Source of the DNA: Nereocystis luetkeana
Taxonomy: Eukaryota; Sar; Phaeophyceae; Laminariales; Laminariaceae
NCBI GenBank assembly: GCA_031213475.1
Contig: JARUPZ010000019.1
Span: forward strand, 4,629,896 to 4,693,895
Length of the DNA stretch: 64,000 bases
Reading direction: 5' to 3'
Shown: one piece after another, positions 1 to 64,000 of the stretch
How positions within the stretch are numbered: the stretch's first letter is position 1
Layout: every line of letters begins with the position of its first letter
Position numbers and translations under genes: made by a program
The notes under the pieces: model-generated
Seen by the model: only the letters and a program-made list of their open reading frames with translations
The model's database searches: none
Told to the model about the DNA's origin: nothing

Positions 1-305
1 GATTCCTCTTGGAAAATACGTTTTTCGACTGTCTGATGGAAAAAGTACCGCGGAGGGGAGATCATATAACATATATAGTATAATATATAATATACCAGGT
101 ATATATATATAATATATATACACTTGGTTGCATATACACCCGCACGGAATGGTGAAAATACACAGCCATTCCAGGCAAGAAGACACAAAAACCTCTCTTC
201 TACGTATCCGCGTCTTTTTCGGGGGCGTGTGTGTCTTAGCCCCTTTTTAGAAAAACAATACCCCGTTGTGGGGATAGCTTACTCGGATTTAGGCTCAGAA
301 TTAGG
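1..305. other. Non-coding AT-rich leader, no gene seen
   Basis: About positions 61-125 is a TA-rich low-complexity run that contains one TACCAGGTA motif. No open frame here resembles a protein and no repeat family of the window is recognised. Confidence 0.6.
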
Positions 306-398
306 TTAACCCCTTTAGTACCGCAGTCCCCATTTGGGGACAAACCTCAATAATTCCAAGTGGTTTGTCCCCAAAACGGGACTGGGGTCCTAAAACAG
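306..398. mobile_element. MITE-B copy 1
   Basis: It starts at a TTAA (306-309) followed by CCCCTTTAGTACCGCAGTCC and closes with an inverted arm (CCAAAACGGGACTGGGGTCC). The right terminus is degraded to TAAAACAGG, so only the left TTAA survives. It belongs to the piggyBac-like palindromic family described at 15505. Confidence 0.75.
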
Positions 399-436
399 GT
401 GCAGCAAAAAAAAAAAAAACCCGCTCGCGTGTCTTG

Positions 437-545
437 ACCCTTTTGGGGAAAAAACTGCAGTGGTCCCGTTTTGGGGGACGAACCGCTCTAATTCTGAGTA
501 GTTTGTCTCCCAGAACGGGACTGCAGTTTTGCCCTAAAGGGGTAA
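437..545. mobile_element. MITE-B copy 2
   Basis: Inverted arms with GCAGTGGTCCCGTTTTGGGG on the left and CAGAACGGGACTGCAG on the right. The right end is CCCTAAAGGGGTAATTAA. The left arm has a 5-6 base insertion relative to the family. Confidence 0.65.
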
Positions 546-2057
546 TTAACGCACGTCCTATACGTGAGGTAGGCGGTGCTGGCTACATTATCAGAAGGGG
601 GCATTGTTGCAACACCTTGGGTGAAATCCCGAGGCCCAGGTTTCACGGCCAGACCGGTCCCAGGTTGTGCGTTTTTTCGTTTCAAGAGATATATGCCCGG
701 TGCGCACCTCAAGCCACTTCTGAGTCAGCTTGTAGTAACAGTCAGACCGTGTACGTCTGAACCCAAAGCAGTCCGGGCCTCAAAGAGATGTAGCGAGCAC
801 GGATCTGAGTACTCACCGATTACGTGCGAGTACTAGAGGCAGGCGCCCAGTAGTAGCAGCAACGATACCATGCCAGGGCTCCGGTGCCACCAAGATAGCC
901 CCCGGCACCCGGCGCCCCCCACACGAAGCGAGATTATAAACCACGTTACCATACAAACATGCATTCCCGTACCGGGTACGTCACGTATAAATACATGCCT
1001 TGGAGCCTGCATGCTCACATATCAGGTACCAGGTACTTGGCGCGCATGCTTATCAACCTGTGATGCTACTTATGATCACCAACATGCATCCTCACGCCCT
1101 GGGACCGCAGAAAGAAAGAAAAAAAAAACTCGTATCATACCAGGTATGCACCATTTAATACCTGGTACCTGGTACACCGGTATACCAGTAGTTGTTAAGA
1201 GAGATAGCAGAAATAGCATCCCTCCCCCGCGTGCTGCATTGAAGAAAGCTTGCGCGTAAAGCACACGAGTTCCTGACCGAAACAGAAGAGAAAAAAAAAA
1301 GAGGCATTTTCGTAGTCCTGTTGTAGTACAGAGGTAGTGCACTCCGATTTGCCAACCAGCTTACCTGGACAAGTCCAAGACCCAAGCACCGGCGATGGAT
1401 GCGTGTCCGCCAGGCATCAGGTTCTCTTGCTGCACCATCGTAAAAAAAAAATCCCCCCCCCTTGGTGTGATGTGCTCCCTTCAGCAAGCGGTGTGGCCTG
1501 GTTGTTGTCGATAGTGTGGTTAATGTGGATGTGGGCGTGAGGCGGGGGGGGGAGGGGGGTGAAAGGAGGGGGTGCTCCTTTTTTTGCCAGTAGTAGTGGT
1601 TTACAACTAGTGGCAGAAGTTGTTGTGGTTGGAGTAGTAGTAGTAGTAGTAGTAGTAGTAGGATTGGCAGCAGGAGCAGCTGTAGTAGTGGAAGCTAGGG
1701 TATCGGAGTAGGAGGGGGCACGGGGAGAAGGAATAGAAGAAGTAGTGGTAGAAGTGGGTAGTGGTTGCAGCAGTGGTAGTGGTGGTCGTAAAGATGACGG
1801 TGCCGGTTTTCCGAAAACTCGAAAATCAGGCTCTTGTCTGCCAGGTACTTCGCGCGCGGCAGACGGTTAAGCCCTTGGGACGGGTTGTTGCTGTGGCGTT
1901 CAGTAAAACGTGGAAACCGGAAACTGGAATGGTGTGTACCAGCACCAGGCAGCACATGCACACCTACGGGTCTCTCCAGACAGTAGCAGTCAGCTGTTGT
2001 CTACACACACGCGATGCCTCCTACTCAAAAGTAAATATCACATGGTATCAGATGTAC
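546..2057. other. Intergenic stretch, simple sequence only
   Basis: No gene is supported. It holds short A and C tracts, an (AGT)n microsatellite near 1633-1662, a wider purine-rich GT/GA region at 1540-1790, and several TACCAGGTA/TACCTGGTA motifs around 1022-1175. Open frames here are low-complexity shadows. Confidence 0.55.
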
Positions 2058-2174
2058 TACTACGGGGGGCCATAGTAAATAGGACCAAATGTTGTCGGTA
2101 AAAACAGGGAAGTATATATATATTTTTGTGTACCGTAGGTCCTACCAGGTATTTACTATGGTCCCCCGTAATAT
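2058..2174. mobile_element. MITE-A copy 1
   Basis: Terminal inverted repeats TACGGGGGGCCATAGTAAA and TTTACTATGGTCCCCCGTA enclose the family interior. The right arm carries an extra TACCAGGTA-like insertion between GGTCC and TTTACTATGG. Confidence 0.8.
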
Positions 2175-2338
2175 TAATGCCGGAGTATATTATCACACTC
2201 AGGTGATAAGTTAGCACACCCCCTCGGACGATTCTCGAAGCAGCTGTTCTCGATAACGAGGAGAGGGCAAACGCCGAGCAACACGTCTATGGAAAGGTCT
2301 AGAGGATGTCTCCCCAAAGCTGCCATTTCGTTGAGTGC

Positions 2339-2439
2339 GCTTTTAGGACTGCAGCCCCATTTTGAGGGACAAACTTGCCCAGAATTCGAGTGGTCTGTCC
2401 CCCCAAATCGGGACTGCAGTCCTACGGGGGAAGGGTTAA
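2339..2439. mobile_element. MITE-B copy 3
   Basis: Left arm TTTTAGGACTGCAGCCCC and right arm ATCGGGACTGCAGTCC; it ends in GGGTTAA at 2433-2439. It interrupts dispersed repeat J: J-like sequence lies on both sides (about 2180-2338 and 2440-2500). Confidence 0.75.
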
Positions 2440-2803
2440 GGCACGGTTTTGAGGAAGTTCGGGTCTGAAATCCATCCCACGCACAGAGTGCGTTATCTCG
2501 CGTATTGCGAGGTATACGGCGGCCATCACAGCACACAACGTCGTGTGAACACACACTCACGCACATCATTGTAACAGCAGTTATCATAACACAAATATAC
2601 ACAAGGTATCTGGTATTTTAAAAACAAATGGTGAAATACCTGGTATAATACGATATACAATACAAGCTTTAAAAAAAAAAGGTCTTTCTACATACGCGAG
2701 TGCTGTAGTTTATGAAGTTGAAGTTTGGTGAACCCTTGGGCTCGGAATGCGACAACATTAACTGCATCTACTACCGGTGTTGGTGTTCGCCGAGCAGCCT
2801 ACT

Positions 2804-2911
2804 ATTTCGGGGGACCATAGTTAATAGGACCTACGGTAGACACAAAAACCTATATATTTCACCTTTTTTGCGAACAATATTTGGTCCTATTAACTATGGT
2901 CCCCCGTAATA
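2804..2911. mobile_element. MITE-A copy 2
   Basis: Near-complete copy with arms TTTCGGGGGACCATAGTTAA and TTAACTATGGTCCCCCGTAA. The arm includes TTAA, the preferred target of MITE-B. Confidence 0.85.
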
Positions 2912-3953
2912 ACAGTCCATCATGATGATACACCCGTCTACCCGATACAAGAGAACAGACTCTCAGATGAATGCGATCAAGCGTATCCATCGCCGAGGGG
3001 AGCGAGAACATTGGGACAGCAGTCGCAGCAGTCGACCACCACCGCAAGACTGCTGCTGTACCGGAAGAGTTCTAACTTTCTTAAGCTTCCAGCCGTTCAC
3101 GAGGATAAGATAACCCTCGTCAAAGCGCACTACACCTGTCTGTACGTACGTATACGAAATATCAGGTATGTATGTATTATATGTACATGTATGTATACCC
3201 TGCTGGCATACAGTCCGCCAAAGAGAAACGCCTCGCAACCTGAGCAAGGCTTGAAAAATGAAGAAGAAAAATAATATTGTTTCGACACCAACCTCGGGGT
3301 AAATAAAGCCTTGAGCATATAGATGCCTTGTTGATAGGCCATTCTATAGGATATCGCGTACGAAGTGTTACGACCTGAGATAACTTTTGCGCAATAACCT
3401 AATCTGAGGTCGGCAACAAACATCAATGGCAACATCAACGACAACAGCAACTACAGCAACTACAACTACAACAACAACAACTACAACAACAACAACTACA
3501 ACGACAACAACAACAACAACAACAACAGCTGCTTTGCTGTGCCTCTGTGCCGTAGTTTACCATCCTGTCCTACTGGTCACCCAAACATATCGCGATAACA
3601 CATGTGTACATCACCTATCAATAGCGCCGGCTCGAAAACATTGAGCACAGCAGCAACATATCAAATAGCACAGAGTGGTAGTTTGTTCTTTGTGTCTCCG
3701 AGAGGAGGCGACGCCGATGAGAACAACGAAAGTCAACAACGGACAGAACGAATCGAACTCTCGGAAATCTGAAACGAGAGATGGAGCATTTTATCAGAAC
3801 GGAAACGAAACGGAACAGGGATGCAACGCACCAGACACTTGGGGGCTCCCTTTTATTCTGGAACAGCCAGTAACGCCCTGTGCCCCATCACCGCCACCAC
3901 AATCACCATGCACACATATTCGTGCGACAGGCGGCACCATCATCGCCGTACAC
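2912..3953. other. Intergenic stretch with (AAC)n microsatellite
   Basis: About 3425-3530 is a long, slightly interrupted ACA/ACT trinucleotide repeat, which creates a poly-threonine open frame that I do not accept as a gene. No conserved coding sequence is seen in the rest. Confidence 0.6.
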
Positions 3954-3956
3954 TAT

Positions 3957-4170
3957 TACGGGGGACCTTGATTAACCCTTTTAGCACTGCAGTCTCGTTT
4001 TGGGGACAATTGGGGACATATTACTTGGAATTTGAGTTGTTTGCCCCCAAAACGGGACTGGAGTTCTAAAAGGGTCAAGCAGGACCTACGGTACACACAA
4101 AAAACTACATATAGATTTCGCTATTTTTACTAGCAATACTTGGGTCCTATTTATCATGGTCCCCCCGTAA
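3957..4170. mobile_element. MITE-A copy 3, split by a MITE-B
   Basis: The left end TTACGGGGGACC is at about 3957 and the right end GGTCCCCCCGTAA finishes at 4170. The interior is family A, but 106 bp of MITE-B sits inside the left arm at the point where intact copies read AGTTAATAGG. Removing the inner element leaves a normal ~108-bp MITE-A. Confidence 0.9.
3972..4077. mobile_element. MITE-B copy 4, nested in MITE-A
   Basis: It starts TTAACCCTTTTAGCACTGCA and ends TTCTAAAAGGGTCAA. Left TTAA and right TCAA (one mutation) fit a TTAA target duplication taken from the arm of the host MITE-A. Confidence 0.9.
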
Positions 4171-4171
4171 G

Positions 4172-4320
4172 AGTGGTGCCGGTCCCTCTATGTATAGTGT
4201 CGGTGTATATGCGCCAGCCCACAATGCCGGCATGATTTATAGCGGCAATCGGCACTAATTACTCCGCACACAGTACACTGGTTACTATTAGTCCCGTCTG
4301 TGCCAAGCGATCCCACAGGC
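4172..4320 (-). repeat. Dispersed repeat H, copy 1
   Basis: Shares ordered short blocks (TGCGGAGTA, AGTGCCGATTGCCGC, ATGCCGGCATTGTGGGC, TATAGAGGGACCGGCAC in reverse complement) with 14330-14500 and 41500-41665, and more loosely with 39340-39500. No coding capacity; nature unknown. It directly follows a MITE-A. Confidence 0.6.
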
Positions 4321-4571
4321 ACTACTACTGTCACGTATAATATATACATACTTCACTTACTTCTTTCACTACTGCTGTACGTATAATATATATATATATA
4401 TATATATATTATATCTATCTTCCCAAAGAACTACTCCTTAAGTATTGTACCTGGTAACTGTTACAGCGCTTCACCATTGAGTTCGAAATGGATCAATGTG
4501 GTTTCCACTATCCTTTGAACACCAAGACAATATTTTTTAAAGCTAGAAAAAAGTTCAAGTCCTCGATCTAT

Positions 4572-4681
4572 TACTACGGGGGACCATAGTTAATAGGACC
4601 TATGGTATACATAAAAGCCTATATATTTCATCATTTTTACTAACATTATTTGGTCCTATTAACTATGGTCCCCCGTAATAG
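4572..4681. mobile_element. MITE-A copy 4
   Basis: Nearly intact copy with arms TACGGGGGACCATAGTTAA and TTAACTATGGTCCCCCGTAA. A (TA)n tract lies upstream at about 4388-4410. Confidence 0.9.
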
Positions 4682-5390
4682 TACATCTCAGCTTAATAAA
4701 TTGCTATACTTCTACTTGATGCCTATTTGCATATATAGATATACCAGGGTATATATTAATAATATATACCAGGTACACAATTAATATATATATATACACT
4801 TCAAAATATATCCGGAATGAGGCCATACAAAAACCCGAGCACGCGCGATCAAGGCAAAGCCAGTATCACACACGGCTTGCGAAGATAGATGACACTCGAC
4901 GAAAATCCTCGATCTCAGCTCACGGCCGTTATTTTTCAATCCTGTAAATATAGCGGGCAGCCGGCACTATACATACATAGAGGGACTACTTACTGCTGTA
5001 CCACGTCAAGCCTAAAAGTGCCGGCAGTACTTACGCTGCCACTAAAAACACTGCGTAAAAGGTCCACGACCAAAGACAAAAACGCAACAACAAGAATAGA
5101 AGAAGCTAAGGCTCACTTTCTAGGGGGCGCTCACTCTTGACAAATTTGGACGAAGACTGTCCCTATATACAAGAACCGTTCGCATATTAAAATGTAATCC
5201 AAACGTACACTATATTTACGGACATATCGAGATACACGAATCCCCTCGCAACGGCCTGCGCTGCGTTCAATCAAGGGTGTAAGCTAACCTCGGTGTCCAG
5301 CCCGAAGGGCCAAAAGGGGGGAGACGAAACAGCGTCTGTAGAAAGGGGGCGCGGGGGGGGGGAAAGGTATCAGAGTCTGTAGATTTTACA
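4682..5390. other. Intergenic stretch, nothing recognised
   Basis: AT-rich at 4730-4800 with a TACCAGGTA motif near 4767. No conserved coding sequence or known repeat of this window is seen. Confidence 0.5.
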
Positions 5391-5490
5391 GTTACCCTTT
5401 TTAGGACCGCAGTCCCGTTTTTGGGGGACAAATTACTTGGAGTTTGACCGGTTTGTCCCCAGAATGGGACTGCAGTTCTTGAAAGAGTAG
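5391..5490. mobile_element. MITE-B copy 5
   Basis: Arms AGGACCGCAGTCCCGTTTT and CAGAATGGGACTGCAG. The right terminus is eroded to CTTGAAAGAG. It abuts MITE-L copy 1. Confidence 0.75.
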
Positions 5491-5492
5491 AA

Positions 5493-5755
5493 AGAGCGTT
5501 GGGTCCGCACAGGGGTGCGGTCGTTTCTCAGCGCTCGTTTTCCCGCCGACAACAGCGAGAAAAAGAAAGGCGTGCTCTTTTAAAGAGTCGAACGTTCTTA
5601 ATTTTTCGGAAGGCTCTTTCTTTCGACCAGACGTTTCCGGAAACGTCTTTTGCTGTTGTTCGGTAGTGTAGCGGCAGCCTTAACCTTCCCGTTCTGGAAA
5701 AGAAACGAGCGCCGAAAAAACGATCGCACCCCCCTTGTGCGAGCTCAACGCTCTC
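5493..5755. mobile_element. MITE-L copy 1 (long terminal inverted repeats)
   Basis: The left end begins AGAGCGTTGGGTCCGCAC and the right end is its inverted relative, TGTGCGAGCTCAACGCTCTC. Matched inner blocks are GGTGCGGTCGTTT...AGCGCTCG on the left and CGAGCGCCGAAAAAACGATC on the right, giving imperfect arms of about 50 bp. The 263-bp interior has no coding capacity. It is flanked on both sides by MITE-B copies. Confidence 0.75.
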
Positions 5756-5861
5756 TTAACTCCCTTTTAGTACCGCAGTCCCGTTTTGGGGACAAACTAC
5801 TTGAAATTTGAGTGGATTGTCCCCAAAAACGGGACTGCGGTTCTACTGTAAAAGGGATAAA
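5756..5861. mobile_element. MITE-B copy 6
   Basis: TTAA at 5756-5759, then CTCCCTTTTAGTACCGCAGT. The right arm AACGGGACTGCGGTTC is followed by a short insertion and ends AAAAGGGATAA. Confidence 0.8.
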
Positions 5862-6403
5862 CCCCAAGGGTGTAAGAACGCCCTGTGGCGTCTGGGGGAC
5901 ACCCTCCGGCATGTCCACGGGTTTATTACTGTACCGACACGTAGACTTGCATTTTCTTAATTGAACCGTAACATGTAACCGACGTGCGTTCGTAGACCCT
6001 CGGAAACGTACGTTGCCGACTACGACGCAAAACAATACCGCCCTATTTTCTTCTTTTTTTCGTTCACCGCAACGCAAACAATACCCCTCTGTTTCCTTTC
6101 TTTGGTTCGTTGTTGAACTTGGCCCACCATCCACCTTGCGAGGCGGCTGTTGAAGTTGTGCTGGCCCCGGGCTCCTGCTGACTTCAGAGGGGTGTGGGTG
6201 ACTCGCTCTCCTCGCGAGGACGGACACACACACACACCACACCCCGCCCGTGAGCATTTTTTTTTCTCTACAAAAGTGTGTTAACCCCGGCCGCAGCAGC
6301 ACGCGACCAAAAAACAGACGCCTTACTTCGCCACCCAACCACCGTATTAAGTAGCAGCCGAGCCGAGGCAACGCCTCACTCACGGCCTTGCAGCAGTGTG
6401 CCG
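5862..6403. other. Intergenic spacer between two MITE-L copies
   Basis: No conserved gene. A long minus-strand open frame crosses this stretch and the flanking MITEs, but its sequence is translated MITE and simple repeat. Confidence 0.5.
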
Positions 6404-6713
6404 TCAAGAGCGTTAGGGATCGCACAGGGTTTGCTTGTGTGCGATCGTTTTACAGCGCTCGTATTTTTATTTTATTTTTGTCGACAACGGCAAAGGAAGT
6501 GCTATACTTCGATTTATATATAAAAAAGGTTGAATATTATGCTTTCGGAAAGGCTCTCGACCATTGCCCCCCCCCCCCCCCCCCCGAAAATTACTTCGTT
6601 TTTTTTTCCCCCCGGTATATTCGCACACCCTTACCATCGTACCGTTGCCCAAAAAAAGGAGCGCCGAAAAACGATCGCACGCAAACTCCCTGTGCGCGAC
6701 CCTTGACGCTCTT
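6404..6713. mobile_element. MITE-L copy 2
   Basis: Left arm AGAGCGTTAGGGATCGCACA and right arm GCGCGACCCTTGACGCTCT are inverted; inner blocks GCGATCGTTTTACAGCGCTCG-like and GAGCGCCGAAAAACGATCGC pair as in copy 1. A C tract (about 6570-6588) and T tract lie in the interior. Confidence 0.75.
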
Positions 6714-7413
6714 TCTACGGCATGCCAGGTAAAAAAAAATAAACGGTAGGGCGATCAAAAAGACAGACGCCGGGTGTGGTCTCATCAAACCGTCGCTGGG
6801 AGGCGCGCAGGAAAAGTACCGAACGAACGAACCACCCTAAAACACGCATGACAACACAAACGAGGCGTTCTACGATATAGAGGGTTCACCCCAATTTTAG
6901 TGAGGCTCCTATGTCCCTCCCAAGGTATATATAGCGCAGATTTAAACGGGGACAGGCGAGCATATAAATGCGACTGGTGCTATACGCATCTCGTACGTGT
7001 ACGCACGTATTATGCCCAACAATGTATAGAGCACAAGATCGTACACACTCCTCCTTTAAACTGGCGCCCGTCAAGGACGCCGTGGGTGGCTCAGTCAGAT
7101 TCCCCCCCCCCCTCCCCCCCGCCAAAATGTGATACCTCTATCGTAAAACGCCTCGATCCCCTCCGCCTCGGAGGATTTTTTTTTTTCGGAGCCGGTTTTC
7201 TCGACAACGGGCAAGGTGCGAACGAACGCCGAGCTCTCTCTCGAGCGACGGTGCATTCACGTAAGGAAAATATAAACCTTGTCGAGATATTTTCCGAAAA
7301 CAGCCCCTTATAGCACTCTGTACCAAAAAATTAAGGATCGTTTGTACACCATCATTACATACAAACGGCCTTTATATTGTGGGATACCTGGTAGATTGGT
7401 ATCAGTATATATA
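6714..7413. other. Intergenic stretch with repeat J fragment
   Basis: About 7140-7320 resembles dispersed repeat J (TTCTCGACAACGGG..., GAGATATTTTCCG...) seen also near 2200, 29830 and 32800. Poly-C tracts occur near 7100. No gene. Confidence 0.45.
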
Positions 7414-7735
7414 GGATGGGTTGGCGTCGGTTGGCAATGACACTGTTAAACACGCCGCCCGCTACGTCAGCTAGACAGCCCGGGTACCGTTGGGTTTTTT
7501 TTTCGTTTTTTTTTTTTCGTTAGCGGTCGGTCACGGCTGGCGATCGAGTTATAGATCATCATTGGTGCGGGGTGGGAGATCTTTAATCCGCACAAGGGGA
7601 ATGATCGCATCACGTAGTGTTTACGGTAAGGCACCCACCCACGAGGCAGTTACATACTGTAGTACCCCAACTGCTGTCGCTGGAAGTGGCCACGCCGAAA
7701 AATAAAATAACTCACTGAAGCTGTCATCCACGTGC
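7414..7735 (+). repeat. Repeat E, copy 1
   Basis: About 320 bp collinear with the reverse complement of 40372-40668, including GGTTGGCGTCGGTTGGCAA, GCGGTCGGTCACGGCTGGCG and CTGGAAGTGGCCACGCCG. Here it is followed directly by SINE-3; in the other copy it is fused to the SINE-1 body. It may be an alternative head of the same retroposon group. No coding capacity. Confidence 0.7.
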
Positions 7736-7767
7736 AAGAAAACCCGCCTCAAAAGCGTTCTTTACTG

Positions 7768-7960
7768 TAGTGGGATGCAGCTCACCCTTCGTGCGACTCG
7801 CCCAACACCACCTCACGTTCCGCTTCGCGCTTGGCGCAAGCAATCAATGTCTGCCTGGTCGGTGGAAACCCGACGTGCTCCGTCCCGGCATTGTAGGGAG
7901 GCGACAGTCTATGGTCATACGCCTGCGCCCACGCATTGTATCGAGTGCACCCCCCGTTCC
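7768..7960 (+). mobile_element. SINE-3, body and C-rich tail
   Basis: Runs GGGATGCAGCTCACCC...GCGCTTGGCGCAAGCAA...CCCGGCATTGTAGGGAGGCG...and ends ATCGAGTGCACCCCCC. It matches copies at 11250, 34210, 34457, 39975 and 51485. The tail is C-rich instead of A-rich. Confidence 0.75.
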
Positions 7961-8408
7961 CCCTCGTTCCCTCCCCCCCTCCGTGGGTTTTTGAGAAACT
8001 CCGCCTCGGAAAGCCCGTCCAAGGGGGTGTGCTATCTCTTAAGTGTTTCCACTCCGAGCATAAATTTAGGCATGTTTTAGACGTGAATATGAAGACGAAG
8101 CGGTTCTTCTATTTCCGAACACACATGCGGCGTGTACTGCGTGCGTGCGTGGGTGCGTGCGTGCGTGCGTGCGTGTGCGGAATACCTCCCCGCACTGTAT
8201 GTACCACTATGGACGAAAATATAAACAACGTTAGCCTATAAATAGGGAAACCTAAACAGCCACTATATTTTCCGTCAAGAGAGTGGCATGGTACTGTAGT
8301 CGATCAGTTAAAACCTTCCGCCTCTGTAGCTCCGCCGGGGGGGGGGGGGTTGTTCCGCTTCGATCAATCCTGATATCACCGTACAACCACGGTAGTGCCG
8401 GACACCTA
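7961..8408. other. Intergenic stretch, GTGC microsatellite
   Basis: Repeat J-like sequence at about 7985-8040 (CCAAGGGGGTGTGCTATCTC) and a (GTGC)n run at about 8143-8175. No gene. Confidence 0.45.
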
Positions 8409-8505
8409 TTAACCCTTTTAGAACCGCAGCCCCGTTCTGGGGACAAACCAGTCGAATTTCAAGTAGTTTTGTCCCCAAACGGGACTGCGGTTCTAAAGGG
8501 GTTAA
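8409..8505. mobile_element. MITE-B copy 7
   Basis: Complete copy with TTAA at both ends (8409-8412 and 8502-8505) and arms CCCTTTTAGAACCGCAGCCC and AACGGGACTGCGGTTC. It abuts a degraded MITE-A. Confidence 0.9.
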
Positions 8506-8606
8506 GGGGGACCATAGTATGTAGGACCAAATTTTGTTCGTAAAAATAGGGAAATATACAGGTTTTCGTCTGCATCGCAGGTCCTACTTACTAAGGCCCC
8601 CCCACA
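8506..8606. mobile_element. MITE-A copy 5, degraded
   Basis: Reads GGGGGACCATAGTATGTAGG on the left and CTTACTAAGGCCCCCCC on the right, with the normal interior (TTGTTCGTAAAAATAGGG). The outermost left bases are replaced by MITE-B copy 7. Confidence 0.8.
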
Positions 8607-8821
8607 AGAGCAAGAAAGCAGGGGATCTGAGAACGGGGGTGCGCTCTACACTAACGTCAGTACAACGACCCCTGAATTTTTTTATTTTTTTTTTGTTTAT
8701 ATACGTGAATCTTAGCCCTGCCTTTCTTTGTCGGGTAATTTTCGTATTAGATTGCCCGTACCTTACTGCTTGTATTTTTCCGACCCTTGTTCCAACAGGG
8801 GTTTTCGTACAGCAGTAGTAC

Positions 8822-8930
8822 TAATACGGGGGACCATAGTAAATAGGACCCAAATATCGTTAGTGAAAATAGTTAAATATATAGGTTTTTTGTCTTTGCC
8901 GTAGGTCCTATTTACTAGGGTCCCCCGTTT
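8822..8930. mobile_element. MITE-A copy 6
   Basis: Arms TAATACGGGGGACCATAG and CTAGGGTCCCCCGTTTC around a standard interior. Confidence 0.85.
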
Positions 8931-10009
8931 CACAGGTAACGACGTGGGCACCCGATCCAGCGTCGGCGCCTGAGAGATACGACGTAGGGTGCAGAAGTTT
9001 GTCCAAAAAATCAAACTGATCGGGGTTTAAGTTCACTCTTTTTTTTTTCCTTGTTTTTTTTTGTGTTTTGTTCCCCCGAATTTTACTAAAGCTCTAACTT
9101 TACCCCCAAAGGCCTGCTGGTGAAAAAAGTACCACGGGAATGAACCAAAGTTGAGAAAAAAAGGAAATTTGGGAGTTCGGGAATTTGGAAAGAACAAAAA
9201 AAAAAACAGTGAACGCGGCTTGACTTGCACGATAACAGCGTCGGGATTTCTTATGTTACGACTTCCCCATAAACCCCGGCCTGGCTTTTCTTCATGTAAA
9301 AGCACGTGACTCTGTGTACACCAGGTATTCCAGTAGCCTGTATGTACCTCATCACAGAATTATTATCTTGGGTACAGTATGGAAATCGGGGAATACTTTA
9401 TGATTGCTGTAGGGTTACTACTATTACTCGTAATAGTTGTGTCTCAAGTACCGTTTGGGGCATTTTCCGAAGTTTTATTTTTATAGCACCGGGACCACAC
9501 GCGGGGGCTACACAAAAATTCCCCGCTTATGCACTTCAATATGTCCTGGCAGATAACAATTCATGGGTGCGGTATAGGCGGCTCCTTGTACGTGCGTGCA
9601 TCATCATCACGTTTGCCGTCCCCCACTGTGAAGCGTAACCTTTGACGTCGATCACTCCCAAGCAGCTATGTTTGTTTTATAAATAGATAGACCACTGGTG
9701 CTATGATGCTCAGTCAGCGCTGACCAAGTCGTAGTTCGGTGGCTTAGCCTTTACAAAACGAAGCGTAAAGAAGCATCTTTGGGCTCGACGCGTCCTTCCC
9801 ACCGAGAACCCCCTCGGGGAGGAGATCAAGCCCCTAATCGGCGCCTGATTTTTCCTTCATATGATCCCCTTCCCTCACGAGTTGTGCTTCTTCTCTCTAT
9901 CTCACGCGGTCCTCTCCGCTTTCGGCCCTCTTGATCGAGCGTCCTTTCATCGTGGTTCTCTCCACTGCTTTCCCTTTTTTTTGTTATCTACCCCACAAAA
10001 ACGCGGATA
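8931..10009. other. Intergenic stretch with repeat I
   Basis: About 9370-9535 (TATGGAAATCGGGGAATACT, GGGGCATTTTCCGAAG, GGGACCACACGCGGG) is repeated with divergence at 29235-29425. The remainder has poly-T and poly-A runs. No gene. Confidence 0.5.
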
Positions 10010-10105
10010 AAACGACTCTGGCGGGAATCGAACCCACAGGACTTCAAGCTACATCCCACACCTACTGTTCGGCTTGACATCAAGCCACTCCACGTGTTTG
10101 CCCTT
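10010..10105 (-). repeat. tRNA-like SINE head
   Basis: On the minus strand an A box (GTGGCTTGATG) precedes a B box (GGGTTCGATTCCC) at normal tRNA spacing, and the T stem GTGGG/CCCGC pairs. The acceptor stem does not pair, so this is read as a tRNA-derived retroposon head and not a tRNA gene. It does not match the heads of SINE-1, -2 or -3. Confidence 0.5.
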
Positions 10106-10945
10106 TCTCCGCGCCCTCCTCGCATCACACGTTCGACGCATCCTACGATAGAGGTAGCACGTTTCCGCTAAAATGTTTTCTGAACGATGGGGATCCTCAA
10201 CCCAAAATCGTCGGAATGCCAATATTGTTCCGAGAAATGGCACTTTTGTATACTTGGGCCGTGGGATTCTCCATCGAGATGCAATCTGTTTTTTGGGTGG
10301 AGTCAGTTTTCGGGGGAGGTAAGGAGCTCCTTAGGTGAGGAACCTCTGTCATAGAACACCTCGCTCACCCATGCTCGAGACCTACAATAGGTCCGTGCCC
10401 AGGTTACTCACCCCCACACGCCACGGGTGCGGGTCTTCCGTCGCAACCCGCTGTGTCACCCGTGATCAAATGCGACGGCCTGTAGGGGTGGTGGCTTATT
10501 ATTTTTTGAAGCTCCTCGCTAGAGGAGCGGACTGTCTCGGGCCCAACACGATTCTACGGGCAACCAGACGGACGTTTTCTGTGCGCTATGACAGCCCCAG
10601 AAACAAATACCAGGTACCTGGTTATGGGCACAGCGGTAGGTACCCCGAGTCAAGAGCACGCCGCGACCGGCCTAAACATGCGCCCTTAACGGCGTATTGC
10701 TGTTATCTGCAAGTAAGGGAGTAATACATACCAGGTAACTTTTGGCATGGGTGGGGCAAGCCGTTTCGACCGACCGCTCTCATCTTAGGTGCTCTTACCC
10801 GGAGCGCGCCGTGACAAGCCGCGCCCTCTCAATGGCATACTGCTCTCATCTGTAGTGGGTAATACGAGCCTATGGTATAGGTGGGTTCGAGCCGTCTAGA
10901 CCGCTCGTGCTGTGACTCCAGGAAGGCCCTTATACTGGGTGTCAT
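10106..10945. other. Intergenic stretch, nothing recognised
   Basis: TACCAGGTACCTGG-type motifs at about 10608-10622 and 10729. No conserved open frame or named repeat. Confidence 0.5.
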
Positions 10946-11052
10946 TGAACCCTTGTAGGGCAGACTGCAGTCAGTCCCGTGTTGGGGACAAAAACCACTC
11001 AAATCCCAAGTAGATTGTCCCCAAAACGAGACTGCGGTCCTAAAAAGGTAAA
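10946..11052. mobile_element. MITE-B copy 8
   Basis: Begins TGAACCCTTGTAGGGCAGAC and ends TGCGGTCCTAAAAAGGTAAA. The left arm carries a short internal duplication (CAGTCAGTCC). Confidence 0.75.
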
Positions 11053-11111
11053 CTCGGGATACCCACTGTACAAATGGAGTGAAAATATTGTACCAACCTA
11101 GGGTACTTGCT

Positions 11112-11455
11112 CACTTCGGTGGCTCAGCCGGTCAGAAAATGCTGCGCCATAAAAGTGCAACTCCCTACCGCGGGTTGAGTCCCGTACGCAAGAAAGGACG
11201 CACGGGGTACCGAAGTCCGCCTCACCAACCAAGCGGGTTTCTTAGCAGGATGCAGCTCTCGCTCATCCTTCATGTGCGACTCGCCGACCTCCTCAGAAGC
11301 GAGTCGGGCCTGGTGCAAGCAAAAATCTAAGCGTGTTCGGTGAAAGACCAGACGTGGCGCGCCACGGCATAGCAGGGCTGCGATGGTCTACGGCCATACG
11401 ACTACAGCCATGTGTGGCAATGGATATCCCCCCCCCCTCCCCCCCCCGTTGCCCT
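11112..11455 (+). mobile_element. SINE-3, full-length type copy
   Basis: The head has an A box (GGTGGCTCAGCCGG, 11119-11132) and a B box (GGGTTGAGTCCC, about 11181-11192), the split promoter of tRNA-derived SINEs. The body follows from GCAGGATGCAGCTC through GCCTGGTGCAAGCAAA to CCATACGACTACAGCCATG. The element ends in C tracts (11428-11450) and has no A tail. It is transcribed, if at all, by RNA polymerase III and would need a LINE reverse transcriptase. Confidence 0.8.
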
Positions 11456-12679
11456 GCTGATTTGATAAACCAGTTTAAATTCGTACGTACTGCGAAAATG
11501 ACCCAAACAGGTAGCTTGTGGGTGCGAGTGTGCAGGGGAAACTACTAGTACGTAGGCTGAAAATGTCGAACAACCCAATTGAGACCTAGAAAAACGACTT
11601 CCACCACATTCCCCCCCCCCCCCCCCCCACCCCTACTAAACCTGGCGTATACCTCCGATTACGTCAGGAACCCCGATGAGACTCTTGAGTATACATTCTT
11701 ACCTCCGGCATTCTCGGTATCGGGCTCGGTATGAAAAATGATCACGTTGCTCTCATATTTCTCTCAGTGGGTGTTTCAAAATAAAGTGAGCTGAGTTTTT
11801 TCACAGATTCTTTGCCCATCTCATACGTATCTGTTTTTTTTTTTTTGGTCCTTGTAGTGTGACAAAGGCGATATTCGAACACGGAACACGGGACCTCCCC
11901 CTTCGCGATCTCACGCCCTGCTGACAACGCCACTGCTGTACGGGGGAAACTATGTCGCCTAAAAATCCCAAAGAAATAACGGAAGCTACGTATATAGCAC
12001 CAACGAATGTAGGCTTCCATGAAAAAAAACTCGATTTCCAACACACAAGTCGTACGAAGGTCATGAAATGATGAAGGATATTCTCCCTCCCGCTTTGCTA
12101 CGTATACAGCAGTACCCGGTATATCATATGTATGCGTATGAGGGATCGAGATTTGAACTCGACCCTGTCGGGGGTCAGCACACGAAAAAAATAACAGTAG
12201 GACGAGGTGGTGCCGGCAAGATGCACAACATTCCACCTTCGAGCCCTCGAGCAATAAGTACGTCGGATTACTCGACGTTAAACATATCAACGTGACCGCA
12301 CCAACAAGATGAAGGCATCAGTGAAGTTTTCGTGAATCAGAAGCTGTATTTTCGTGAGATATGGGCAGTTACTTGAGCAGGTCTGCAAAGAAAACATTAG
12401 AAATTTTCAGGATTCTAGACGTCAATCAGTTTTTTTTGTTGTTGCCCGTTTGGTGACCATACGTACGACAGATACTGCTCAGGGATGTGTAATGCCGATA
12501 CCAGTTTCTTAGCTGCTCTCAAAATGACATGCGGTTTGCACTTCTTTTTTGCGATTTCGATATTTTTGTGTTTGCTCCTCGTGGAAAACGCCTCCATATA
12601 TATAGTGGAAACCGCTACGTTTTCGGGATTCTTGAGCTATGTGTATACTGTATTTGGACTGATTGCAATCACTGTGTAA
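11456..12679. other. Intergenic stretch, nothing recognised
   Basis: Contains a C tract at about 11610-11630 and a T tract near 11831-11845. Around 11868-11935 the minus strand has a weak B-box-like GTTCGAATATCGCC, but no convincing partner A box. No gene. Confidence 0.45.
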
Positions 12680-13040
12680 TCCGGTGGCTTGGTAGGTGGT
12701 CCGCGTGCCTACCAAGATAAATTTCGTGGGTTCGAGTCTTAATGAGTGCATACTCGTAGGGACTTTTTCTTGCGAAAAAATGACCATTAATAGCGGAAAG
12801 CGCGAGAGCATGAGTTATTAATAGTACGAGTAGCAACTTTCGATGAAACCGACGAGCAGTCGGAATGCTGCACCCTGTGCGCGATATAAATGAAGGCACG
12901 TACCGGGGGGGAGAAGGGGCGACACCTGTGACCACGGCTTGTTCAGAAAAAGACCGCTGAGGGTAAAACCTCCTACCAGGTACGAGTAAAGCTGGAAGTG
13001 ACAGTGATGATTTAAAAAACAACACAAACAAAAAAAAACA
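12680..13040 (+). mobile_element. SINE-2, full-length copy
   Basis: tRNA-like head with A box (GGTGGCTTGGTAGG) and B box (GTGGGTTCGAGTC, about 12727-12739). A body with AGCGGAAAGCGCGAGAGC and AAATGAAGGCACGTACCG follows, and a 3' A-rich tail (AACAACACAAACAAAAAAAA) closes it. About 360 bp. Confidence 0.85.
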
Positions 13041-13798
13041 GTGGTGTTTCGACTGTATCGCTTCAACGGGCGGGTGATAATAGGGGATGAAGCAGGTGGC
13101 GCACAGGGATGCGAATTGAGCAGCCTGCTCAACAGGGGGTGATAGCGATCCATCCCCTGGTTTATCGCCTCGGAAGGGTTTTTAGGCGGCGGTTCTTGTG
13201 AGCGGTTTCCACATGGCGTTTTTTTTGCGGTAATATCGGTGCGTCCTCACTAAATTCTGCGGTATTACGCATCCCTGGTAGCGCTTGATTCGTGATATTA
13301 AGGCACCAGCACGCTTAGTGATGATCTTAGTTGACGTTCGACGCGGTTGAGAAAACAAAAAGCATGCCAATGCGCGAATTGAGTTTTACAGTAGGGCTGT
13401 TTTCGGTTTATTTCGAGCCCGTTTTGGACAAAAATTGCCCATTCTCCTCCGATCGTGCCTGTTTTACTTCGATGTAGGACTATTCTTGGGACACAAAAAT
13501 GCCGTGGTTGTTCTTGAAGACATTATGAAAAAAGTGAAGGCTGTTTTCTTGGTTCTCTTTTCTTTTTCGTGCATCAGTTATAGATGTCAAAGTTGCCGAA
13601 AACTCCCTACAAGTCGTTCAAATGCGCCTCAACAACGAAAACGTACAAATACAAACTCTCAGTTTTTTCACATCGCTTCGTATGACGAACGACCATGCCT
13701 ATCTTTTTGTTTTCCAAAATCTCAAAGGTCAAAGACCATAGCGCAAAGTGTCGAAGCCAAAATGTTTCTCCTGCCACTGGAAGCAGCTCGTACAGCAG
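13041..13798. other. Intergenic stretch, nothing recognised
   Basis: A plus-strand open frame of about 150 codons crosses 13435-13890 but runs into MITE-A copy 7 and resembles no protein family. Treated as non-coding. Confidence 0.45.
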
Positions 13799-13908
13799 TA
13801 TTACGGGGGACCAATAGGACCTATGGAGTGCATAAAAACCTACCAGGTATACATTTAACCATTTTTACTAGCAGTATTTGGTCCTATTAACCATGGTCCC
13901 CCGTAATA
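13799..13908. mobile_element. MITE-A copy 7
   Basis: The left arm TTACGGGGGACCAATAGGAC has lost the ATAGTTA block; the right arm is intact (TTAACCATGGTCCCCCGTAA). The interior contains an added TACCAGGTA motif. Confidence 0.85.
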
Positions 13909-14167
13909 GGAATAATACAAAAAAAATATAAGAACAGGGTGGTACAGCTGTATACAACGTAGGAAGTGGAGACGGATACATGGATCGCTAGATGCCACTG
14001 CTGCTGTCTTGGCCACTACTGCTGCTGTCAGCATAAGGAAACCCCGTACTAGTACGTACTGCTGCAGAATATGCACGATGGCGTACTCTGAGGTCGTACC
14101 CTCATAGGGGGGGGGGGGGGGGGTGATAGGCCGCATACCCCCAGAGGGTGCGTGCCACATACGACGT

Positions 14168-14247
14168 ACTACTCTGTCCCTGTAAATGAGGACCGTTTTG
14201 ATTGAAAATTGGTATACAAATGGTGCCTATAGTTCGGGACAGAGTGG
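14168..14247. mobile_element. Small MITE-K
   Basis: About 80 bp with inverted ends ACTCTGTCCC and GGGACAGAGT. A second left end with adjoining interior, CCACTCTGTCCCGAAACATG, occurs at about 31493. Confidence 0.55.
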
Positions 14248-14329
14248 TTCAGGTTACGTAATCTCGGTGATCACCCTGGGGTCGCGGGCCGGGTGTGTCG
14301 ATACAAGCTTTGCTCTACGAGCTCGCCAG

Positions 14330-14500
14330 GTCGCCCGCGACAATGCCTGTGGAACCGCTTGGCACGGATGGGACTATTCAAAACCAGTGTGGCTAGTGTG
14401 CGGAGTAGTGCCGATTGCCGCTAGAAATATTGCCGGTATTGTTGTCTGGAGCATACACGCCGGCAGTATGGAGGGACCACTGATGTACTTACAGCCCATG
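14330..14500 (+). repeat. Dispersed repeat H, copy 2
   Basis: Shares CTGTGGAACCGCTTGGCAC, GTGTGCGGAGTA and ATGGAGGGACCACTG-type blocks with 41510-41650. Confidence 0.65.
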
Positions 14501-15504
14501 CCGTGGGTGCGTGGCATGTACTATAGATGCGGAGTACTTGAGACACACGACGATTACGCGACACGGTGAATGAAAAATAATACCAGCATGCACAATACTA
14601 CCAGCATATAGGTTATATATACCCAAGCATGCGCACTATATTTAGTATGCCAGATCCCTGTTCTCCAAAACACCCTGCTCCGCCGCTTGGCGCCCCCACC
14701 CCGCGCCGACCCGAGAGACCCCACATCCGGATTGAAGCCCTAAAAACTGATCCTGGATACATAATTAGCCTCCGGCAGGGCCCACTCAGTGCCCTGATTC
14801 CACGCCATCGACCTCATATGTAACACTTTATTCAGACGAAGCAGTTATTTGTTGCCAAATCTCGATCTTGATGATTGTTTTGGGGTTAGAGTGTCAAGTG
14901 GGTCCTGCCGGCTGCAAACAATGAATTCAGGGTCGGTCTGGAGGGCTCAGGCCTGGGTGAGATCAGGCCGTCGTGGGGGTCAGGGTGCCCCGCTGGAGCA
15001 AGGGTGATGGGAAGACAAGTTAAGGGTGCAGTGGAACCTTAACCAGCAGGCAAGTACAACCAATTATTATGATTTCCCTTGCCATCCGACAATGTGCAGC
15101 ATGGTCTTCAACATTGATCACTCATAACTTTCCCGAAAGAAGAAAACCTCGGAAACAAAAGGAAACCCATGCACCAAGTCTACCTCCCTTCTGTGCCAAC
15201 TTTAGGCTTGTCTACTCCATTTAGCTGTCCTTGCTCCTTCCTTCTCATTACGTTCCATTCTTAAATCCAAAGCTGCATCCAAGCAATTCACCATTTTGAG
15301 GGGTACGGCTTATTTCCTCCCATTTCGTCTCCCCGAACTCGGAAAGTGAAAAACTACCTGGTAAGCAACAACAACAACAACAACAACAACCACAACAACA
15401 ACCCCATCCACCTGATCGCACATAACATCTACCAGTACATAACATGTATGTTGGGTATGTTCGTGGTAGAGTGCGTTCACTGCACGGAAAACAACAAGTA
15501 GCTG
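14501..15504. other. Intergenic stretch, (AAC)n
   Basis: An (AAC)n microsatellite at about 15367-15400. No gene and no other named repeat. Confidence 0.5.
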
Positions 15505-15602
15505 TTAACCCTTTTAGGACCGCAGTCCCGGTTTGGGGACAAACTACTTGGAATTTGACTGGTTTGTCCCCAAAACCGGGACTGCGGTTATAAAAGGGTT
15601 AA
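15505..15602. mobile_element. MITE-B copy 9, reference copy of the family
   Basis: A 98-bp unit bounded by perfect TTAA (15505-15508 and 15599-15602). The arms start CCCTTTTAGGACCGCAGTCC and are inverted to within a few bases along almost their whole length, so the transcript or single strand would fold into one long hairpin. TTAA target and CCC terminus are the hallmarks of piggyBac-superfamily elements. There is no coding sequence, so it depends on a transposase from elsewhere, and none is seen in this window. Confidence 0.9.
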
Positions 15603-15633
15603 TAGCCTGGGTAACCCTGTATCGAAACGAACG

Positions 15634-15960
15634 TTTTTTTTCTTTTTTTCAACATCACTTTTACTTTCCAGCCTAGCTCGTAGGAGGTTTTACCCTCGGC
15701 GATCTTCTGGACAAGCCGTGGTCACAGGTGTCGTCCCTTCTCCCCCCCGGTATGTGCCTCTATTTTTTGTCGCGCATAGGGTTCAGCATTCCCATTGCCC
15801 GTCGATTTTCATCGAATGTAGCGAACTCACGCTCTCGCGCTTTCCGCTGATCATTATTTTTATGCAAGAAAAAGTCCCTACGAGCATGCACTCGGTGAGA
15901 CTTGAACCCACGGAATTGATCTTGACAGGCACGCGGACCACCCACCACGCCACCGGGGTG
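15634..15960 (-). mobile_element. SINE-2 copy
   Basis: Reverse-oriented, from a poly-T (A tail) at 15634-15650 through the conserved body to the tRNA-like head with B box (reverse complement of GAGACTTGAACCCAC, 15897-15911) and A box near 15950. Confidence 0.85.
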
Positions 15961-16590
15961 TACTTCATAATACTCGTATGGGTACACGGACTTGTACTAC
16001 AGTAAGTAGGTAAAACACAACAGTTCGTATTAACAGCGTTTTGTTGTTGTTATTGTTGTTGTGTTCACACATAATATTATGCCGTCCTTATCACCAAATA
16101 TCGTCGTTGTGGAGAACTCCAGTGCCCGTACACACTGGGGGGGGGGGAAGCACCACCACTTGAAACGCGAAGAAAAAAAAACCTGGGTTCGTACTACGGT
16201 AGTACACATGCCCATAGGGCGTAGAAAAGAAGAAGCGAACGGTGTGCGCGGGCAACACGTGGGGAGACGACGTTGCAGAAGAAAGGCTGCCAGAAGAAGA
16301 ACAGGCGTCAGAGCATAACACGTGGAAGAACCAGCAGAGCAAGCGGCACACAGCATATGTAGAACGGAGCGCGTGCTATGCATAGATGCGTTTCGTGAAT
16401 GGTTCCGCGTTTCCACGTGATGAGCTATTGACAGCTGCTGCTTGCGTCAGTAAGCGCCTGGAAAAGACAGTCGTGTGCACATCGAATGATGCTTGCGAGA
16501 AGGACAAACGAACATTGTATGGACACCAGTGCGAAAGGTAGACGGAGAGAGAGCCCCACCATAAAGATGATGCACCGTTATCATCATCAC
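15961..16590. other. Intergenic stretch, nothing recognised
   Basis: Contains a G tract at about 16138-16147. No conserved open frame. Confidence 0.5.
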
Positions 16591-16599
16591 CATGATCGA

Positions 16600-16710
16600 C
16601 ATCGTCATAAGTGTGTCTCTATCAGGAGTAGGAGCGGGTGCTCCGTCTCGAAAGGGACGAGTGAGCAATGGTTTAAATGGCGAACTGAGGCAAGCAACCC
16701 TCTGTTCTGC
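16600..16710 (+). mobile_element. LINE-2 3' fragment
   Basis: Matches the end of the LINE-2 ORF seen at 24690 and 34640 (GTGTGTCTCTATCAGGAGTA, GTGCTCCGTCTCGAAAGGGA, GAGGCAAGCAA). Frameshifted and truncated; only the last ~35 codons are represented. Confidence 0.65.
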
Positions 16711-16754
16711 CATCGCAGCTGTATGTCTATCTACTGCGTCGTGCTGTTTAGCTT

Positions 16755-16852
16755 TTAACCCCTTTAGAACCGCAGCCCCGGTTTCGGGCACAAACCAGTC
16801 AAATTCCAAGTACTTTGTCCCCAAAACGGGACTGCGGTCCTAAAGGGGTTAA
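16755..16852. mobile_element. MITE-B copy 10
   Basis: Complete copy with TTAA on both sides (16755-16758 and 16849-16852) and arms CCCCTTTAGAACCGCAGCCC and AACGGGACTGCGGTCC. Confidence 0.9.
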
Positions 16853-18101
16853 GTGGTGCGACATACATTAGGCACTCTGCGGCACTACCGGTATCATCAA
16901 TGCTACATATACTACGTATACGGTCAATGTACTACTTGGCAGTAGTCTAATCAAATATTTGCAATCAAACAATCAAGACGAGCGCGTCGTGGGCGTAGTA
17001 AATATCTTGGTGCATTATTGAGCAGCAGGTAAGCCCATGCCACCAAGGGCAACATAGCAGAGGCAGTTAACAAATCGTATGCCAGGTCAAGTACTTGGGC
17101 CTGTATGCGAGTGCCACAAAGCACCTGATATGCATAAAATGGGCCTACAGCCCACAGACCACAGACAGGGTGCTGAATTGAAGGAGTACACAAAAAACGA
17201 TAACCAAGGCACGAAGTACCTGCTGTGTGTTTTTTCCTTCCGGCTTCTCCTCTTCCTGGTGCCTACGGTGCGTATCGCATGACACGAGGCATCGAGTTTT
17301 GAGGTGAACATTGTGGAGGGCACAGCAACAAAACAAAGCCTGGTACATTTATGTGCGGATGGTGTGATCGGAACGAGCACCATGCATCGGCAGACATAAA
17401 AAATAATTGCAACGTTTATATATAGGTCAGGAGAACAAGAGGGGTGCCTTTCGAGTAGTATTATTTGCAGTTGTTGGTTGCTGGAGACATTGTTGGTCCA
17501 CGCTTTTACTGTACGTAGTATTTATGGTCTTGGGATTTTGCTGTTCGTTCTTGATCTTATGTTACTGACACATTATAGTTGGCGTTTACGCTGCGCATAC
17601 ACACATACGTTGTCGGATGGCAAAATTAACTACTACTACTGGCGAAAATAAAAATAAAAAAAACGGTGCTGCCGCTATGACGAAGTTTTTCATATCATAC
17701 GTACGTGCTGCTGTGTATATGTAGCCCAGCCCTTGAGGCTCAAAGCTGAGCGTTCGGCGTAATTTTTGTTCACCAGTCTGGTATTTCATACCACCCGACA
17801 CCGCCGTGCATGCAGTGCGAGTACCACATTGTACACGAGGCACCCACAAGGTACAACACTTACATGCGCATATCACACGAAGTTCGTACAGCGGTACACC
17901 CACTTGAGGACCCCTCGGTTCAGAACTATCGGGTGGACAAAAACTAGGCACGTATATACCGGCTTGTCACGAGAAACAAAAACTACTTGCAATTGTCACA
18001 AACGGGATTATTTTTCTTCGGAGGGAAAATATGAAATGTGAGACCAAGCTACAGCAGCAGCGGAGATAAGATCGCCTAACTTGGCTGTCCCGAAGCGCTT
18101 T
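16853..18101. other. Intergenic stretch, nothing recognised
   Basis: No conserved gene or named repeat. Several hundred-base open frames on both strands overlap one another and have no family signature. Confidence 0.45.
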
Positions 18102-18482
18102 TTTAACCCTAACCCTTAGAACCGCAGTCCCGTTTTGGGGACAGACCAGTCAAATTCTAAGTAGTTTGTCCCCAAAACGGGACTGTGACCTCAGTCCTGA
18201 AAGGGTTCGCCCCTTTAGGATTGCAGACCCGTCTTGGGGACAAATTACCTACCGGTACCAGGTACATAGAAATTGACTGGTTTGTCCCCAAAACAGGGCT
18301 GCAGACCAAGCACACAAGAATTGACTGGTTTGTGCCCAAAACGGGACCGCAGACCCGTTTTCGGGAAAGATTGCCTAGAAATTGATCGGTTTGTCCCTAA
18401 AACGCCCCGTTCTGGGGGACAAATTACCTAGAAAATGACCGGTTTGTCCCCAAAACGGGACCGCAGTCCCAGAAGGGTGAAT
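18102..18482. repeat. Cluster of nested or tandem MITE-B arms
   Basis: One near-complete MITE-B (about 18105-18208) is followed by at least five further arms: GGATTGCAGACCCGTCTTGG, TGGTTTGTCCCCAAAACAGG, TGGTTTGTGCCCAAAACGGG, CAGACCCGTTTTCGGG and GGTTTGTCCCCAAAACGGG. They alternate in orientation with the spacer AATTGACTGG or CTAGAAATTGA. Confidence 0.8.
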
Positions 18483-18699
18483 CAAAGTGGGTATACGACA
18501 CTGGACACACACTACCCCTATGTATGTACGCACGCGGGGTCGACTCGCTTGCTGGTCTAACGTTGAACTGACAACTGTCACCTCCCAGTTCCCCTGTATG
18601 GTCCGAATCTCGGCTGGTGTACAGCTATCAATAGTATTCCACAGCAAGGCGTCTTTTTTCTTCTACGAACCAGGTATGAGTTTTTTTTAGTTCGTCGTG

Positions 18700-18960
18700 C
18701 CCGAAATGAATACAGAGTAGTAGCGCGAAAAAAAAAAGCAAAAGGTGGAAAAACGAATTAAAAAAAAATCGGAAATCGACGAGCAGAGGGAAGGCTGAAT
18801 CAGCGCGATATTCCCAAGCACCCGGGGAGGGGGGGGGGGGTGGGGGGGGGCGGGGGGGGGGGAAGGGAGAAGGAAAGACACTTATACCTGCGGCCATGGC
18901 TTGACCAGAAATACTTTGAGGGTATAAAAAAAAGGCGCCCACGGGGGCCACGGGTTGAAC
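18700..18960 (+). mobile_element. SINE-2-like diverged copy
   Basis: ATCGACGAGCAGAGGGAAGG, CCTGCGGCCATGGCTTG and TTTGAGGGTATAA align with the SINE-2 body. Expanded C/G tracts interrupt the core and no tRNA head is recognisable. Confidence 0.6.
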
Positions 18961-19109
18961 TGGAAACAAGAAAAAAAAAAAAAACTCAACACTAGAAAAT
19001 ATTGGGTACCTCGTACATTACACACAGGGAGCAATAATAATATACATGTATACCAGAGTACCAGGGTATCAGGTATCCTGCTGTTTCCAGTGTGTGTGTT
19101 TCTTCACAC

Positions 19110-19218
19110 TATTACGGTGGGCCATAGTAAATAGGACCTACGGTACACACAAAAACCTATACGTTTACTTATTTTTACTAACAACATTTGGTCCTATTTA
19201 CTATTGTCCCCCGTAATA
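19110..19218. mobile_element. MITE-A copy 8
   Basis: TATTACGGTGGGCCATAG to CTATTGTCCCCCGTAATA with a standard interior; repeat C begins immediately after it. Confidence 0.85.
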
Positions 19219-19310
19219 AAACATTCTTTCTATACACCCATCGACATCCAGCACACCCATTGTCCGCGCTGATTCTTGATCCCTGAGAAAAGTAGCAGTA
19301 AGCACACACA
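19219..19310 (+). repeat. Repeat C, copy 1
   Basis: ACATTCTTTCTATACACCC, GACATCCAGCACACCCA and GTCCGCGCTGATTC match 59358-59450 and 23246-23340. Confidence 0.6.
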
Positions 19311-19970
19311 ATCACCCTTTTCCTGCTGCACGCACACTTGCTGCGTTACCGCACCGGCCAATAAACACAAACGCTGCTGCTGCTGCTGCTGTGCCATTTC
19401 CTCGGGGCTGTAGGAAGAAAACGTGTTGTGCGACTCCTCCTGCCGGCTTGCGGGGCCGCGAGACACCACTCTTTTTTAAGTCATTTCTTGCCCGCATTTT
19501 TCTCCTTCACTATTTCACCAAAAAATTATTACCGACGGAAAAAAAGAAAGAGCGCCAAGAATTCGCTGGGCGGCTGTAAGCCTTCATTCGCCCAAGCCAC
19601 ACCGGGCCGCTCGTCGTGCGCTCTTACGTCTCTCGCCGGAACTTTGTTCTGGTGGTTGGTACATATACGGTGTTGCGTTCGGTTCGCTCCTATACTTCCT
19701 GCAGTCCTGCAGTAGTATTGATGGTACCACCAGGTATATCATATGCCATCCTATCAAACGCCTCTATCACAGAGGGTGCCCACTGAAAAAAAAAAAACTT
19801 TTTTTTTTTCCGGACAGATGAGATATTGAGTAACGGTGCTCACAGGGCCGGGGGCCATACCAAATCCCAGACACTACGCAATAAATAGTACCTGGTAAGC
19901 AGCCTGTCCTCTATGGCGACAACACTTAAAACGACAAACTGACCTTCGACGCCTACATGGTGTTTGGTGC
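19311..19970. other. Intergenic stretch, nothing recognised
   Basis: A short CTG-rich run near 19375-19392 and homopolymer A/T at about 19785-19811. No gene. Confidence 0.45.
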
Positions 19971-20090
19971 TATTACGGGGGACCACATTAAATAGGACCT
20001 GCGGTACACACAAACACCTAGCATGGTATATGTTTCGCTTTTTTCACTATAACATTATTTGGTCCTATTTACTATGGTCCCCCGTATTAG
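19971..20090. mobile_element. MITE-A copy 9
   Basis: TATTACGGGGGACCACATTA to TTTACTATGGTCCCCCGTA; TA on both sides. Confidence 0.88.
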
Positions 20091-20446
20091 CGGGAGCCTT
20101 CTGGAAAACAACGAGGGTGCAGGAGGCGCCGGCTCCTACACTCGTTTGCACAGGACAACATCATATTAAATGGTCGTACTACAAGTAGCATTTCTTATCA
20201 TGTATGTGTACAGGGGACAGGAGTCGATCCCATGTGTCACAACATTATTGATCAGTAAGTATAGCTTCTGATTTTGTTCCCTCAGCAAGGGATACCACTT
20301 TTGGGCGGAAATGTACAGGCCGTTTATAAATGAATATGAAGACACAGGACAAGCCGGTCCTTGTATTCACGTCCAGCGTGGTATACACATACTTTGAGTA
20401 TATACATATTACATACATATTTATCGTGCATGAGATTATAGTAGAA

Positions 20447-20772
20447 AGCCGGTCGCCCCGGTGGTTCAAGTGGTTAACCTCGAATTCTACTTGTTTGAGT
20501 CCTGGGTTCGAGCCCCAGGAGGGTCGGACTTTGACTTTATTTGCAAAAATAAAAAAAGGGATTCAATTGTTGAGAGCGCCTTGCAGCGTGGGTAGGCACA
20601 ATTCGATGCGAGTCGACGAGGGAAGAAAAGGCTGAAATCTTCTCGCGATAAAAATGAAGGCACGTACCGTAGCGGGAAGGGGGGAGAAGAGCCTGCTACG
20701 TGTCCCCGGATCTAAGTTACGAGTCGGAAGGAGAGAGAGAAGAAGATGTGCGAAGATAATGAATGGGATGAG

Positions 20773-20809
<37 letters not shown>
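20447..20809 (+). mobile_element. SINE-1, full-length copy with A tail
   Basis: The head has A box (GGTGGTTCAAGTGG) and B box (TGGGTTCGAGCCCC, about 20504-20517) with a fully paired T stem (CCTGG/CCAGG). The body runs through CGCCTTGCAGCGTGGGTAGG, AAATGAAGGCACGTACCG and GGAAGGAGAGAGAGAAG, and ends in about 37 A residues (20772-20808). A tRNA-derived SINE mobilised by an A-tail LINE. Confidence 0.92.
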
Positions 20810-20811
<2 letters not shown>

Positions 20812-20962
20812 AAGCCCGTAGTACACGCGATCGGAAGTTATGACACACGGCCCGCAAATATGAGCTTCGACGAAATCCTCGATCTCACAGCTCATAATTC
20901 CGAATGAAAAAACATACCAAAGTATATTATATACCAGGTATATATCATCAAGTCTATTAATA

Positions 20963-21077
20963 ATATTACGGCGGACCATAGTAAATGGGACCAAATGTTG
21001 TCAGCAAAAATGCGTATATATAAAGGTTTTTGTGTCTATCGGAGGTCTTATATACTATGTATGGTCCCCGGTAATAG
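20963..21077. mobile_element. MITE-A copy 10
   Basis: TATTACGGCGGACCATAG to CTATGTATGGTCCCCGGTAA, with a 4-base insertion in the right arm. Confidence 0.85.
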
Positions 21078-22256
21078 TATTAAACCAGGTACCTATGTAC
21101 CAGGCACCAGGTAGACGAGGCATTCAAAATGCCCACGTAAGAAGCTCCAAAAAAATGCGCGAGGATGGATCGCAGGCACACAAGCTAGTCTGTACAAGAC
21201 AGTAGACGACTACAGCCAGTCGGCCGGCAAGCTAAATCGTAGTGGTTGTTTTTCTGCAAGTTTGGGGAGCCAGGCTGCTGGGTAGCCCGAGATCGTAGAG
21301 AGGGCATACGGGCACGCACGAAGCGTAGGCGCCCCCGTGTCAGAGCGCGCACCCCACGCGTGGGGAGTGACCGAGCCGTGCGATTACAATGAGAGGAAGG
21401 GAGAACCTACATCGACCCTCGTACAGCAGCAGTATCTAGTATACGTACCCGACGGCGGTATACCCTCACCCGTATAGCAGTAATAAATGATACTGGTAAG
21501 ACGGATAAAGCACTGACAATAGCAGGCGGGGGCTGGTGAGCCAGAGTACAAGTAAGACGAAACAGGTACTATGCCTCGCCTCTCGCTTACCGTGAGCAGT
21601 TCTTCCTGGCGTTGGCGGGGTCGGGTGCAATGTGACGTGTCTTGTCTCGTCCGTCTGCGACAAAAGCTCGGGCTTCTGGCGCGTGCGTATATGTGGGAGG
21701 AGATCTGGCTGGCTGACTGGGGCTGACCTGACCAGGGGAAGGCTGACGGACTGACTGAATGGCGGCACGGTTCGGGTTTGGCTCGCCAGAGAAAAAAACA
21801 GACACTAGGCCCACAAATAATCGTATCTATCTGAAGGGGTGTGAGACTTACAAACAGTAGGCTCTAGCCGTACACTTTTCCTGCATGCGACAAACCAACC
21901 AACCACGCAAAAAAAAAAGTTGGAACAACGGTTGCGCTGCCGCAACTACGATGGTTGGACGAAAGCTTTCACGTGCCCCTAGAAGAGCCGGCCGTTACTT
22001 GTTGACACCCAATACGTCACTCATGCGTCAGGAGTCAGAAGCAGTCGGAAGGCGACATGCCAAGCCGAAACAAAGCTACAAACGCTTCAAGTCATTTATT
22101 CACTACCGGTATAGTTCATTACTTCGTGCAGGTATATGTGTGTCTACCCATATGGCACGAGTACGTATTGTACCAGACACTTCCATTCCGGGTATTATAA
22201 ATGTTGCCACCGGTGTGTTACATTCTGTTTTGTTTTTTTGCTGGCGCTGCTGCTTA
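21078..22256. other. Intergenic stretch, nothing recognised
   Basis: No conserved gene or repeat recognised. TACCAGGTA-type motifs occur near 21085-21112. Confidence 0.45.
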
Positions 22257-22620
22257 CATTTTTTTTTTTTTTTTCGCTCATTCCACATTTATTTATGATC
22301 TTCGCACATCTTCTTCTCTCTCTCCTTCCAACTCGTAACTCAGATCCGGGGTCACATAGCAGGCTCTTTTCTCCCCCCTTTCCGCTACGGTACGTGCCTT
22401 CATTTTTATCGCGAGAAGATTTCAGCCTTTTATTCCCTCGTTGACTCGCATCGAATTGAGCCTACTCACGCTGCAAGGCGCTCTCGACAATTGAATCATT
22501 CGTATTTTATTTTTGCAAATAAAGTCAAATGTCCGACCCACCTGGGGCTCGAACCCCGGACTCAAACACAAGTAGAATTCGAGGTTAACCACTTGAACCA
22601 CTGGAGCGATAGACTGCATG
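22257..22620 (-). mobile_element. SINE-1, full-length copy
   Basis: Reverse orientation: T tract at 22258-22274 (A tail), body, then the head with B box (reverse complement of GGGGCTCGAACCCCGG, about 22545-22560) and A box (CCACTTGAACCACTGG complement) near 22593-22608. Confidence 0.9.
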
Positions 22621-22850
22621 TATGTATGTGAGGAACGTTACGGCTTTCTATGTGTGGTGAAGAAGCGACACTGCTTGCTATATAGATAAAGGAAGGGTTG
22701 TGTAACATGTTGTATCACAATCAATCACAACCATGCTGTGCATACGTGCGTACAATTTTTGTATGAATAGGCTTGGTGTTGTATCGCGATCATGTTATGA
22801 ATACCTACGTGGAGATGTTGTACTACCAGGTATTATTTACGGGGGGCCAT

Positions 22851-23085
22851 AAAAAAAAAGGATTCAATTGTTCAGAGCGCCTTGCAGCGTGGGTAGGCAC
22901 AATTCGATGCGAGTCGACGAGGGAAGAAAATGCTGAAATCTTCTCGCGATAAAAAATGAAGGCACGTACCGTAGCGGGAAGGGGGGAGAAGAGCCTGCTA
23001 TATGACCCCGGATCTGAGTTACGAGTTGGAAGGAGAGAGAGAAGATGTGCGAAGATAATGAATGGGATGAAAACAAAAAACAAAC
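22851..23085 (+). mobile_element. SINE-1, 5'-truncated, inside MITE-A
   Basis: Starts at AAAAAAAAAGGATTCAATTG, lacks the tRNA head, carries the complete body and an A-rich tail (GATGAAAACAAAAAACAAAC). Confidence 0.85.
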
Positions 23086-23155
23086 AAAAATAGTACTGGT
23101 TGTGCTGGATGTCGACGGGTAGAAAGAACGGTTTAATGTGAAGAACACACACAAA
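23086..23155 (-). repeat. Repeat C, copy 2
   Basis: Reverse complement of CACATTAAACCGTTCTTTCT and GACATCCAGCACAACCAG, between the SINE-1 tail and the right part of MITE-A. Confidence 0.65.
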
Positions 23156-23245
23156 CATAGTAAATAGCACCAAATATTGTTAGTAAAAAAAGGTAAATAT
23201 ATAGCGGTAGGTTCTTGTCTTTACCATAGGTCCTTTTTACTATGG

Positions 23246-23345
23246 TTGTCTTCACATCAATCGTCCTTTCTACCCAGCTTCATCAGTACCACCCAGTGTC
23301 CGTCCTGATTCCCTGTCCTAGAGAGATACTGATTCTGTGGTCACA
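23246..23345 (+). repeat. Repeat C, copy 3
   Basis: TGTCTTCACATCAATCGTCC to ATACTGATTCTGTGGTCACA matches 59362-59468. It begins exactly where MITE-A copy 11 loses its right terminus. Confidence 0.65.
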
Positions 23346-23639
23346 GACTGACTGTGAGACAGAGGAAGACCAAAAATAAAAACTAAATCGCAAATTCAAG
23401 TGTCAAGCAAGTGAAGTGTCAGCGTACCGGGTACGAGAACACAACAACACAAGCAAGACCGGAAAAACAAGACAATAAAACAAAAAAAACAAAATCTGAA
23501 ATGAAAAAAAGAAGAAAAGAAAAAAAAACAGAATGCAAACGACGCAAGGACTACAGAAAGGCTGCTAGGCGGACAGCATACGTACTCATGAAGGGCAGGT
23601 ATCTGCTGCACGGACGAAGCAACGCGAAAGAGAGGGAGC

Positions 23640-23830
23640 TACAGGCAAAAAGTCTGTGAGAGCTAGTCGAACCGATACCTGGCCACCCGATATATCATTT
23701 CGTTTCTGCATTCGTCGACGGCTGTATCAGAACAGCTGCCCCTCCCCCCTCCCCCCCTCCCCTTGTCGCCGTTCTTGGCGTCCTCTGCTGCGTGGCGCAG
23801 CCGGCTTTTCTTTGCTTCGTCCCCCGTAAT
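23640..23830 (-). pseudogene. 5'-truncated LINE-1-type 3' fragment
   Basis: The minus strand encodes about 50 residues ending DECRNEMIYRVARYRFD and a stop at 23663-23665. They align with the C-terminus of the intact LINE at 60254 (DESRKEMADRVARHQVD) and its Gly-rich stretch. The upstream end is cut at a MITE-A terminal sequence (TATTACGGGGGAC, complement of about 23820-23832). Typical of a truncated LINE insertion. Confidence 0.7.
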
Positions 23831-24350
23831 ATATGTAATCATGATACCGAGTGAAAACATACTTCGTATAAATAAATGTGTCTTGCATGTCGTCGTGGTT
23901 GCAGAGGAGCAACGTAGTCACGTAATATGTATTCTACGTACGCAAGCCAGGCTATTCCCAACCAACAAACCTGCAAGATTCACGATTGATCGTTCTTAGA
24001 TAAATGTACCTGGTAATATCTATCAGGCAATACCGATAACAACGGTAAAATCCCTACTCGCAGTAGTACGTTGACTTGGAATACTTCTGTACCTGGTAGA
24101 AAAGTATCAATGACAACCAAACTGCTCCTACTATAAACACGACGACCGATTGTGCGTTTATGCGGACGTACGTAAGCGCACAGATACTACGAGGTATATC
24201 ATATTTATACATCTGAAAAAAAGCAACAGCCATGAGTGCGATATATCATCTTGTTATGGTACTGCTTTGAATGATGCCGAGGTATTAAATGAACAAGACA
24301 CACTAGCTGATGCATAAATCAGAGCTTTTTCACCCCCCACCCCCCCCTCT
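23831..24350. other. Intergenic stretch, nothing recognised
   Basis: TACCTGGTA motifs at about 24007 and 24092. No gene. Confidence 0.45.
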
Positions 24351-24433
24351 CCGTCCCGTCTCGAAAGGTATGCGTGGTCAATGGTCAAATGACTAAGGCA
24401 CGCAACAAATGAGTACGCCCCCCCCCCCCCCCT
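24351..24433 (+). mobile_element. LINE-2 3' end with poly-C tail
   Basis: The last ~25 codons of the LINE-2 ORF (CCGTCTCGAAAGGTATGCGT..., TCAAATGACTAAGGCACGC) reach the stop ACAAATGA, followed by GTACG and a run of about 14 C. Upstream part missing. Confidence 0.75.
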
Positions 24434-24508
24434 CTCCCTCGCGCTCATCGCCGGTGGGTGATTCGAGTAGTATGGCCGCTCGTTCCGCGGCGCAGGACTG
24501 CTGTACAG

Positions 24509-24618
24509 TATTACGGGGGGCCATAGTTAACAGGACCCAATATTGTCAGTAAAAATGGTGAAACATATAGGTTTTTATGTGTACCATAGGTCCTGTTAAC
24601 TATGGTCCCCCGTAATAG
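24509..24618. mobile_element. MITE-A copy 12, well preserved
   Basis: TATTACGGGGGGCCATAG to CTATGGTCCCCCGTAATA with both TA flanks. The arms match over about 27 bp, including GTTAACAGGACC. Confidence 0.9.
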
Positions 24619-24672
24619 TAGTTTTTTGTGTTCCATTTTCCTCAGCGATGCATCCCCCCCCCCCCCGCCCCC

Positions 24673-24820
24673 GTAATATTGAAAAAACGTAATGAGCGCC
24701 CAGATGTCGGATGTGTCTCTACTATTAATAGGAGTAGGAACGGTGCTCCGTCTCGAAAGGGGTTCGCGGTCAGCGGTCAAGTGACTAAGGCAAGCAATGA
24801 TTGGGGAACTCCTCCCCCCA
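24673..24820 (+). pseudogene. LINE-2 3' fragment
   Basis: Open frame for about 45 residues (KKRNERPDVG..., RSRNGAPSRKGFAVSG, VTKASN). The same C-terminal sequence is found in the larger relic at 34630-36000. Flanked by C tracts on both sides. Confidence 0.75.
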
Positions 24821-24824
24821 CCCC

Positions 24825-24880
24825 CTATGGTCATACGACTACGGCCATGGATGACATCATGAAAACCACCCCCCCCCCCC
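24825..24880 (+). mobile_element. SINE-3 3' tail fragment
   Basis: CTATGGTCATACGACTACGG CCATG followed by a short divergent run and a C tract. Only the tail is present. Confidence 0.6.
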
Positions 24881-25280
24881 CGATCGCTCGGGGGTGTAGC
24901 GCTAGTTTTCCGTTTTCCGAATGCCCCCCCCCCCCCCCCCCCCCTCCAGCTAAGGCTGTGGCGGGGTAGCTTCGGCATCTGACGTTTTTATAGCGTCTTA
25001 GGCTTCCTTGCCCTTACCCGTCCTGGCGTTTCTTCGCGAATCTTCGTAGCCTCGCAGGGTAGAAGCGTGGGAGTCGGTTGAGGGAAGCCGCATCTATCAG
25101 GTGCCTTAGATTGATGTTCTATTTTAATGGTCCGTGGAACCAGTGTTTCCTCGAATCTTCCAAAATTCTGGTGTGAAACCGGTGTTTCCCCGAATCTTAA
25201 CACAATTCTGTTCATAGCGTTCGTTAGGGTGGGGCTACGTAGTGTTCTGGCATTCATTGCCTTGGAAAGCCTGTAGAGGC
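24881..25280. other. Stretch with unassigned 89-codon frame
   Basis: A 20-base C tract at about 24926-24945. Minus-strand frame 25257-24988 (89 codons) is clean and basic at its C-terminus but resembles nothing I know. It has no paralogue or splice context here, so I leave it uncalled. Confidence 0.4.
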
Positions 25281-25723
25281 TATTACGGGGGGACCATAGC
25301 CGGCGTCCCCGGTGGCTTGGTAGGTGATCCGCGTGCCTATCAAGATCAACTTCGTGGGTTCAAGTCCCACCGAGTGCATGCTCGTAAAAAGGGCTTTTTC
25401 TTGCATGAAATAAATTGATTAGCGGAAAGCGCGAGAGCGTGAGTTAGCTACATTCGATGAAAATCGACGAGCAGCGGGAATGCTGAACCGTATGCGCAAC
25501 AAAAAATAAAGGCACGTACCGGGGGGGAGAAGGGTAGACACCTGCGACCACGGCTTGTCCAGAAGGTCGTCGAGGGTAAAACCTCCTACGAGTTAGGCTG
25601 GAAAGTGGAAGTGATGATGAAAAAAAGAAAGTAAATAGGACCAAACATTGTCAGTAAAAATAGGGAAATATGTAGGCTTTTGTGTGTAGCCTAGGTCTTA
25701 TTTACTATGGTCCCCCGAAATAG
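25281..25723. mobile_element. MITE-A copy 13, split by SINE-2
   Basis: The left arm TATTACGGGGGGACCATAG ends at 25299 and the element continues as GTAAATAGGACC at 25631, ending CCCCCGAAATAG. Removing the 331-bp SINE restores a normal MITE-A. Confidence 0.9.
25300..25630 (+). mobile_element. SINE-2 copy inside MITE-A
   Basis: Complete tRNA-like head with A box (GGTGGCTTGGTAGGTG) and B box (GGGTTCAAGTCCC, about 25357-25369), body and short A-rich tail (GATGAAAAAAAGAAA). Confidence 0.9.
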
Positions 25724-26500
25724 AGGCCTAGGATTTGGGAACACGAGAAAGGGATAGCGTACTACTTGGAAGATCTACGAGTTTACTTGTACGAGTAGAG
25801 AATGAGGGATCAGGGCGGGGCGAGGCAAAGCGGAGCCCCTGATCCGCCCGAGTCTGAGATACAGCAGAGCTCTTCTATAAGGAGGCACAAGTGAGAGGCA
25901 AAAGGGGCAAAGCAGGGCCTATTTTTGATGGGCGAATCTGGAAGAGGATACGTGTGTGTCCCAGGGACCATTTTTACCAAAAACCCGGTAGAATACCTAC
26001 CGGTACACTATACATAAAAATACACACGATACATCGATAGCATACTCGCATATCTTAGGTAGTGCTCGGTTGATATTGGATTGAAATGCATTGCACGTAT
26101 ATACTTATTGTTTGGGAATGTTCGCCCGTCCGGGATGCAAGTGCAGCAGCGAAGGGGGACATTTTACGTATGTATGTATGTCTACACGGCGGTACTCAGA
26201 CCTGCAAAATACACAACTCAAAACCTCCTCCGCCGCTCCTGCTGCTGCGCATGAACTTTTTTTTCTCTTTACGAGCACGTACTGCCTGTAACAACCACTC
26301 TGCACTATCTCCACCTCACGAACATCACCAACACAGCAACACAGCCTTTCATCTATCTTATCAATGAATCGTCTACGTACCCGGTACGTTGTACGTATGA
26401 AATTATGTTGTGTGTTTACTTTTACTACTGTTTTCATGTGTGCGCTCGGAGAACGTCCAGCTGTAACCTCGATCACTAATAAATATATACAGGTACGTAC
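25724..26500. other. Intergenic stretch, nothing recognised
   Basis: No conserved gene or named repeat. Confidence 0.45.
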
Positions 26501-26511
26501 TGCTGTTGTGT

Positions 26512-26560
26512 GTGTGTTCTTCACATTAAACCGTTATTTCTACCCGTCGACATACCCGCA
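26512..26560 (+). repeat. Repeat C fragment
   Basis: TTCTTCACATTAAACCG then TTTCTACCCGTCGACAT, preceded by a (TG)n run as in the copy at 59347. Confidence 0.6.
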
Positions 26561-26790
26561 TATATTCCCGGTGTACTGCTGTGTTGTAGTTTCATTTGTC
26601 TCCTAGGGTTTGTGACTGCAGATCTTGCATTATACCGGGGACTGCTGCACCTTGCTTGGTATCTGCCTAGGCTGTACAGCAGTAGTATTAATAGTAGGAT
26701 AGCGGAATCGGCACGGAAGCTCTTGCATGCGCTGGATGGCGACCGGTAGAAAAAACAAATAAATAAATAATGAGCAGAATAACACACGCG

Positions 26791-26791
26791 C

Positions 26792-26829
<38 letters not shown>
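26791..26829. repeat. (CAG)n microsatellite
   Basis: Thirteen consecutive AGC/CAG units. In minus-strand translation it yields poly-Ala or poly-Cys; no gene context. Confidence 0.9.
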
Positions 26830-26830
<1 letters not shown>

Positions 26831-27154
26831 GGAAATCCTGACAACCAAGGGAAACAAATGGTTACTATTACTATTAATACTGCTGTTGTATTGCACAGCA
26901 GTAAAACCCTTTTATTTTGTCCTGCAGTGTCTGTTGTACATACCTGGTACACCCACAGCAGCAGCAGTAGTAGACCCTTATTCCAGGTGTTTTGTCCCCA
27001 CGACGAGAGTAAGTGCAGCCCTAAAAGGGCATTACTATTACTAGTAATAAGTAGTGGCCAGCCCCTTTCGAGAGGCCCCGCGGAAAACGAGCACACATGG
27101 CGGAAGACCTCGAAAAATTCTGCTCGCCGTTCTTGCCTAATATTGGCGTCAACT

Positions 27155-27268
27155 TTTACGGGGGACCATAGTAAACAAGACCAAATAAATATTGTTGGTA
27201 AAAACGGGGAAACATAATAGGTTTTCATGTGTATCGCAGGTCCTATTCACTATGGTCCCCCGTACTAG
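27155..27268. mobile_element. MITE-A copy 14
   Basis: TTTTACGGGGGACCATAG to CACTATGGTCCCCCGTAC. Confidence 0.88.
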
Positions 27269-27329
27269 GTTATCATAGATCATAGGGTACAGGTACCAAG
27301 CCCTGATATGGGACGTTGTTGGTATGTGA

Positions 27330-27412
27330 GGGACCTCCACTCCCGGAATTTGACTGCGGAACTTGAATTTGACTGGTTCGTCCCCGAAACGGGACTCCAG
27401 TCTAAAGCGGTT
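27330..27412. mobile_element. MITE-B, degraded half copy
   Basis: Retains the right arm (TTGACTGGTTCGTCCCCGA, AACGGGACTCCAGTC) and GGTTAA; the left arm is reduced to TTTGACTGCGG. Confidence 0.55.
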
Positions 27413-27544
27413 AAAGGGGCGCCCCTTCGAGCAGAAAACACTACAACGGCAGTCTTACGAATGAAAAATCATACCAGGTATCCGTTTTTTTTCAGTTGCA
27501 ATACGTACTATTCCTGGCATAACTTCGACCTCTCACAACTCCCC

Positions 27545-27873
27545 GACGAAAAACACTTTTTTTTTCTCTTTCAGTTTTAATGCTCACACCATCTCTCTCT
27601 CTCTCGGCAGTTTCAGAGAGTCTGCAGCAGTAGCTGTCAATAGATGCTTTAGGGTCATTCTTATTATAGGCGATATTTTGGTTTCAGGTGCCGGACAGTA
27701 GTTCCGACGCCTTGACGAAAAAAACTCTTTTTTCTCTTTCAGTTCTAATGCTCACACCATCTCTCTCTCTCGGCAGTTTTGGAGAGCCTGCAGCAGTAGC
27801 TGTCAATAGATGCTTTAGGGTCATTCGTATAGGCGATATTTTGGTTTCAGGTGCCGGACAGTAGTTCCGACAC
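27545..27873. repeat. Tandem duplication of ~165 bp
   Basis: Unit 1 is 27545-27713 and unit 2 is 27714-27873. Both run from GACGAAAAA through CTCTCGGCAGTTT and CAGTAGCTGTCAATAGATGC to GGACAGTAGTTCCGAC, with few differences. No coding capacity. Confidence 0.85.
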
Positions 27874-27902
27874 CCTTTTTCATCACGAAAGGTGCGTTGT
27901 CC

Positions 27903-28182
27903 AAAATTGTCTCACAAAATTTAATTATTTCGTACTGGAAATAGAGGGTAATTATTTATATTCCGTCTTCGGGCACACGAAATAACAACCCCCTGTTATA
28001 AGGATTACCGAGGGCTGGGTAATCGATTGATACGTTTCCCCTAAAATTGTCTCACAAAATTTAATTATTTCGTACTGGAAATAGAGGGTAATTATTTATT
28101 TTCCGTCTTCGGGCACACGAAATAACAACCCCCTGTTATAAGGATTACCGAGGGCTGGGTAATCGACTGATACGATTCCCCT
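27903..28182. repeat. Tandem duplication of 140 bp
   Basis: Units 27903-28042 and 28043-28182 start AAAATTGTCTCACAAAATTT and end in GGGCTGGGTAATCGA plus about 15 bases; they differ at very few bases. A third, partial unit (TAAGGATTACCGTGGGCTGG) is at about 28412-28445. Confidence 0.9.
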
Positions 28183-28195
28183 TCGTACTCGTATA

Positions 28196-28270
28196 CGAAG
28201 CTCAGCAGGTAGCACCTTCACATTTGACGTCGTTGAGGACACGGGTTCGAATCTCACTTCGAACGTTTCT
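28196..28270 (+). repeat. tRNA-like SINE head
   Basis: A-box-like AGCTCAGCAGGTAGCA and B box GGGTTCGAATCTC at about 28240-28252. The sequence TAGCTCAGCAGGCGGCACC recurs at 28460, each time after the 140-bp unit, so the two belong together. Stem pairing is too poor for a tRNA gene. Confidence 0.5.
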
Positions 28271-28621
28271 TTCGTGGAAACACTTGCGCGCGCGGTCCCT
28301 AAAGACGTACCTCCCTGGTTCCCCAGGTATTGAAACGAAGCGGGTATATCAGCGTACGGCCGTATACGGTACCGATGCCCCGAAGATCCCGCCGTTTAGA
28401 GGGGGGGTGCTATAAGGATTACCGTGGGCTGGGTAATCGATCGATATTTTACCCCTATAGCTCAGCAGGCGGCACCTTCACACACTTCTCATACCTCTGC
28501 AACCAATAGACGAATGTGAAAAATGGAGTTTCTCAGGCTGCTGATACAGTCTTGACTCAAATTTTCGACGACAACGCCAAGCACTATTTATTAGCAGGCT
28601 GACAAAACTTACCTTGGTCTC

Positions 28622-28731
28622 TATCACAGGGGACCATAGTTAATAGAACCTATGGTATACATTAAAACCTCTATGTTTAATCATTTTTACTAACAAAAAT
28701 TGTCCTATTTACTATGGTGCCCCGTAATAGT
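28622..28731. mobile_element. MITE-A copy 15
   Basis: Left end decayed (CACAGGGGACCATAGTTAAT); right end CTATGGTGCCCCGTAATAG. Confidence 0.82.
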
Positions 28732-29234
28732 TCGACAGTACGCAGCGTCCTACGCGGTCAAAGCAGAGGGAAAGCACCAAAACAGGAGCTCCGGAATGAT
28801 CGACATTTTGCTGCTGAGCAAATCTCATTTCGTGACGCAAACACAGCTGCAGTGTCTGCCCGCTCTGTGGCTGGTCGAAGCACCCCAACACCTCCTAGAT
28901 GCCCTAACGGACAAGCTATGCGTTCGTCGGGAGATGGTGCGAGCATTAGAACTGGAGCTACGCCGTTGTCGGCTAGTAGGAAGTCATGTCACGGCGTTAT
29001 TGTACCAGAAAGAGTGTTTCTTCTGTAAAAAAGACAAAAAAAATGTCGTTTTTAGTTCAGTTTTTCAAAAGACTCCATCCCGCACTCTTTCTTGGTGCTG
29101 GCCGAAGGGGGCCCTTCGAAGGGGGCTACCTACTGCTGTCACATGACCCACATCATTTTTCTATACCTATTACCGCGTATCACGCCCTGCAGTATTCAGC
29201 CTTCACCGCGTCACTGAAGTGTTATCTAGGACGA
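28732..29234. other. Stretch with unassigned open frames
   Basis: Overlapping plus-strand frames of about 100 and 150 codons run from inside MITE-A copy 15. They match no family I recognise and have no supporting splice context. Confidence 0.4.
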
Positions 29235-29425
29235 AATATGGAAATCGAGGAATGTTTTTATTCTATGACTTTTGGTGTGGTCGACCAGGGTCGGGATGTG
29301 GGGTTATAGAGTGAACAGGGTTGGTGTCTTCGAGTAGTGTTTTGGGGCATTTTTCGATAAATCCTTTTCTCATGACGCTGGAACCACACGCGGGCCACAC
29401 CATATCCCCTCCGATTTCCACACTT
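29235..29425 (+). repeat. Repeat I, copy 2
   Basis: TATGGAAATCGAGGAATG, TTTTGGGGCATTTTTCGA and ACCACACGCGGG align in order with 9375-9512. Confidence 0.55.
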
Positions 29426-30046
29426 TATTTTTTATTTTTATCTTAGATGTCATCATAACTCATTTATACAAACACACGCCCTCCGACGAATTTCCGAGTT
29501 GATTTCCTCGCAATGCAGTAGGGAGAACGCAAACGCCCGACAGATACACAAGTGCAACGTCTATGCAATGAAATCTCGCGACGACATCCTTCCGAATCCA
29601 TCGTTAATTATCGTTGTGTTTACCCCCCCCCCCCCCCGCCCGATGGTTTGGAGACACCCGGCTCGGAAATTTATTCTCTGGGGTGTGTTATCTTGATGAA
29701 TGTATGGCATACCTCCAGCATGTACGTAACCCTTTTAGGACCGCACACCCGTTTTGCGGCCTATTGGGTACATAGTCGTATACCGTATTACACACAATAT
29801 ACGCAGGATAACACACCCCCTCTACTCGTAGGACGATTTTTCAAAGCTGGGTTTCCCGACAACGGGGATGGCGTGCTGAATACGACGAGCCATGCGTCTA
29901 CTGTATGCAACCTTCGGGACGAGATCTTTCCAGGGCCACCATTTTCGTTGTGTTTGTGTTTTTGGACCCCAGTCCCGTTTTGGGGACAAACTACCTATAA
30001 TTTGAGTGTTTTGTCCCTACTTGTGGGAGTGCGGTGCTAAGGGGGT
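29426..30046. repeat. Repeat J with MITE-B fragments
   Basis: J-like blocks flank 29726-29760 (a MITE-B left arm, CCCTTTTAGGACCGCA) and 29963-30046 (a diverged MITE-B ending GGGGGTTAA). A C tract lies at about 29625-29639. Confidence 0.5.
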
Positions 30047-31012
30047 TAAGGCATGTGTTGGAGGAAACCGGGTCCGAAATTCGTGCCCAGGGGGTGTGTT
30101 ATCTTTATTATAGTATACGGTATTGCTTGGAATTAGACTGCAGACACAAGTTTCTGTACAGCAGTGCAGTACTAAAACGGGTTAAAAACGGTATACAACG
30201 GTACTTGGTACATATACTCTTCTCCTGCTGCCCTTTCTATAACCTTGCCTGGCCTTCCCTCTTTCTCACTGCCTGCCCCTCTGGACGGAAAAATAGGAAC
30301 CGTTGGCGTGCGAACACGAAAACTCGACGACCCTTACATTGCCGCCCAGGCATGGTATCAATCGATCAACCAATCAAACCGTCGAACGTTTAATCACTGT
30401 TATTCGTAATAGAACAATATCAAGTATTATACAATAGTAAAATGTCGATCTCACATCCCAAATAGTACCCATGGTTCGTGTGGTCATGTCCCGCATGTAG
30501 ACCAGCTTGATGATCGGGCAGGCCTCGCATACATCCGATTGGGCCGGAGAGTCCGTCCGCTGCGATCCTGCGATCCGAGAGTCCTGGCGTCAGCTGCCCA
30601 CCGTACGAGCGACGAATAAATGGGAAATCGGTTGGGCGGGGCAGAGGGGAGGGAGGTGGGAAGGAAGGGGGGCGGGAGGAACGATTGTAGACGGCGTAAT
30701 AAGTTGCCCGTATACCCGGTATACATGTAGGGTATACCTAGACCGTGGCACATACAATCAGCACAAACACTGCATAATAATATCGTGCAAGTATCACATA
30801 CGACAGCAGTCGGTAGTATGTATAAAACTCCCCATGACCTATGCAAGTCTACAATGATACCGGTATACATACCAGGTATAATACGAACGTTTCATATATC
30901 GATAACAAGTAGTTACAAGACGGTACCGCAGTATGGGCCCGCCGGCAAGACATACTTGCTCGTTCGTGGCTCTGAGGGAGGCCGAGACCGTATTGTGCCG
31001 CCAACCTCACCT
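30047..31012. other. Intergenic stretch, nothing recognised
   Basis: J-like sequence to about 30110 (CCAGGGGGTGTGTTATC). The remainder has no gene or named repeat. Confidence 0.45.
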
Positions 31013-31113
31013 CAACCCTTTTTAGGCCTGCAGTCCCATTTCGGGGGCAAACCGCCTGATTTTGTAAGTAAGCTTGTCCCCAAAACGGGACTACTGCAAT
31101 CCTGAACAAAAAG
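31013..31113. mobile_element. MITE-B copy 14
   Basis: Left TCAACCCTTTTTAGGCCTGC and right AACGGGACTACTGCAATCC, both slightly expanded. It abuts a C-tailed LINE-2 end. Confidence 0.7.
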
Positions 31114-31440
31114 GGGGGGCGGCGGGCGTACTCATTTGGTGCTTGCCTTCAGTCGTTTGACCATTGACCATGCATCCCTTTCGAGACGGAGCACCGTTCC
31201 TACTCCCTAAAAGAGACACCACCAACAATTGGGCGCTCATTACGTTGTTTCCATCTATTACATACCAGGTAGGAACTTTTTGCTGATCTTATCCCCTTCC
31301 TGTTTGGCCGCCTGTGGCCACCATCTATCTCCTATTAATAGGATAGCGATCTTTTTCTCGCTGCTATCTAGCGTGTCAAACTCCTCCATGTCACATCAGT
31401 CTATAACAAAAAAGGGGGAGGGGGGATTGAAGATCCTCAA
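31114..31440 (-). pseudogene. LINE-2 3' relic with C-rich tail
   Basis: On the minus strand the frame of the LINE-2 C-terminus (RNGAPSRKGCMVNGQ) is followed by ATGAGTACGCC plus C-rich sequence at 31113-31130. Upstream it continues to about 31430 parallel to 34790-34885 (AGTTTGACACGCTAGATAGC, GGCGGCC). Confidence 0.75.
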
Positions 31441-31751
31441 GCCCGTTCTCCTTCGGGGACCCCCGAGATAGGGAGAAAAAAAACAACGAATACCACTCTG
31501 TCCCGAAACATGAGGGCCAGTTTGTAAAATACTATTCAATCAAAACGGTCCTTCTATACTCAGGGGTATAGTGGTAAAAACTTTAGCGCCGTCAAGCGTC
31601 TCTCTCTCTATATATACGAGCAGCGTGAGAGCCCCAAAAAAGTATGGGTAGGATCGTGCCTGTCCGCGCCCGTGCCCCAACGACTCCTTCCTTCGAGCGC
31701 TACAGTTACCCTCACCCCCCCAGTCACACAGTGGATGTTTTTGCTGTTATA

Positions 31752-31872
31752 ATAACCCTTTATAGGGAAACAACTGCAGTCCCGCTATGGGGACAAAAAC
31801 AAAAAAAAAACTTGAATTTTGAGTGGTTTCGTACCCAGAACGGGACTTACTGCAGTCCTAAAAGGGGTTAAT
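31752..31872. mobile_element. MITE-B copy 15
   Basis: Ends AATAACCCTTTATAGGG and CCTAAAAGGGGTTAA; the loop is enlarged by an A tract. Confidence 0.7.
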
Positions 31873-31957
31873 CGCCACAATTTTCTTATCGTCAATTTCT
31901 CCGCCTCCGAAGACTCGAAGAGGGTCGTATTATAAATGTGTTTCAAAACTCGTACGG

Positions 31958-32057
31958 CAAAACTGCAGAGTCCTGTTTAAGGGGACAAACTACTCAGAAT
32001 TTGAGTGGTATGGTCCCCAAAACAGGACTGGCTGCAGTCTGCCCTACAAGGGTTAAG
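31958..32057. mobile_element. MITE-B copy 16 (GGCAAAACTGCAG subtype)
   Basis: Left arm GGCAAAACTGCAGAGTCC, right arm GACTGGCTGCAGTCTGCCC, then AGGGTTAA. The copies at 437 and 36214 share the altered left terminus. Confidence 0.7.
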
Positions 32058-32892
32058 CATCTACTGCTGTAAGTATAGGTTATAGCCTGTTCTACACCCG
32101 GCACCACACCACTTCGGACGCCAATGTAAGGACCGTTGGGTGCTGATATTTATACACCACCAGCCCTTATATTTCCGTCCAAGAAAGTTACCTGGTACCT
32201 TGGTAGGATTTACCAAAAGCATAGTAGGATGTGGTGTTTTCAACTCGCTCGCCGCCGACCATGTGAGAAAGTATCAGATTTCTCTGCATACAAGACGTAT
32301 AGATTATATATGCGTAAGACTCATACTGCTGTGAAAGTATGTGCATTCTTCAGGACCCAAAACTTCTTGGCAGCTGGTAAATAAAAGGAGAAAGCCTCAT
32401 CGTTTTTGTTTTTTGGTTTCCGCTGAATTACTTTCTTACCCGTCGGCCCAGGTTCCTACTTGGTGTCTACGTACACGATACACAGCTCTGGGCGGAAAGT
32501 GCGAGGACCTTTCAAGTTATTAATACGATTCCTACAACGGCCCTACCTGGTGCATCGCGGTTCAGACCGGTGACATGCGATATGTGGTTCTATCGCCGAG
32601 GTCAGGTGACGGTGGTGGAGCTCTCCACAAATGTCGTCGTGTACTTTGTGCCGGTTCTATCACATACGGCATCTTATACCACCGCGTAACACGGAAGAAA
32701 ACGCCCCCCGCCGTGACGAACTCCCGAGCCGAACAAGGGGGGGGGGGGGGGGGGGCGCATACACGCACACCGAAAAGTGGTGGCGTTGAAAATAACCCGT
32801 TCGTCGAGATTTTTTCCCCATGGACGCGTCAATCGCTCTGCGCGTCGTGCACTCTCCTCGGGAAAAAAATCAGCAAGGAAATTTGTCCGAGG
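32058..32892. other. Intergenic stretch, poly-G and repeat J
   Basis: A G tract of about 18 at 32736-32755. J-like sequence at about 32795-32892 (CCGTTCGTCGAGATTTTTTC, CCGAGGGGTTGCGTTATC) leads into the satellite. No gene. Confidence 0.45.
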
Positions 32893-33071
32893 GGTTGCGT
32901 TATCTCTTATCACACGTGTGATGAGGGTGTGTTATCTTATCACCCTAGTGTGATAAGGGTGTGTTATCTTAAATCGCCCAAGTGTGATACGGGTGTGTGT
33001 TATCTTATCACACGTGAGATGAGCTAGATGTGCTATCTCATCACAAGTGAGGTAGACGCGGGTGTGCTATC

Positions 33072-33168
33072 ATAACTCTTTTGGTACTGTAGTCCCGTTT
33101 TGGGGACACACTACTTGGAAATTGATGGTTTGTCCCCAAAAACGGGCTGCAGTCCCAAAAGGGTTAGT
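33072..33168. mobile_element. MITE-B copy 17, inside satellite
   Basis: Arms CTTTTGGTACTGTAGTCCCG and AACGGGCTGCAGTCCCAAAA, ends ATAA and GTTAG. Satellite units continue on each side. Confidence 0.8.
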
Positions 33169-33294
33169 CGCACGTGTGATAAGGATGAGTTATCTGTATC
33201 ACCCTAGTGTGATAAGGGTGTGTTATCTTAAGCACACGTGTGATAAGGGTGTGTTATCTTATCACACGTGAGGTAGATACGGGCGTGTTATCTT

Positions 33295-33388
33295 AAACAT
33301 TTTAGCACTGTAGTCCCGTTTTGGGGACAAACTACTTACAAATTGACTGGTTTGTCCCCAACAAGGGACTGCAGTCCAAAAAGGGTTG
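33295..33388. mobile_element. MITE-B copy 18, inside satellite
   Basis: Arms TTTTAGCACTGTAGTCCCG and AAGGGACTGCAGTCC. It shares the CTGTAG variant with copy 17, so one may derive from the other. Confidence 0.8.
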
Positions 33389-33655
33389 ATCACACGTGTG
33401 ATAAGGGTGTGTCGTCTTATCACCCGTGTGATAAGGGTGTGATATCTTAATCACACTTGCGATAAGGGTGTATTATCTTATCGACCTGTTAATAGTGTGA
33501 TACGGGTGTGTTATCTTATCACACGTGTGATAAGGGTGTGTTATCTTGTAACACGTGTGATAAGGGTGTGTTATCTTAAATCACCCTAGTGTGATACGGG
33601 TGTGTTTTATCTTATCACACGTGTGATGAGCTAGATGTGCTATCTCATCACACAC

Positions 33656-34199
33656 GTGTAGAAGCCCTTCGCGGAGGGTCGAAGCCTGAGGATCGACATC
33701 AGAATCAAGAGTGCCTGCCGTCGCCATCAGGAGAGCAGGGCTTCATCGGGCCGTGCCGAACCCGGAGTACTTGAAGGAATCCTTCGCAGGCCCGTAAGCG
33801 CGGCGAGTACATCCATCTATCTGCGAGGCGAAGGCGCTGACCACAACGCATCTACGATCAGTTGCCTCTTAGCTCCGCGGCGCGTAAGCAACCCAACGCT
33901 AAGCTCATTATTCCGCGAAGAGGGGTCCTTCGACGAGCGGAGCCACAAAAAACTTGCCAGTTTTGCCGTGGAAAAAAAATGGGCGTCTGGGAAGAGAAGG
34001 CACGCAGGTCGATAGTACCTTCATCGATGAGCTGGCGACAAGTATAGCGGGGATAAAGGGTGGATGGTTTCTTGCCAGGTAGGGGATTCGCAAGGAGCGC
34101 CTCTTGTAGATAGTACCGATTATCACAAAGGTAGCCATCTTGAGGAGGGTCTGGGTTCAAACTCCATTTGCAGGGTCGCCTGAAGGCTAGGACGAGCAT
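33656..34199. other. GC-richer stretch, no gene assigned
   Basis: A plus-strand frame of about 115 codons without a start (about 33662-34014) is open but matches no family. Distinct composition from neighbours; could be decayed mobile-element coding sequence. Confidence 0.4.
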
Positions 34200-34378
34200 G
34201 GGCGGCGCGGGGGGGGGTGTACTCGATAGGAGAGATGTACTCGATCTCATGCACGGTCGTAGTCGTATGACCATAGACCCTCGCATCTCTACAATGCCGG
34301 GACGGAGCATGTCGGGTTTTCACCGACCAGGCAGACATTGCTTGCACCAAGCGCGAAGCGCCGTGAGGCAGGGGGGGT
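34200..34378 (-). mobile_element. SINE-3 copy
   Basis: From a G tract (C tail) at 34208-34218, through GTACTCGATAGGAGAGATG, CATAGACCCTCGCATC and CAATGCCGGGACGGAGC to GCTTGCACCAAGCGCGAAGC. 5' head missing. Confidence 0.8.
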
Positions 34379-34449
34379 GGCATATTTATGTCGTACGTGG
34401 CCATGCATGATAATGAGTAACCCCCCCCATGCCCCCCCCCCCACCCCTC

Positions 34450-34606
34450 CTCGTAGGATGCAGCGACTCGCCGGACATCTCACGACGCTTCACGCTTGGT
34501 GCAAGCAATGTCTGCCTGGTCGGTGAAAACCCGATGTGCTCCGTCCCGGTATTGTAGGGATGCGAGGGTTCATAGCCATACGACTACGGCCGTACGTATG
34601 ACCAAG
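34450..34606 (+). mobile_element. SINE-3 copy
   Basis: GTAGGATGCAGCGACTCG to CGACTACGGCCGTACGTATG. It meets the LINE-2 relic tail-to-tail. Confidence 0.75.
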
Positions 34607-36000
34607 GAGGGGGGGGGGGGGGGGGGGGCGTACTCATTTGTTGCTTGCCTTAAGTCATTTGACCATTGACCACGCATCCCTTTCGAGACGGAGCACCGTT
34701 TCTACTCCACCTCCAACATTTGAGCGATCACTGTTTTTTTTCCATGTATTTCATAGAAAAAAAGTGCTAACCTCATCTCCTTCTTGTTCTGCCGCCTGTG
34801 GCCGCCATCTGGCTTCTCGGAGAGCGATCATTTTTCTCGCTACTATCTAGTGTACCAAACTCCTCCAGATCACATTAGTCTATTTTTCTCATCTTCTCGC
34901 CTAGCACAACCCGTTCCTCTTTGTACATTTCACGTTCTCCCACTCTGTGAGTTCTACTCTCGATTGCTACGGCACAAGGGCATATATGTGCATCTACTTC
35001 CTCCTCCTCCCGGCTACTGGCATACCTTTTTCTTCTTTTTGGCGGATCGAGGTCCCCTACACAGAATCGCAGTTTCAGCGTTTTCGCGTAGTCCATTGGG
35101 CCGTTAAAATAGGTTTTTATTCCTACATCTTCCCTTTACCTGCCCTGAGGTGTTTCTCCAATTTCGACTTTTTTCTTAGCGCTAGCTCTTCCCTTCTTTC
35201 TACATTTTCTTCTACTTCTGTCGTGTGCCTCCCAAACTTCTGTGCGGACATAATGTCTTCTTGGTTTCCCCTATAGCCTGTTTTTTCGACTACGCTATCC
35301 CACCCTATTCCAGCTCGCCCTTTTGTTACTTTCTCCAAGACAGCCCTGTAAGCTACGGCTGACAACTGGCACGTTCCTTACTTTCGATATCGCCATTTCA
35401 ACTTTCTAACGTCCCTTTGTTTGTCTAAAGTGGGTACATTCCCGAGCGTCCTAGTACTTTTCTAGCTGCTGCCATCTGTTACCGTTTCCAGCTGGTTTAC
35501 GAACTTCGCGTTCCCCTCCCACAGGTTTCTTGCATATTATAGGTACAGTCACACTCATCATAGTACATATCTTAATCCTAGTGTCAAGGTGCGAGTCCCT
35601 GTCAGGATCGAATCCATCTTGCCTATGATACGCGTGTTTTACCCGTTTGTATTACTTTTTGTATGGGTGCACCCCCAACAGCAGAATTTTTACATTCTAC
35701 GCCAAGGGTAGGTATACTGGTCTGCGATCGGCAATTCATCCTCTCCCCACTTCCATTCGAAAGTTACCGGGTTCGCCTTACCTTAGCTACGCAAACCTAT
35801 AGCGCACTTTTCTTACGTTTGCCATCGCTCTCCGCTTCCTACAGTGTACTCTACTACGGGGGACCATAGTTAATAGGACCAAATATTGTTAGTAAAAATG
35901 GTTAAATGTATAGGTTGTTATGTGTACCATAGGTCTTATTAACTATGGTCCGCCGTAAGAGTGCCTTCCCTACTTGTTTCTGCAGGCCTCCAGGCGTTTC
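34607..36000 (-). pseudogene. LINE-2 relic, C-terminal half
   Basis: Minus-strand translation, reading through stops and frameshifts, gives the region downstream of a non-LTR reverse transcriptase catalytic site: ETPGGLQKQVGKAL, then (after a MITE) FEWKWGEDELPIADQYTY, NLWEGNAKFVNQLE, KQRDVRKLKWRYRK, EKVTKGRAGIGWDSVVEK, EEVDAHICPCAVAIESR and RNGAPSRKGC. The last ends at ATGAGTACGCC plus a C tract (34611-34630). It differs from the intact LINE at 60254. 5' truncated near 36000. Confidence 0.75.
35851..35961. mobile_element. MITE-A copy 16, inside LINE-2 relic
   Basis: TACGGGGGACCATAGTTAAT to TTAACTATGGTCCGCCGTAA. Cutting it out together with one TA rejoins the LINE frame. Confidence 0.9.
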
Positions 36001-36213
36001 TGATATTCCCACGTAATGGGGGTGGGGGGGGGGTAACAGAATCACACTCTGGCTTCGGGATGGAGCCTGGGTGCGGCGTAGGGGGTAAAGCCACGGGATA
36101 GATGAATGTGACAAAAAAGGACACAGAAAGGGCAACAGGAACCAAGCGTAAAAACGTTTTCCAGGGGGGAGGCGGGCGAAAAAACGTCCACACAAAAATT
36201 ATGTAAATTTACT
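36001..36213. other. Spacer, G-rich
   Basis: G tract at about 36018-36032; no gene. Confidence 0.4.
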
Positions 36214-36315
36214 CTTCTATGGCAAAACTGCAGTCCCGTTTTGGGGACAAACCACTCAACTTTTGAAGTGGTTTGACCCGAAAGCGGGACTGCAGTTTTG
36301 CCATAAAAGGGTTAA
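36214..36315. mobile_element. MITE-B copy 19 (GGCAAAACTGCAG subtype)
   Basis: ATGGCAAAACTGCAGTCCCG and AGCGGGACTGCAGTTTTGCC are inverted arms; right terminus ATAAAAGGGTTAA. Confidence 0.82.
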
Positions 36316-38674
36316 GCCAACATAAAACATACGGCAAAATATATATATATTTTTTAATCACCAGGTTCCAGGTGCCCCTCTTGTCCAGAAACATAGTCCC
36401 CGTTTGCACTCAAAAATCAAGATCAAACGGAGATCGTTATATACTGGCGGCCAAAAAAGGAGATTCTTGGTTCGTTTTTTTCTCCCTTTGGGGTCTTGTT
36501 CTGATTGGCTACGAGTGTTCGAGTTTTTTTTTACAGCCGAATACCTGTCAGAAGGCAGACGAAACAACAAAAATAAAAATGTGCATATTATCGCACAGCT
36601 ACCAGCACAACAAAAGTACACCTCGTTCTGGCCGGGGATGGGATACAGTGCCTGTTGGGACTCTGACAATATTATCAGAAGCACACAAATACGCGAAAAC
36701 CAGGCAAAATTGCGCCGACAGAAGAAGAAAGACAGAACAGACGTGCAGACGACAGGGCAGAACTAAATAATAACGTTGCCAGATGCCAGGGTACAATGTA
36801 TCAAATACCAGGTACAGTACCGGGTATATAATTACCGGTAGACTTCAAGTATTTACAGTCGCGGCGGGTGGAAGCAGACGCCCTACAAGAAATGGAAGGT
36901 GTTTTTTTTTCTGTGTGTCCGGCCGACTCCAACAATATACCTTTGAATTCCGAGAGTAGCTCATGTCTGCGGTCAGAGTATTATGTGCAATGTTTGTAGA
37001 GGTCTATAAATTTATACCTGGGACCTGGTAAATTGTAACTTTATAAAAATGATCTAAACCGAACTCTAGGCTACTTTCCATAGTTGAGGTAGGAAACCGA
37101 ATACTTTCCAGGCGAGCGCCTTGTTTGCGTACTGTAGTCTCCTTGATTTTTTAGTGTACGTATATTATACCCGTGTAGTGTTCATATCATAGGTACCTGT
37201 TATGTGCTAGTGTTCTGGAATTGCCCTGAAAGGCTTGCAAAGGCCCGGCATCTACCAAAAAGCAACACGCCGGACGGTGGCGTGTTGCTTTGCATGCCTA
37301 GACCGTAAGAACAGCGGACAGGGGTTACTGGCGAGGCAAGAGCCGAGTTCCTCGTTAGACCTTCCATGCGCCCGATTTGGATAATACAACCAAGCTCTTC
37401 TGGCCAAGCACTAGGACACAGGACGCGCACATGACCGACAACGCGGGACCTGCTTGATCGGCAAGCCTGCAAGGGGGGTACGAGTGTCCGCCGGGAAAAT
37501 CACAGAACACTTGGCGTCGACGTCAGGTCCTTAGCTCCTCTATTTCGCTCTCTGCCCTCGAACCATGCCCGGCGAGGATACACCCCGCCGATTCAACGTA
37601 CGAGCTGATTACGAGTGATCGACGTGTATTTATTGCGATGAGTGCTATTGTTGGAGGCAAGCAAACCACGGCACTGTTCGATAAGAAATGACAATGATTT
37701 CCAGACATTCTTCTCTCTTCGGTCACCAACTTTCGGCCTGGTGGCGACCCCGACCCTGCGGCGGGTGCACAGAATACAAAAGCTTGCCCTCAGAGACGAC
37801 TAGGCCGCCGAGGGGAGGAAACAAGGAAGAAGAGAACAAACCAAGACAGAGGAAGGAGGACGATCTATGTATCACCTGTCTTATGTCGGAAGAAGAGAAG
37901 AAAGGAGAGAAGAATCCAGAAGGAGAGATGAGGACTATCGCCTGTCTATGGCGTGGGGACGGCATATGGACGCGGAGTGTACAATATAGGACAAACGGGG
38001 CAATATATCGGAACAGCCCAAGCAGCATAATCGGCCAATCCCGCTAGATTCGTCTCGAAGCTTTGGCCAATAGAATACTGACGGAGTAGATTTTTTTTTG
38101 TCCCCCCCCCGGAGAAAACGTCTGTGAAGATGTTGAAACCCCTCTGTTTAATTTTCGCCTCCCATCGGAATTAGCCTTTTTGCACTCCTTGCTTGAGTGA
38201 GGCAGTATTTTCTTGTTAGTGTGAAAGAATGCATGCTGCATCTTTTGCGCCAGGTACACTGCGGTATTGTTCTAGTTTCCCACTCGATACGGGGACGGCG
38301 GTACATACCAGTTTCTGCTAGTGCGGTACGTGTTATATACACAAGGTAATATTTCGTGATCTGTGTTTTTTTTGCTGGTGAGGGAGCTCTTAATCTGATT
38401 TGCGACCACGGGCTAACAACTTGAGAACCTAAATTCCACCATCATCTTTATCATCATCATCACGCATACCATGGTACACAGCAAGCAGGAGTACTATTAA
38501 TACTACAGTAGCAATAATAGCATTATACCAGCTCATTACAACATTTCTTGGGAACTTTTCCTCTGGGCACTATTGAACAACTAGAAAACAACAGTTCGGC
38601 GGTCGTCGACGACGCAAAATAAGTGCCGACTTCGGGCCATAAAACTCCGGGGGTTGTAGCGCACCGGCCGCGGC

Positions 38675-38705
<31 letters not shown>

Positions 38706-38987
38706 GCGGCGGCGGCGGCGAGGTGGTCCTGCTTTGAGACCCGAACGCGAGTCGCGACGAAACAAGGACAAGGAAAAGAAAAGCGAGTATCAGGTGAGGG
38801 TCACCAGGTACCAGGCATATTTCAAGGGACGGGGACAACATTCGAGACTTGCGCTTCAAACAAGTTGGCGCGCACGTTCGACTAGGCACGCCGTTTTTGT
38901 GCATTCTTCTGACCTGACTTTCACATTTCATTCGTGGAATCTCGAATTTTCGGATATTAACATCGCGTCCGATGGAGACTGGTGGTC
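36316..38987. other. Intergenic stretch, few repeats
   Basis: No conserved gene. It holds a 13-bp perfect-stem hairpin at 37258-37290, a CGACAG-type and GGC microsatellite at about 38677-38722, and TACCAGGTA-type motifs at about 36809 and 38810. The longest frames overlap one another on both strands and have no family signature. Confidence 0.5.
37258..37290. repeat. Perfect 13-bp inverted repeat (hairpin)
   Basis: AAAGCAACACGCC, a 7-base loop (GGACGGT), then GGCGTGTTGCTTT. Nothing nearby explains it. Confidence 0.8.
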
Positions 38988-39113
38988 TATTACGGGGGAC
39001 CATAGCAAATACCAGGGTACCAGGTAGGACCTACGGTATACACAAAAACCTATATATATTTACCTATTTTTACGAACAATATTTGGTCCTCTTTACTATG
39101 CCCCCCCGTAAAA
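38988..39113. mobile_element. MITE-A copy 17
   Basis: TATTACGGGGGACCATAGCA to TTACTATGCCCCCCCGTAA. The left arm contains an inserted ACCAGGGTACCAGGT block between AAAT and AGGACC. Confidence 0.88.
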
Positions 39114-39339
39114 TAACTCGAGGTCTCGGAAGAAGCTGCGATCTGCGAGACTGACATCGTCGTCACCGGCACTATGCATGGGCATTATCTTGCGGACTTT
39201 CTGAGAGTCCTCGATTGAAAGCTCCTCGTACCTACATCCAAAACCTGACCCCACCGGGAAAAAATCAGAAAAGTGCAACCCGATGAGCAGCGCCGTGGGT
39301 TACATATTCGCCGAACACTACATGTAGGGTTCCCTCCAC

Positions 39340-39500
39340 AATGCCGGTTTAATATTGCCGGTGCTCGATATAGTGCCGGTGAAGTCGCCGCTCGGCACAG
39401 AAGGGATTGCAGCAACCAGTGTGGCAGCGTCCGGAAAATTGCCGGTGTGTTGCCCTCTGGCACACACCGGCAATATAGAGGGACCGGCACTACTGCTACA
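39340..39500 (+). repeat. Dispersed repeat H, copy 3 (loose)
   Basis: Multiple TGCCGGT blocks in the order seen in copies 1 and 2 and the closing AATATAGAGGGACCGGCAC. Confidence 0.5.
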
Positions 39501-39624
39501 GTGATCACGGCAGATGCGTATTCCACCGGTGCTATTTTTGGGTATTCCGTCGGCCGAGGAGCATCGTCAGTCCGAAACATTTCAACCAGAAAAAAAAGGC
39601 TGTCCTTGTCGGAGCACGCGTCCC

Positions 39625-39790
39625 CGGTCGTCGTCGGCTTACATGCGTCCTTCACGTCCGTTGTCGTCGGTTTACGTACGTCCTTCACGCCCGTTATCGC
39701 CGGCTTACATACGTCCTTCATGTCCGCGCTCGTCGGCTTTCATGCGTCCTTCACTTCCGTTTTCGTCGGCTTAAATACGTCCTTGCAATG
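39625..39790 (+). repeat. 33-bp minisatellite
   Basis: About five units of GTCGTCGGCTTACATGCGTC plus CTTCACGTCCGTT. The 33-bp length keeps a frame open and gives an 11-residue repeat on each strand; I do not call a gene. Confidence 0.85.
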
Positions 39791-39959
39791 TCTTGTGCGG
39801 GTTATGTGCCGTTTTGTACGGCAGCGAAGGGGGGGCGACAGGTCTGTCGCGGAATTACGCCAAAACGCTGTTAGAGCGCAGCCAATTCCTTCAGCGAATA
39901 AAAGGAAATCCAGGCAGCTACGGTTCTCGAGGCGTGGAAGAGGTGGCCAGCATAGCTCG

Positions 39960-40145
39960 GGGGGGGGGGGGGGGGGGGGTACTCGATATCATGCATGGCC
40001 GTAGTCGTATGACCATACACCCTCGCATCCCTACAATGCAGGGACGGAGCACGTCTTGTTTTCACCGACCAGGCAGACATCGCTTGCACCGAGCGCGAAG
40101 CGCCATGAGGTGTTCGGCGAGTCGCGTGCAGGGTGAGCTGCATCC
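39960..40145 (-). mobile_element. SINE-3 copy
   Basis: G tract of about 20 (C tail, 39960-39979), GTACTCGATATCATGCATGG, then the body to GGTGAGCTGCATCCTA. Head missing. Confidence 0.8.
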
Positions 40146-40164
40146 TACTAAGAACCGCCCGTGA

Positions 40165-40668
40165 GGCGCACCTTTTTTTGTTTTTTTTTGCTCATCCCAT
40201 TTATTATCTTCGCACATCTTCTTCTCTCTCTCCTTCCAACTCGTAACTCAGATCCGGGGTCACATAGCAGGCTCTTCTACCCCCTTTCCGCTACGGTACG
40301 TGCCTTCATTTTTATCGCGAGAAGATTTCAGCTTTTTCTTCCCTCGTCGACTCGCATCGAATTGTGCCTGCATATGGATGACAGCTTCAATAAGTTAATA
40401 TATATTCCGGTGTGGCCACTTCCAGAGACAATAATGGGGGTACTATGCGACTGCTTCTTCGATGCCTTACGATAAGCACTGCTTGATGCAATCCTTCTCC
40501 TTGTGCGGAGGAAAGGTTCTTCACTCCGCACGAATGATCTAACTCGATCGCCAGCTGTGACCGACCGCCACAGAAACAATCAAACAAACGGTACCTTGGT
40601 TGTCTAGCTCAAGCAGTGAGCGGCATGTTTTACAGTGTCGTTACCAACCGACGCCAACCCAACCTAAA
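40165..40668 (-). mobile_element. SINE-1 body fused to repeat E
   Basis: T-rich tail complement (40170-40188) and SINE-1 body to about 40368, then continuous with repeat E (40372-40668) in place of the tRNA head. The junction GCATATGCAGGCACAATTC parallels GCGTGGGTAGGCACAATTC of normal SINE-1, so the two parts look fused at a homologous site. Confidence 0.75.
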
Positions 40669-41459
40669 AAATACATAGGGGGGGAGGGGGGGGGGGGGAG
40701 GGAGTCGGTTGAGCCGTAGATTTTCTAGTATGTTACATGCGGCGCGAGAACCCCGACGGTTCAAGCTCGAGGGCGGCGACAGCGCCGCAGGTTGCCACAG
40801 GAAAGCAGTGTCGGTTGTGGCCACAGCGTTGGCGGAACGTTCGTGACGACGGTCGTCGCGACAGTGGCGGTGGCGGCGGTGGCGGCGGTGGTGGTGGTAG
40901 CGGCGGCGCCGGGGCATCGGTAGTGAAAGTGGAAAGGGTGGCGGCTCTGCCGAAGCCAGAACTACTGCTCGTACGAATCCTGGTCGAGCTACTGTAGCAA
41001 AGCCTGTTGTTCTACGATGGAAGCTGATATGAGGGGCAAGTTGCGCGCGGTGATTTACCAACGGAGCTCTGGGCGGCGGGCGTAGTGGAGGGCGTAATAT
41101 ACGGGGAGGTGTGAAAATGCTTGACGGAGACGTGACAATAATTATGTGGCCGAAGTTTAGCAGCCATCCCGCCGTTATCAAAACACTCTCCCCCTCTTGC
41201 ATGATAGCGGCGGTAAAAATAATTGCAAGCGTGGGGACTCTCTACCGATCTCAGGGTGCATGAGAAACACGCATAGAATCATCCGAAAAATCAATGGGAG
41301 CGCCTGGCCGGGGAAAGCAGCGCTTCTCGCGCTTTCGAGAAAAGCGCAGACCATGGAGTCCTAGTCCTGCCAACGACGACAAATGCAAGGGGTCTCCCCG
41401 ACACGTAAGAGCGCATACCCATGCCATGCGCTATGGATGGTTGTTATTGCCTCTTTCGG
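40669..41459. other. GC-rich stretch, no gene assigned
   Basis: G tract at about 40679-40700 and GGC/GGT trinucleotides at 40865-40912. A frame from 40737 has a basic N-terminus but degenerates into poly-Gly. Not called. Confidence 0.4.
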
Positions 41460-41665
41460 CCCTTGTAGCAGTACAGCAGTGGCCCCTCTATAGTGCCGCT
41501 TGCTCGCTAGCCTGTGGAATCGATTGGCACAAATGGAATCCACCCGTGTGGTACGTAGTGTGCGGAGTATATAGTGCCGGTTGGCGCTTACAGTTCCGGT
41601 ATTGTTGGCTGACGTATACCCGCACTATAGATGGACCACTGCTGTACTATGTCAGCTCGGTGTTA
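41460..41665 (+). repeat. Dispersed repeat H, copy 4
   Basis: CCTGTGGAATCGATTGGCAC, TAGTGTGCGGAGTATATAG and ATAGATGGACCACTGCTGTA, parallel to 14345-14490. Confidence 0.65.
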
Positions 41666-43161
41666 GCTTCGGGGTCTGTTGATTTGGGGGTACATACGCA
41701 AACCACCTGTGTCAATTGGAGGTTTTTGCTTTCCCTAATATTGATACCTGGTATGACTAGTACAAGGACGCGACCATTGGTCGTCCACTCCACAAAGCAA
41801 TCCAAATAAAACATCAGCACTGCTTCGGGGACTGACAGTGTTGTGGTGTCCCCTCCCCCCTGTTGCGGCGTTATGGTTTGTAGCAATCGTCTCCTCATCA
41901 TACCTGGCAGACGTTATGGCCTGCTTTTCTGATGAGCGCCTCGCCCCTTCGTTCAGAAGTCATCTGGCGAGGCAAACAGCAACCAATACAAGAGTTTATA
42001 ACGCCGTCAAGCACCTCGTGTGAGCGACCAGAACAGAGCCAAAGGCACCAACCTGCTGGCAGTAGTCGGTCCCTAGGTCCATACTGCCTTACACTCAACA
42101 ACAGCACTTGAATGCATAGTTACGTACTCGTATCTATATGTAGCAGTATCAGAGTTTATCTGCGACGCACACTCGTAGTGCTGCAGTATTGCAGCACGAA
42201 CCTGTTTGGTCGTTTTTGGGTCACACGTTTCAGTCTCAGGAGATGTTGAAAGTGCCCCCGGGGGCAATCTAGTTAATGACGCCCCCGGGGGCACCTTGGC
42301 TTATCGTGCCCCCGGAATTGCGAACACATTGAGCTACAGTGTCCCCGGGAAAAAAAAACTGATATCGCGCGCGATGACAGCGACCGCAGGATACTAGACC
42401 TCTCTGGGAGTTGTCTACGGCATCTGTTGCTCTGCTGCCGTGGTCTGTGCAGTAGTTCCGCCGGCCATATCGATCCTCGCCCAAAAAACAGGCGGGCTCG
42501 TGGTCTCGAAACTTACGACGATCTCTCCAAAAATATGTTAGGGGCACACCTTAAGCTAAAGGTGTCTCCGGAAATAGACAACATGAAGCACGCCACCACG
42601 AGCGCTCACGACGACCGGCCTGGGGGTTGTCTACGCGGCATGAATTTCGCGCAAACCAGGCCTATTGCTGTAGAACTTGGCGTCCCGGTAACTTTCATCT
42701 GCATCCAGGATCTCTTCATGCATATATACGTGGAGTATGCTCGCAAATCTACATGTTGTTCAGCAGATATCATGACTGTTGAGAACACGATAACGTATTC
42801 ATATCGGGAGAGAAGAGATGACCGCCGGAGCTGCTGCACCCCCCGCGGCAGTAGACACCATTGACAACCCCCGGACGGCTCTGGAATACTGCGGCCATCG
42901 TGATCGCGCGTGGTGCCGTGCTTCATGCCGTCTGTTTTCGGAGGCACTTTCTGCTTAATGCGCCCCCAAAAGATGCCTGGAGAGGCGTTGAGTATTGAGA
43001 ACACGGACTCGTCTGTATATCGGGCGAGGAGCGACGACAGGCGGAACCACCACACAGACCGCGGCAGTAGATGCCGTTTACAACCCCCAGAGAGGTTTAG
43101 TGTCTTCTGATAGCTCGTGGGGGTATGCGTCATATTGTCTACTTTCGGGGGCACGTTTAGC

Positions 43162-43257
43162 TTAACCCTTTTAGAATTGCAGTCCCGTTTTGGGGACAAA
43201 CTCCTCTAATTCTAAGTACTTCGTCCCCAAACGGGGCTGCGGTGCTAAAAGGGTTAA
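43162..43257. mobile_element. MITE-B copy 20, inside repeat G
   Basis: TTAA at 43162-43165 and 43254-43257 with arms CCCTTTTAGAATTGCAGTCC and GGCTGCGGTGCTAAAAGGG. Confidence 0.92.
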
Positions 43258-43559
43258 TGTGCCCCCAAAATATGACTGGAGAGAGAATTACAGTAGATGA
43301 TATCGAAAACACGAACCCGTCTGTATATCGGGCGAAGAGCGATGACCGGCGACTACTGCACATACCACAGCAACAGTAGATGCCGTAGACAACCCCCAGA
43401 CAGGTCTCTTACCCTACGGTCGTCGTGGTCGCTCGTGGTGGCGTGCTTCACGTTGTCCATTTTGATGGACAACGGGTTTTCGGCAGATGTTTCTTTGGGA
43501 GCGCTTTGGGGGGAGGACTGGGCCCTTGCGGTTGGAGATGGCAGGGTCAGGGGTACGGG

Positions 43560-43607
43560 AAGTAATAGTAGTAGTAGTAGTAGTAGTAGTAGTAGCAGTA
43601 GTAGTAA

Positions 43608-43655
<48 letters not shown>

Positions 43656-43656
43656 C
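43560..43656. repeat. (AGT)n microsatellite
   Basis: About 32 units with a few AGC and AAT interruptions; gives poly-Ser, poly-Val or poly-Leu in translation. Confidence 0.92.
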
Positions 43657-44385
43657 ATGTGGGGGGAGGGGTTGGAGGAGGTAGAAGAAGAGCTACAGAG
43701 AGAGGAAAAGCGCAGCGAGTCTCTTCTAGGTACTACCGATAGAAGTATAGCCCAGCAACACCGCACGGCCTTCTGCGCGTCGAAACATGCGCGTAGCAGT
43801 TATAAACCGACCAATTTGATGGACAGCGGGTTTTTGGTAGATGCTTTCCAGGGGGTTCTTAAGGAGAGGAGTTGTCGTTTTTTTGGTGGATGAGATGGAG
43901 GGATGTTGGTTGTAGTAGTCTTCATGTGCGTCACGTCGGTTTCGATTTGTCGTACGAGTATGATACTGCCGCGTTTTTGTTCTGGCGAGTTCTTCACTTT
44001 CTGTTCCTAACTCGTACCTGGTAGTATTTTTTAGAACAACACTACACATTGTCGGATGGCAAGCCTAATACCAGGTACCAGGTATTTAATACCCTGGTAA
44101 TAATAATTGTCGGAGGCAAATTAAGCTTAGTGTGCCCTCAAAAAATGGCTGGAGAGATCAGCGACGGATATTGAAAAAAGGAACCCGTGTGTATATCGAG
44201 CAAGAAGCGATCAGCGCCGGAAGTGCTGCACGCACAGCTGCAGTAGATACCGTAGACAACCCTCACGCAGATCTGGTATCTTGCGGTCGCTGTCATCGCG
44301 CACGGTACACACGTTGTATTTCCGGGGGCACTCTAGCTCAATGTGCCCCCACTTCCGGGGGCACAATAAGCCAAAGTGCCCGTTT

Positions 44386-45895
44386 TTGCTTGAAAACACC
44401 TTGCACTTAATTTTTTCACACGTACCAGGCACCTGGTATCAGGTACAGCAGCAGTTTTAAATCCCAGAAAACAATCGAATCGAGTATCGAGGATCAACAG
44501 GAAAACATACACTCTCGTGCTGCCTCAAGGAATGTTGTCCTCGATTATCACATGCACTGTAAGGATCAGCAGGCAAGAGTAGACAGCTGCTCGCATCTCT
44601 TACCTCTCATAATGCACAAAGGCGGTGGTGGGCGACCAGCGAACACAGGTGAAAGGTGATGAAGGTGGACATGTGGAAGAACAAACTGAACTGCAAAATG
44701 TGGGTGAGCAATCACTTGTTTTGAGTTTAGAACCCCTAAAGAAGAACGCGATCAAGTACTACAAAAACGTACGATGCGGGGGAAAGACCTGACGAGAGTG
44801 CCGCCTGGCGCGGTTCTACTCTGTCTCCTGGCCTCCTGGTTCCTGGTGCACCTTGAAAGGTCAACCAACACTCGGCACACTGAGCCGCTGTATATCTCCC
44901 TAATCAGGGTAGACATCTGTCCTGAAACAAAGGCTGGGCCTCATACGCTCCTGGAGCACCCGACGATGGCAACCCCACTGAGATCTCTACGCTCGAGTTT
45001 TCCGTCATCGTCTCAACTTGGAAATCACTTGAGACGAAAGAGCACCTCAGCATGTAGCATGACGACGTGCTTCCCCACCACTCGGGCGCCTGCTAGTTTC
45101 CCACGGCCTCGCGGAGCGGTCACTTGTCTCCCTGGAGCTCAAGCGGTACCTAAATCGGACTCCCGCATGGGGACGAGGGAGCCGCGAACGCGATTATTAT
45201 CTTCGGCAGCGGCGGCGCCTCTGTTTGGCGACACCATCATCGTCACCAAGCGTTGCGCTCAGGTGAACGCTGTCGTTATGCTTGGTTAGTACGTAGTGAT
45301 ACGCGCGCTCTCTGCTGTCAGCGGCAGCTACTACAAAAGCTACTCCATAGTCTTCCCCTTCTTGCAGTGGCGGGTTGATCTGTCTGCGACGTATTCGTTG
45401 TGTCGCTGGCCGCCACTGCCCTTCCCCCTGGTTTCAGGCCCTTGGACAATCGAGTGCCGGTGTTGGCCTGTTGGCCGCCGTGTTACCTGTTACCCTTCAG
45501 TAACTGTTATTTCAATATGAACACCTGGTACCAGTTATTAATAGTAGATACCTGGTACCAGGTACTGGTACCAGGTAAAGTTTACGTCATGCGTTTTTCC
45601 GCTTGCGGCTGACTGCTGCTGCTGCTGCTGTGTAATGGTACGACGACGATTGCAACCAACCCGGCAACTCGTTGATACGCTGCACACTCACGGGTGGACG
45701 GATGTATACAAACAGCATTAGCAACTGGAGAACTTGTACCAACAATACCGGTCTGTACGCTACAGCCGTAGTATTAATAGTACGTATCACAAGACTAACG
45801 TAATGTAACGTACGAGTACTGCTTTGTTACGACTCTTGTGGGTTCACGTGCAAGTTCATGGTGGTTTTGGCTGCTTCCCCCAGGGCAAGCATAAA
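44386..45895. other. Intergenic stretch, unassigned frame
   Basis: A plus-strand frame of 171 codons starts with ATG at 44774 and has an early hydrophobic stretch (AVLLCLLASWFLVHL), but I recognise no family and see no splice partner. Dense TACCAGGTA/TACCTGGTA motifs at 45524-45578. Confidence 0.4.
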
Positions 45896-45993
45896 TTAAC
45901 CGTTATAGCACCGCACTCCCATATGTGGGGACAAAGTAGTCAAACTGTGAGTAATTTGTCCCCAAAACGGGACTGGGGTCCTAAAAGGGCTGA
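45896..45993. mobile_element. MITE-B copy 21
   Basis: TTAACCGTTATAGCACCGCA to AACGGGACTGGGGTCCTAAA; left TTAA intact, right end GGGCTGA. Confidence 0.78.
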
Positions 45994-46264
45994 GTCTAAT
46001 TCCACGTACTGCTGTACAGGTAGTTTATCCCCGAGACGTGGTGCGTACATACCAGCACGTACATGGAGTACGTTCCAGAGGGGTTGACTATTAATAGCAC
46101 GTACGAGCAAAAGTACACCCTCTCCCCGATCTATCTTTTACATGCATTTATCCAGCTTGCACTGAACTACTGCTGTGGAGGCCGATTTTTTGGGAAATGT
46201 GCGTGTGTATTGCTACAGTAGAATGGTCGTCGCACGTGTACCGACGGAAGATTCATTAGAAGGC

Positions 46265-46492
46265 ACATGCCTTGCAGCGTGGGTAGGCACAATTCGATGC
46301 GAGTCGACGAGGGAAGAAAAAGGCTGAAATCTTCTCGCGATAAAAAATGAAGGCACGTACCGTAGCGGGAAGGGGGGAGAAGAGCCTGCTATGTGACCCC
46401 GGATCTGAGTTACGAGTTGGAAGGAGAGAGAGAAGAAGATGTGCGAAGATAATGAATGGGATGAAAAAAAAAAAAAAAAAAAAAAAAAAAAA
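46265..46492 (+). mobile_element. SINE-1, 5'-truncated
   Basis: Starts CATGCCTTGCAGCGTGGG, complete body and an A tail of about 28 (46464-46491). Confidence 0.88.
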
Positions 46493-47965
46493 CATGCTCT
46501 CCGAGAATCTCACCGGCGAGCTGCGGTGCTCGTTATATTAATCAGAGGCTCGAGAGCCGAGACGCGTCTGGTTGACCCGTCCGGGGTCACTCTCTCTTTT
46601 CCCCACGTTACCGTGGAGGACTCTCTCGTTGCCTACCAGGCATATATTTATATTTATACTGGTACGCACAGTACATGAAATTAATACATGTTGCCAGCCC
46701 CTGGCTGCGGGTCAAGGCTTATCACGTCATTCGGTACTGCGACAGCAGTAGGGCCTCCGTAGCACGCCTATTGGCAACGTGCACCGTTAATGCTGTGTTG
46801 CCCTCAAGTTTTTCTCAGTGAGCAGCGCTCAGCCGTCACCGTTTCAAACGAATGCAGCTTGTTTATACCCCTGGTACATACATACGACACGATGACACGC
46901 AAGTACGGGGGTGGGCACGCCCAAGCCAAGTAAGATCTGTAGGTGGAGCGGACCCCCTCTCGACGAGACCTCCAGCGCTGCCTCTGTCTCGTCTGAGAAA
47001 CCTTCCGTTGCCCCGCCCCTCAGTCGTCCTCGTACAATACGTAAGTAGCTCGTTGCATTTTTTTTAGCTCCAAAGTCGACACCGTATGTGGTTCGATTTT
47101 TGAGCTTGAGGTTTTGACCCGATCGCTTTTTCAGATGTGAACTTGGCAAATCGAAAAAGTCTTCCTACCAGGATGCGGAAAAATCAGATTTATTGTGCGT
47201 GCAGAGATTCGAGCAAACGCCGAGACCAACTGCTGCTGTTGTGGTCTGGCGCCGCGAGGAGACGCGCTGGGTGCGCTGCACTGCGCGTAGAACCCAAGCG
47301 TCCGAGTCAAGGCTGACTGCCTCTGGCCTGGCGGCGTAGAGGCGTGCCGAGTGCGCTATTAGTAAAGTCAACCTTTTCTTGGTATTTTGTGTTTCACAAT
47401 GTGGCTGACTGCTGCCGCTGCTGCTGCTGCTGTACAGCAGTGTAGTCTACAAGTACGTATCCACGGAGAGATGCGCGCCGAGTGCGAGCCCGCGCCAGCC
47501 GACTGTAGTCTGACCACGGAGGGACGCACCGCCCACCGATCGTTCGTTGGGCGCGAAGCAACGTCGCTATACAGCTGTGTCACCATCCAACTCATCGATC
47601 GTTCTGCTGCTGTTTGCTGTCGTGGATAACATCTTGAATTTAGAGACCATGCCATTTTTGGGCCAAAAGCCGACGACTTTGGTCAATTAGATTCTCAAAT
47701 CGAAAAGAATCCGGTCGGATTTTGCATCATTTTGGACTGCTTAAGCATGGGCATTCATTTTTGAGATCGAAATATACAAATGTGAAGCTCGGAAATCGAA
47801 TCGCATGCGTAGGAAACAGTCTCATCCCGCGCCACTCGCTGTCATGTTCGTATGGAGGCGTACATTTGTTTTTCCTCTTGTGTGTCTCATGTGCGCTGTC
47901 CCTCTATTTTCCTATCCCACGCCCCGCTTCACTTTTGCCTCCTGCCGTCTGTTGCACAACGGTAG
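46493..47965. other. Region upstream of ISCA2 exon
   Basis: Either intron of ISCA2 or intergenic. A (GCT)n run at about 47411-47435 gives poly-Ala. I could not find the ISCA2 first exon here. Confidence 0.45.
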
Positions 47966-50951
47966 AGAGTGAACCAGTTGCGAAATTCGAAGTCGCAGCC
48001 TAAGCTGAGGCTTCGACTATCGGTCGAGGGCGGGGGTTGTTCCGGCTTTCAGTATAGGTTTTCCTTGGAAGACGCAGTGGCCGGGGACGAGATTGAGGGG
48101 AGACGGGACGAAAGCGAGGACGACCCCGAGGAAAGCGACGACGAGGATGACGATGGCGTTGACCAGTGAGTTTTGGTCTCGCCTTGGGTTGCGAAGGCGG
48201 CAGTCGGTGCCGAACTCAATGCTGCGAGTATTTTTCAGTAAGAAACATAAAAGTGAAAACTCAGCTGTAAAGACCTATGCCGATGGAAACGCGAAGTTCA
48301 AAAGTTTTGTTTCAAATATATCGCGTTCACAAAACAGCCGAAAATTTTCTCGTACCGCCGCTGTGGGGAAAAAAAAGGAAAAAATGTTTGAGATATATAT
48401 ATTTTTTCCCCCAACGGCTGCAGGCGGCGCGATTTGTGTTTTTCTGGTCGCAAATTGTCAACACGGTGACCGAAACCAGCTCGTGCGACGATCGACTCTC
48501 GATCTCGACATAGACTCAGCCCACGGCCAACCCACTCGGTATCTGGCAAGCCCAACAAAAATAGATGACGGCCTCGAAGATATCAGGTGGATCCATGGTC
48601 TAGGGGGCGAGAGCTTGCCGGCGGCGTCCTACGGTATCCTCCCAAACCTGAAAACAAGTCTATTTTTTTCCTTTCGAGACCGATGGAGAAGTTTTGTCTT
48701 CTGTTTTGTGCAAACCAGCGGCAAAATGTTTTTTTATCACACGCCTGGTCAGCTCCCGCCACATGACACCGGCCATGGTGTGAAGACGGTGACCCTAGGG
48801 TGGGTCGGAGCCCCTAACGAGCGCACTCCGTTCAGAATTCATGACGCAATCGTTGGTTTTGTTGATCGATGTCTGTCGAGGACTCGGAATCTCGCCGCTT
48901 CGAACCAAAGATCGGTCTGAGTTTTTTTTGGGCTTTTCCAAAAGTTAGGAACTTTTTTTCATTTTACGTGGCCCATAGGAAGCGTGTTCTGATTTTTTTT
49001 GGCGGGTATCTTTGAAATTCAAACTTTTTCTTGCAACTTCGCTGTACCATTGGCATAGGTCTAAGATTGAAAATTTGCTCAAAACTCATGTTTGCAAGCT
49101 TGGTGTGATAATTCCATCGCACTTTCTACGGGGTGTGTGGATGTTGGAGTGGTGCACATATTCTTGGCAGTTTTTCTGTATGCAACGAATTCGCTGCCTA
49201 TGCTAGCAATGGCTACTGCTGTAATTTTTTCGCCATGCTCCCTGAACGTTACAGAGCTCTTCGGGTTTGCGCTACGGCCTTGGCACCCCTGTGACAAATC
49301 CGTACGGATATACGTAGGCTGTCGGAATCGGGGGCAAACCCTCGTAGGAAATTTATGTTGGCCGCGGCAACACAAGTGCGAGTGCTGAGGGGGGGGCATG
49401 CTGCAGTAGTAGCTCTCTGCGTGACTCACGCTGTTGCTGTTGTGTGTCAACTCACGCCGCCGCTGTTGTTGGTTCCCCCCCCCACTCGCCTCTCCTAGAG
49501 AGCTATTGCTCTGCGTAGACACTTTCGCGCGGAGCAGTGGTAGCGGCATCTGTAGTCGGCATCGGCACTTGATGCCGTCGTGTTTTGCCCTACCCGCGAG
49601 TTTTCCCTTTGACTCCTTTGTCGGCCGCCCGGCGGCGGCGTGCTTAACCGCGGGATTCTGGGGTGGCATTCCCTAAAAGTTCCGCACTAATTCTTGGTAG
49701 TTTGTCCCCAGAAATCGTGAAATCGTGGCACTGGTTCTAAAGGAAGTTAGCTTTTTCGAGATTGTATCCACTCAGCCCTGGCCCGATTGACGCCCTCCTG
49801 CCGCTCTCTTTTCTGCCGACGCTTCTCGAATGCAAACACCATCTCAGCGAATTCGAACGCGACGGGGCTGTCTTGGTTGTGGACGAGACATCGCTTGGTT
49901 TCGTCAAAGGCGCAACGGTGAGGGGCTGGGTCGTCCTCGTTGGGGAGGAAGGGAGGGGGGGAGGGCTCGTTGGGTGGGTGGGTGGGTGGGTGGGGGGGGC
50001 GGGGGGGGACGAGGGCAGTTTGCGCTGTTAGGTTGACCGAACAAACTCGACTTTACCAGTATACTAGACGCATGCTACGGTAGGGATGCACCTTGTCAAT
50101 TTTTCTGATAATTTTCTGACGCTCCTCGCTTGAGAACCACTATCTACGATATCGCACCCGAAAGCTGTTTTTTTTTTTTGAAGAAAAAAAGGCATACTTG
50201 AAACCGATGAGCAAATCAATCCCGTGGCCTTGGTTCTGTATGAACGAAATCGATCTGTAAAAAAACACAACGGATGTTGGGGTAGTCCCTCATTTTAGAA
50301 GCCCCCCCCCCCTCAGGGATGCGAGGGTGTATGGTCATACGACTACGGCCATGCATGAGATCGAGTACATCTCTCCTATCGAGTATACCCCCCCCCCCAG
50401 TCAGATAATGATATCGAGTATACCCCTCCCCCCCCTCCCCAATCAGTCAGAAATATTGCCTCATGAGGCAAAAAAAATCTACCTGCTACCTGTTACGAAA
50501 CCTCTATCGTACAAGGCGCCACAAACGGCATTTTTTTTCGTTTTTGCCGCAATTGAGCAATGTGTAATGCAAACAGGTTTACGTCCAGTACTATAACGGA
50601 GAACCATAGTAATTATGACCAAATATTGTGGGTCAACATAGCGAAATACTTCGTATTTAGGTTTTCGTCTGTACCGTAGGCCCTATTCAATATGGTCCCC
50701 CGTAAATAGGGCTGTCCCCGAAACGTGCACGCAGTTCCAGAGGGTTTGGTTGACCTATCGCTCTTGCTCTTTTATATTTCGATTTTTGACGAATGTATTC
50801 CTTCCCCCCCGCCTTTCGGAAGGTGGATTTTGAGGAAGATATGATGCGTAGCGCGTTCGCCGTGGTGAACAACCCGGTGTCGGAGAGCGCCTGCGGATGC
50901 GGCAGCTCGTTCGCTCTCAAGAACTTCGAGAAGAACCCCGCGCTTGACTAG
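47966..50951 (+). CDS. ISCA2: ISCA2-type iron-sulfur cluster assembly protein (three 3' exons; 5' exon missing)
   Basis: A-type carrier of the HesB/IscA family; in mitochondria ISCA2 works with ISCA1 and IBA57 in 4Fe-4S maturation (family knowledge). Exons read 47966-48165, 49848-49917 and 50823-50951, with introns GT-AG and phases 2 and 0 joining correctly. Together they give 132 residues and a stop. Seen directly: LRLSVEGGGCSGFQYRFSLE with the first conserved Cys, VVDETSLGFVKGATVDF across the second junction, and the C-terminal CGCGSSF with the Cys-Gly-Cys pair. The VEGGGCSGFQY and FVKGA wording fits ISCA2 better than ISCA1. Odd: after FSLED there is a highly acidic loop of about 20 residues (ESEDDPEESDDEDDD) at the end of the first exon found. 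The start, with any mitochondrial presequence, is not located. Intron 2 carries a MITE-A and a SINE-3 fragment. Confidence 0.9.
49672..49748. mobile_element. MITE-B relic in ISCA2 intron 1
   Basis: CCTAAAAGTTCCGCA, TTGGTAGTTTGTCCCCAGA and GGTTCTAAAGGAAGTTA keep the order of a MITE-B with much of the arms lost. Confidence 0.5.
50325..50400 (+). mobile_element. SINE-3 tail fragment in ISCA2 intron 2
   Basis: GTATGGTCATACGACTACGG, GAGATCGAGTACATCTCTCC and ATCGAGTATACCCCCCCC. The truncated part begins right after a C tract. Confidence 0.75.
50592..50707. mobile_element. MITE-A copy 18 in ISCA2 intron 2
   Basis: TATAACGGAGAACCATAGTA to CAATATGGTCCCCCGTAAATA; the most diverged full copy. A MITE-B right-arm remnant (GGCTGTCCCCGAAACG) follows it. 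Confidence 0.8.
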
Positions 50952-51469
50952 TGCTATAGCCCTTCGCGACGCAAGGGGCTACTTTCAAGCCGAGTCTGGA
51001 TCTAACGCGATGCAAGGGGCCATCTTCCAAGCCAAGCCTGGACAAAACAAATCGTCATCGCCACGAGTTCGTGGAGCCGTTTTGGTTTTGATCGCTGCTG
51101 TCGGAGGGGAAAATGTATACCGGTATGTGGAAAAGCGGTTTACGAGACGACGACAGACCGCTGTGTCGCGTGTGGGTGGTCGTCGGGGGCATGAGGTCCA
51201 TGCGGCTCGAGTGTCGGAAAGGGTCGGGTGTGTCGACAAGGGCTCTTTTTCGATGTGTCGCTTGACGCTTTCTTGACCGACGGACGAGCGCACCGGACGG
51301 GCGAAGCTGTGCTTCCTGCTGTGGGGGATGAGGGGCGCAATGAACGCGGGCTTTAGACCGTCTCTGGTGGTGTTATACGATCTTGTGCTACGGTTTGACG
51401 CCTGTGCTGCAATTTAAGAGCGTTGAGAACGCTCGTATGCACTACGGCACACACACCGGAGGGGGGGGG
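50952..51469. other. ISCA2 downstream region
   Basis: Follows the ISCA2 stop; plausible 3' untranslated region. Two related blocks (GCGACGCAAGGGGCTACTTTC at 50968 and GCGATGCAAGGGGCCATCTTC at 51008) form a short tandem repeat. Confidence 0.45.
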
Positions 51470-51680
51470 TGGGGGCGGGGGCGGGGGTATACTCGATAGG
51501 AGAGACGTACTCGATTTCATGCATGGCCGTAGTCGTATGACCATAGACCCTCGCATCCCTACAATGCCGGGACGGAGCATGTCGGGTTTTCACCGGCCAG
51601 GCAGACATTGCTTGCACCAAGCGCGAAGCGCCGTGTGGTGTCTGGCGAGTCGCATGAAGGGTGAGCTGCATCCTAGGGGG
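51470..51680 (-). mobile_element. SINE-3 copy
   Basis: G-rich tract (51461-51488), GTATACTCGATAGGAGAGAC, GTACTCGATTTCATGCATGG, then the body to GGTGAGCTGCATCCTA. Confidence 0.8.
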
Positions 51681-52740
51681 GTCGGGTATTGCGCCGCTTT
51701 GCTGTTTTTTCGCCACGTGTTGAGTTATCGCCGACTTGTACCCATTTTAGGGCTCCCAATATTGTGTTTGCCGAACTGGCCCACAAGTGCCCACTCATAT
51801 CATTGATCCAAGAGAACCTGTTCCAGGTGCGCAGGCAAGCGTTGTTGCTAGTGATCAACTTGTTCGAAGTTGTTGTTTTTTTAACCGACCGCGGGGGTTT
51901 GGGTGGTTGGCTGCAGGAATGGCACGAGAGAAGACCTAGGGTTAGGGACCCAGCAGTAGTAACTGTTGCGGCGGCGCATTCCAATGTGCGACAGTAGACT
52001 CGAACAGCAGGGGCAGCGTGTGGGCGACCGTACTGTCGTAGCCGTGGAGAGACCTTGCTCCTATTAAAAGCCATTCGTTGTGCCCTTCGTAGAGTGCTTC
52101 GCATTGCGAGAAAACGACGGCCACCCGCTCTTGAAGGGCACATCGGGGCTTAACATAGCTCTAAAATGGTCTGCTGTGTTGATGTTGGATTGCAATCTAT
52201 TTGCGTGGTGAACCCAACAATCGGGATATTGTTCATGCCAGTCTCGTCCTGTCGCCACAGATACGTAGACCCCCATTATTGTTGGACGAGAGTATTTGTG
52301 TATACGCATATAGAGCTGGTAGGTAGAGGCTACCGCCCGACCTCGATCGCCTTGCGGGATCCCCCCTCCCCCCAATGCTGGTCTAACTGTGTACCAATGG
52401 AGTCACTTTTGTGGGCCTTTGTTTCAGTCGCTCAGGGCCGCTCGCGCGGATTCGTTGAATGTATATGCAAAATAATTGGTTGTTCCGCTTCGCAAAACGA
52501 AACAGGTTCAATACTAAAACAAATGAGTGAGGTGCAGGGCTGCTGGCACGAGCGGCCTAATCCCCCGCAGGGGAAATGAGAATGCCCCCGCCCCCCCACC
52601 GTAGCTCGGAGTTCACAACTGAACATGCCCCACCCACATATACCATAGCTCGGGGTCGACAACTGAACATGCCCGGCCATTATGCCGCGGGCGACGCTCC
52701 ATGTGACGAGGCTTTCGACGCAACCTTGCACTTGCAGTGC
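51681..52740. other. Convergent intergenic region
   Basis: Between the ISCA2 and phosphatase 3' ends. No gene recognised. A short tandem pair (TAGCTCGG...CAACTGAACATGCCC) at about 52602-52672. Confidence 0.45.
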
Positions 52741-55700
52741 CTAGCTTTTTTTGCTGCTTTGCGTCTTGGGAGCGACTGGAAACGACGTCCGCCGGGCCGA
52801 GAAAATGTCCGAGGTCTTGACGACCAGGCACGATATATCGTCCGAGCCCCCTGTTGTCGCGGTCGCCCATCCTGACCGAGACTTGCAGCAGATTTCCATG
52901 CTCAGCGCTTGGGGGCACCAGGCGTCGTCAGCCACATGAGATTCCGCTGCCTGCGACCATAGTCACGAGGATGAAATGTAGGGGGGTTGTTCACGCACGT
53001 GTAACGGCGCGCCGTCGACGCATGGTTTCGTATTGGTGGGCGCGCTTGTCCGGTGAAACGCTGTGCATTCACTCTACTCAGACTCCATATTAATAGTAGC
53101 ATTACCGGAGTTATGTGATTGATACACAGTAGTAGCGTTACCTGAGTTACGTTTGTAGTATTCCTACAGTGCCTTCTACGGTATTTACATTGCTGCTGTG
53201 TTTTTACGTTTACAGCGTACCATGTCACAATTTTTCGCGCGCTGACACGCCGGTTTTGTCGGAGGTGCGATGACTTCATGACGCCGATACTCTGTAAGCA
53301 AAAAAAGTTTTCGCCTTCCGTCTGTCCCTTCCAATTATTACCCCCCCCGATCCAGAAGCTCAGAGAGACTACGCGTATGTTTTGTCAAACGGTCCCTAAC
53401 CGTTGACGGCCATACCGCGCGCATGAACACAAACGGCTACCGTTCCGCAAAGTGCATCTCTCCGTTCCAAATCCAAGCGATATTCTCTTTGACAAGGTTG
53501 GCCCATCACCTTGCGAATGTCTTCAACACTAAGAACGTCCCATACTCCGTCGGTCGCCAACACCAGCATCACGTCCTTCCGTGGGTCTAGGTCGAATTCA
53601 GCAATCTCGGGCTCGTGAGTCACTCCCACGCTGTGGGCCATCTGCAAAGGCCAAATGGGTGACGTATTAGCGCCCGAAAGTTCCGCAAATGACAATCGGG
53701 ATGATCACCCGTAGCACAAAAAAACGGGAATGACTGCCAAGGGAAGCAGCAAAACACGAGAACACGACGGGAGGGCACACACTTACAGCAGCAGTACACA
53801 TAAAACGATGTAAAGCGCACGGCAGAACTTTGTTCAGACGCACACACACGTCGTCAGCAGAGTCGTCGGGATTCACTCCAGCTAGCATGGTGAAGCCCGA
53901 CAACAAACGAAAGTCCCCGGCGCACCTCACCGAACAGAGATCGATGATCAGTGGAGTATGTGTGTGTCTTGTTTTCGCGGCCACCGTGGGCTAGACTGTC
54001 GCAGTGAATATACCAATGGGCTAATGCGATATCTGCAACATTCGAGTAAAACCGACAGATGGAGAGGCTCCGAAGGTAGCAAGCTCAAGAACAAAAGAAA
54101 ACCACCCCGCGCCACCTTGTCGCCGATAGATCTGCTCATCGCCAGTCCAGGACCCCCTCCGCCGGCCTTCCAGACCCTTGGGATCTCTGCTGCGAAGTTT
54201 CTTACTTTCGTCGCCCCGTCTCGACCCGCTGGCGGTTGCCCGTACTTTGGTCCCGGTGCCACCGTCGCGATGCTGCCCCCACTCGCCGTGCCGCCGCCCC
54301 CTGTCCTACAAGGTAAGGGAAAAACAACCCCACCAGCAGCTTCGATCCTCTCCAACTCGCCACTGCGCTCTGGTTTGTGGTCGCGGGAAGCGTGTTCTAC
54401 GACCAATTCACGGGCCACTGTAGTCTCGTGTCCTGCCACATTTGTTCGTCTTCTCCAACTCCGGTCCGCCTCAATTTCCGATGCATTCACACCCGCATCA
54501 GCACCAGTAGAAGCAACAGCGGCACCAGCAACAGCGGCAACATCAACAAAACCACGCCCGGAGGAGAAGGGGGATGATAAGGAGGAGGAGGAAGAGGAGT
54601 CTTTCGTAGCGCGCGAAAGGCGTAAGCAGCCTGAATCGCCAACGTTCGCGACCGTCAGTCTTCTCCCGGTGAGGACCGCCGCGCACAGGGTGGTTCCGCT
54701 GCGTGCACAGTCTCCGGCAACGCCGGTGACGAGGTCGCGGTGCAGCCGCTGGCAACTGCGCCTGGTGATTTTTCGCAGAAGACGGCGGTGAACACCAGTG
54801 AGAGGGTTCAATGACGCGTTGTCGGGGTATATACCATATTTTCGCAGCAGTGCCTTTACCCTCTTGGGACTTCAGAGGGGAGCATTTGACGGCAAAAAGC
54901 GACGATTTACAGTATTGGTCACTGCGTAATTGGGGATGACACATATTGGTGTCCGAGATACAACGCAAGGAGTCGTATGGCATGGGACCAGCATTACCTC
55001 AACCGTTCTGCCCGGGTGCTCACTCTGTTCGTACACGATTGGCAACACCAGAGTTAAGGTTGTTTTGGTCGCTGTCTAGGAGTCCCAAAGAGATTAACCC
55101 ATTTAGGACTGCAGTCTCGTTCTGGAGACAACCAGACACATGATGAGTACTTTTCCCCCAAAAGGGGGCTGCAGCACTAAAAGGGGTAAGGGAGTTACAT
55201 GGTGTTGTGGCAGCAGAGGTCGGGGCGGGAAAATTCCCGTGACATCCGTTTGCCACGAAGAATGGTACTGGGGGACGCAAAAATACCGCATAGAGTAACA
55301 ATGCTGCCTGGGACGGTCGTTGGTTCCATTAATTTCTTACGATCGCCCAGGTCGCATGCAGTTTTTGCACGCTTGTCTCATGAAGAGCGAACTGAGTAAA
55401 GGCAGCAACAACCTACCACTCACCGAAGTGCTGAGGAAAGATCTCCGGACCGAGAAGCAGACGCGAGGTACTTGGGAAGGCGTTCCATGCACTCCCGGGA
55501 TGCTTGTCGCCCATTAATGCCATGACCTGGTGGTATGTGTCACAGATATATACGGCTGTGTTTATGCGGCTATAATCTGGAGGCGTGCGGTTTGTCAGAC
55601 ATCATTGGCGTTGAGCCCGGTCCTCCTTTATGTCAGGATAACGTGCATCTCCATGAGGTTTCACATTTTACATAGACAGTGTTGCTGCACGTGTCATTTC

Positions 55701-57705
55701 GAATCAAGGTCAATCTCGGTTAGCCAAAAATTCCTGCCTACCGTGAACCAGACATTTATACATGAATATCATTAGAGGTTTCCTTCTTGGAAGTAGAATG
55801 CCTTTTCTCAGATAGCTGATTTAAGCGTCGACTTTCTCCTTCCAAAATGTCACAAACAGCGCAGCCATTCTGCCACAATCAATGTTATACGGAATCGTCG
55901 TTGTTTGCGTCTCGACCGCAGGTGCATCAGGGCGACCACCACTCTGTGCTCTCACCGTCGAAGACGGCGAATAGTGCCTGTTTTTCCTTCCGATCGAAAG
56001 GAGCTATTGCCATGCCAGCATCCTGAGATTTCCAGGAGGGATCGTGCGCCTGGTTTTCCTCCAGCGGCGTTTTGAGGTCGTGACGTTTTAATTGAAGGAC
56101 GGGGCAAGCGGAAAAGGGAGAAAATTGGCCCGTTGTGTTAAGGAAGTGCAACGTCAGCAGGATTTTCGCGCGAGTCACCGCTCAGCGAGTCGACGAGCAA
56201 GGTAGCAGCTACTTCGTGACCGGCCTCGTGGCATAGAGCCCCCTCGGCCCCACCCAGCCACTGGATTTTCGAAATACGTGCCGTACCCTGCGCACTACAC
56301 AAGACAACGAAGTATCTCATGTGGACCTGAAAAGAAGAGCAAAGTTTGATTCGAAGAATCTTCACGGCTCATTTGTACCCATCGCCATTGCGCGCCAACG
56401 CCAACTACGTTACCTCATACTCACTTTTTCTCCCGGGATTGAGTAAAACCCGACTTTCGGTTTCTTCGAGCCAGCCGCAACCCAACGACCATCCAGTCTG
56501 AGCACGCCGTTTGCATCTGACAAGGCCGCTGGTTGATTTCGATCAGCACTACTAGCTGTGATTCGACAGGTAACGTTCGTATCAATTCCGACCCCTTCCC
56601 CATGGCCCTCGCTTGTAGGACCGCCCATGCCTGGGCTTTTCCATGCGGTGGGTGGGTACGGCAAATGCCTCGCGCTCCATGAAGTGTCGATATAAAAATA
56701 GCTCTTCCTCTTCAGCAACTCGTTGACGCCCCTTAGCTGCCCGGCCACCGATGAATGAAGTTCCGACGCTCTAGCCAGCAATTCGTCCTGTTCTCTGCCT
56801 TGCGCAGGCGCCCCGTTTTGCGACTTCTCATTTTCGCGATCTTTGCTACGCTTAGCGTCGCGTGTGCCCGGTGATGGCGAGCTTACGAACGCTGCTCGTT
56901 TCTTCTCCACGCAATTTGTTCCGGTTTTGACACCGTCGTTCATGTCGTTGAGGTTTTCGATGGCGGCGCGATCAAGGACGGCCAACGCCTTTTCCTCTTT
57001 CCTTACGCTCGACGCGACCGCCTCGCGAGTTTCCGCCCGCTCACGAGCCCATCTCGACTGTGCGTGGACATCGGTAATCAGTCGACGCACTGGTTGATGG
57101 CCCGGAAACCGACGCCACGCCTCGCCGACTCGATGTTCACGTACCAAGCACGTGCCCGAGTCCGACGGTTCATCATAACCAACAACAGCAGGCAACTTGG
57201 GGGGGAAGGCCTTGGAGATTTCTCCTCGATGTGTCTTTGCTGACGGCCAGCCCATCGGAACTGTTCCCGGCGATGGCGTACCGCAGCGGTTGTTCGTGCC
57301 TGTAGCCCCCCACAAAGCACTAGACGCGGTGCAATCGGGGGGGGCATTGTAGGCTTCATCGGGAAGAATCCTTTTCGTGACGGCGCTATCCCGTTGATGG
57401 ATTGCCGCGTCGCAAAAGGGACTTAAGGGAACATTTCTGGCGGCGTTGCATACGGCACCGCCTCCATCGTCCTCCTCCGACGCTGTCACGTCGAAGGCCA
57501 TGAGTGCCAGGTCCAGCGCATCTGGGCTCAAGACTTGTTGTTGACAGTTTTGCTGGGGATCCAACAATGATGAATAACCCGAACCGCACGTCGGCGGGGG
57601 GGCACGCCATTGCTGCCCATCGCCAATATTGCCCTCGCATTCCTCGAGGTCGATGTTGAAGACGCCGTCATCGATGTTCCCGGCGCACGGAAACGACAGC
57701 TCCAT
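52741..57705 (-). CDS. PP2C-family Ser/Thr protein phosphatase with long N-terminal extension (seven exons)
   Basis: Metal-dependent (PPM) phosphatase that removes phosphate from Ser/Thr. Exons in order: 57705-56425, 56326-56153 (3' edge tentative), 56049-55956, 55526-55424, 54761-54116, 53641-53441 and 52950-52741. They keep frame throughout and total about 902 residues. The PP2C domain starts in exon 3: WKSQDAG (metal Asp), FAVFDG joined across the intron to HGINGRQAS, then ARSGTTLCAAV, VANVGDSG, DHKP...ERIEAAGG, LAMSRSIGDK|MAHSVGVTHEPEI, LVLATDGVWDVLS and GGSDDISCLVV. The expected metal-binding Asp residues are visible. GDSG replaces the usual GDSR. About 485 residues precede the domain (start MELSF), polar and without a domain I recognise. 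The first two exons could be a separate gene, because the donor of exon 2 (GAC|GTTGCA) is weak. One intron (54762-55423) holds a MITE-B. Confidence 0.85.
55094..55188. mobile_element. MITE-B copy 23 in phosphatase intron
   Basis: TTAACCCATTTAGGACTGCA to GGGGCTGCAGCACTAAAAGG; right end GGGTAA. Confidence 0.82.
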
Positions 57706-58545
57706 GGGCAAAGGTGTTTGTTAGTGATGGCTGAGAGTTGCGCTTAGGCTTCCCAACCGACATCAGCCACGTTCACCACCGCCTCTATATGCGCAGCTTC
57801 CACTACTGATGTACGAAATAGCATTCGCGGCGGGTTGTATTGTGTAGTATCTACTGCTGTGCTGCTTGGTAAGACATACAGAGTGACACCCTTTAGGGAC
57901 AGGCTCGAGACAAGCTCTCGCTCTCTCTCTCCAGCGCGTGGTCTCAAACCCGCGAACTTGCCGCCGACTTCAGCACGACTATCATCGTCATCGATCCGGC
58001 GAGTGTCTTATGCACTCCTCATAGTTTGAGCGATTACGCAATCCACGCGACGAGTACTGACTGTACTCGTACTTTGTACGCCGAGGTACACGGTAGTATG
58101 ATTCGAGCAAATCTAAGTACTACTGTTGTTTGTATCAGCAACTAAACGATCCTCCGACAAGGGATAAGTCGTCAGATGAAGCATACCTCCGACAAGGGAT
58201 AAGTCGTCAGATGAAGCATACTAATAATAGCGTTATGGGGGGAAAATAGGCAACTACTCGTACGAGTATATAGGTAGGTGAGGGATGAGTGGTGTGGCGT
58301 TTGACACGTACTACTGTGTACGTACGGCCGCGTCCGTAAACCGACAAGACCGACCTCTCGAAAGTTGAAGTCGAACAACAATCGGAACGGTTACAAAATA
58401 ATAATTGTTATGGAGTTCTGGAGGCATGTGTGCATTGGGGACCAATCCCCCCGCATTTTTCTTCACGCTGCCCTGTGCTTGTACGTTGTGCGTTGTGTCG
58501 CGTTGTCCTGCTGCTGGCTGCGGTTGACAACACAGCAGCCAGACA
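57706..58545. promoter_or_regulatory. Divergent upstream region shared by phosphatase and GFM2
   Basis: The two start codons face away from each other 840 bp apart, so both promoters must lie here unless there are unseen 5' exons. No TATA box is assigned. A perfect 35-bp direct duplication lies at 58151-58220. Inference from gene layout only. Confidence 0.5.
58151..58220. repeat. Perfect 35-bp tandem duplication
   Basis: Units 58151-58185 and 58186-58220, each CCTCCGACAAGGGATAAGTC plus GTCAGATGAAGCATA, with no differences. Confidence 0.95.
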
Positions 58546-58842
58546 ATGGCGTTGCTACTGTCTCTAGGTCGAAGTAGAGTTCTCCACAGGCGAAGCGCCC
58601 CCTTCTTGATATTGCCTCGGGGGCCTACTCTCAAGAATGCAGTTGCTCGGGCGTTGAGCGCCACTGGAGATTCTGCTTCCTTTCGAGCAGGCGACCGACA
58701 AGGTGCTGCTGAAGCGGCGCCCTTGTCAGCCGAGGAAGAAATACGACGCATCCGAAACATAGGGATCATTGCGCACATCGACGCGGGCAAGACGACGACT
58801 ACCGAGCGCATCTTGTACCTCACGGGGAAGATCATGCGACAG
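58546..58842 (+). CDS. GFM2: Mitochondrial elongation factor G2-like GTPase, first exon
   Basis: Translational GTPase; in mitochondria EF-G2 acts with RRF in ribosome recycling (family knowledge). The exon codes 99 residues from ATG 58546 to the donor CGACAG|GTGTGC, phase 0. Residues 1-45 are Arg-rich and lack acidic residues ([19 protein letters not shown]), like a mitochondrial presequence. [20 protein letters not shown] is the G1 P-loop with its EF-G lead-in, and [11 protein letters not shown] follows. [13 protein letters not shown] matches EF-G2 and bacterial or plastid EF-G, not mitochondrial EF-G1, which has Ser for Ala in this motif. The absence of a bipartite plastid leader favours mitochondria. 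No later exon (switch I, ERERGITI-type) is seen before the window ends, so intron 1 exceeds 5.1 kb. Confidence 0.8.
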
Positions 58843-59346
58843 GTGTGCTACAATCGCAGATACTCGTATACTGGTATATAGCATCAACGACGAACGGTGG
58901 CTGTTCTTGTTACAAAGTGTAGGTGCAACTTGGCCCTAGATTCCTAGATTGCTACCCAGCAGGTACCCCCAGGTGCATGATACACATAGAGGTGCACAGG
59001 CCACAATGAGCTGTTGTTGACGCAGTTTGGGCTTTACTGTGTCTTTCCTTAGTCAGCGCTTGATACTGCTGACTGCAAACTTGTGCGAAAATCGGACTGT
59101 GAAGTACCTGCTGGTGTTCGTACATACGATTCGACCTTTCATGTATACCCCCTATTAAATAGATTTCGAAAAAGGGCGTCCAGCGTCCAGCCTTTGTCTG
59201 CTCTGTCGGGGATATAGGTACACGGTACACGGGCTAGTCGTCCCAAACGGTTGCGATGCACAGCAAGTGTTCTTGGCCATTTGGTTTGTCTCTGGTACGA
59301 TAGCGGCAGTATCGCGTTGCCTCTCTTGCAATATCTACACACGAGG
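58843..59346. other. GFM2 intron 1, proximal part
   Basis: No exon or repeat recognised. A further GFM2 exon is not found here. Confidence 0.5.
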
Positions 59347-59480
59347 TATGTGTGTGTGTGTGTGTGTGTTCTTCACATTAAACCGTTCTTTCTACCCGTC
59401 GACATCCAGCACAACCAGTGTCCGTGCCGATTCTTCCATCCTAGAAGAGATACAAGTTCTGTGGTCACAAAGCTACGCCA
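59347..59480 (+). repeat. Repeat C, longest copy
   Basis: (TG)n at 59347-59369, then TTCTTCACATTAAACCG to AAGTTCTGTGGTCACAAAG. It is the most complete of five copies in the window. No coding; unknown class. Confidence 0.7.
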
Positions 59481-59878
59481 CAGAGATACTACGTTGCCAC
59501 GTGTGCAGTGTGAACTGCAGTGGGCAATGCAAAGCCATGTCATCATACTAGATACGACAGGCACGACATACGCAATCTATGAAATAGTGAAACGAAAAGA
59601 AACAATCAAAGAGAAAACAAAACAAGGTAGACAAGTCGAAAAAGAAAAAGAAGAAAAATGAAAGCAAAATCTAAGAGAAACAATCTGTCGTGCCCCCCCC
59701 CCCGCAGGCGAGGTGGCCTACACTTGAAAAAGAACGAGCTGGAAAAAAGAAGAAATAACAAAAGACACCACTGCTTGTGAACAGAGTAAGACAAAGAACC
59801 AAGGAGAAAGTAACAAGGAAAAATAACAAAGGGGAAATAACAGGCAGACCAAAGCCCAAAGCACCTTCTAGGTGGCGG

Positions 59879-59990
59879 CAGCAGCTTGTGGTACGAGTAG
59901 TATAGCCAGGTTCTCCCTGCTAATCCGCCTGGTACCTTGCTACCCAGACTGCCGTCTCCGCCCTGCGTTCGTCAACTATGCCCAGCCCCT
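59879..59990 (-). pseudogene. LINE-1-type 3' fragment
   Basis: The minus strand reads DERRAETAVWVARYQAD and stops, aligning with the final residues of the intact LINE, and the short 3' untranslated part (reverse complement of CGAGTAGTATAGCC) also aligns with 60225-60240. A second, truncated insertion of the same family beside the intact one. Confidence 0.7.
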
Positions 59991-60131
59991 TGGCGTCAGA
60001 CAATACGAGCCGAGCAGAGCAGGTTCGTCTTCCAACCACGCCACACGGCTCCTTGAGTACGGCTTATCAATCAGAAAAGGAAGAGGAAGAGAAAAAATGA
60101 AATGAAAATCACGGAGAGTCAGCGCAAGAGA

Positions 60132-60132
60132 G

Positions 60133-60171
<39 letters not shown>
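60132..60171. repeat. A tract of about 40
   Basis: Plus-strand homopolymer just beyond the 3' end of the minus-strand LINE. It lies on the wrong strand to be the A tail of that LINE, so it may belong to another insertion. Confidence 0.85.
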
Positions 60172-60173
<2 letters not shown>

Positions 60174-60253
60174 AAAAGAGAAGACAAGGGAAGACCACGT
60201 TCGAGCCAGCTGCACCAGTTGGTAGCACTAGTAGTATGGTCATATTCTACTTC

Positions 60254-63200
60254 CTAGTCGACTTGGTGCCTTGCTACCCTGTCTGCCATCTCCTTCCTAC
60301 TTTCGTCTACCGCCGTTTCCCTTCTACCCCTCCTGTTCCCCCCCCTCTCCGCATTCACTCGGTCGGGCTTTATGCCACTTCTCCTGTTGCCCCCTCCCCC
60401 CCCGTTCCTTTGGGCACCATCCACGGCGGATGCGCGGCGCTGTCTACTCATCTCAGCCTCAGCCTCGTGCCACCTCACCATGAACCGTTCGGCTGCTTCA
60501 AGGATCCCCCGGTACCACTTCCCCGCCTTTTTGGCTGCTGTGGACCACAACGCGGTCTCAACTCCAAACACCAAGGGGGCAACTTCCGTTGACCCTTCGG
60601 TGGCTCGGAACTCCCTAAGGTCTTCGACTATGCATCTATGCCAAGTCTTACACTGTCCGCCTGGTCTCGGGTTCTCCCCACCAGCTATCGTCCCGAGCAT
60701 TACCCGATTGGGTAATCGCTCCTTGCTTTGCCGTGCCACGCCCCCCGCAAAGAAGAGCCGCCGTTTGCGAATGGTCGTTTCGATGCTCTCGCAACGTGTC
60801 ATCTTGAGGGCCTTCGCGTACGAGAGGGTGGCATGGTCAGTACGAAGTCGGCGCTGGAAGCCAATGACTCGCAACAGGACTTGGTGGTGAGCCGTTCGAA
60901 GCTTGGCAAAGTGTTCCGCTCTGAGGGTCCACGTCACACACCCGTACAGCAGGGTCTCAATCACCTCGGCCTTCAGCATTCGGACTTTAAGGCTAAGGGG
61001 GGCGGTCGTCCTATCATACAACTCCGGGCCGAACCGTTTGAAGCATGCTCGCATGAGGCGGATCCGTCGGTCGATTTCGAGCGAGAGGTCAGCGTTTTCG
61101 TGGATAACGCCGCCTAGGTATAAGAACTGGGTCGTCTGCTTATACCTCTGACCTGCCGCTTCGATGACGAGCGGTGGTGCGAGGGTTGTCCGGTCTGGTG
61201 TTTGTAGGACCATTGTCTCAGTCTTCTTTTCCGACACCGTGAGGCCTGCTGCTTCGAAGACAGTCACGATGACTGTCATCATTTTTGCGAGCCCTTCAGC
61301 CGACTTCGAGACAATTCCTGCATCGTCGGCGTACAACATGCCCCATACAGACCTTCGCACGCACGCCAATGGCTCCTCCTTCCCTGTTCGAACTACTCCA
61401 GCTTCCAAGAGTTGGACCAAATCCCTTACAATGGCTTCGTCTTGGCTGAAGCGTACTAGTACGACGTGTAACGCAGCAGCGAAGAACACGTTGAACAGTA
61501 ACGGTGACAGTACACAGCCTTGCCGCAGCCCCTGCGTGACATCAAACCATTCCGAGAGCTCGCCGTCATCAGTACGCACGCGAGCCCGCATGCCATCGTG
61601 GAAATTACGGATAATTCTCAGCATCTTGGTTGGTACGCCAAAGCGTGTGAGTACCTTCCATAACAGCTCTCGGTCGACAGAGTCGTACGCTTTCTGCAGA
61701 TCGATGAAGCACACGTATAAGGGGATTTTCCTCTGTCGTCCGAGCTCTTGCAGCCGGCGCACGACGAACAACATATCAATCGTTGATCGTGCGGGGCGGA
61801 AGCCGCACTGTTCCTCGGGGAGTAGTTCCTCGGTCTCGCAGTAGTTGCTGAGGCGGGACGCGACGATTTTCAACAACACTTTGCCTGCGTGGGCAACAAG
61901 CGAGATCCCTCTATAGTTGTTGCAGTCAGTTCGATCCTTCTTTTTGTGAAGGACCTTGATGATCGCATCTTTCCATTGCTGAGGGACTTCTCCTGTTAAC
62001 CAAACATTGACAAGGATGTTGTGAAAGCGCTGGGCGAATGCCGGGTGGTCGATTTTTAGGAGTTCGACCGGGAGACCATCTGGCCCGACAGCTTTCCAAT
62101 TCGACATCCCCTTCAGTGCTTCGGTCATCTCGTCTATGGATGGTTCATCTTCAAGCGACAGTTTAGGCGGTCGCGGTGGCAAGAGGTCGATGATCGTGGG
62201 ATCGAGTTTCAGCGACTTCGTGTTCAAGAGTTTGTGATAAAACCCCGCCCATCGTTCACGAATTCGCACCTTATCCCGTAGGATCGTGCCATCCTCGTCC
62301 CTAATGAACTGTTCGCTCCTCGCTTTAGTCCCTTCCAATCCTACCGTACTCTTAAGGTGCTTGTAAAAGCCTCTTTGGTCGTTGTTCGCTAGGAGTCGTT
62401 CGGTTTCGGCAAGGTACGCTTCGAAGTACGCATGCAGTCCTGCGGCAATCACCTTCTGCAGGTTCGCACACGCAGATCTCAGGGTCTTCCACGCGGTTCT
62501 GTCCCGGGGGTGGGCACGCAAGAATTGTCGTGCATCCTCCCTCGCTGTCCATGCTGGCATGAATGCGGCCAAGGTTTCGGCAGACTCACACCATCCATGT
62601 CTGCGGTGGCGACGTGCAGGGGGTGGTACCTCTTTTTCGACCGCATCAATAACAGCCGCAGTGAAAATCTCAACCATACCAGACGTATTACGGGGCTGGA
62701 TAGGCTGGTTGAGAGTGGAGATGATCCTGGAGACTACTCGTTCACGACAATTTCCATCGGACATAAAAAGCTGCCTGTCGAACTCTCGGCGTTTCGTCGG
62801 TCTACGTATTTGTCTGTTGGGCGCAAAACGACCACCGAGTCGGACTTTAATATACAAGATGTTGTGGTCTGAGTCAGCCTTAGCTGGGGCAGGAGGCTGT
62901 GGGACGACTTTCGCATCTTGTACTCTAGGTCGATGGACTTGACGGGTTAGGATGTAGTCAATCCGCTTACGGTCATTCGGGCCGGTGCCGTTGTAAGTAT
63001 GCGATATCCCACCCTTGCGCGTGCTGAAAAACGTGTTGGTGAGAGCCAACTTGCAATTGGTGGCGAACGACAGGAGCCGTCTGCCATTATCGTTACGAAC
63101 ATCACGTCCATACGCTCCCAGCACTCTGCTTTCATCATCACCGCACCCTTCCTTCCTCTGTCCAGTTCGCGCGTTGGCATCCATCAGTACAAACAGACAC

Positions 63201-63994
63201 TCTTTCGTCGGGATTTTTTTCACCAAGTACTCCAGCTTCTGCCAGAAGATACCTTTCAGTTCGGCGTCCTTGGTACAATCAGTTGGAGCATACGCAACGA
63301 CGAAATTGACTGCCTCGCATTTGCCAGCCAGCTCAAAGCGCATAGACATTAGCCGCTCGTCAACGAACTGATGAGTATACACAGACTTACTGCACAACGA
63401 TTCCTTGACAGCTAGGCCTACTCCGTACAGCCCTTGCCTGGTGGCTGTTGTTTCCTGTCCTGAACAGAAAACACGATACCCTGCCGCACGGAACGTCGTG
63501 CTGCCGGACCTCCGAGTTTCTTGCAGGCCAATGAAGTCACAGCCGAGTTGCCGTCCCTTCGCCAGTACCCGCTCGTCATGTCCGTACCCGTTCTTCCCCT
63601 TTACAGCCAGGGTGCGCACATTGTAGGTCGCTACCGTCACAAGTGCCTCCTTCTGTCTCTTACGAGCCTCGCGTGCTGCTTTCTTTGCCAGCCGACGTGA
63701 GGCTCGTCCCCGCCTTCTTTTTTTCTTTTTTTGTTTCTTTTTTTTCGCTATGGCGAAAGTGGCTCTCCGTTTCGTAGCCCGGTACGCGCCTTGGTTCCCG
63801 TTGGCTGGGTGCAGCCGTCCCAACCCACGCCGACAATCCCATCCTTCCTGTCGTGCATGCATACCCACGCTGTGGCCAGCCTCTCCACTCCACCGGCTGC
63901 CCACGTAGCGCTCTCTGCTGTGGTGATGTACCCGTCCCGCCTGAGGGATGAACTCCTCGGCGTCGGGGTTAAGAAGAAAAAACATCACCACCAC
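60254..63994 (-). mobile_element. Intact LINE (non-LTR retrotransposon) endonuclease-reverse transcriptase ORF
   Basis: One uninterrupted frame of about 1,245 codons; open to the window edge, so the true start may lie beyond. Domains in order: a basic Lys/Arg-rich segment (about residues 75-115); an AP-endonuclease-like domain (TYNVRTL, FIGLQETRR, YGVGLAVKE, VVAYAPTD, LMDANARTG, RIDYIL, SDHNI); then a reverse transcriptase (NWKAVGPDGLPVELLK, YRGISLV, EEQCGFRPARSTIDMLF, FIDLQKAYDSVDR, GLRQGCVLSPLLFNVF and the catalytic LYADDAG), with a C-terminal LLYGCVTWTL. No gag-like second ORF is visible. It lies antisense inside GFM2 intron 1. Catalytic residues are intact, so it may be recent and possibly active. 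The endonuclease and C-terminal wording suggest an RTE-related or similar APE clade; the clade is not certain. Confidence 0.93.
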
Positions 63995-64000
63995 CCCACG

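What the first reader, a model, noticed from the sequence alone, without database searches (positions are those of the whole stretch)
24351..34640. Retroposon pair with poly-C 3' tails (LINE-2 and SINE-3)
Three LINE-2 ends (24433, 31113 and 34611) stop four to five bases after the ORF stop as GAGTACG followed by a C tract. SINE-3 copies (7960, 34210, 39975, 50395, 51480) end GAGTACA or GAGTATA plus a C tract and have no A tail. SINEs usually copy the 3' end of the LINE that moves them. The shared GAGTACR-C(n) end suggests a reverse transcriptase that starts on a C-tailed RNA. C or G tracts of 10-20 recur across the window and many mark such ends.
Basis: partly seen in the sequence, partly recalled or inferred. 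Interest (0 to 1): 0.85.

Follow-up and report, generated by a model that had tools for sequence, protein, structure and literature searches.

The report
Retroposon pair inserting into C-runs
An algal jumping element and its short parasite share the same 3' end and often land in runs of the base C, so the C tracts beside them look more like duplicated landing sites than added tails.

Summary
LINE-2 and SINE-3 share about 60 bp of 3' end finishing in GAGTAC; GAGTACR plus six Cs occurs 14,233 times in the 465 Mb genome, against 132 for the reversed control. The tail reading fits less well. C runs flank the 5' side too, on the same strand: 30 of 38 LINE, 34 of 56 and 13 of 20 SINE borders, against 3.8% background. 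In 10 of 114 copies with a script-found target duplication, the C run is inside it and equally long on both sides (10.8 vs 10.9, r = 0.92). So the Cs seem mostly target-derived: insertion by target-primed reverse transcription into C runs, with the G-strand end as primer. Chains form when copies land beside older ones (28 of 114). Against this, 24 of 41 truncated SINEs lack a C run at the 5' border. A C-tailed RNA is not excluded. SINE heads also carry a 5' C block (453 after CCCC, 53 after a non-C). A similar LINE/non-autonomous pair is known in Ectocarpus; my searches listed no report of C-run targeting.

The parts
24356..24432 (+). LINE-2, 5'-truncated 62-bp copy plus C15; a C-rich tract lies just 5' (24331-24355)
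24654..24812 (+). C13 tract, then a 5'-truncated LINE-2 copy (24674-24812) whose 3' end departs from GAGTAC
24825..24881 (+). SINE-3 3' fragment directly after the preceding LINE-2 copy, then C13
31113..31404 (-). LINE-2, 5'-truncated copy ending GAGTACG plus interrupted C tract
34209..34368 (-). SINE-3, 5'-truncated, ends GAGTACA plus C9; CACCCCCCC within 2 nt 5' of it
34432..34608 (+). C11 tract, then a SINE-3 copy (34463-34608) whose 3' end abuts the G side of the LINE-2 tract; no C run of its own
34609..36033 (-). LINE-2, longest copy in the window (about 1.4 kb, 5'-truncated), C20 at its 3' border and C10 eleven bases from its 5' border; a MITE-like repeat sits in it at about 35853-35960
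7405..7962 (+). SINE-3, nearly full-length, ends GAGTGCA plus C6; no C run at its 5' border (counter-example)
11261..11447 (+). SINE-3 copy, diverged 3' end followed by C10TC9
16614..16698 (+). LINE-2 3' fragment without GAGTAC or C tract (counter-example)
39959..40698 (-). SINE-3, nearly full-length, C13 near its 5' border and GAGTA plus C21 at its 3' border; interrupted at about 40171-40369 by another repeat
50302..50435 (+). SINE-3 5'-truncated 73-bp copy (50315-50387) between C11 and C11; a second GAGTATA-plus-C end follows at 50410-50435
51461..51675 (-). SINE-3, 5'-truncated, CCCCCC at its 5' border, GAGTATA plus interrupted C tract at its 3' border

Best explanation
LINE-2 is a LINE with a reverse transcriptase and probably an APE-type endonuclease; SINE-3 is its non-autonomous partner with a LINE-derived 3' end. 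Both insert by target-primed reverse transcription, mainly into pre-existing runs of C. The G strand is cut at or near the start of the C run (top-strand view), and its G-run 3' end primes copying of an RNA that ends GAGTACG (LINE) or GAGTACA (SINE). The C run therefore remains as the 3' border. The other strand is cut within the run or some 5-16 nt past it, which duplicates the C run at the 5' border. Insertions thus leave C runs beside them, and later copies insert there in the same orientation, giving head-to-tail chains. Shown: the shared 3' end, C runs at both borders on one strand in many copies, target duplications containing the C run with equal length on both sides, nesting, domains in pieces. 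Inferred: order of cutting, priming, mobilisation of SINE-3 by LINE-2, the state of the RNA 3' end, and loss or deletion of the 5' C run in copies without one.
For: Target duplications found by script in 11 of 114 copies against a mean of 0.37 (maximum 2) in 200 shuffled pairings. L099 was dropped because its match is the head of the next SINE, which leaves 10. Their 5' and 3' C runs average 10.8 and 10.9, difference 0.1 (SD 2.5), Pearson 0.92, permutation p 0.0006. Examples: L039 C16GCCCGATA on both sides, inside the C run of an older LINE-2; L024; L120. C run of 5 or more in the 27 bases at the 5' border in 30/38 LINE, 34/56 and 13/20 SINE copies against 3.8% of window 25-mers; G run in 0/38, 1/56 and 0/20. 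An older family end lies in the 60 bp 5' of 28 of 114 copies against 2.25% background (the pattern is ad hoc and a few matches look false). One SINE and one LINE end align from TGCTCCGT to GAGTAC. RVT_1 E 5e-11 and 1e-9, Exo_endo_phos E 0.001 on single pieces. Genome counts.
Against: 8/38, 22/56 and 7/20 copies have no C run of 5 or more at the 5' border, and 7, 22 and 6 of these have one at the 3' border. Split by length, a 5' C run is found in 15/34 and 2/7 truncated SINEs but 19/22 and 11/13 near full-length ones, and in full-length ones it is at least partly a block carried by the element; so the SINE figures are weaker evidence for the target than the LINE figure. The 24 truncated SINEs without it have no marked excess of C runs further 5' (4 of 24 in the next 50 bases, background 7.7%). 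Only 10 of 114 copies give a clean duplication. A looser search without the C requirement finds 17 of 114 against a mean of 5.8 in shuffles; by eye L115 has 3 Cs at 5' and 10 at 3', L126 8 and 7+6, and L016, outside the 114, 6 and 13, while L124 has 14 and 7. The 56 SINEs were chosen for six Cs at 3', which biases the 3' run upwards. The endonuclease match is below Pfam's cut-off. No empty site was seen. Places were taken in coordinate order on contigs C1 and C2, not at random. My odds were lowered from 0.8 to 0.7.
Confidence: 0.7

Rival explanations
1. One reading: the RNA carries a 3' poly-C tail, reverse transcription starts on it, and the genomic C tract is a copy of that tail.
For: C run directly after GAGTAC in nearly all sampled copies, variable length. 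24 of 41 truncated SINEs and 8 of 38 LINEs have no C run at the 5' border, and of the 37 copies of any kind without one, 35 have it at the 3' border. L106, L108, L115, L126 and L016 have more Cs at 3' than at 5'.
Against: Where a duplication is recognised the C run is part of it and equally long on both sides on average. The 10 script-found duplications all start with at least 4 Cs at the 5' side, although the search required at least 3. L106, L108, L115 and L126 come from the sample selected for at least 6 Cs at 3'.
Confidence: 0.18
2. Mixed model, a refinement that overlaps with the best explanation: the target is a C run and the RNA also ends in a few Cs (from the parent locus) that pair with the G-run primer, so tail and target jointly set the position, with little or no net gain of Cs.
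For: Compatible with the equal lengths, the strict strand orientation and the copies with Cs only at 3'. Analogous in principle to the pairing of the L1 poly-A tail with a nicked-DNA primer (start of the abstract of PMC11014359, seen in the listing).
Against: No data on the RNA; a fixed 3' end without Cs explains the duplication data equally well.
Confidence: 0.35
3. C runs at both ends are encoded by the element, or C runs promote recombination that joins unrelated pieces, rather than being insertion targets.
For: Intact SINE heads begin right after a C block: 453 with CCCC, 53 with a non-C. In L077, L105 and L106 that block lies inside the target duplication, so it travels with full-length copies.
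Against: 5'-truncated copies with duplications join directly to the duplication, with no extra C block (L024, L039, L048, L068, L108, L120). Duplications contain non-C flank sequence that recombination between C runs would not produce.
Confidence: 0.08

Closest known systems
RTE-X LINEs and the ~600-bp non-autonomous RTEX-N1_Ec32 of Ectocarpus (PMC12477816; passages and one table seen)
   Same: Brown-algal LINE with a very abundant ~600-bp non-autonomous partner that shares its 3' end and has a 5' part of unknown origin. A LINE-2 C-terminal piece matches proteins named Ectocarpus sp. CCAP 1310/34, the two best-scoring at 66% and 60%, others among the listed hits between 41% and 69%.
   Different: In the main text 'C-tract' and 'homopolymer' occur 0 times and 'poly' as a whole word 0 times; supplements were not readable. 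Clade membership of LINE-2 was not tested by a tree. The species of the window is not known to me.
Microsatellite-specific non-LTR retrotransposons, e.g. (TG)n-specific Togen (PMC4640811, passages seen)
   Same: A LINE whose copies are flanked by the simple repeat it inserts into.
   Different: Target here is a run of a single base, C. Togen is related to the RLE-type NeSL clade per the paper, whereas LINE-2 has an APE-type endonuclease piece. A SINE partner shares the target.
SaTar elements of guayule and rice (PMC5907723, outline and abstract seen)
   Same: Linear arrays of elements associated with simple-repeat targets, without nesting inside element bodies.
   Different: SaTars are non-autonomous MULE DNA transposons, not retroposons.
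L1/Alu priming at T-rich sites (recalled)
   Same: Homopolymer at the cut site contributes to both the border and the duplication.
   Different: In L1 the A tail is copied from RNA and adds length; here no net gain of Cs is seen in the 10 duplications measured.

Membership tests
LINE (non-LTR retrotransposon) | Reverse transcriptase domain | tested here: met
   PF00078 on two L006 pieces, E 5.1e-11 and 1.3e-9
LINE (non-LTR retrotransposon) | APE-type endonuclease | tested here: inconclusive
   PF03372 on one L007 piece, E 0.001, 19.3 bits, below the cut-off of 24.5
LINE (non-LTR retrotransposon) | 5' truncation and variable-length target duplications | tested here: met
   duplications recognised in a minority of copies
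RTE-X clade | Placement in the reverse-transcriptase tree | not tested
   no named reference sequences at hand; only the parallel with PMC12477816 and the Ectocarpus hits
SINE | 3' end derived from a partner LINE | tested here: met
SINE | Pol III-type head from tRNA, 5S or 7SL | tested here: not met
   no tRNA in the window; no Rfam family at gathering score in the window, none credible on the L011 copy. A diverged promoter could be missed, so 'SINE' is used loosely
Simple-repeat-targeted LINE | Target repeat on both sides, same strand, part of the duplication | tested here: met
   not in every copy: 24 of 41 truncated SINEs lack the 5' run
Simple-repeat-targeted LINE | Endonuclease cuts the repeat | not testable with these tools
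   needs a biochemical assay

The most novel reading that the evidence does not exclude
A retroposon pair that uses C homopolymers as self-multiplying landing pads. Insertions duplicate the run that received them, and full-length SINEs carry a further C block at their 5' end, so the family seeds its own future targets and builds one-strand chains. Priming is by a G-run DNA end at a fixed RNA end, without a copied tail.
Probability: 0.4. Interest if true: 0.62.

Novelty: new variant of a known kind. Interest (0 to 1): 0.5.

Why it matters
It would be a LINE/SINE pair aimed at a single-base homopolymer, with thousands of copies in one genome. That offers a natural data set for how the target, the primer and the RNA end fit together in target-primed reverse transcription. 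It also accounts for a good part of the long C runs in this window (14 of 32), and is a warning that a homopolymer behind a retroposon need not be its tail.

Tried and rejected
A-tail alternative: rejected for this pair (one search counts only 329 non-C ends; A, T and G all appear among the 100 listed). Known RNA head for SINE-3: nothing credible. Relatives in viral and prokaryote collections: none useful (L001 is a 21-residue match and was not used). Conserved 3' stem-loop: alifold on 49 LINE ends gave no structure; 20 SINE ends gave one (-15.2), not tested for covariation. A first duplication score was too permissive (means 4.9 observed and 4.3 shuffled) and was replaced. The version found 13 of 95 (shuffles: mean 0.8, maximum 4), of which L028, L034, L099 and L122 look doubtful. 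Papers: the answered searches listed no report of C-run targeting or poly-C-tailed retroposons; several lists were capped at 10-15 of hundreds, and the library lacks most subscription journals. Rows left out of the 5' border counts: 9 of 50 LINE loci whose 5' end lay beyond the fetched stretch, L034 (nested repeat), L062 and L063 (same sequence as L061), and 4 of 60 SINE loci without a match to the reference (L076, L089, L093, L116). L002-L017 were not part of the counts.
Full report
WHAT WAS CHECKED. The window is eukaryotic and lies at G000:C19:4629896-4693895 in a 465,085,209-base genome of 1987 contigs. Its other LINE ORF (60254-63994, -) and a piece of LINE-2 both match proteins named as from Ectocarpus, among mostly unnamed records, so a brown alga is likely. 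The species is not known to me.

THE OBSERVATION. The three LINE-2 ends and five SINE-3 ends are present, with small spelling differences. Comparison with longer copies shows 13 copies in the window, 5 LINE-2 and 8 SINE-3. Of 32 runs of 9 or more C or G in the window, 14 lie within 30 bp of a border of these copies in the copy's orientation; 18 do not. One LINE-2 piece (16614-16698) and one SINE-3 piece (34463-34608) have no C run of their own at the 3' end.

GENOME-WIDE. GAGTACR plus six Cs occurs 7121 + 7112 times, and the reversed letters 68 + 64 times. A LINE-2 stretch upstream of the tract occurs 979 times. The first 30 places were cut out, and all 30 continue with a GAGTAC-like hexamer (24 exact) and a C-rich run (read by eye). 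A SINE-3 stretch occurs 5661 times. The SINE end is followed by CCCC 5526 times and by a base other than C 329 times; ends followed by one to three Cs were not counted.

LINE-SINE RELATION. One LINE-2 and one SINE-3 3' end align from TGCTCCGT to GAGTAC (score 55; 500 shuffles, mean 23, maximum 42; a second SINE form scores 47). In a long LINE-2 copy the last frame stops at the TGA inside AAATGAGTACG, so the 3' untranslated part is about 5 nt and the SINE tail corresponds to the end of the coding region. LINE-2 pieces match RVT_1 and, weakly, Exo_endo_phos. LINE-2 5' ends cluster: 14 of the 38 measured copies start 53-62 bp before the end (list), where the SINE homology also starts. This could mark a frequent stop of the reverse transcriptase at which the SINE was born by a template switch; that is inference.

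WHERE THE Cs COME FROM. They are often at both. A C run of 5 or more lies in the 27 bases at the 5' border in 30 of 38 LINE copies, 34 of 56 SINE copies chosen for six Cs at 3', and 13 of 20 SINE copies chosen without reference to the tract; it occurs in 3.8% of window 25-mers. G runs occur in 0, 1 and 0 copies, so the orientation is fixed. The LINE copies are the cleaner evidence, being all 5'-truncated. Among SINEs the 5' run is present in 19/22 and 11/13 near full-length copies but in only 15/34 and 2/7 truncated ones. The 24 truncated SINEs without it have no marked excess of C runs further upstream. Target deletion, decay or a C-tailed RNA could each explain them.

TARGET DUPLICATIONS. 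A script looking for a C run plus at least 6 following bases on both sides found 11 of 114, against a mean of 0.37 and a maximum of 2 in 200 shuffled pairings. L099 was dropped because its match is the head of the next SINE. In the remaining 10 the C-run lengths (5'/3') are 9/7, 16/16, 24/26, 17/12, 6/7, 8/7, 5/9, 4/6, 10/10 and 9/9. Mean difference is 0.1 (SD 2.5), Pearson 0.92, Spearman 0.87, permutation p 0.0006. An earlier version of the script found 13 of 95, of which L028, L034, L099 and L122 are doubtful. A looser search without the C requirement found 17 of 114 against a mean of 5.8 by shuffling. Further cases read by eye go both ways: L124 14/7 and L142 4/5, but L115 3/10, L126 8/7+6 (interrupted) and L016, outside the 114, 6/13. 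The data fit a target C run that is duplicated, with no net addition on average. They do not exclude Cs on the RNA.

CHAINS. Of 114 copies, 28 have an older family end in the 60 bp on their 5' side, against 2.25% of random window 60-mers (the pattern is ad hoc and a few of the 28 are doubtful). L039 sits in the C run of an older LINE-2, with C16GCCCGATA on both sides.

5' C BLOCK OF FULL-LENGTH SINEs. All 19 heads matching spellings picked by eye are preceded by at least 4 Cs in 6 bases. Near full-length copies with other heads can lack it: L073, L144 and the window copy at 7405. Genome-wide CCCC precedes one common head spelling 453 times and a non-C base 53 times (one to three Cs not counted). 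In L077, L105 and L106 the block lies between the duplication and the head. In six truncated copies with a duplication there is no such block. So the block seems to belong to the moved RNA, perhaps because transcription starts inside the flanking C run; unexplained.

WHAT IS KNOWN. Ectocarpus has RTE-X LINEs with a ~600-bp non-autonomous partner in more than 6000 copies that shares their 3' end; its main text has no hit for 'C-tract' or 'homopolymer' (PMC12477816, passages; supplements not readable here). LINEs specific for simple repeats are known (PMC4640811 passages). Eight answered paper searches listed nothing on C-run-targeted or C-tailed retroposons; several lists were capped.

VERDICT. 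A new variant of a known kind: a simple-repeat-targeted LINE with a partner SINE, here for a single-base run. Confidence 0.7 (0.8 before the split) that the 3' C tract is mainly target sequence.

Noticed in passing
G000:C1:10522958-10524061: Four SINE-3 3' ends spaced 359-363 bp apart on one strand, looking like a tandem array of the SINE (one search list).
   Followed up: no
window 20594-20790, 22952-23101, 40173-40369, 46343-46492: Another dispersed repeat family; the copies near 20650 and 46343 run into long A runs, and one copy interrupts the SINE-3 copy at 39979-40666, so A-ending and C-bordered families coexist.
   Followed up: partly
window 60254-63994 (-): Long LINE ORF (1246 aa, RVT_1 and Exo_endo_phos) of a different family; best hit 78% identical over its length.
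   Followed up: partly
window 35853-35960 and over a dozen other places: Abundant MITE-like inverted repeat (GGGGGACCATAGT...ACTATGGTCCCCCG); one copy sits inside LINE-2.
   Followed up: no
LINE-2 copies L019, L027-L029, L033, L037, L039, L042-L045, L059, L060, L066: Very short LINE-2 copies of 53-62 bp make up 14 of 38 measured 5' ends; the start coincides with the start of SINE homology.
   Followed up: partly
window 27903-28182: Tandem duplication of a 140-bp unit, 98% identical.
   Followed up: no
window 6567, 11611, 14107, 24924, 29623, 32737: C or G runs of 15-21 with no recognisable LINE-2 or SINE-3 border; origin unexplained, possibly empty targets or decayed copies.
   Followed up: no
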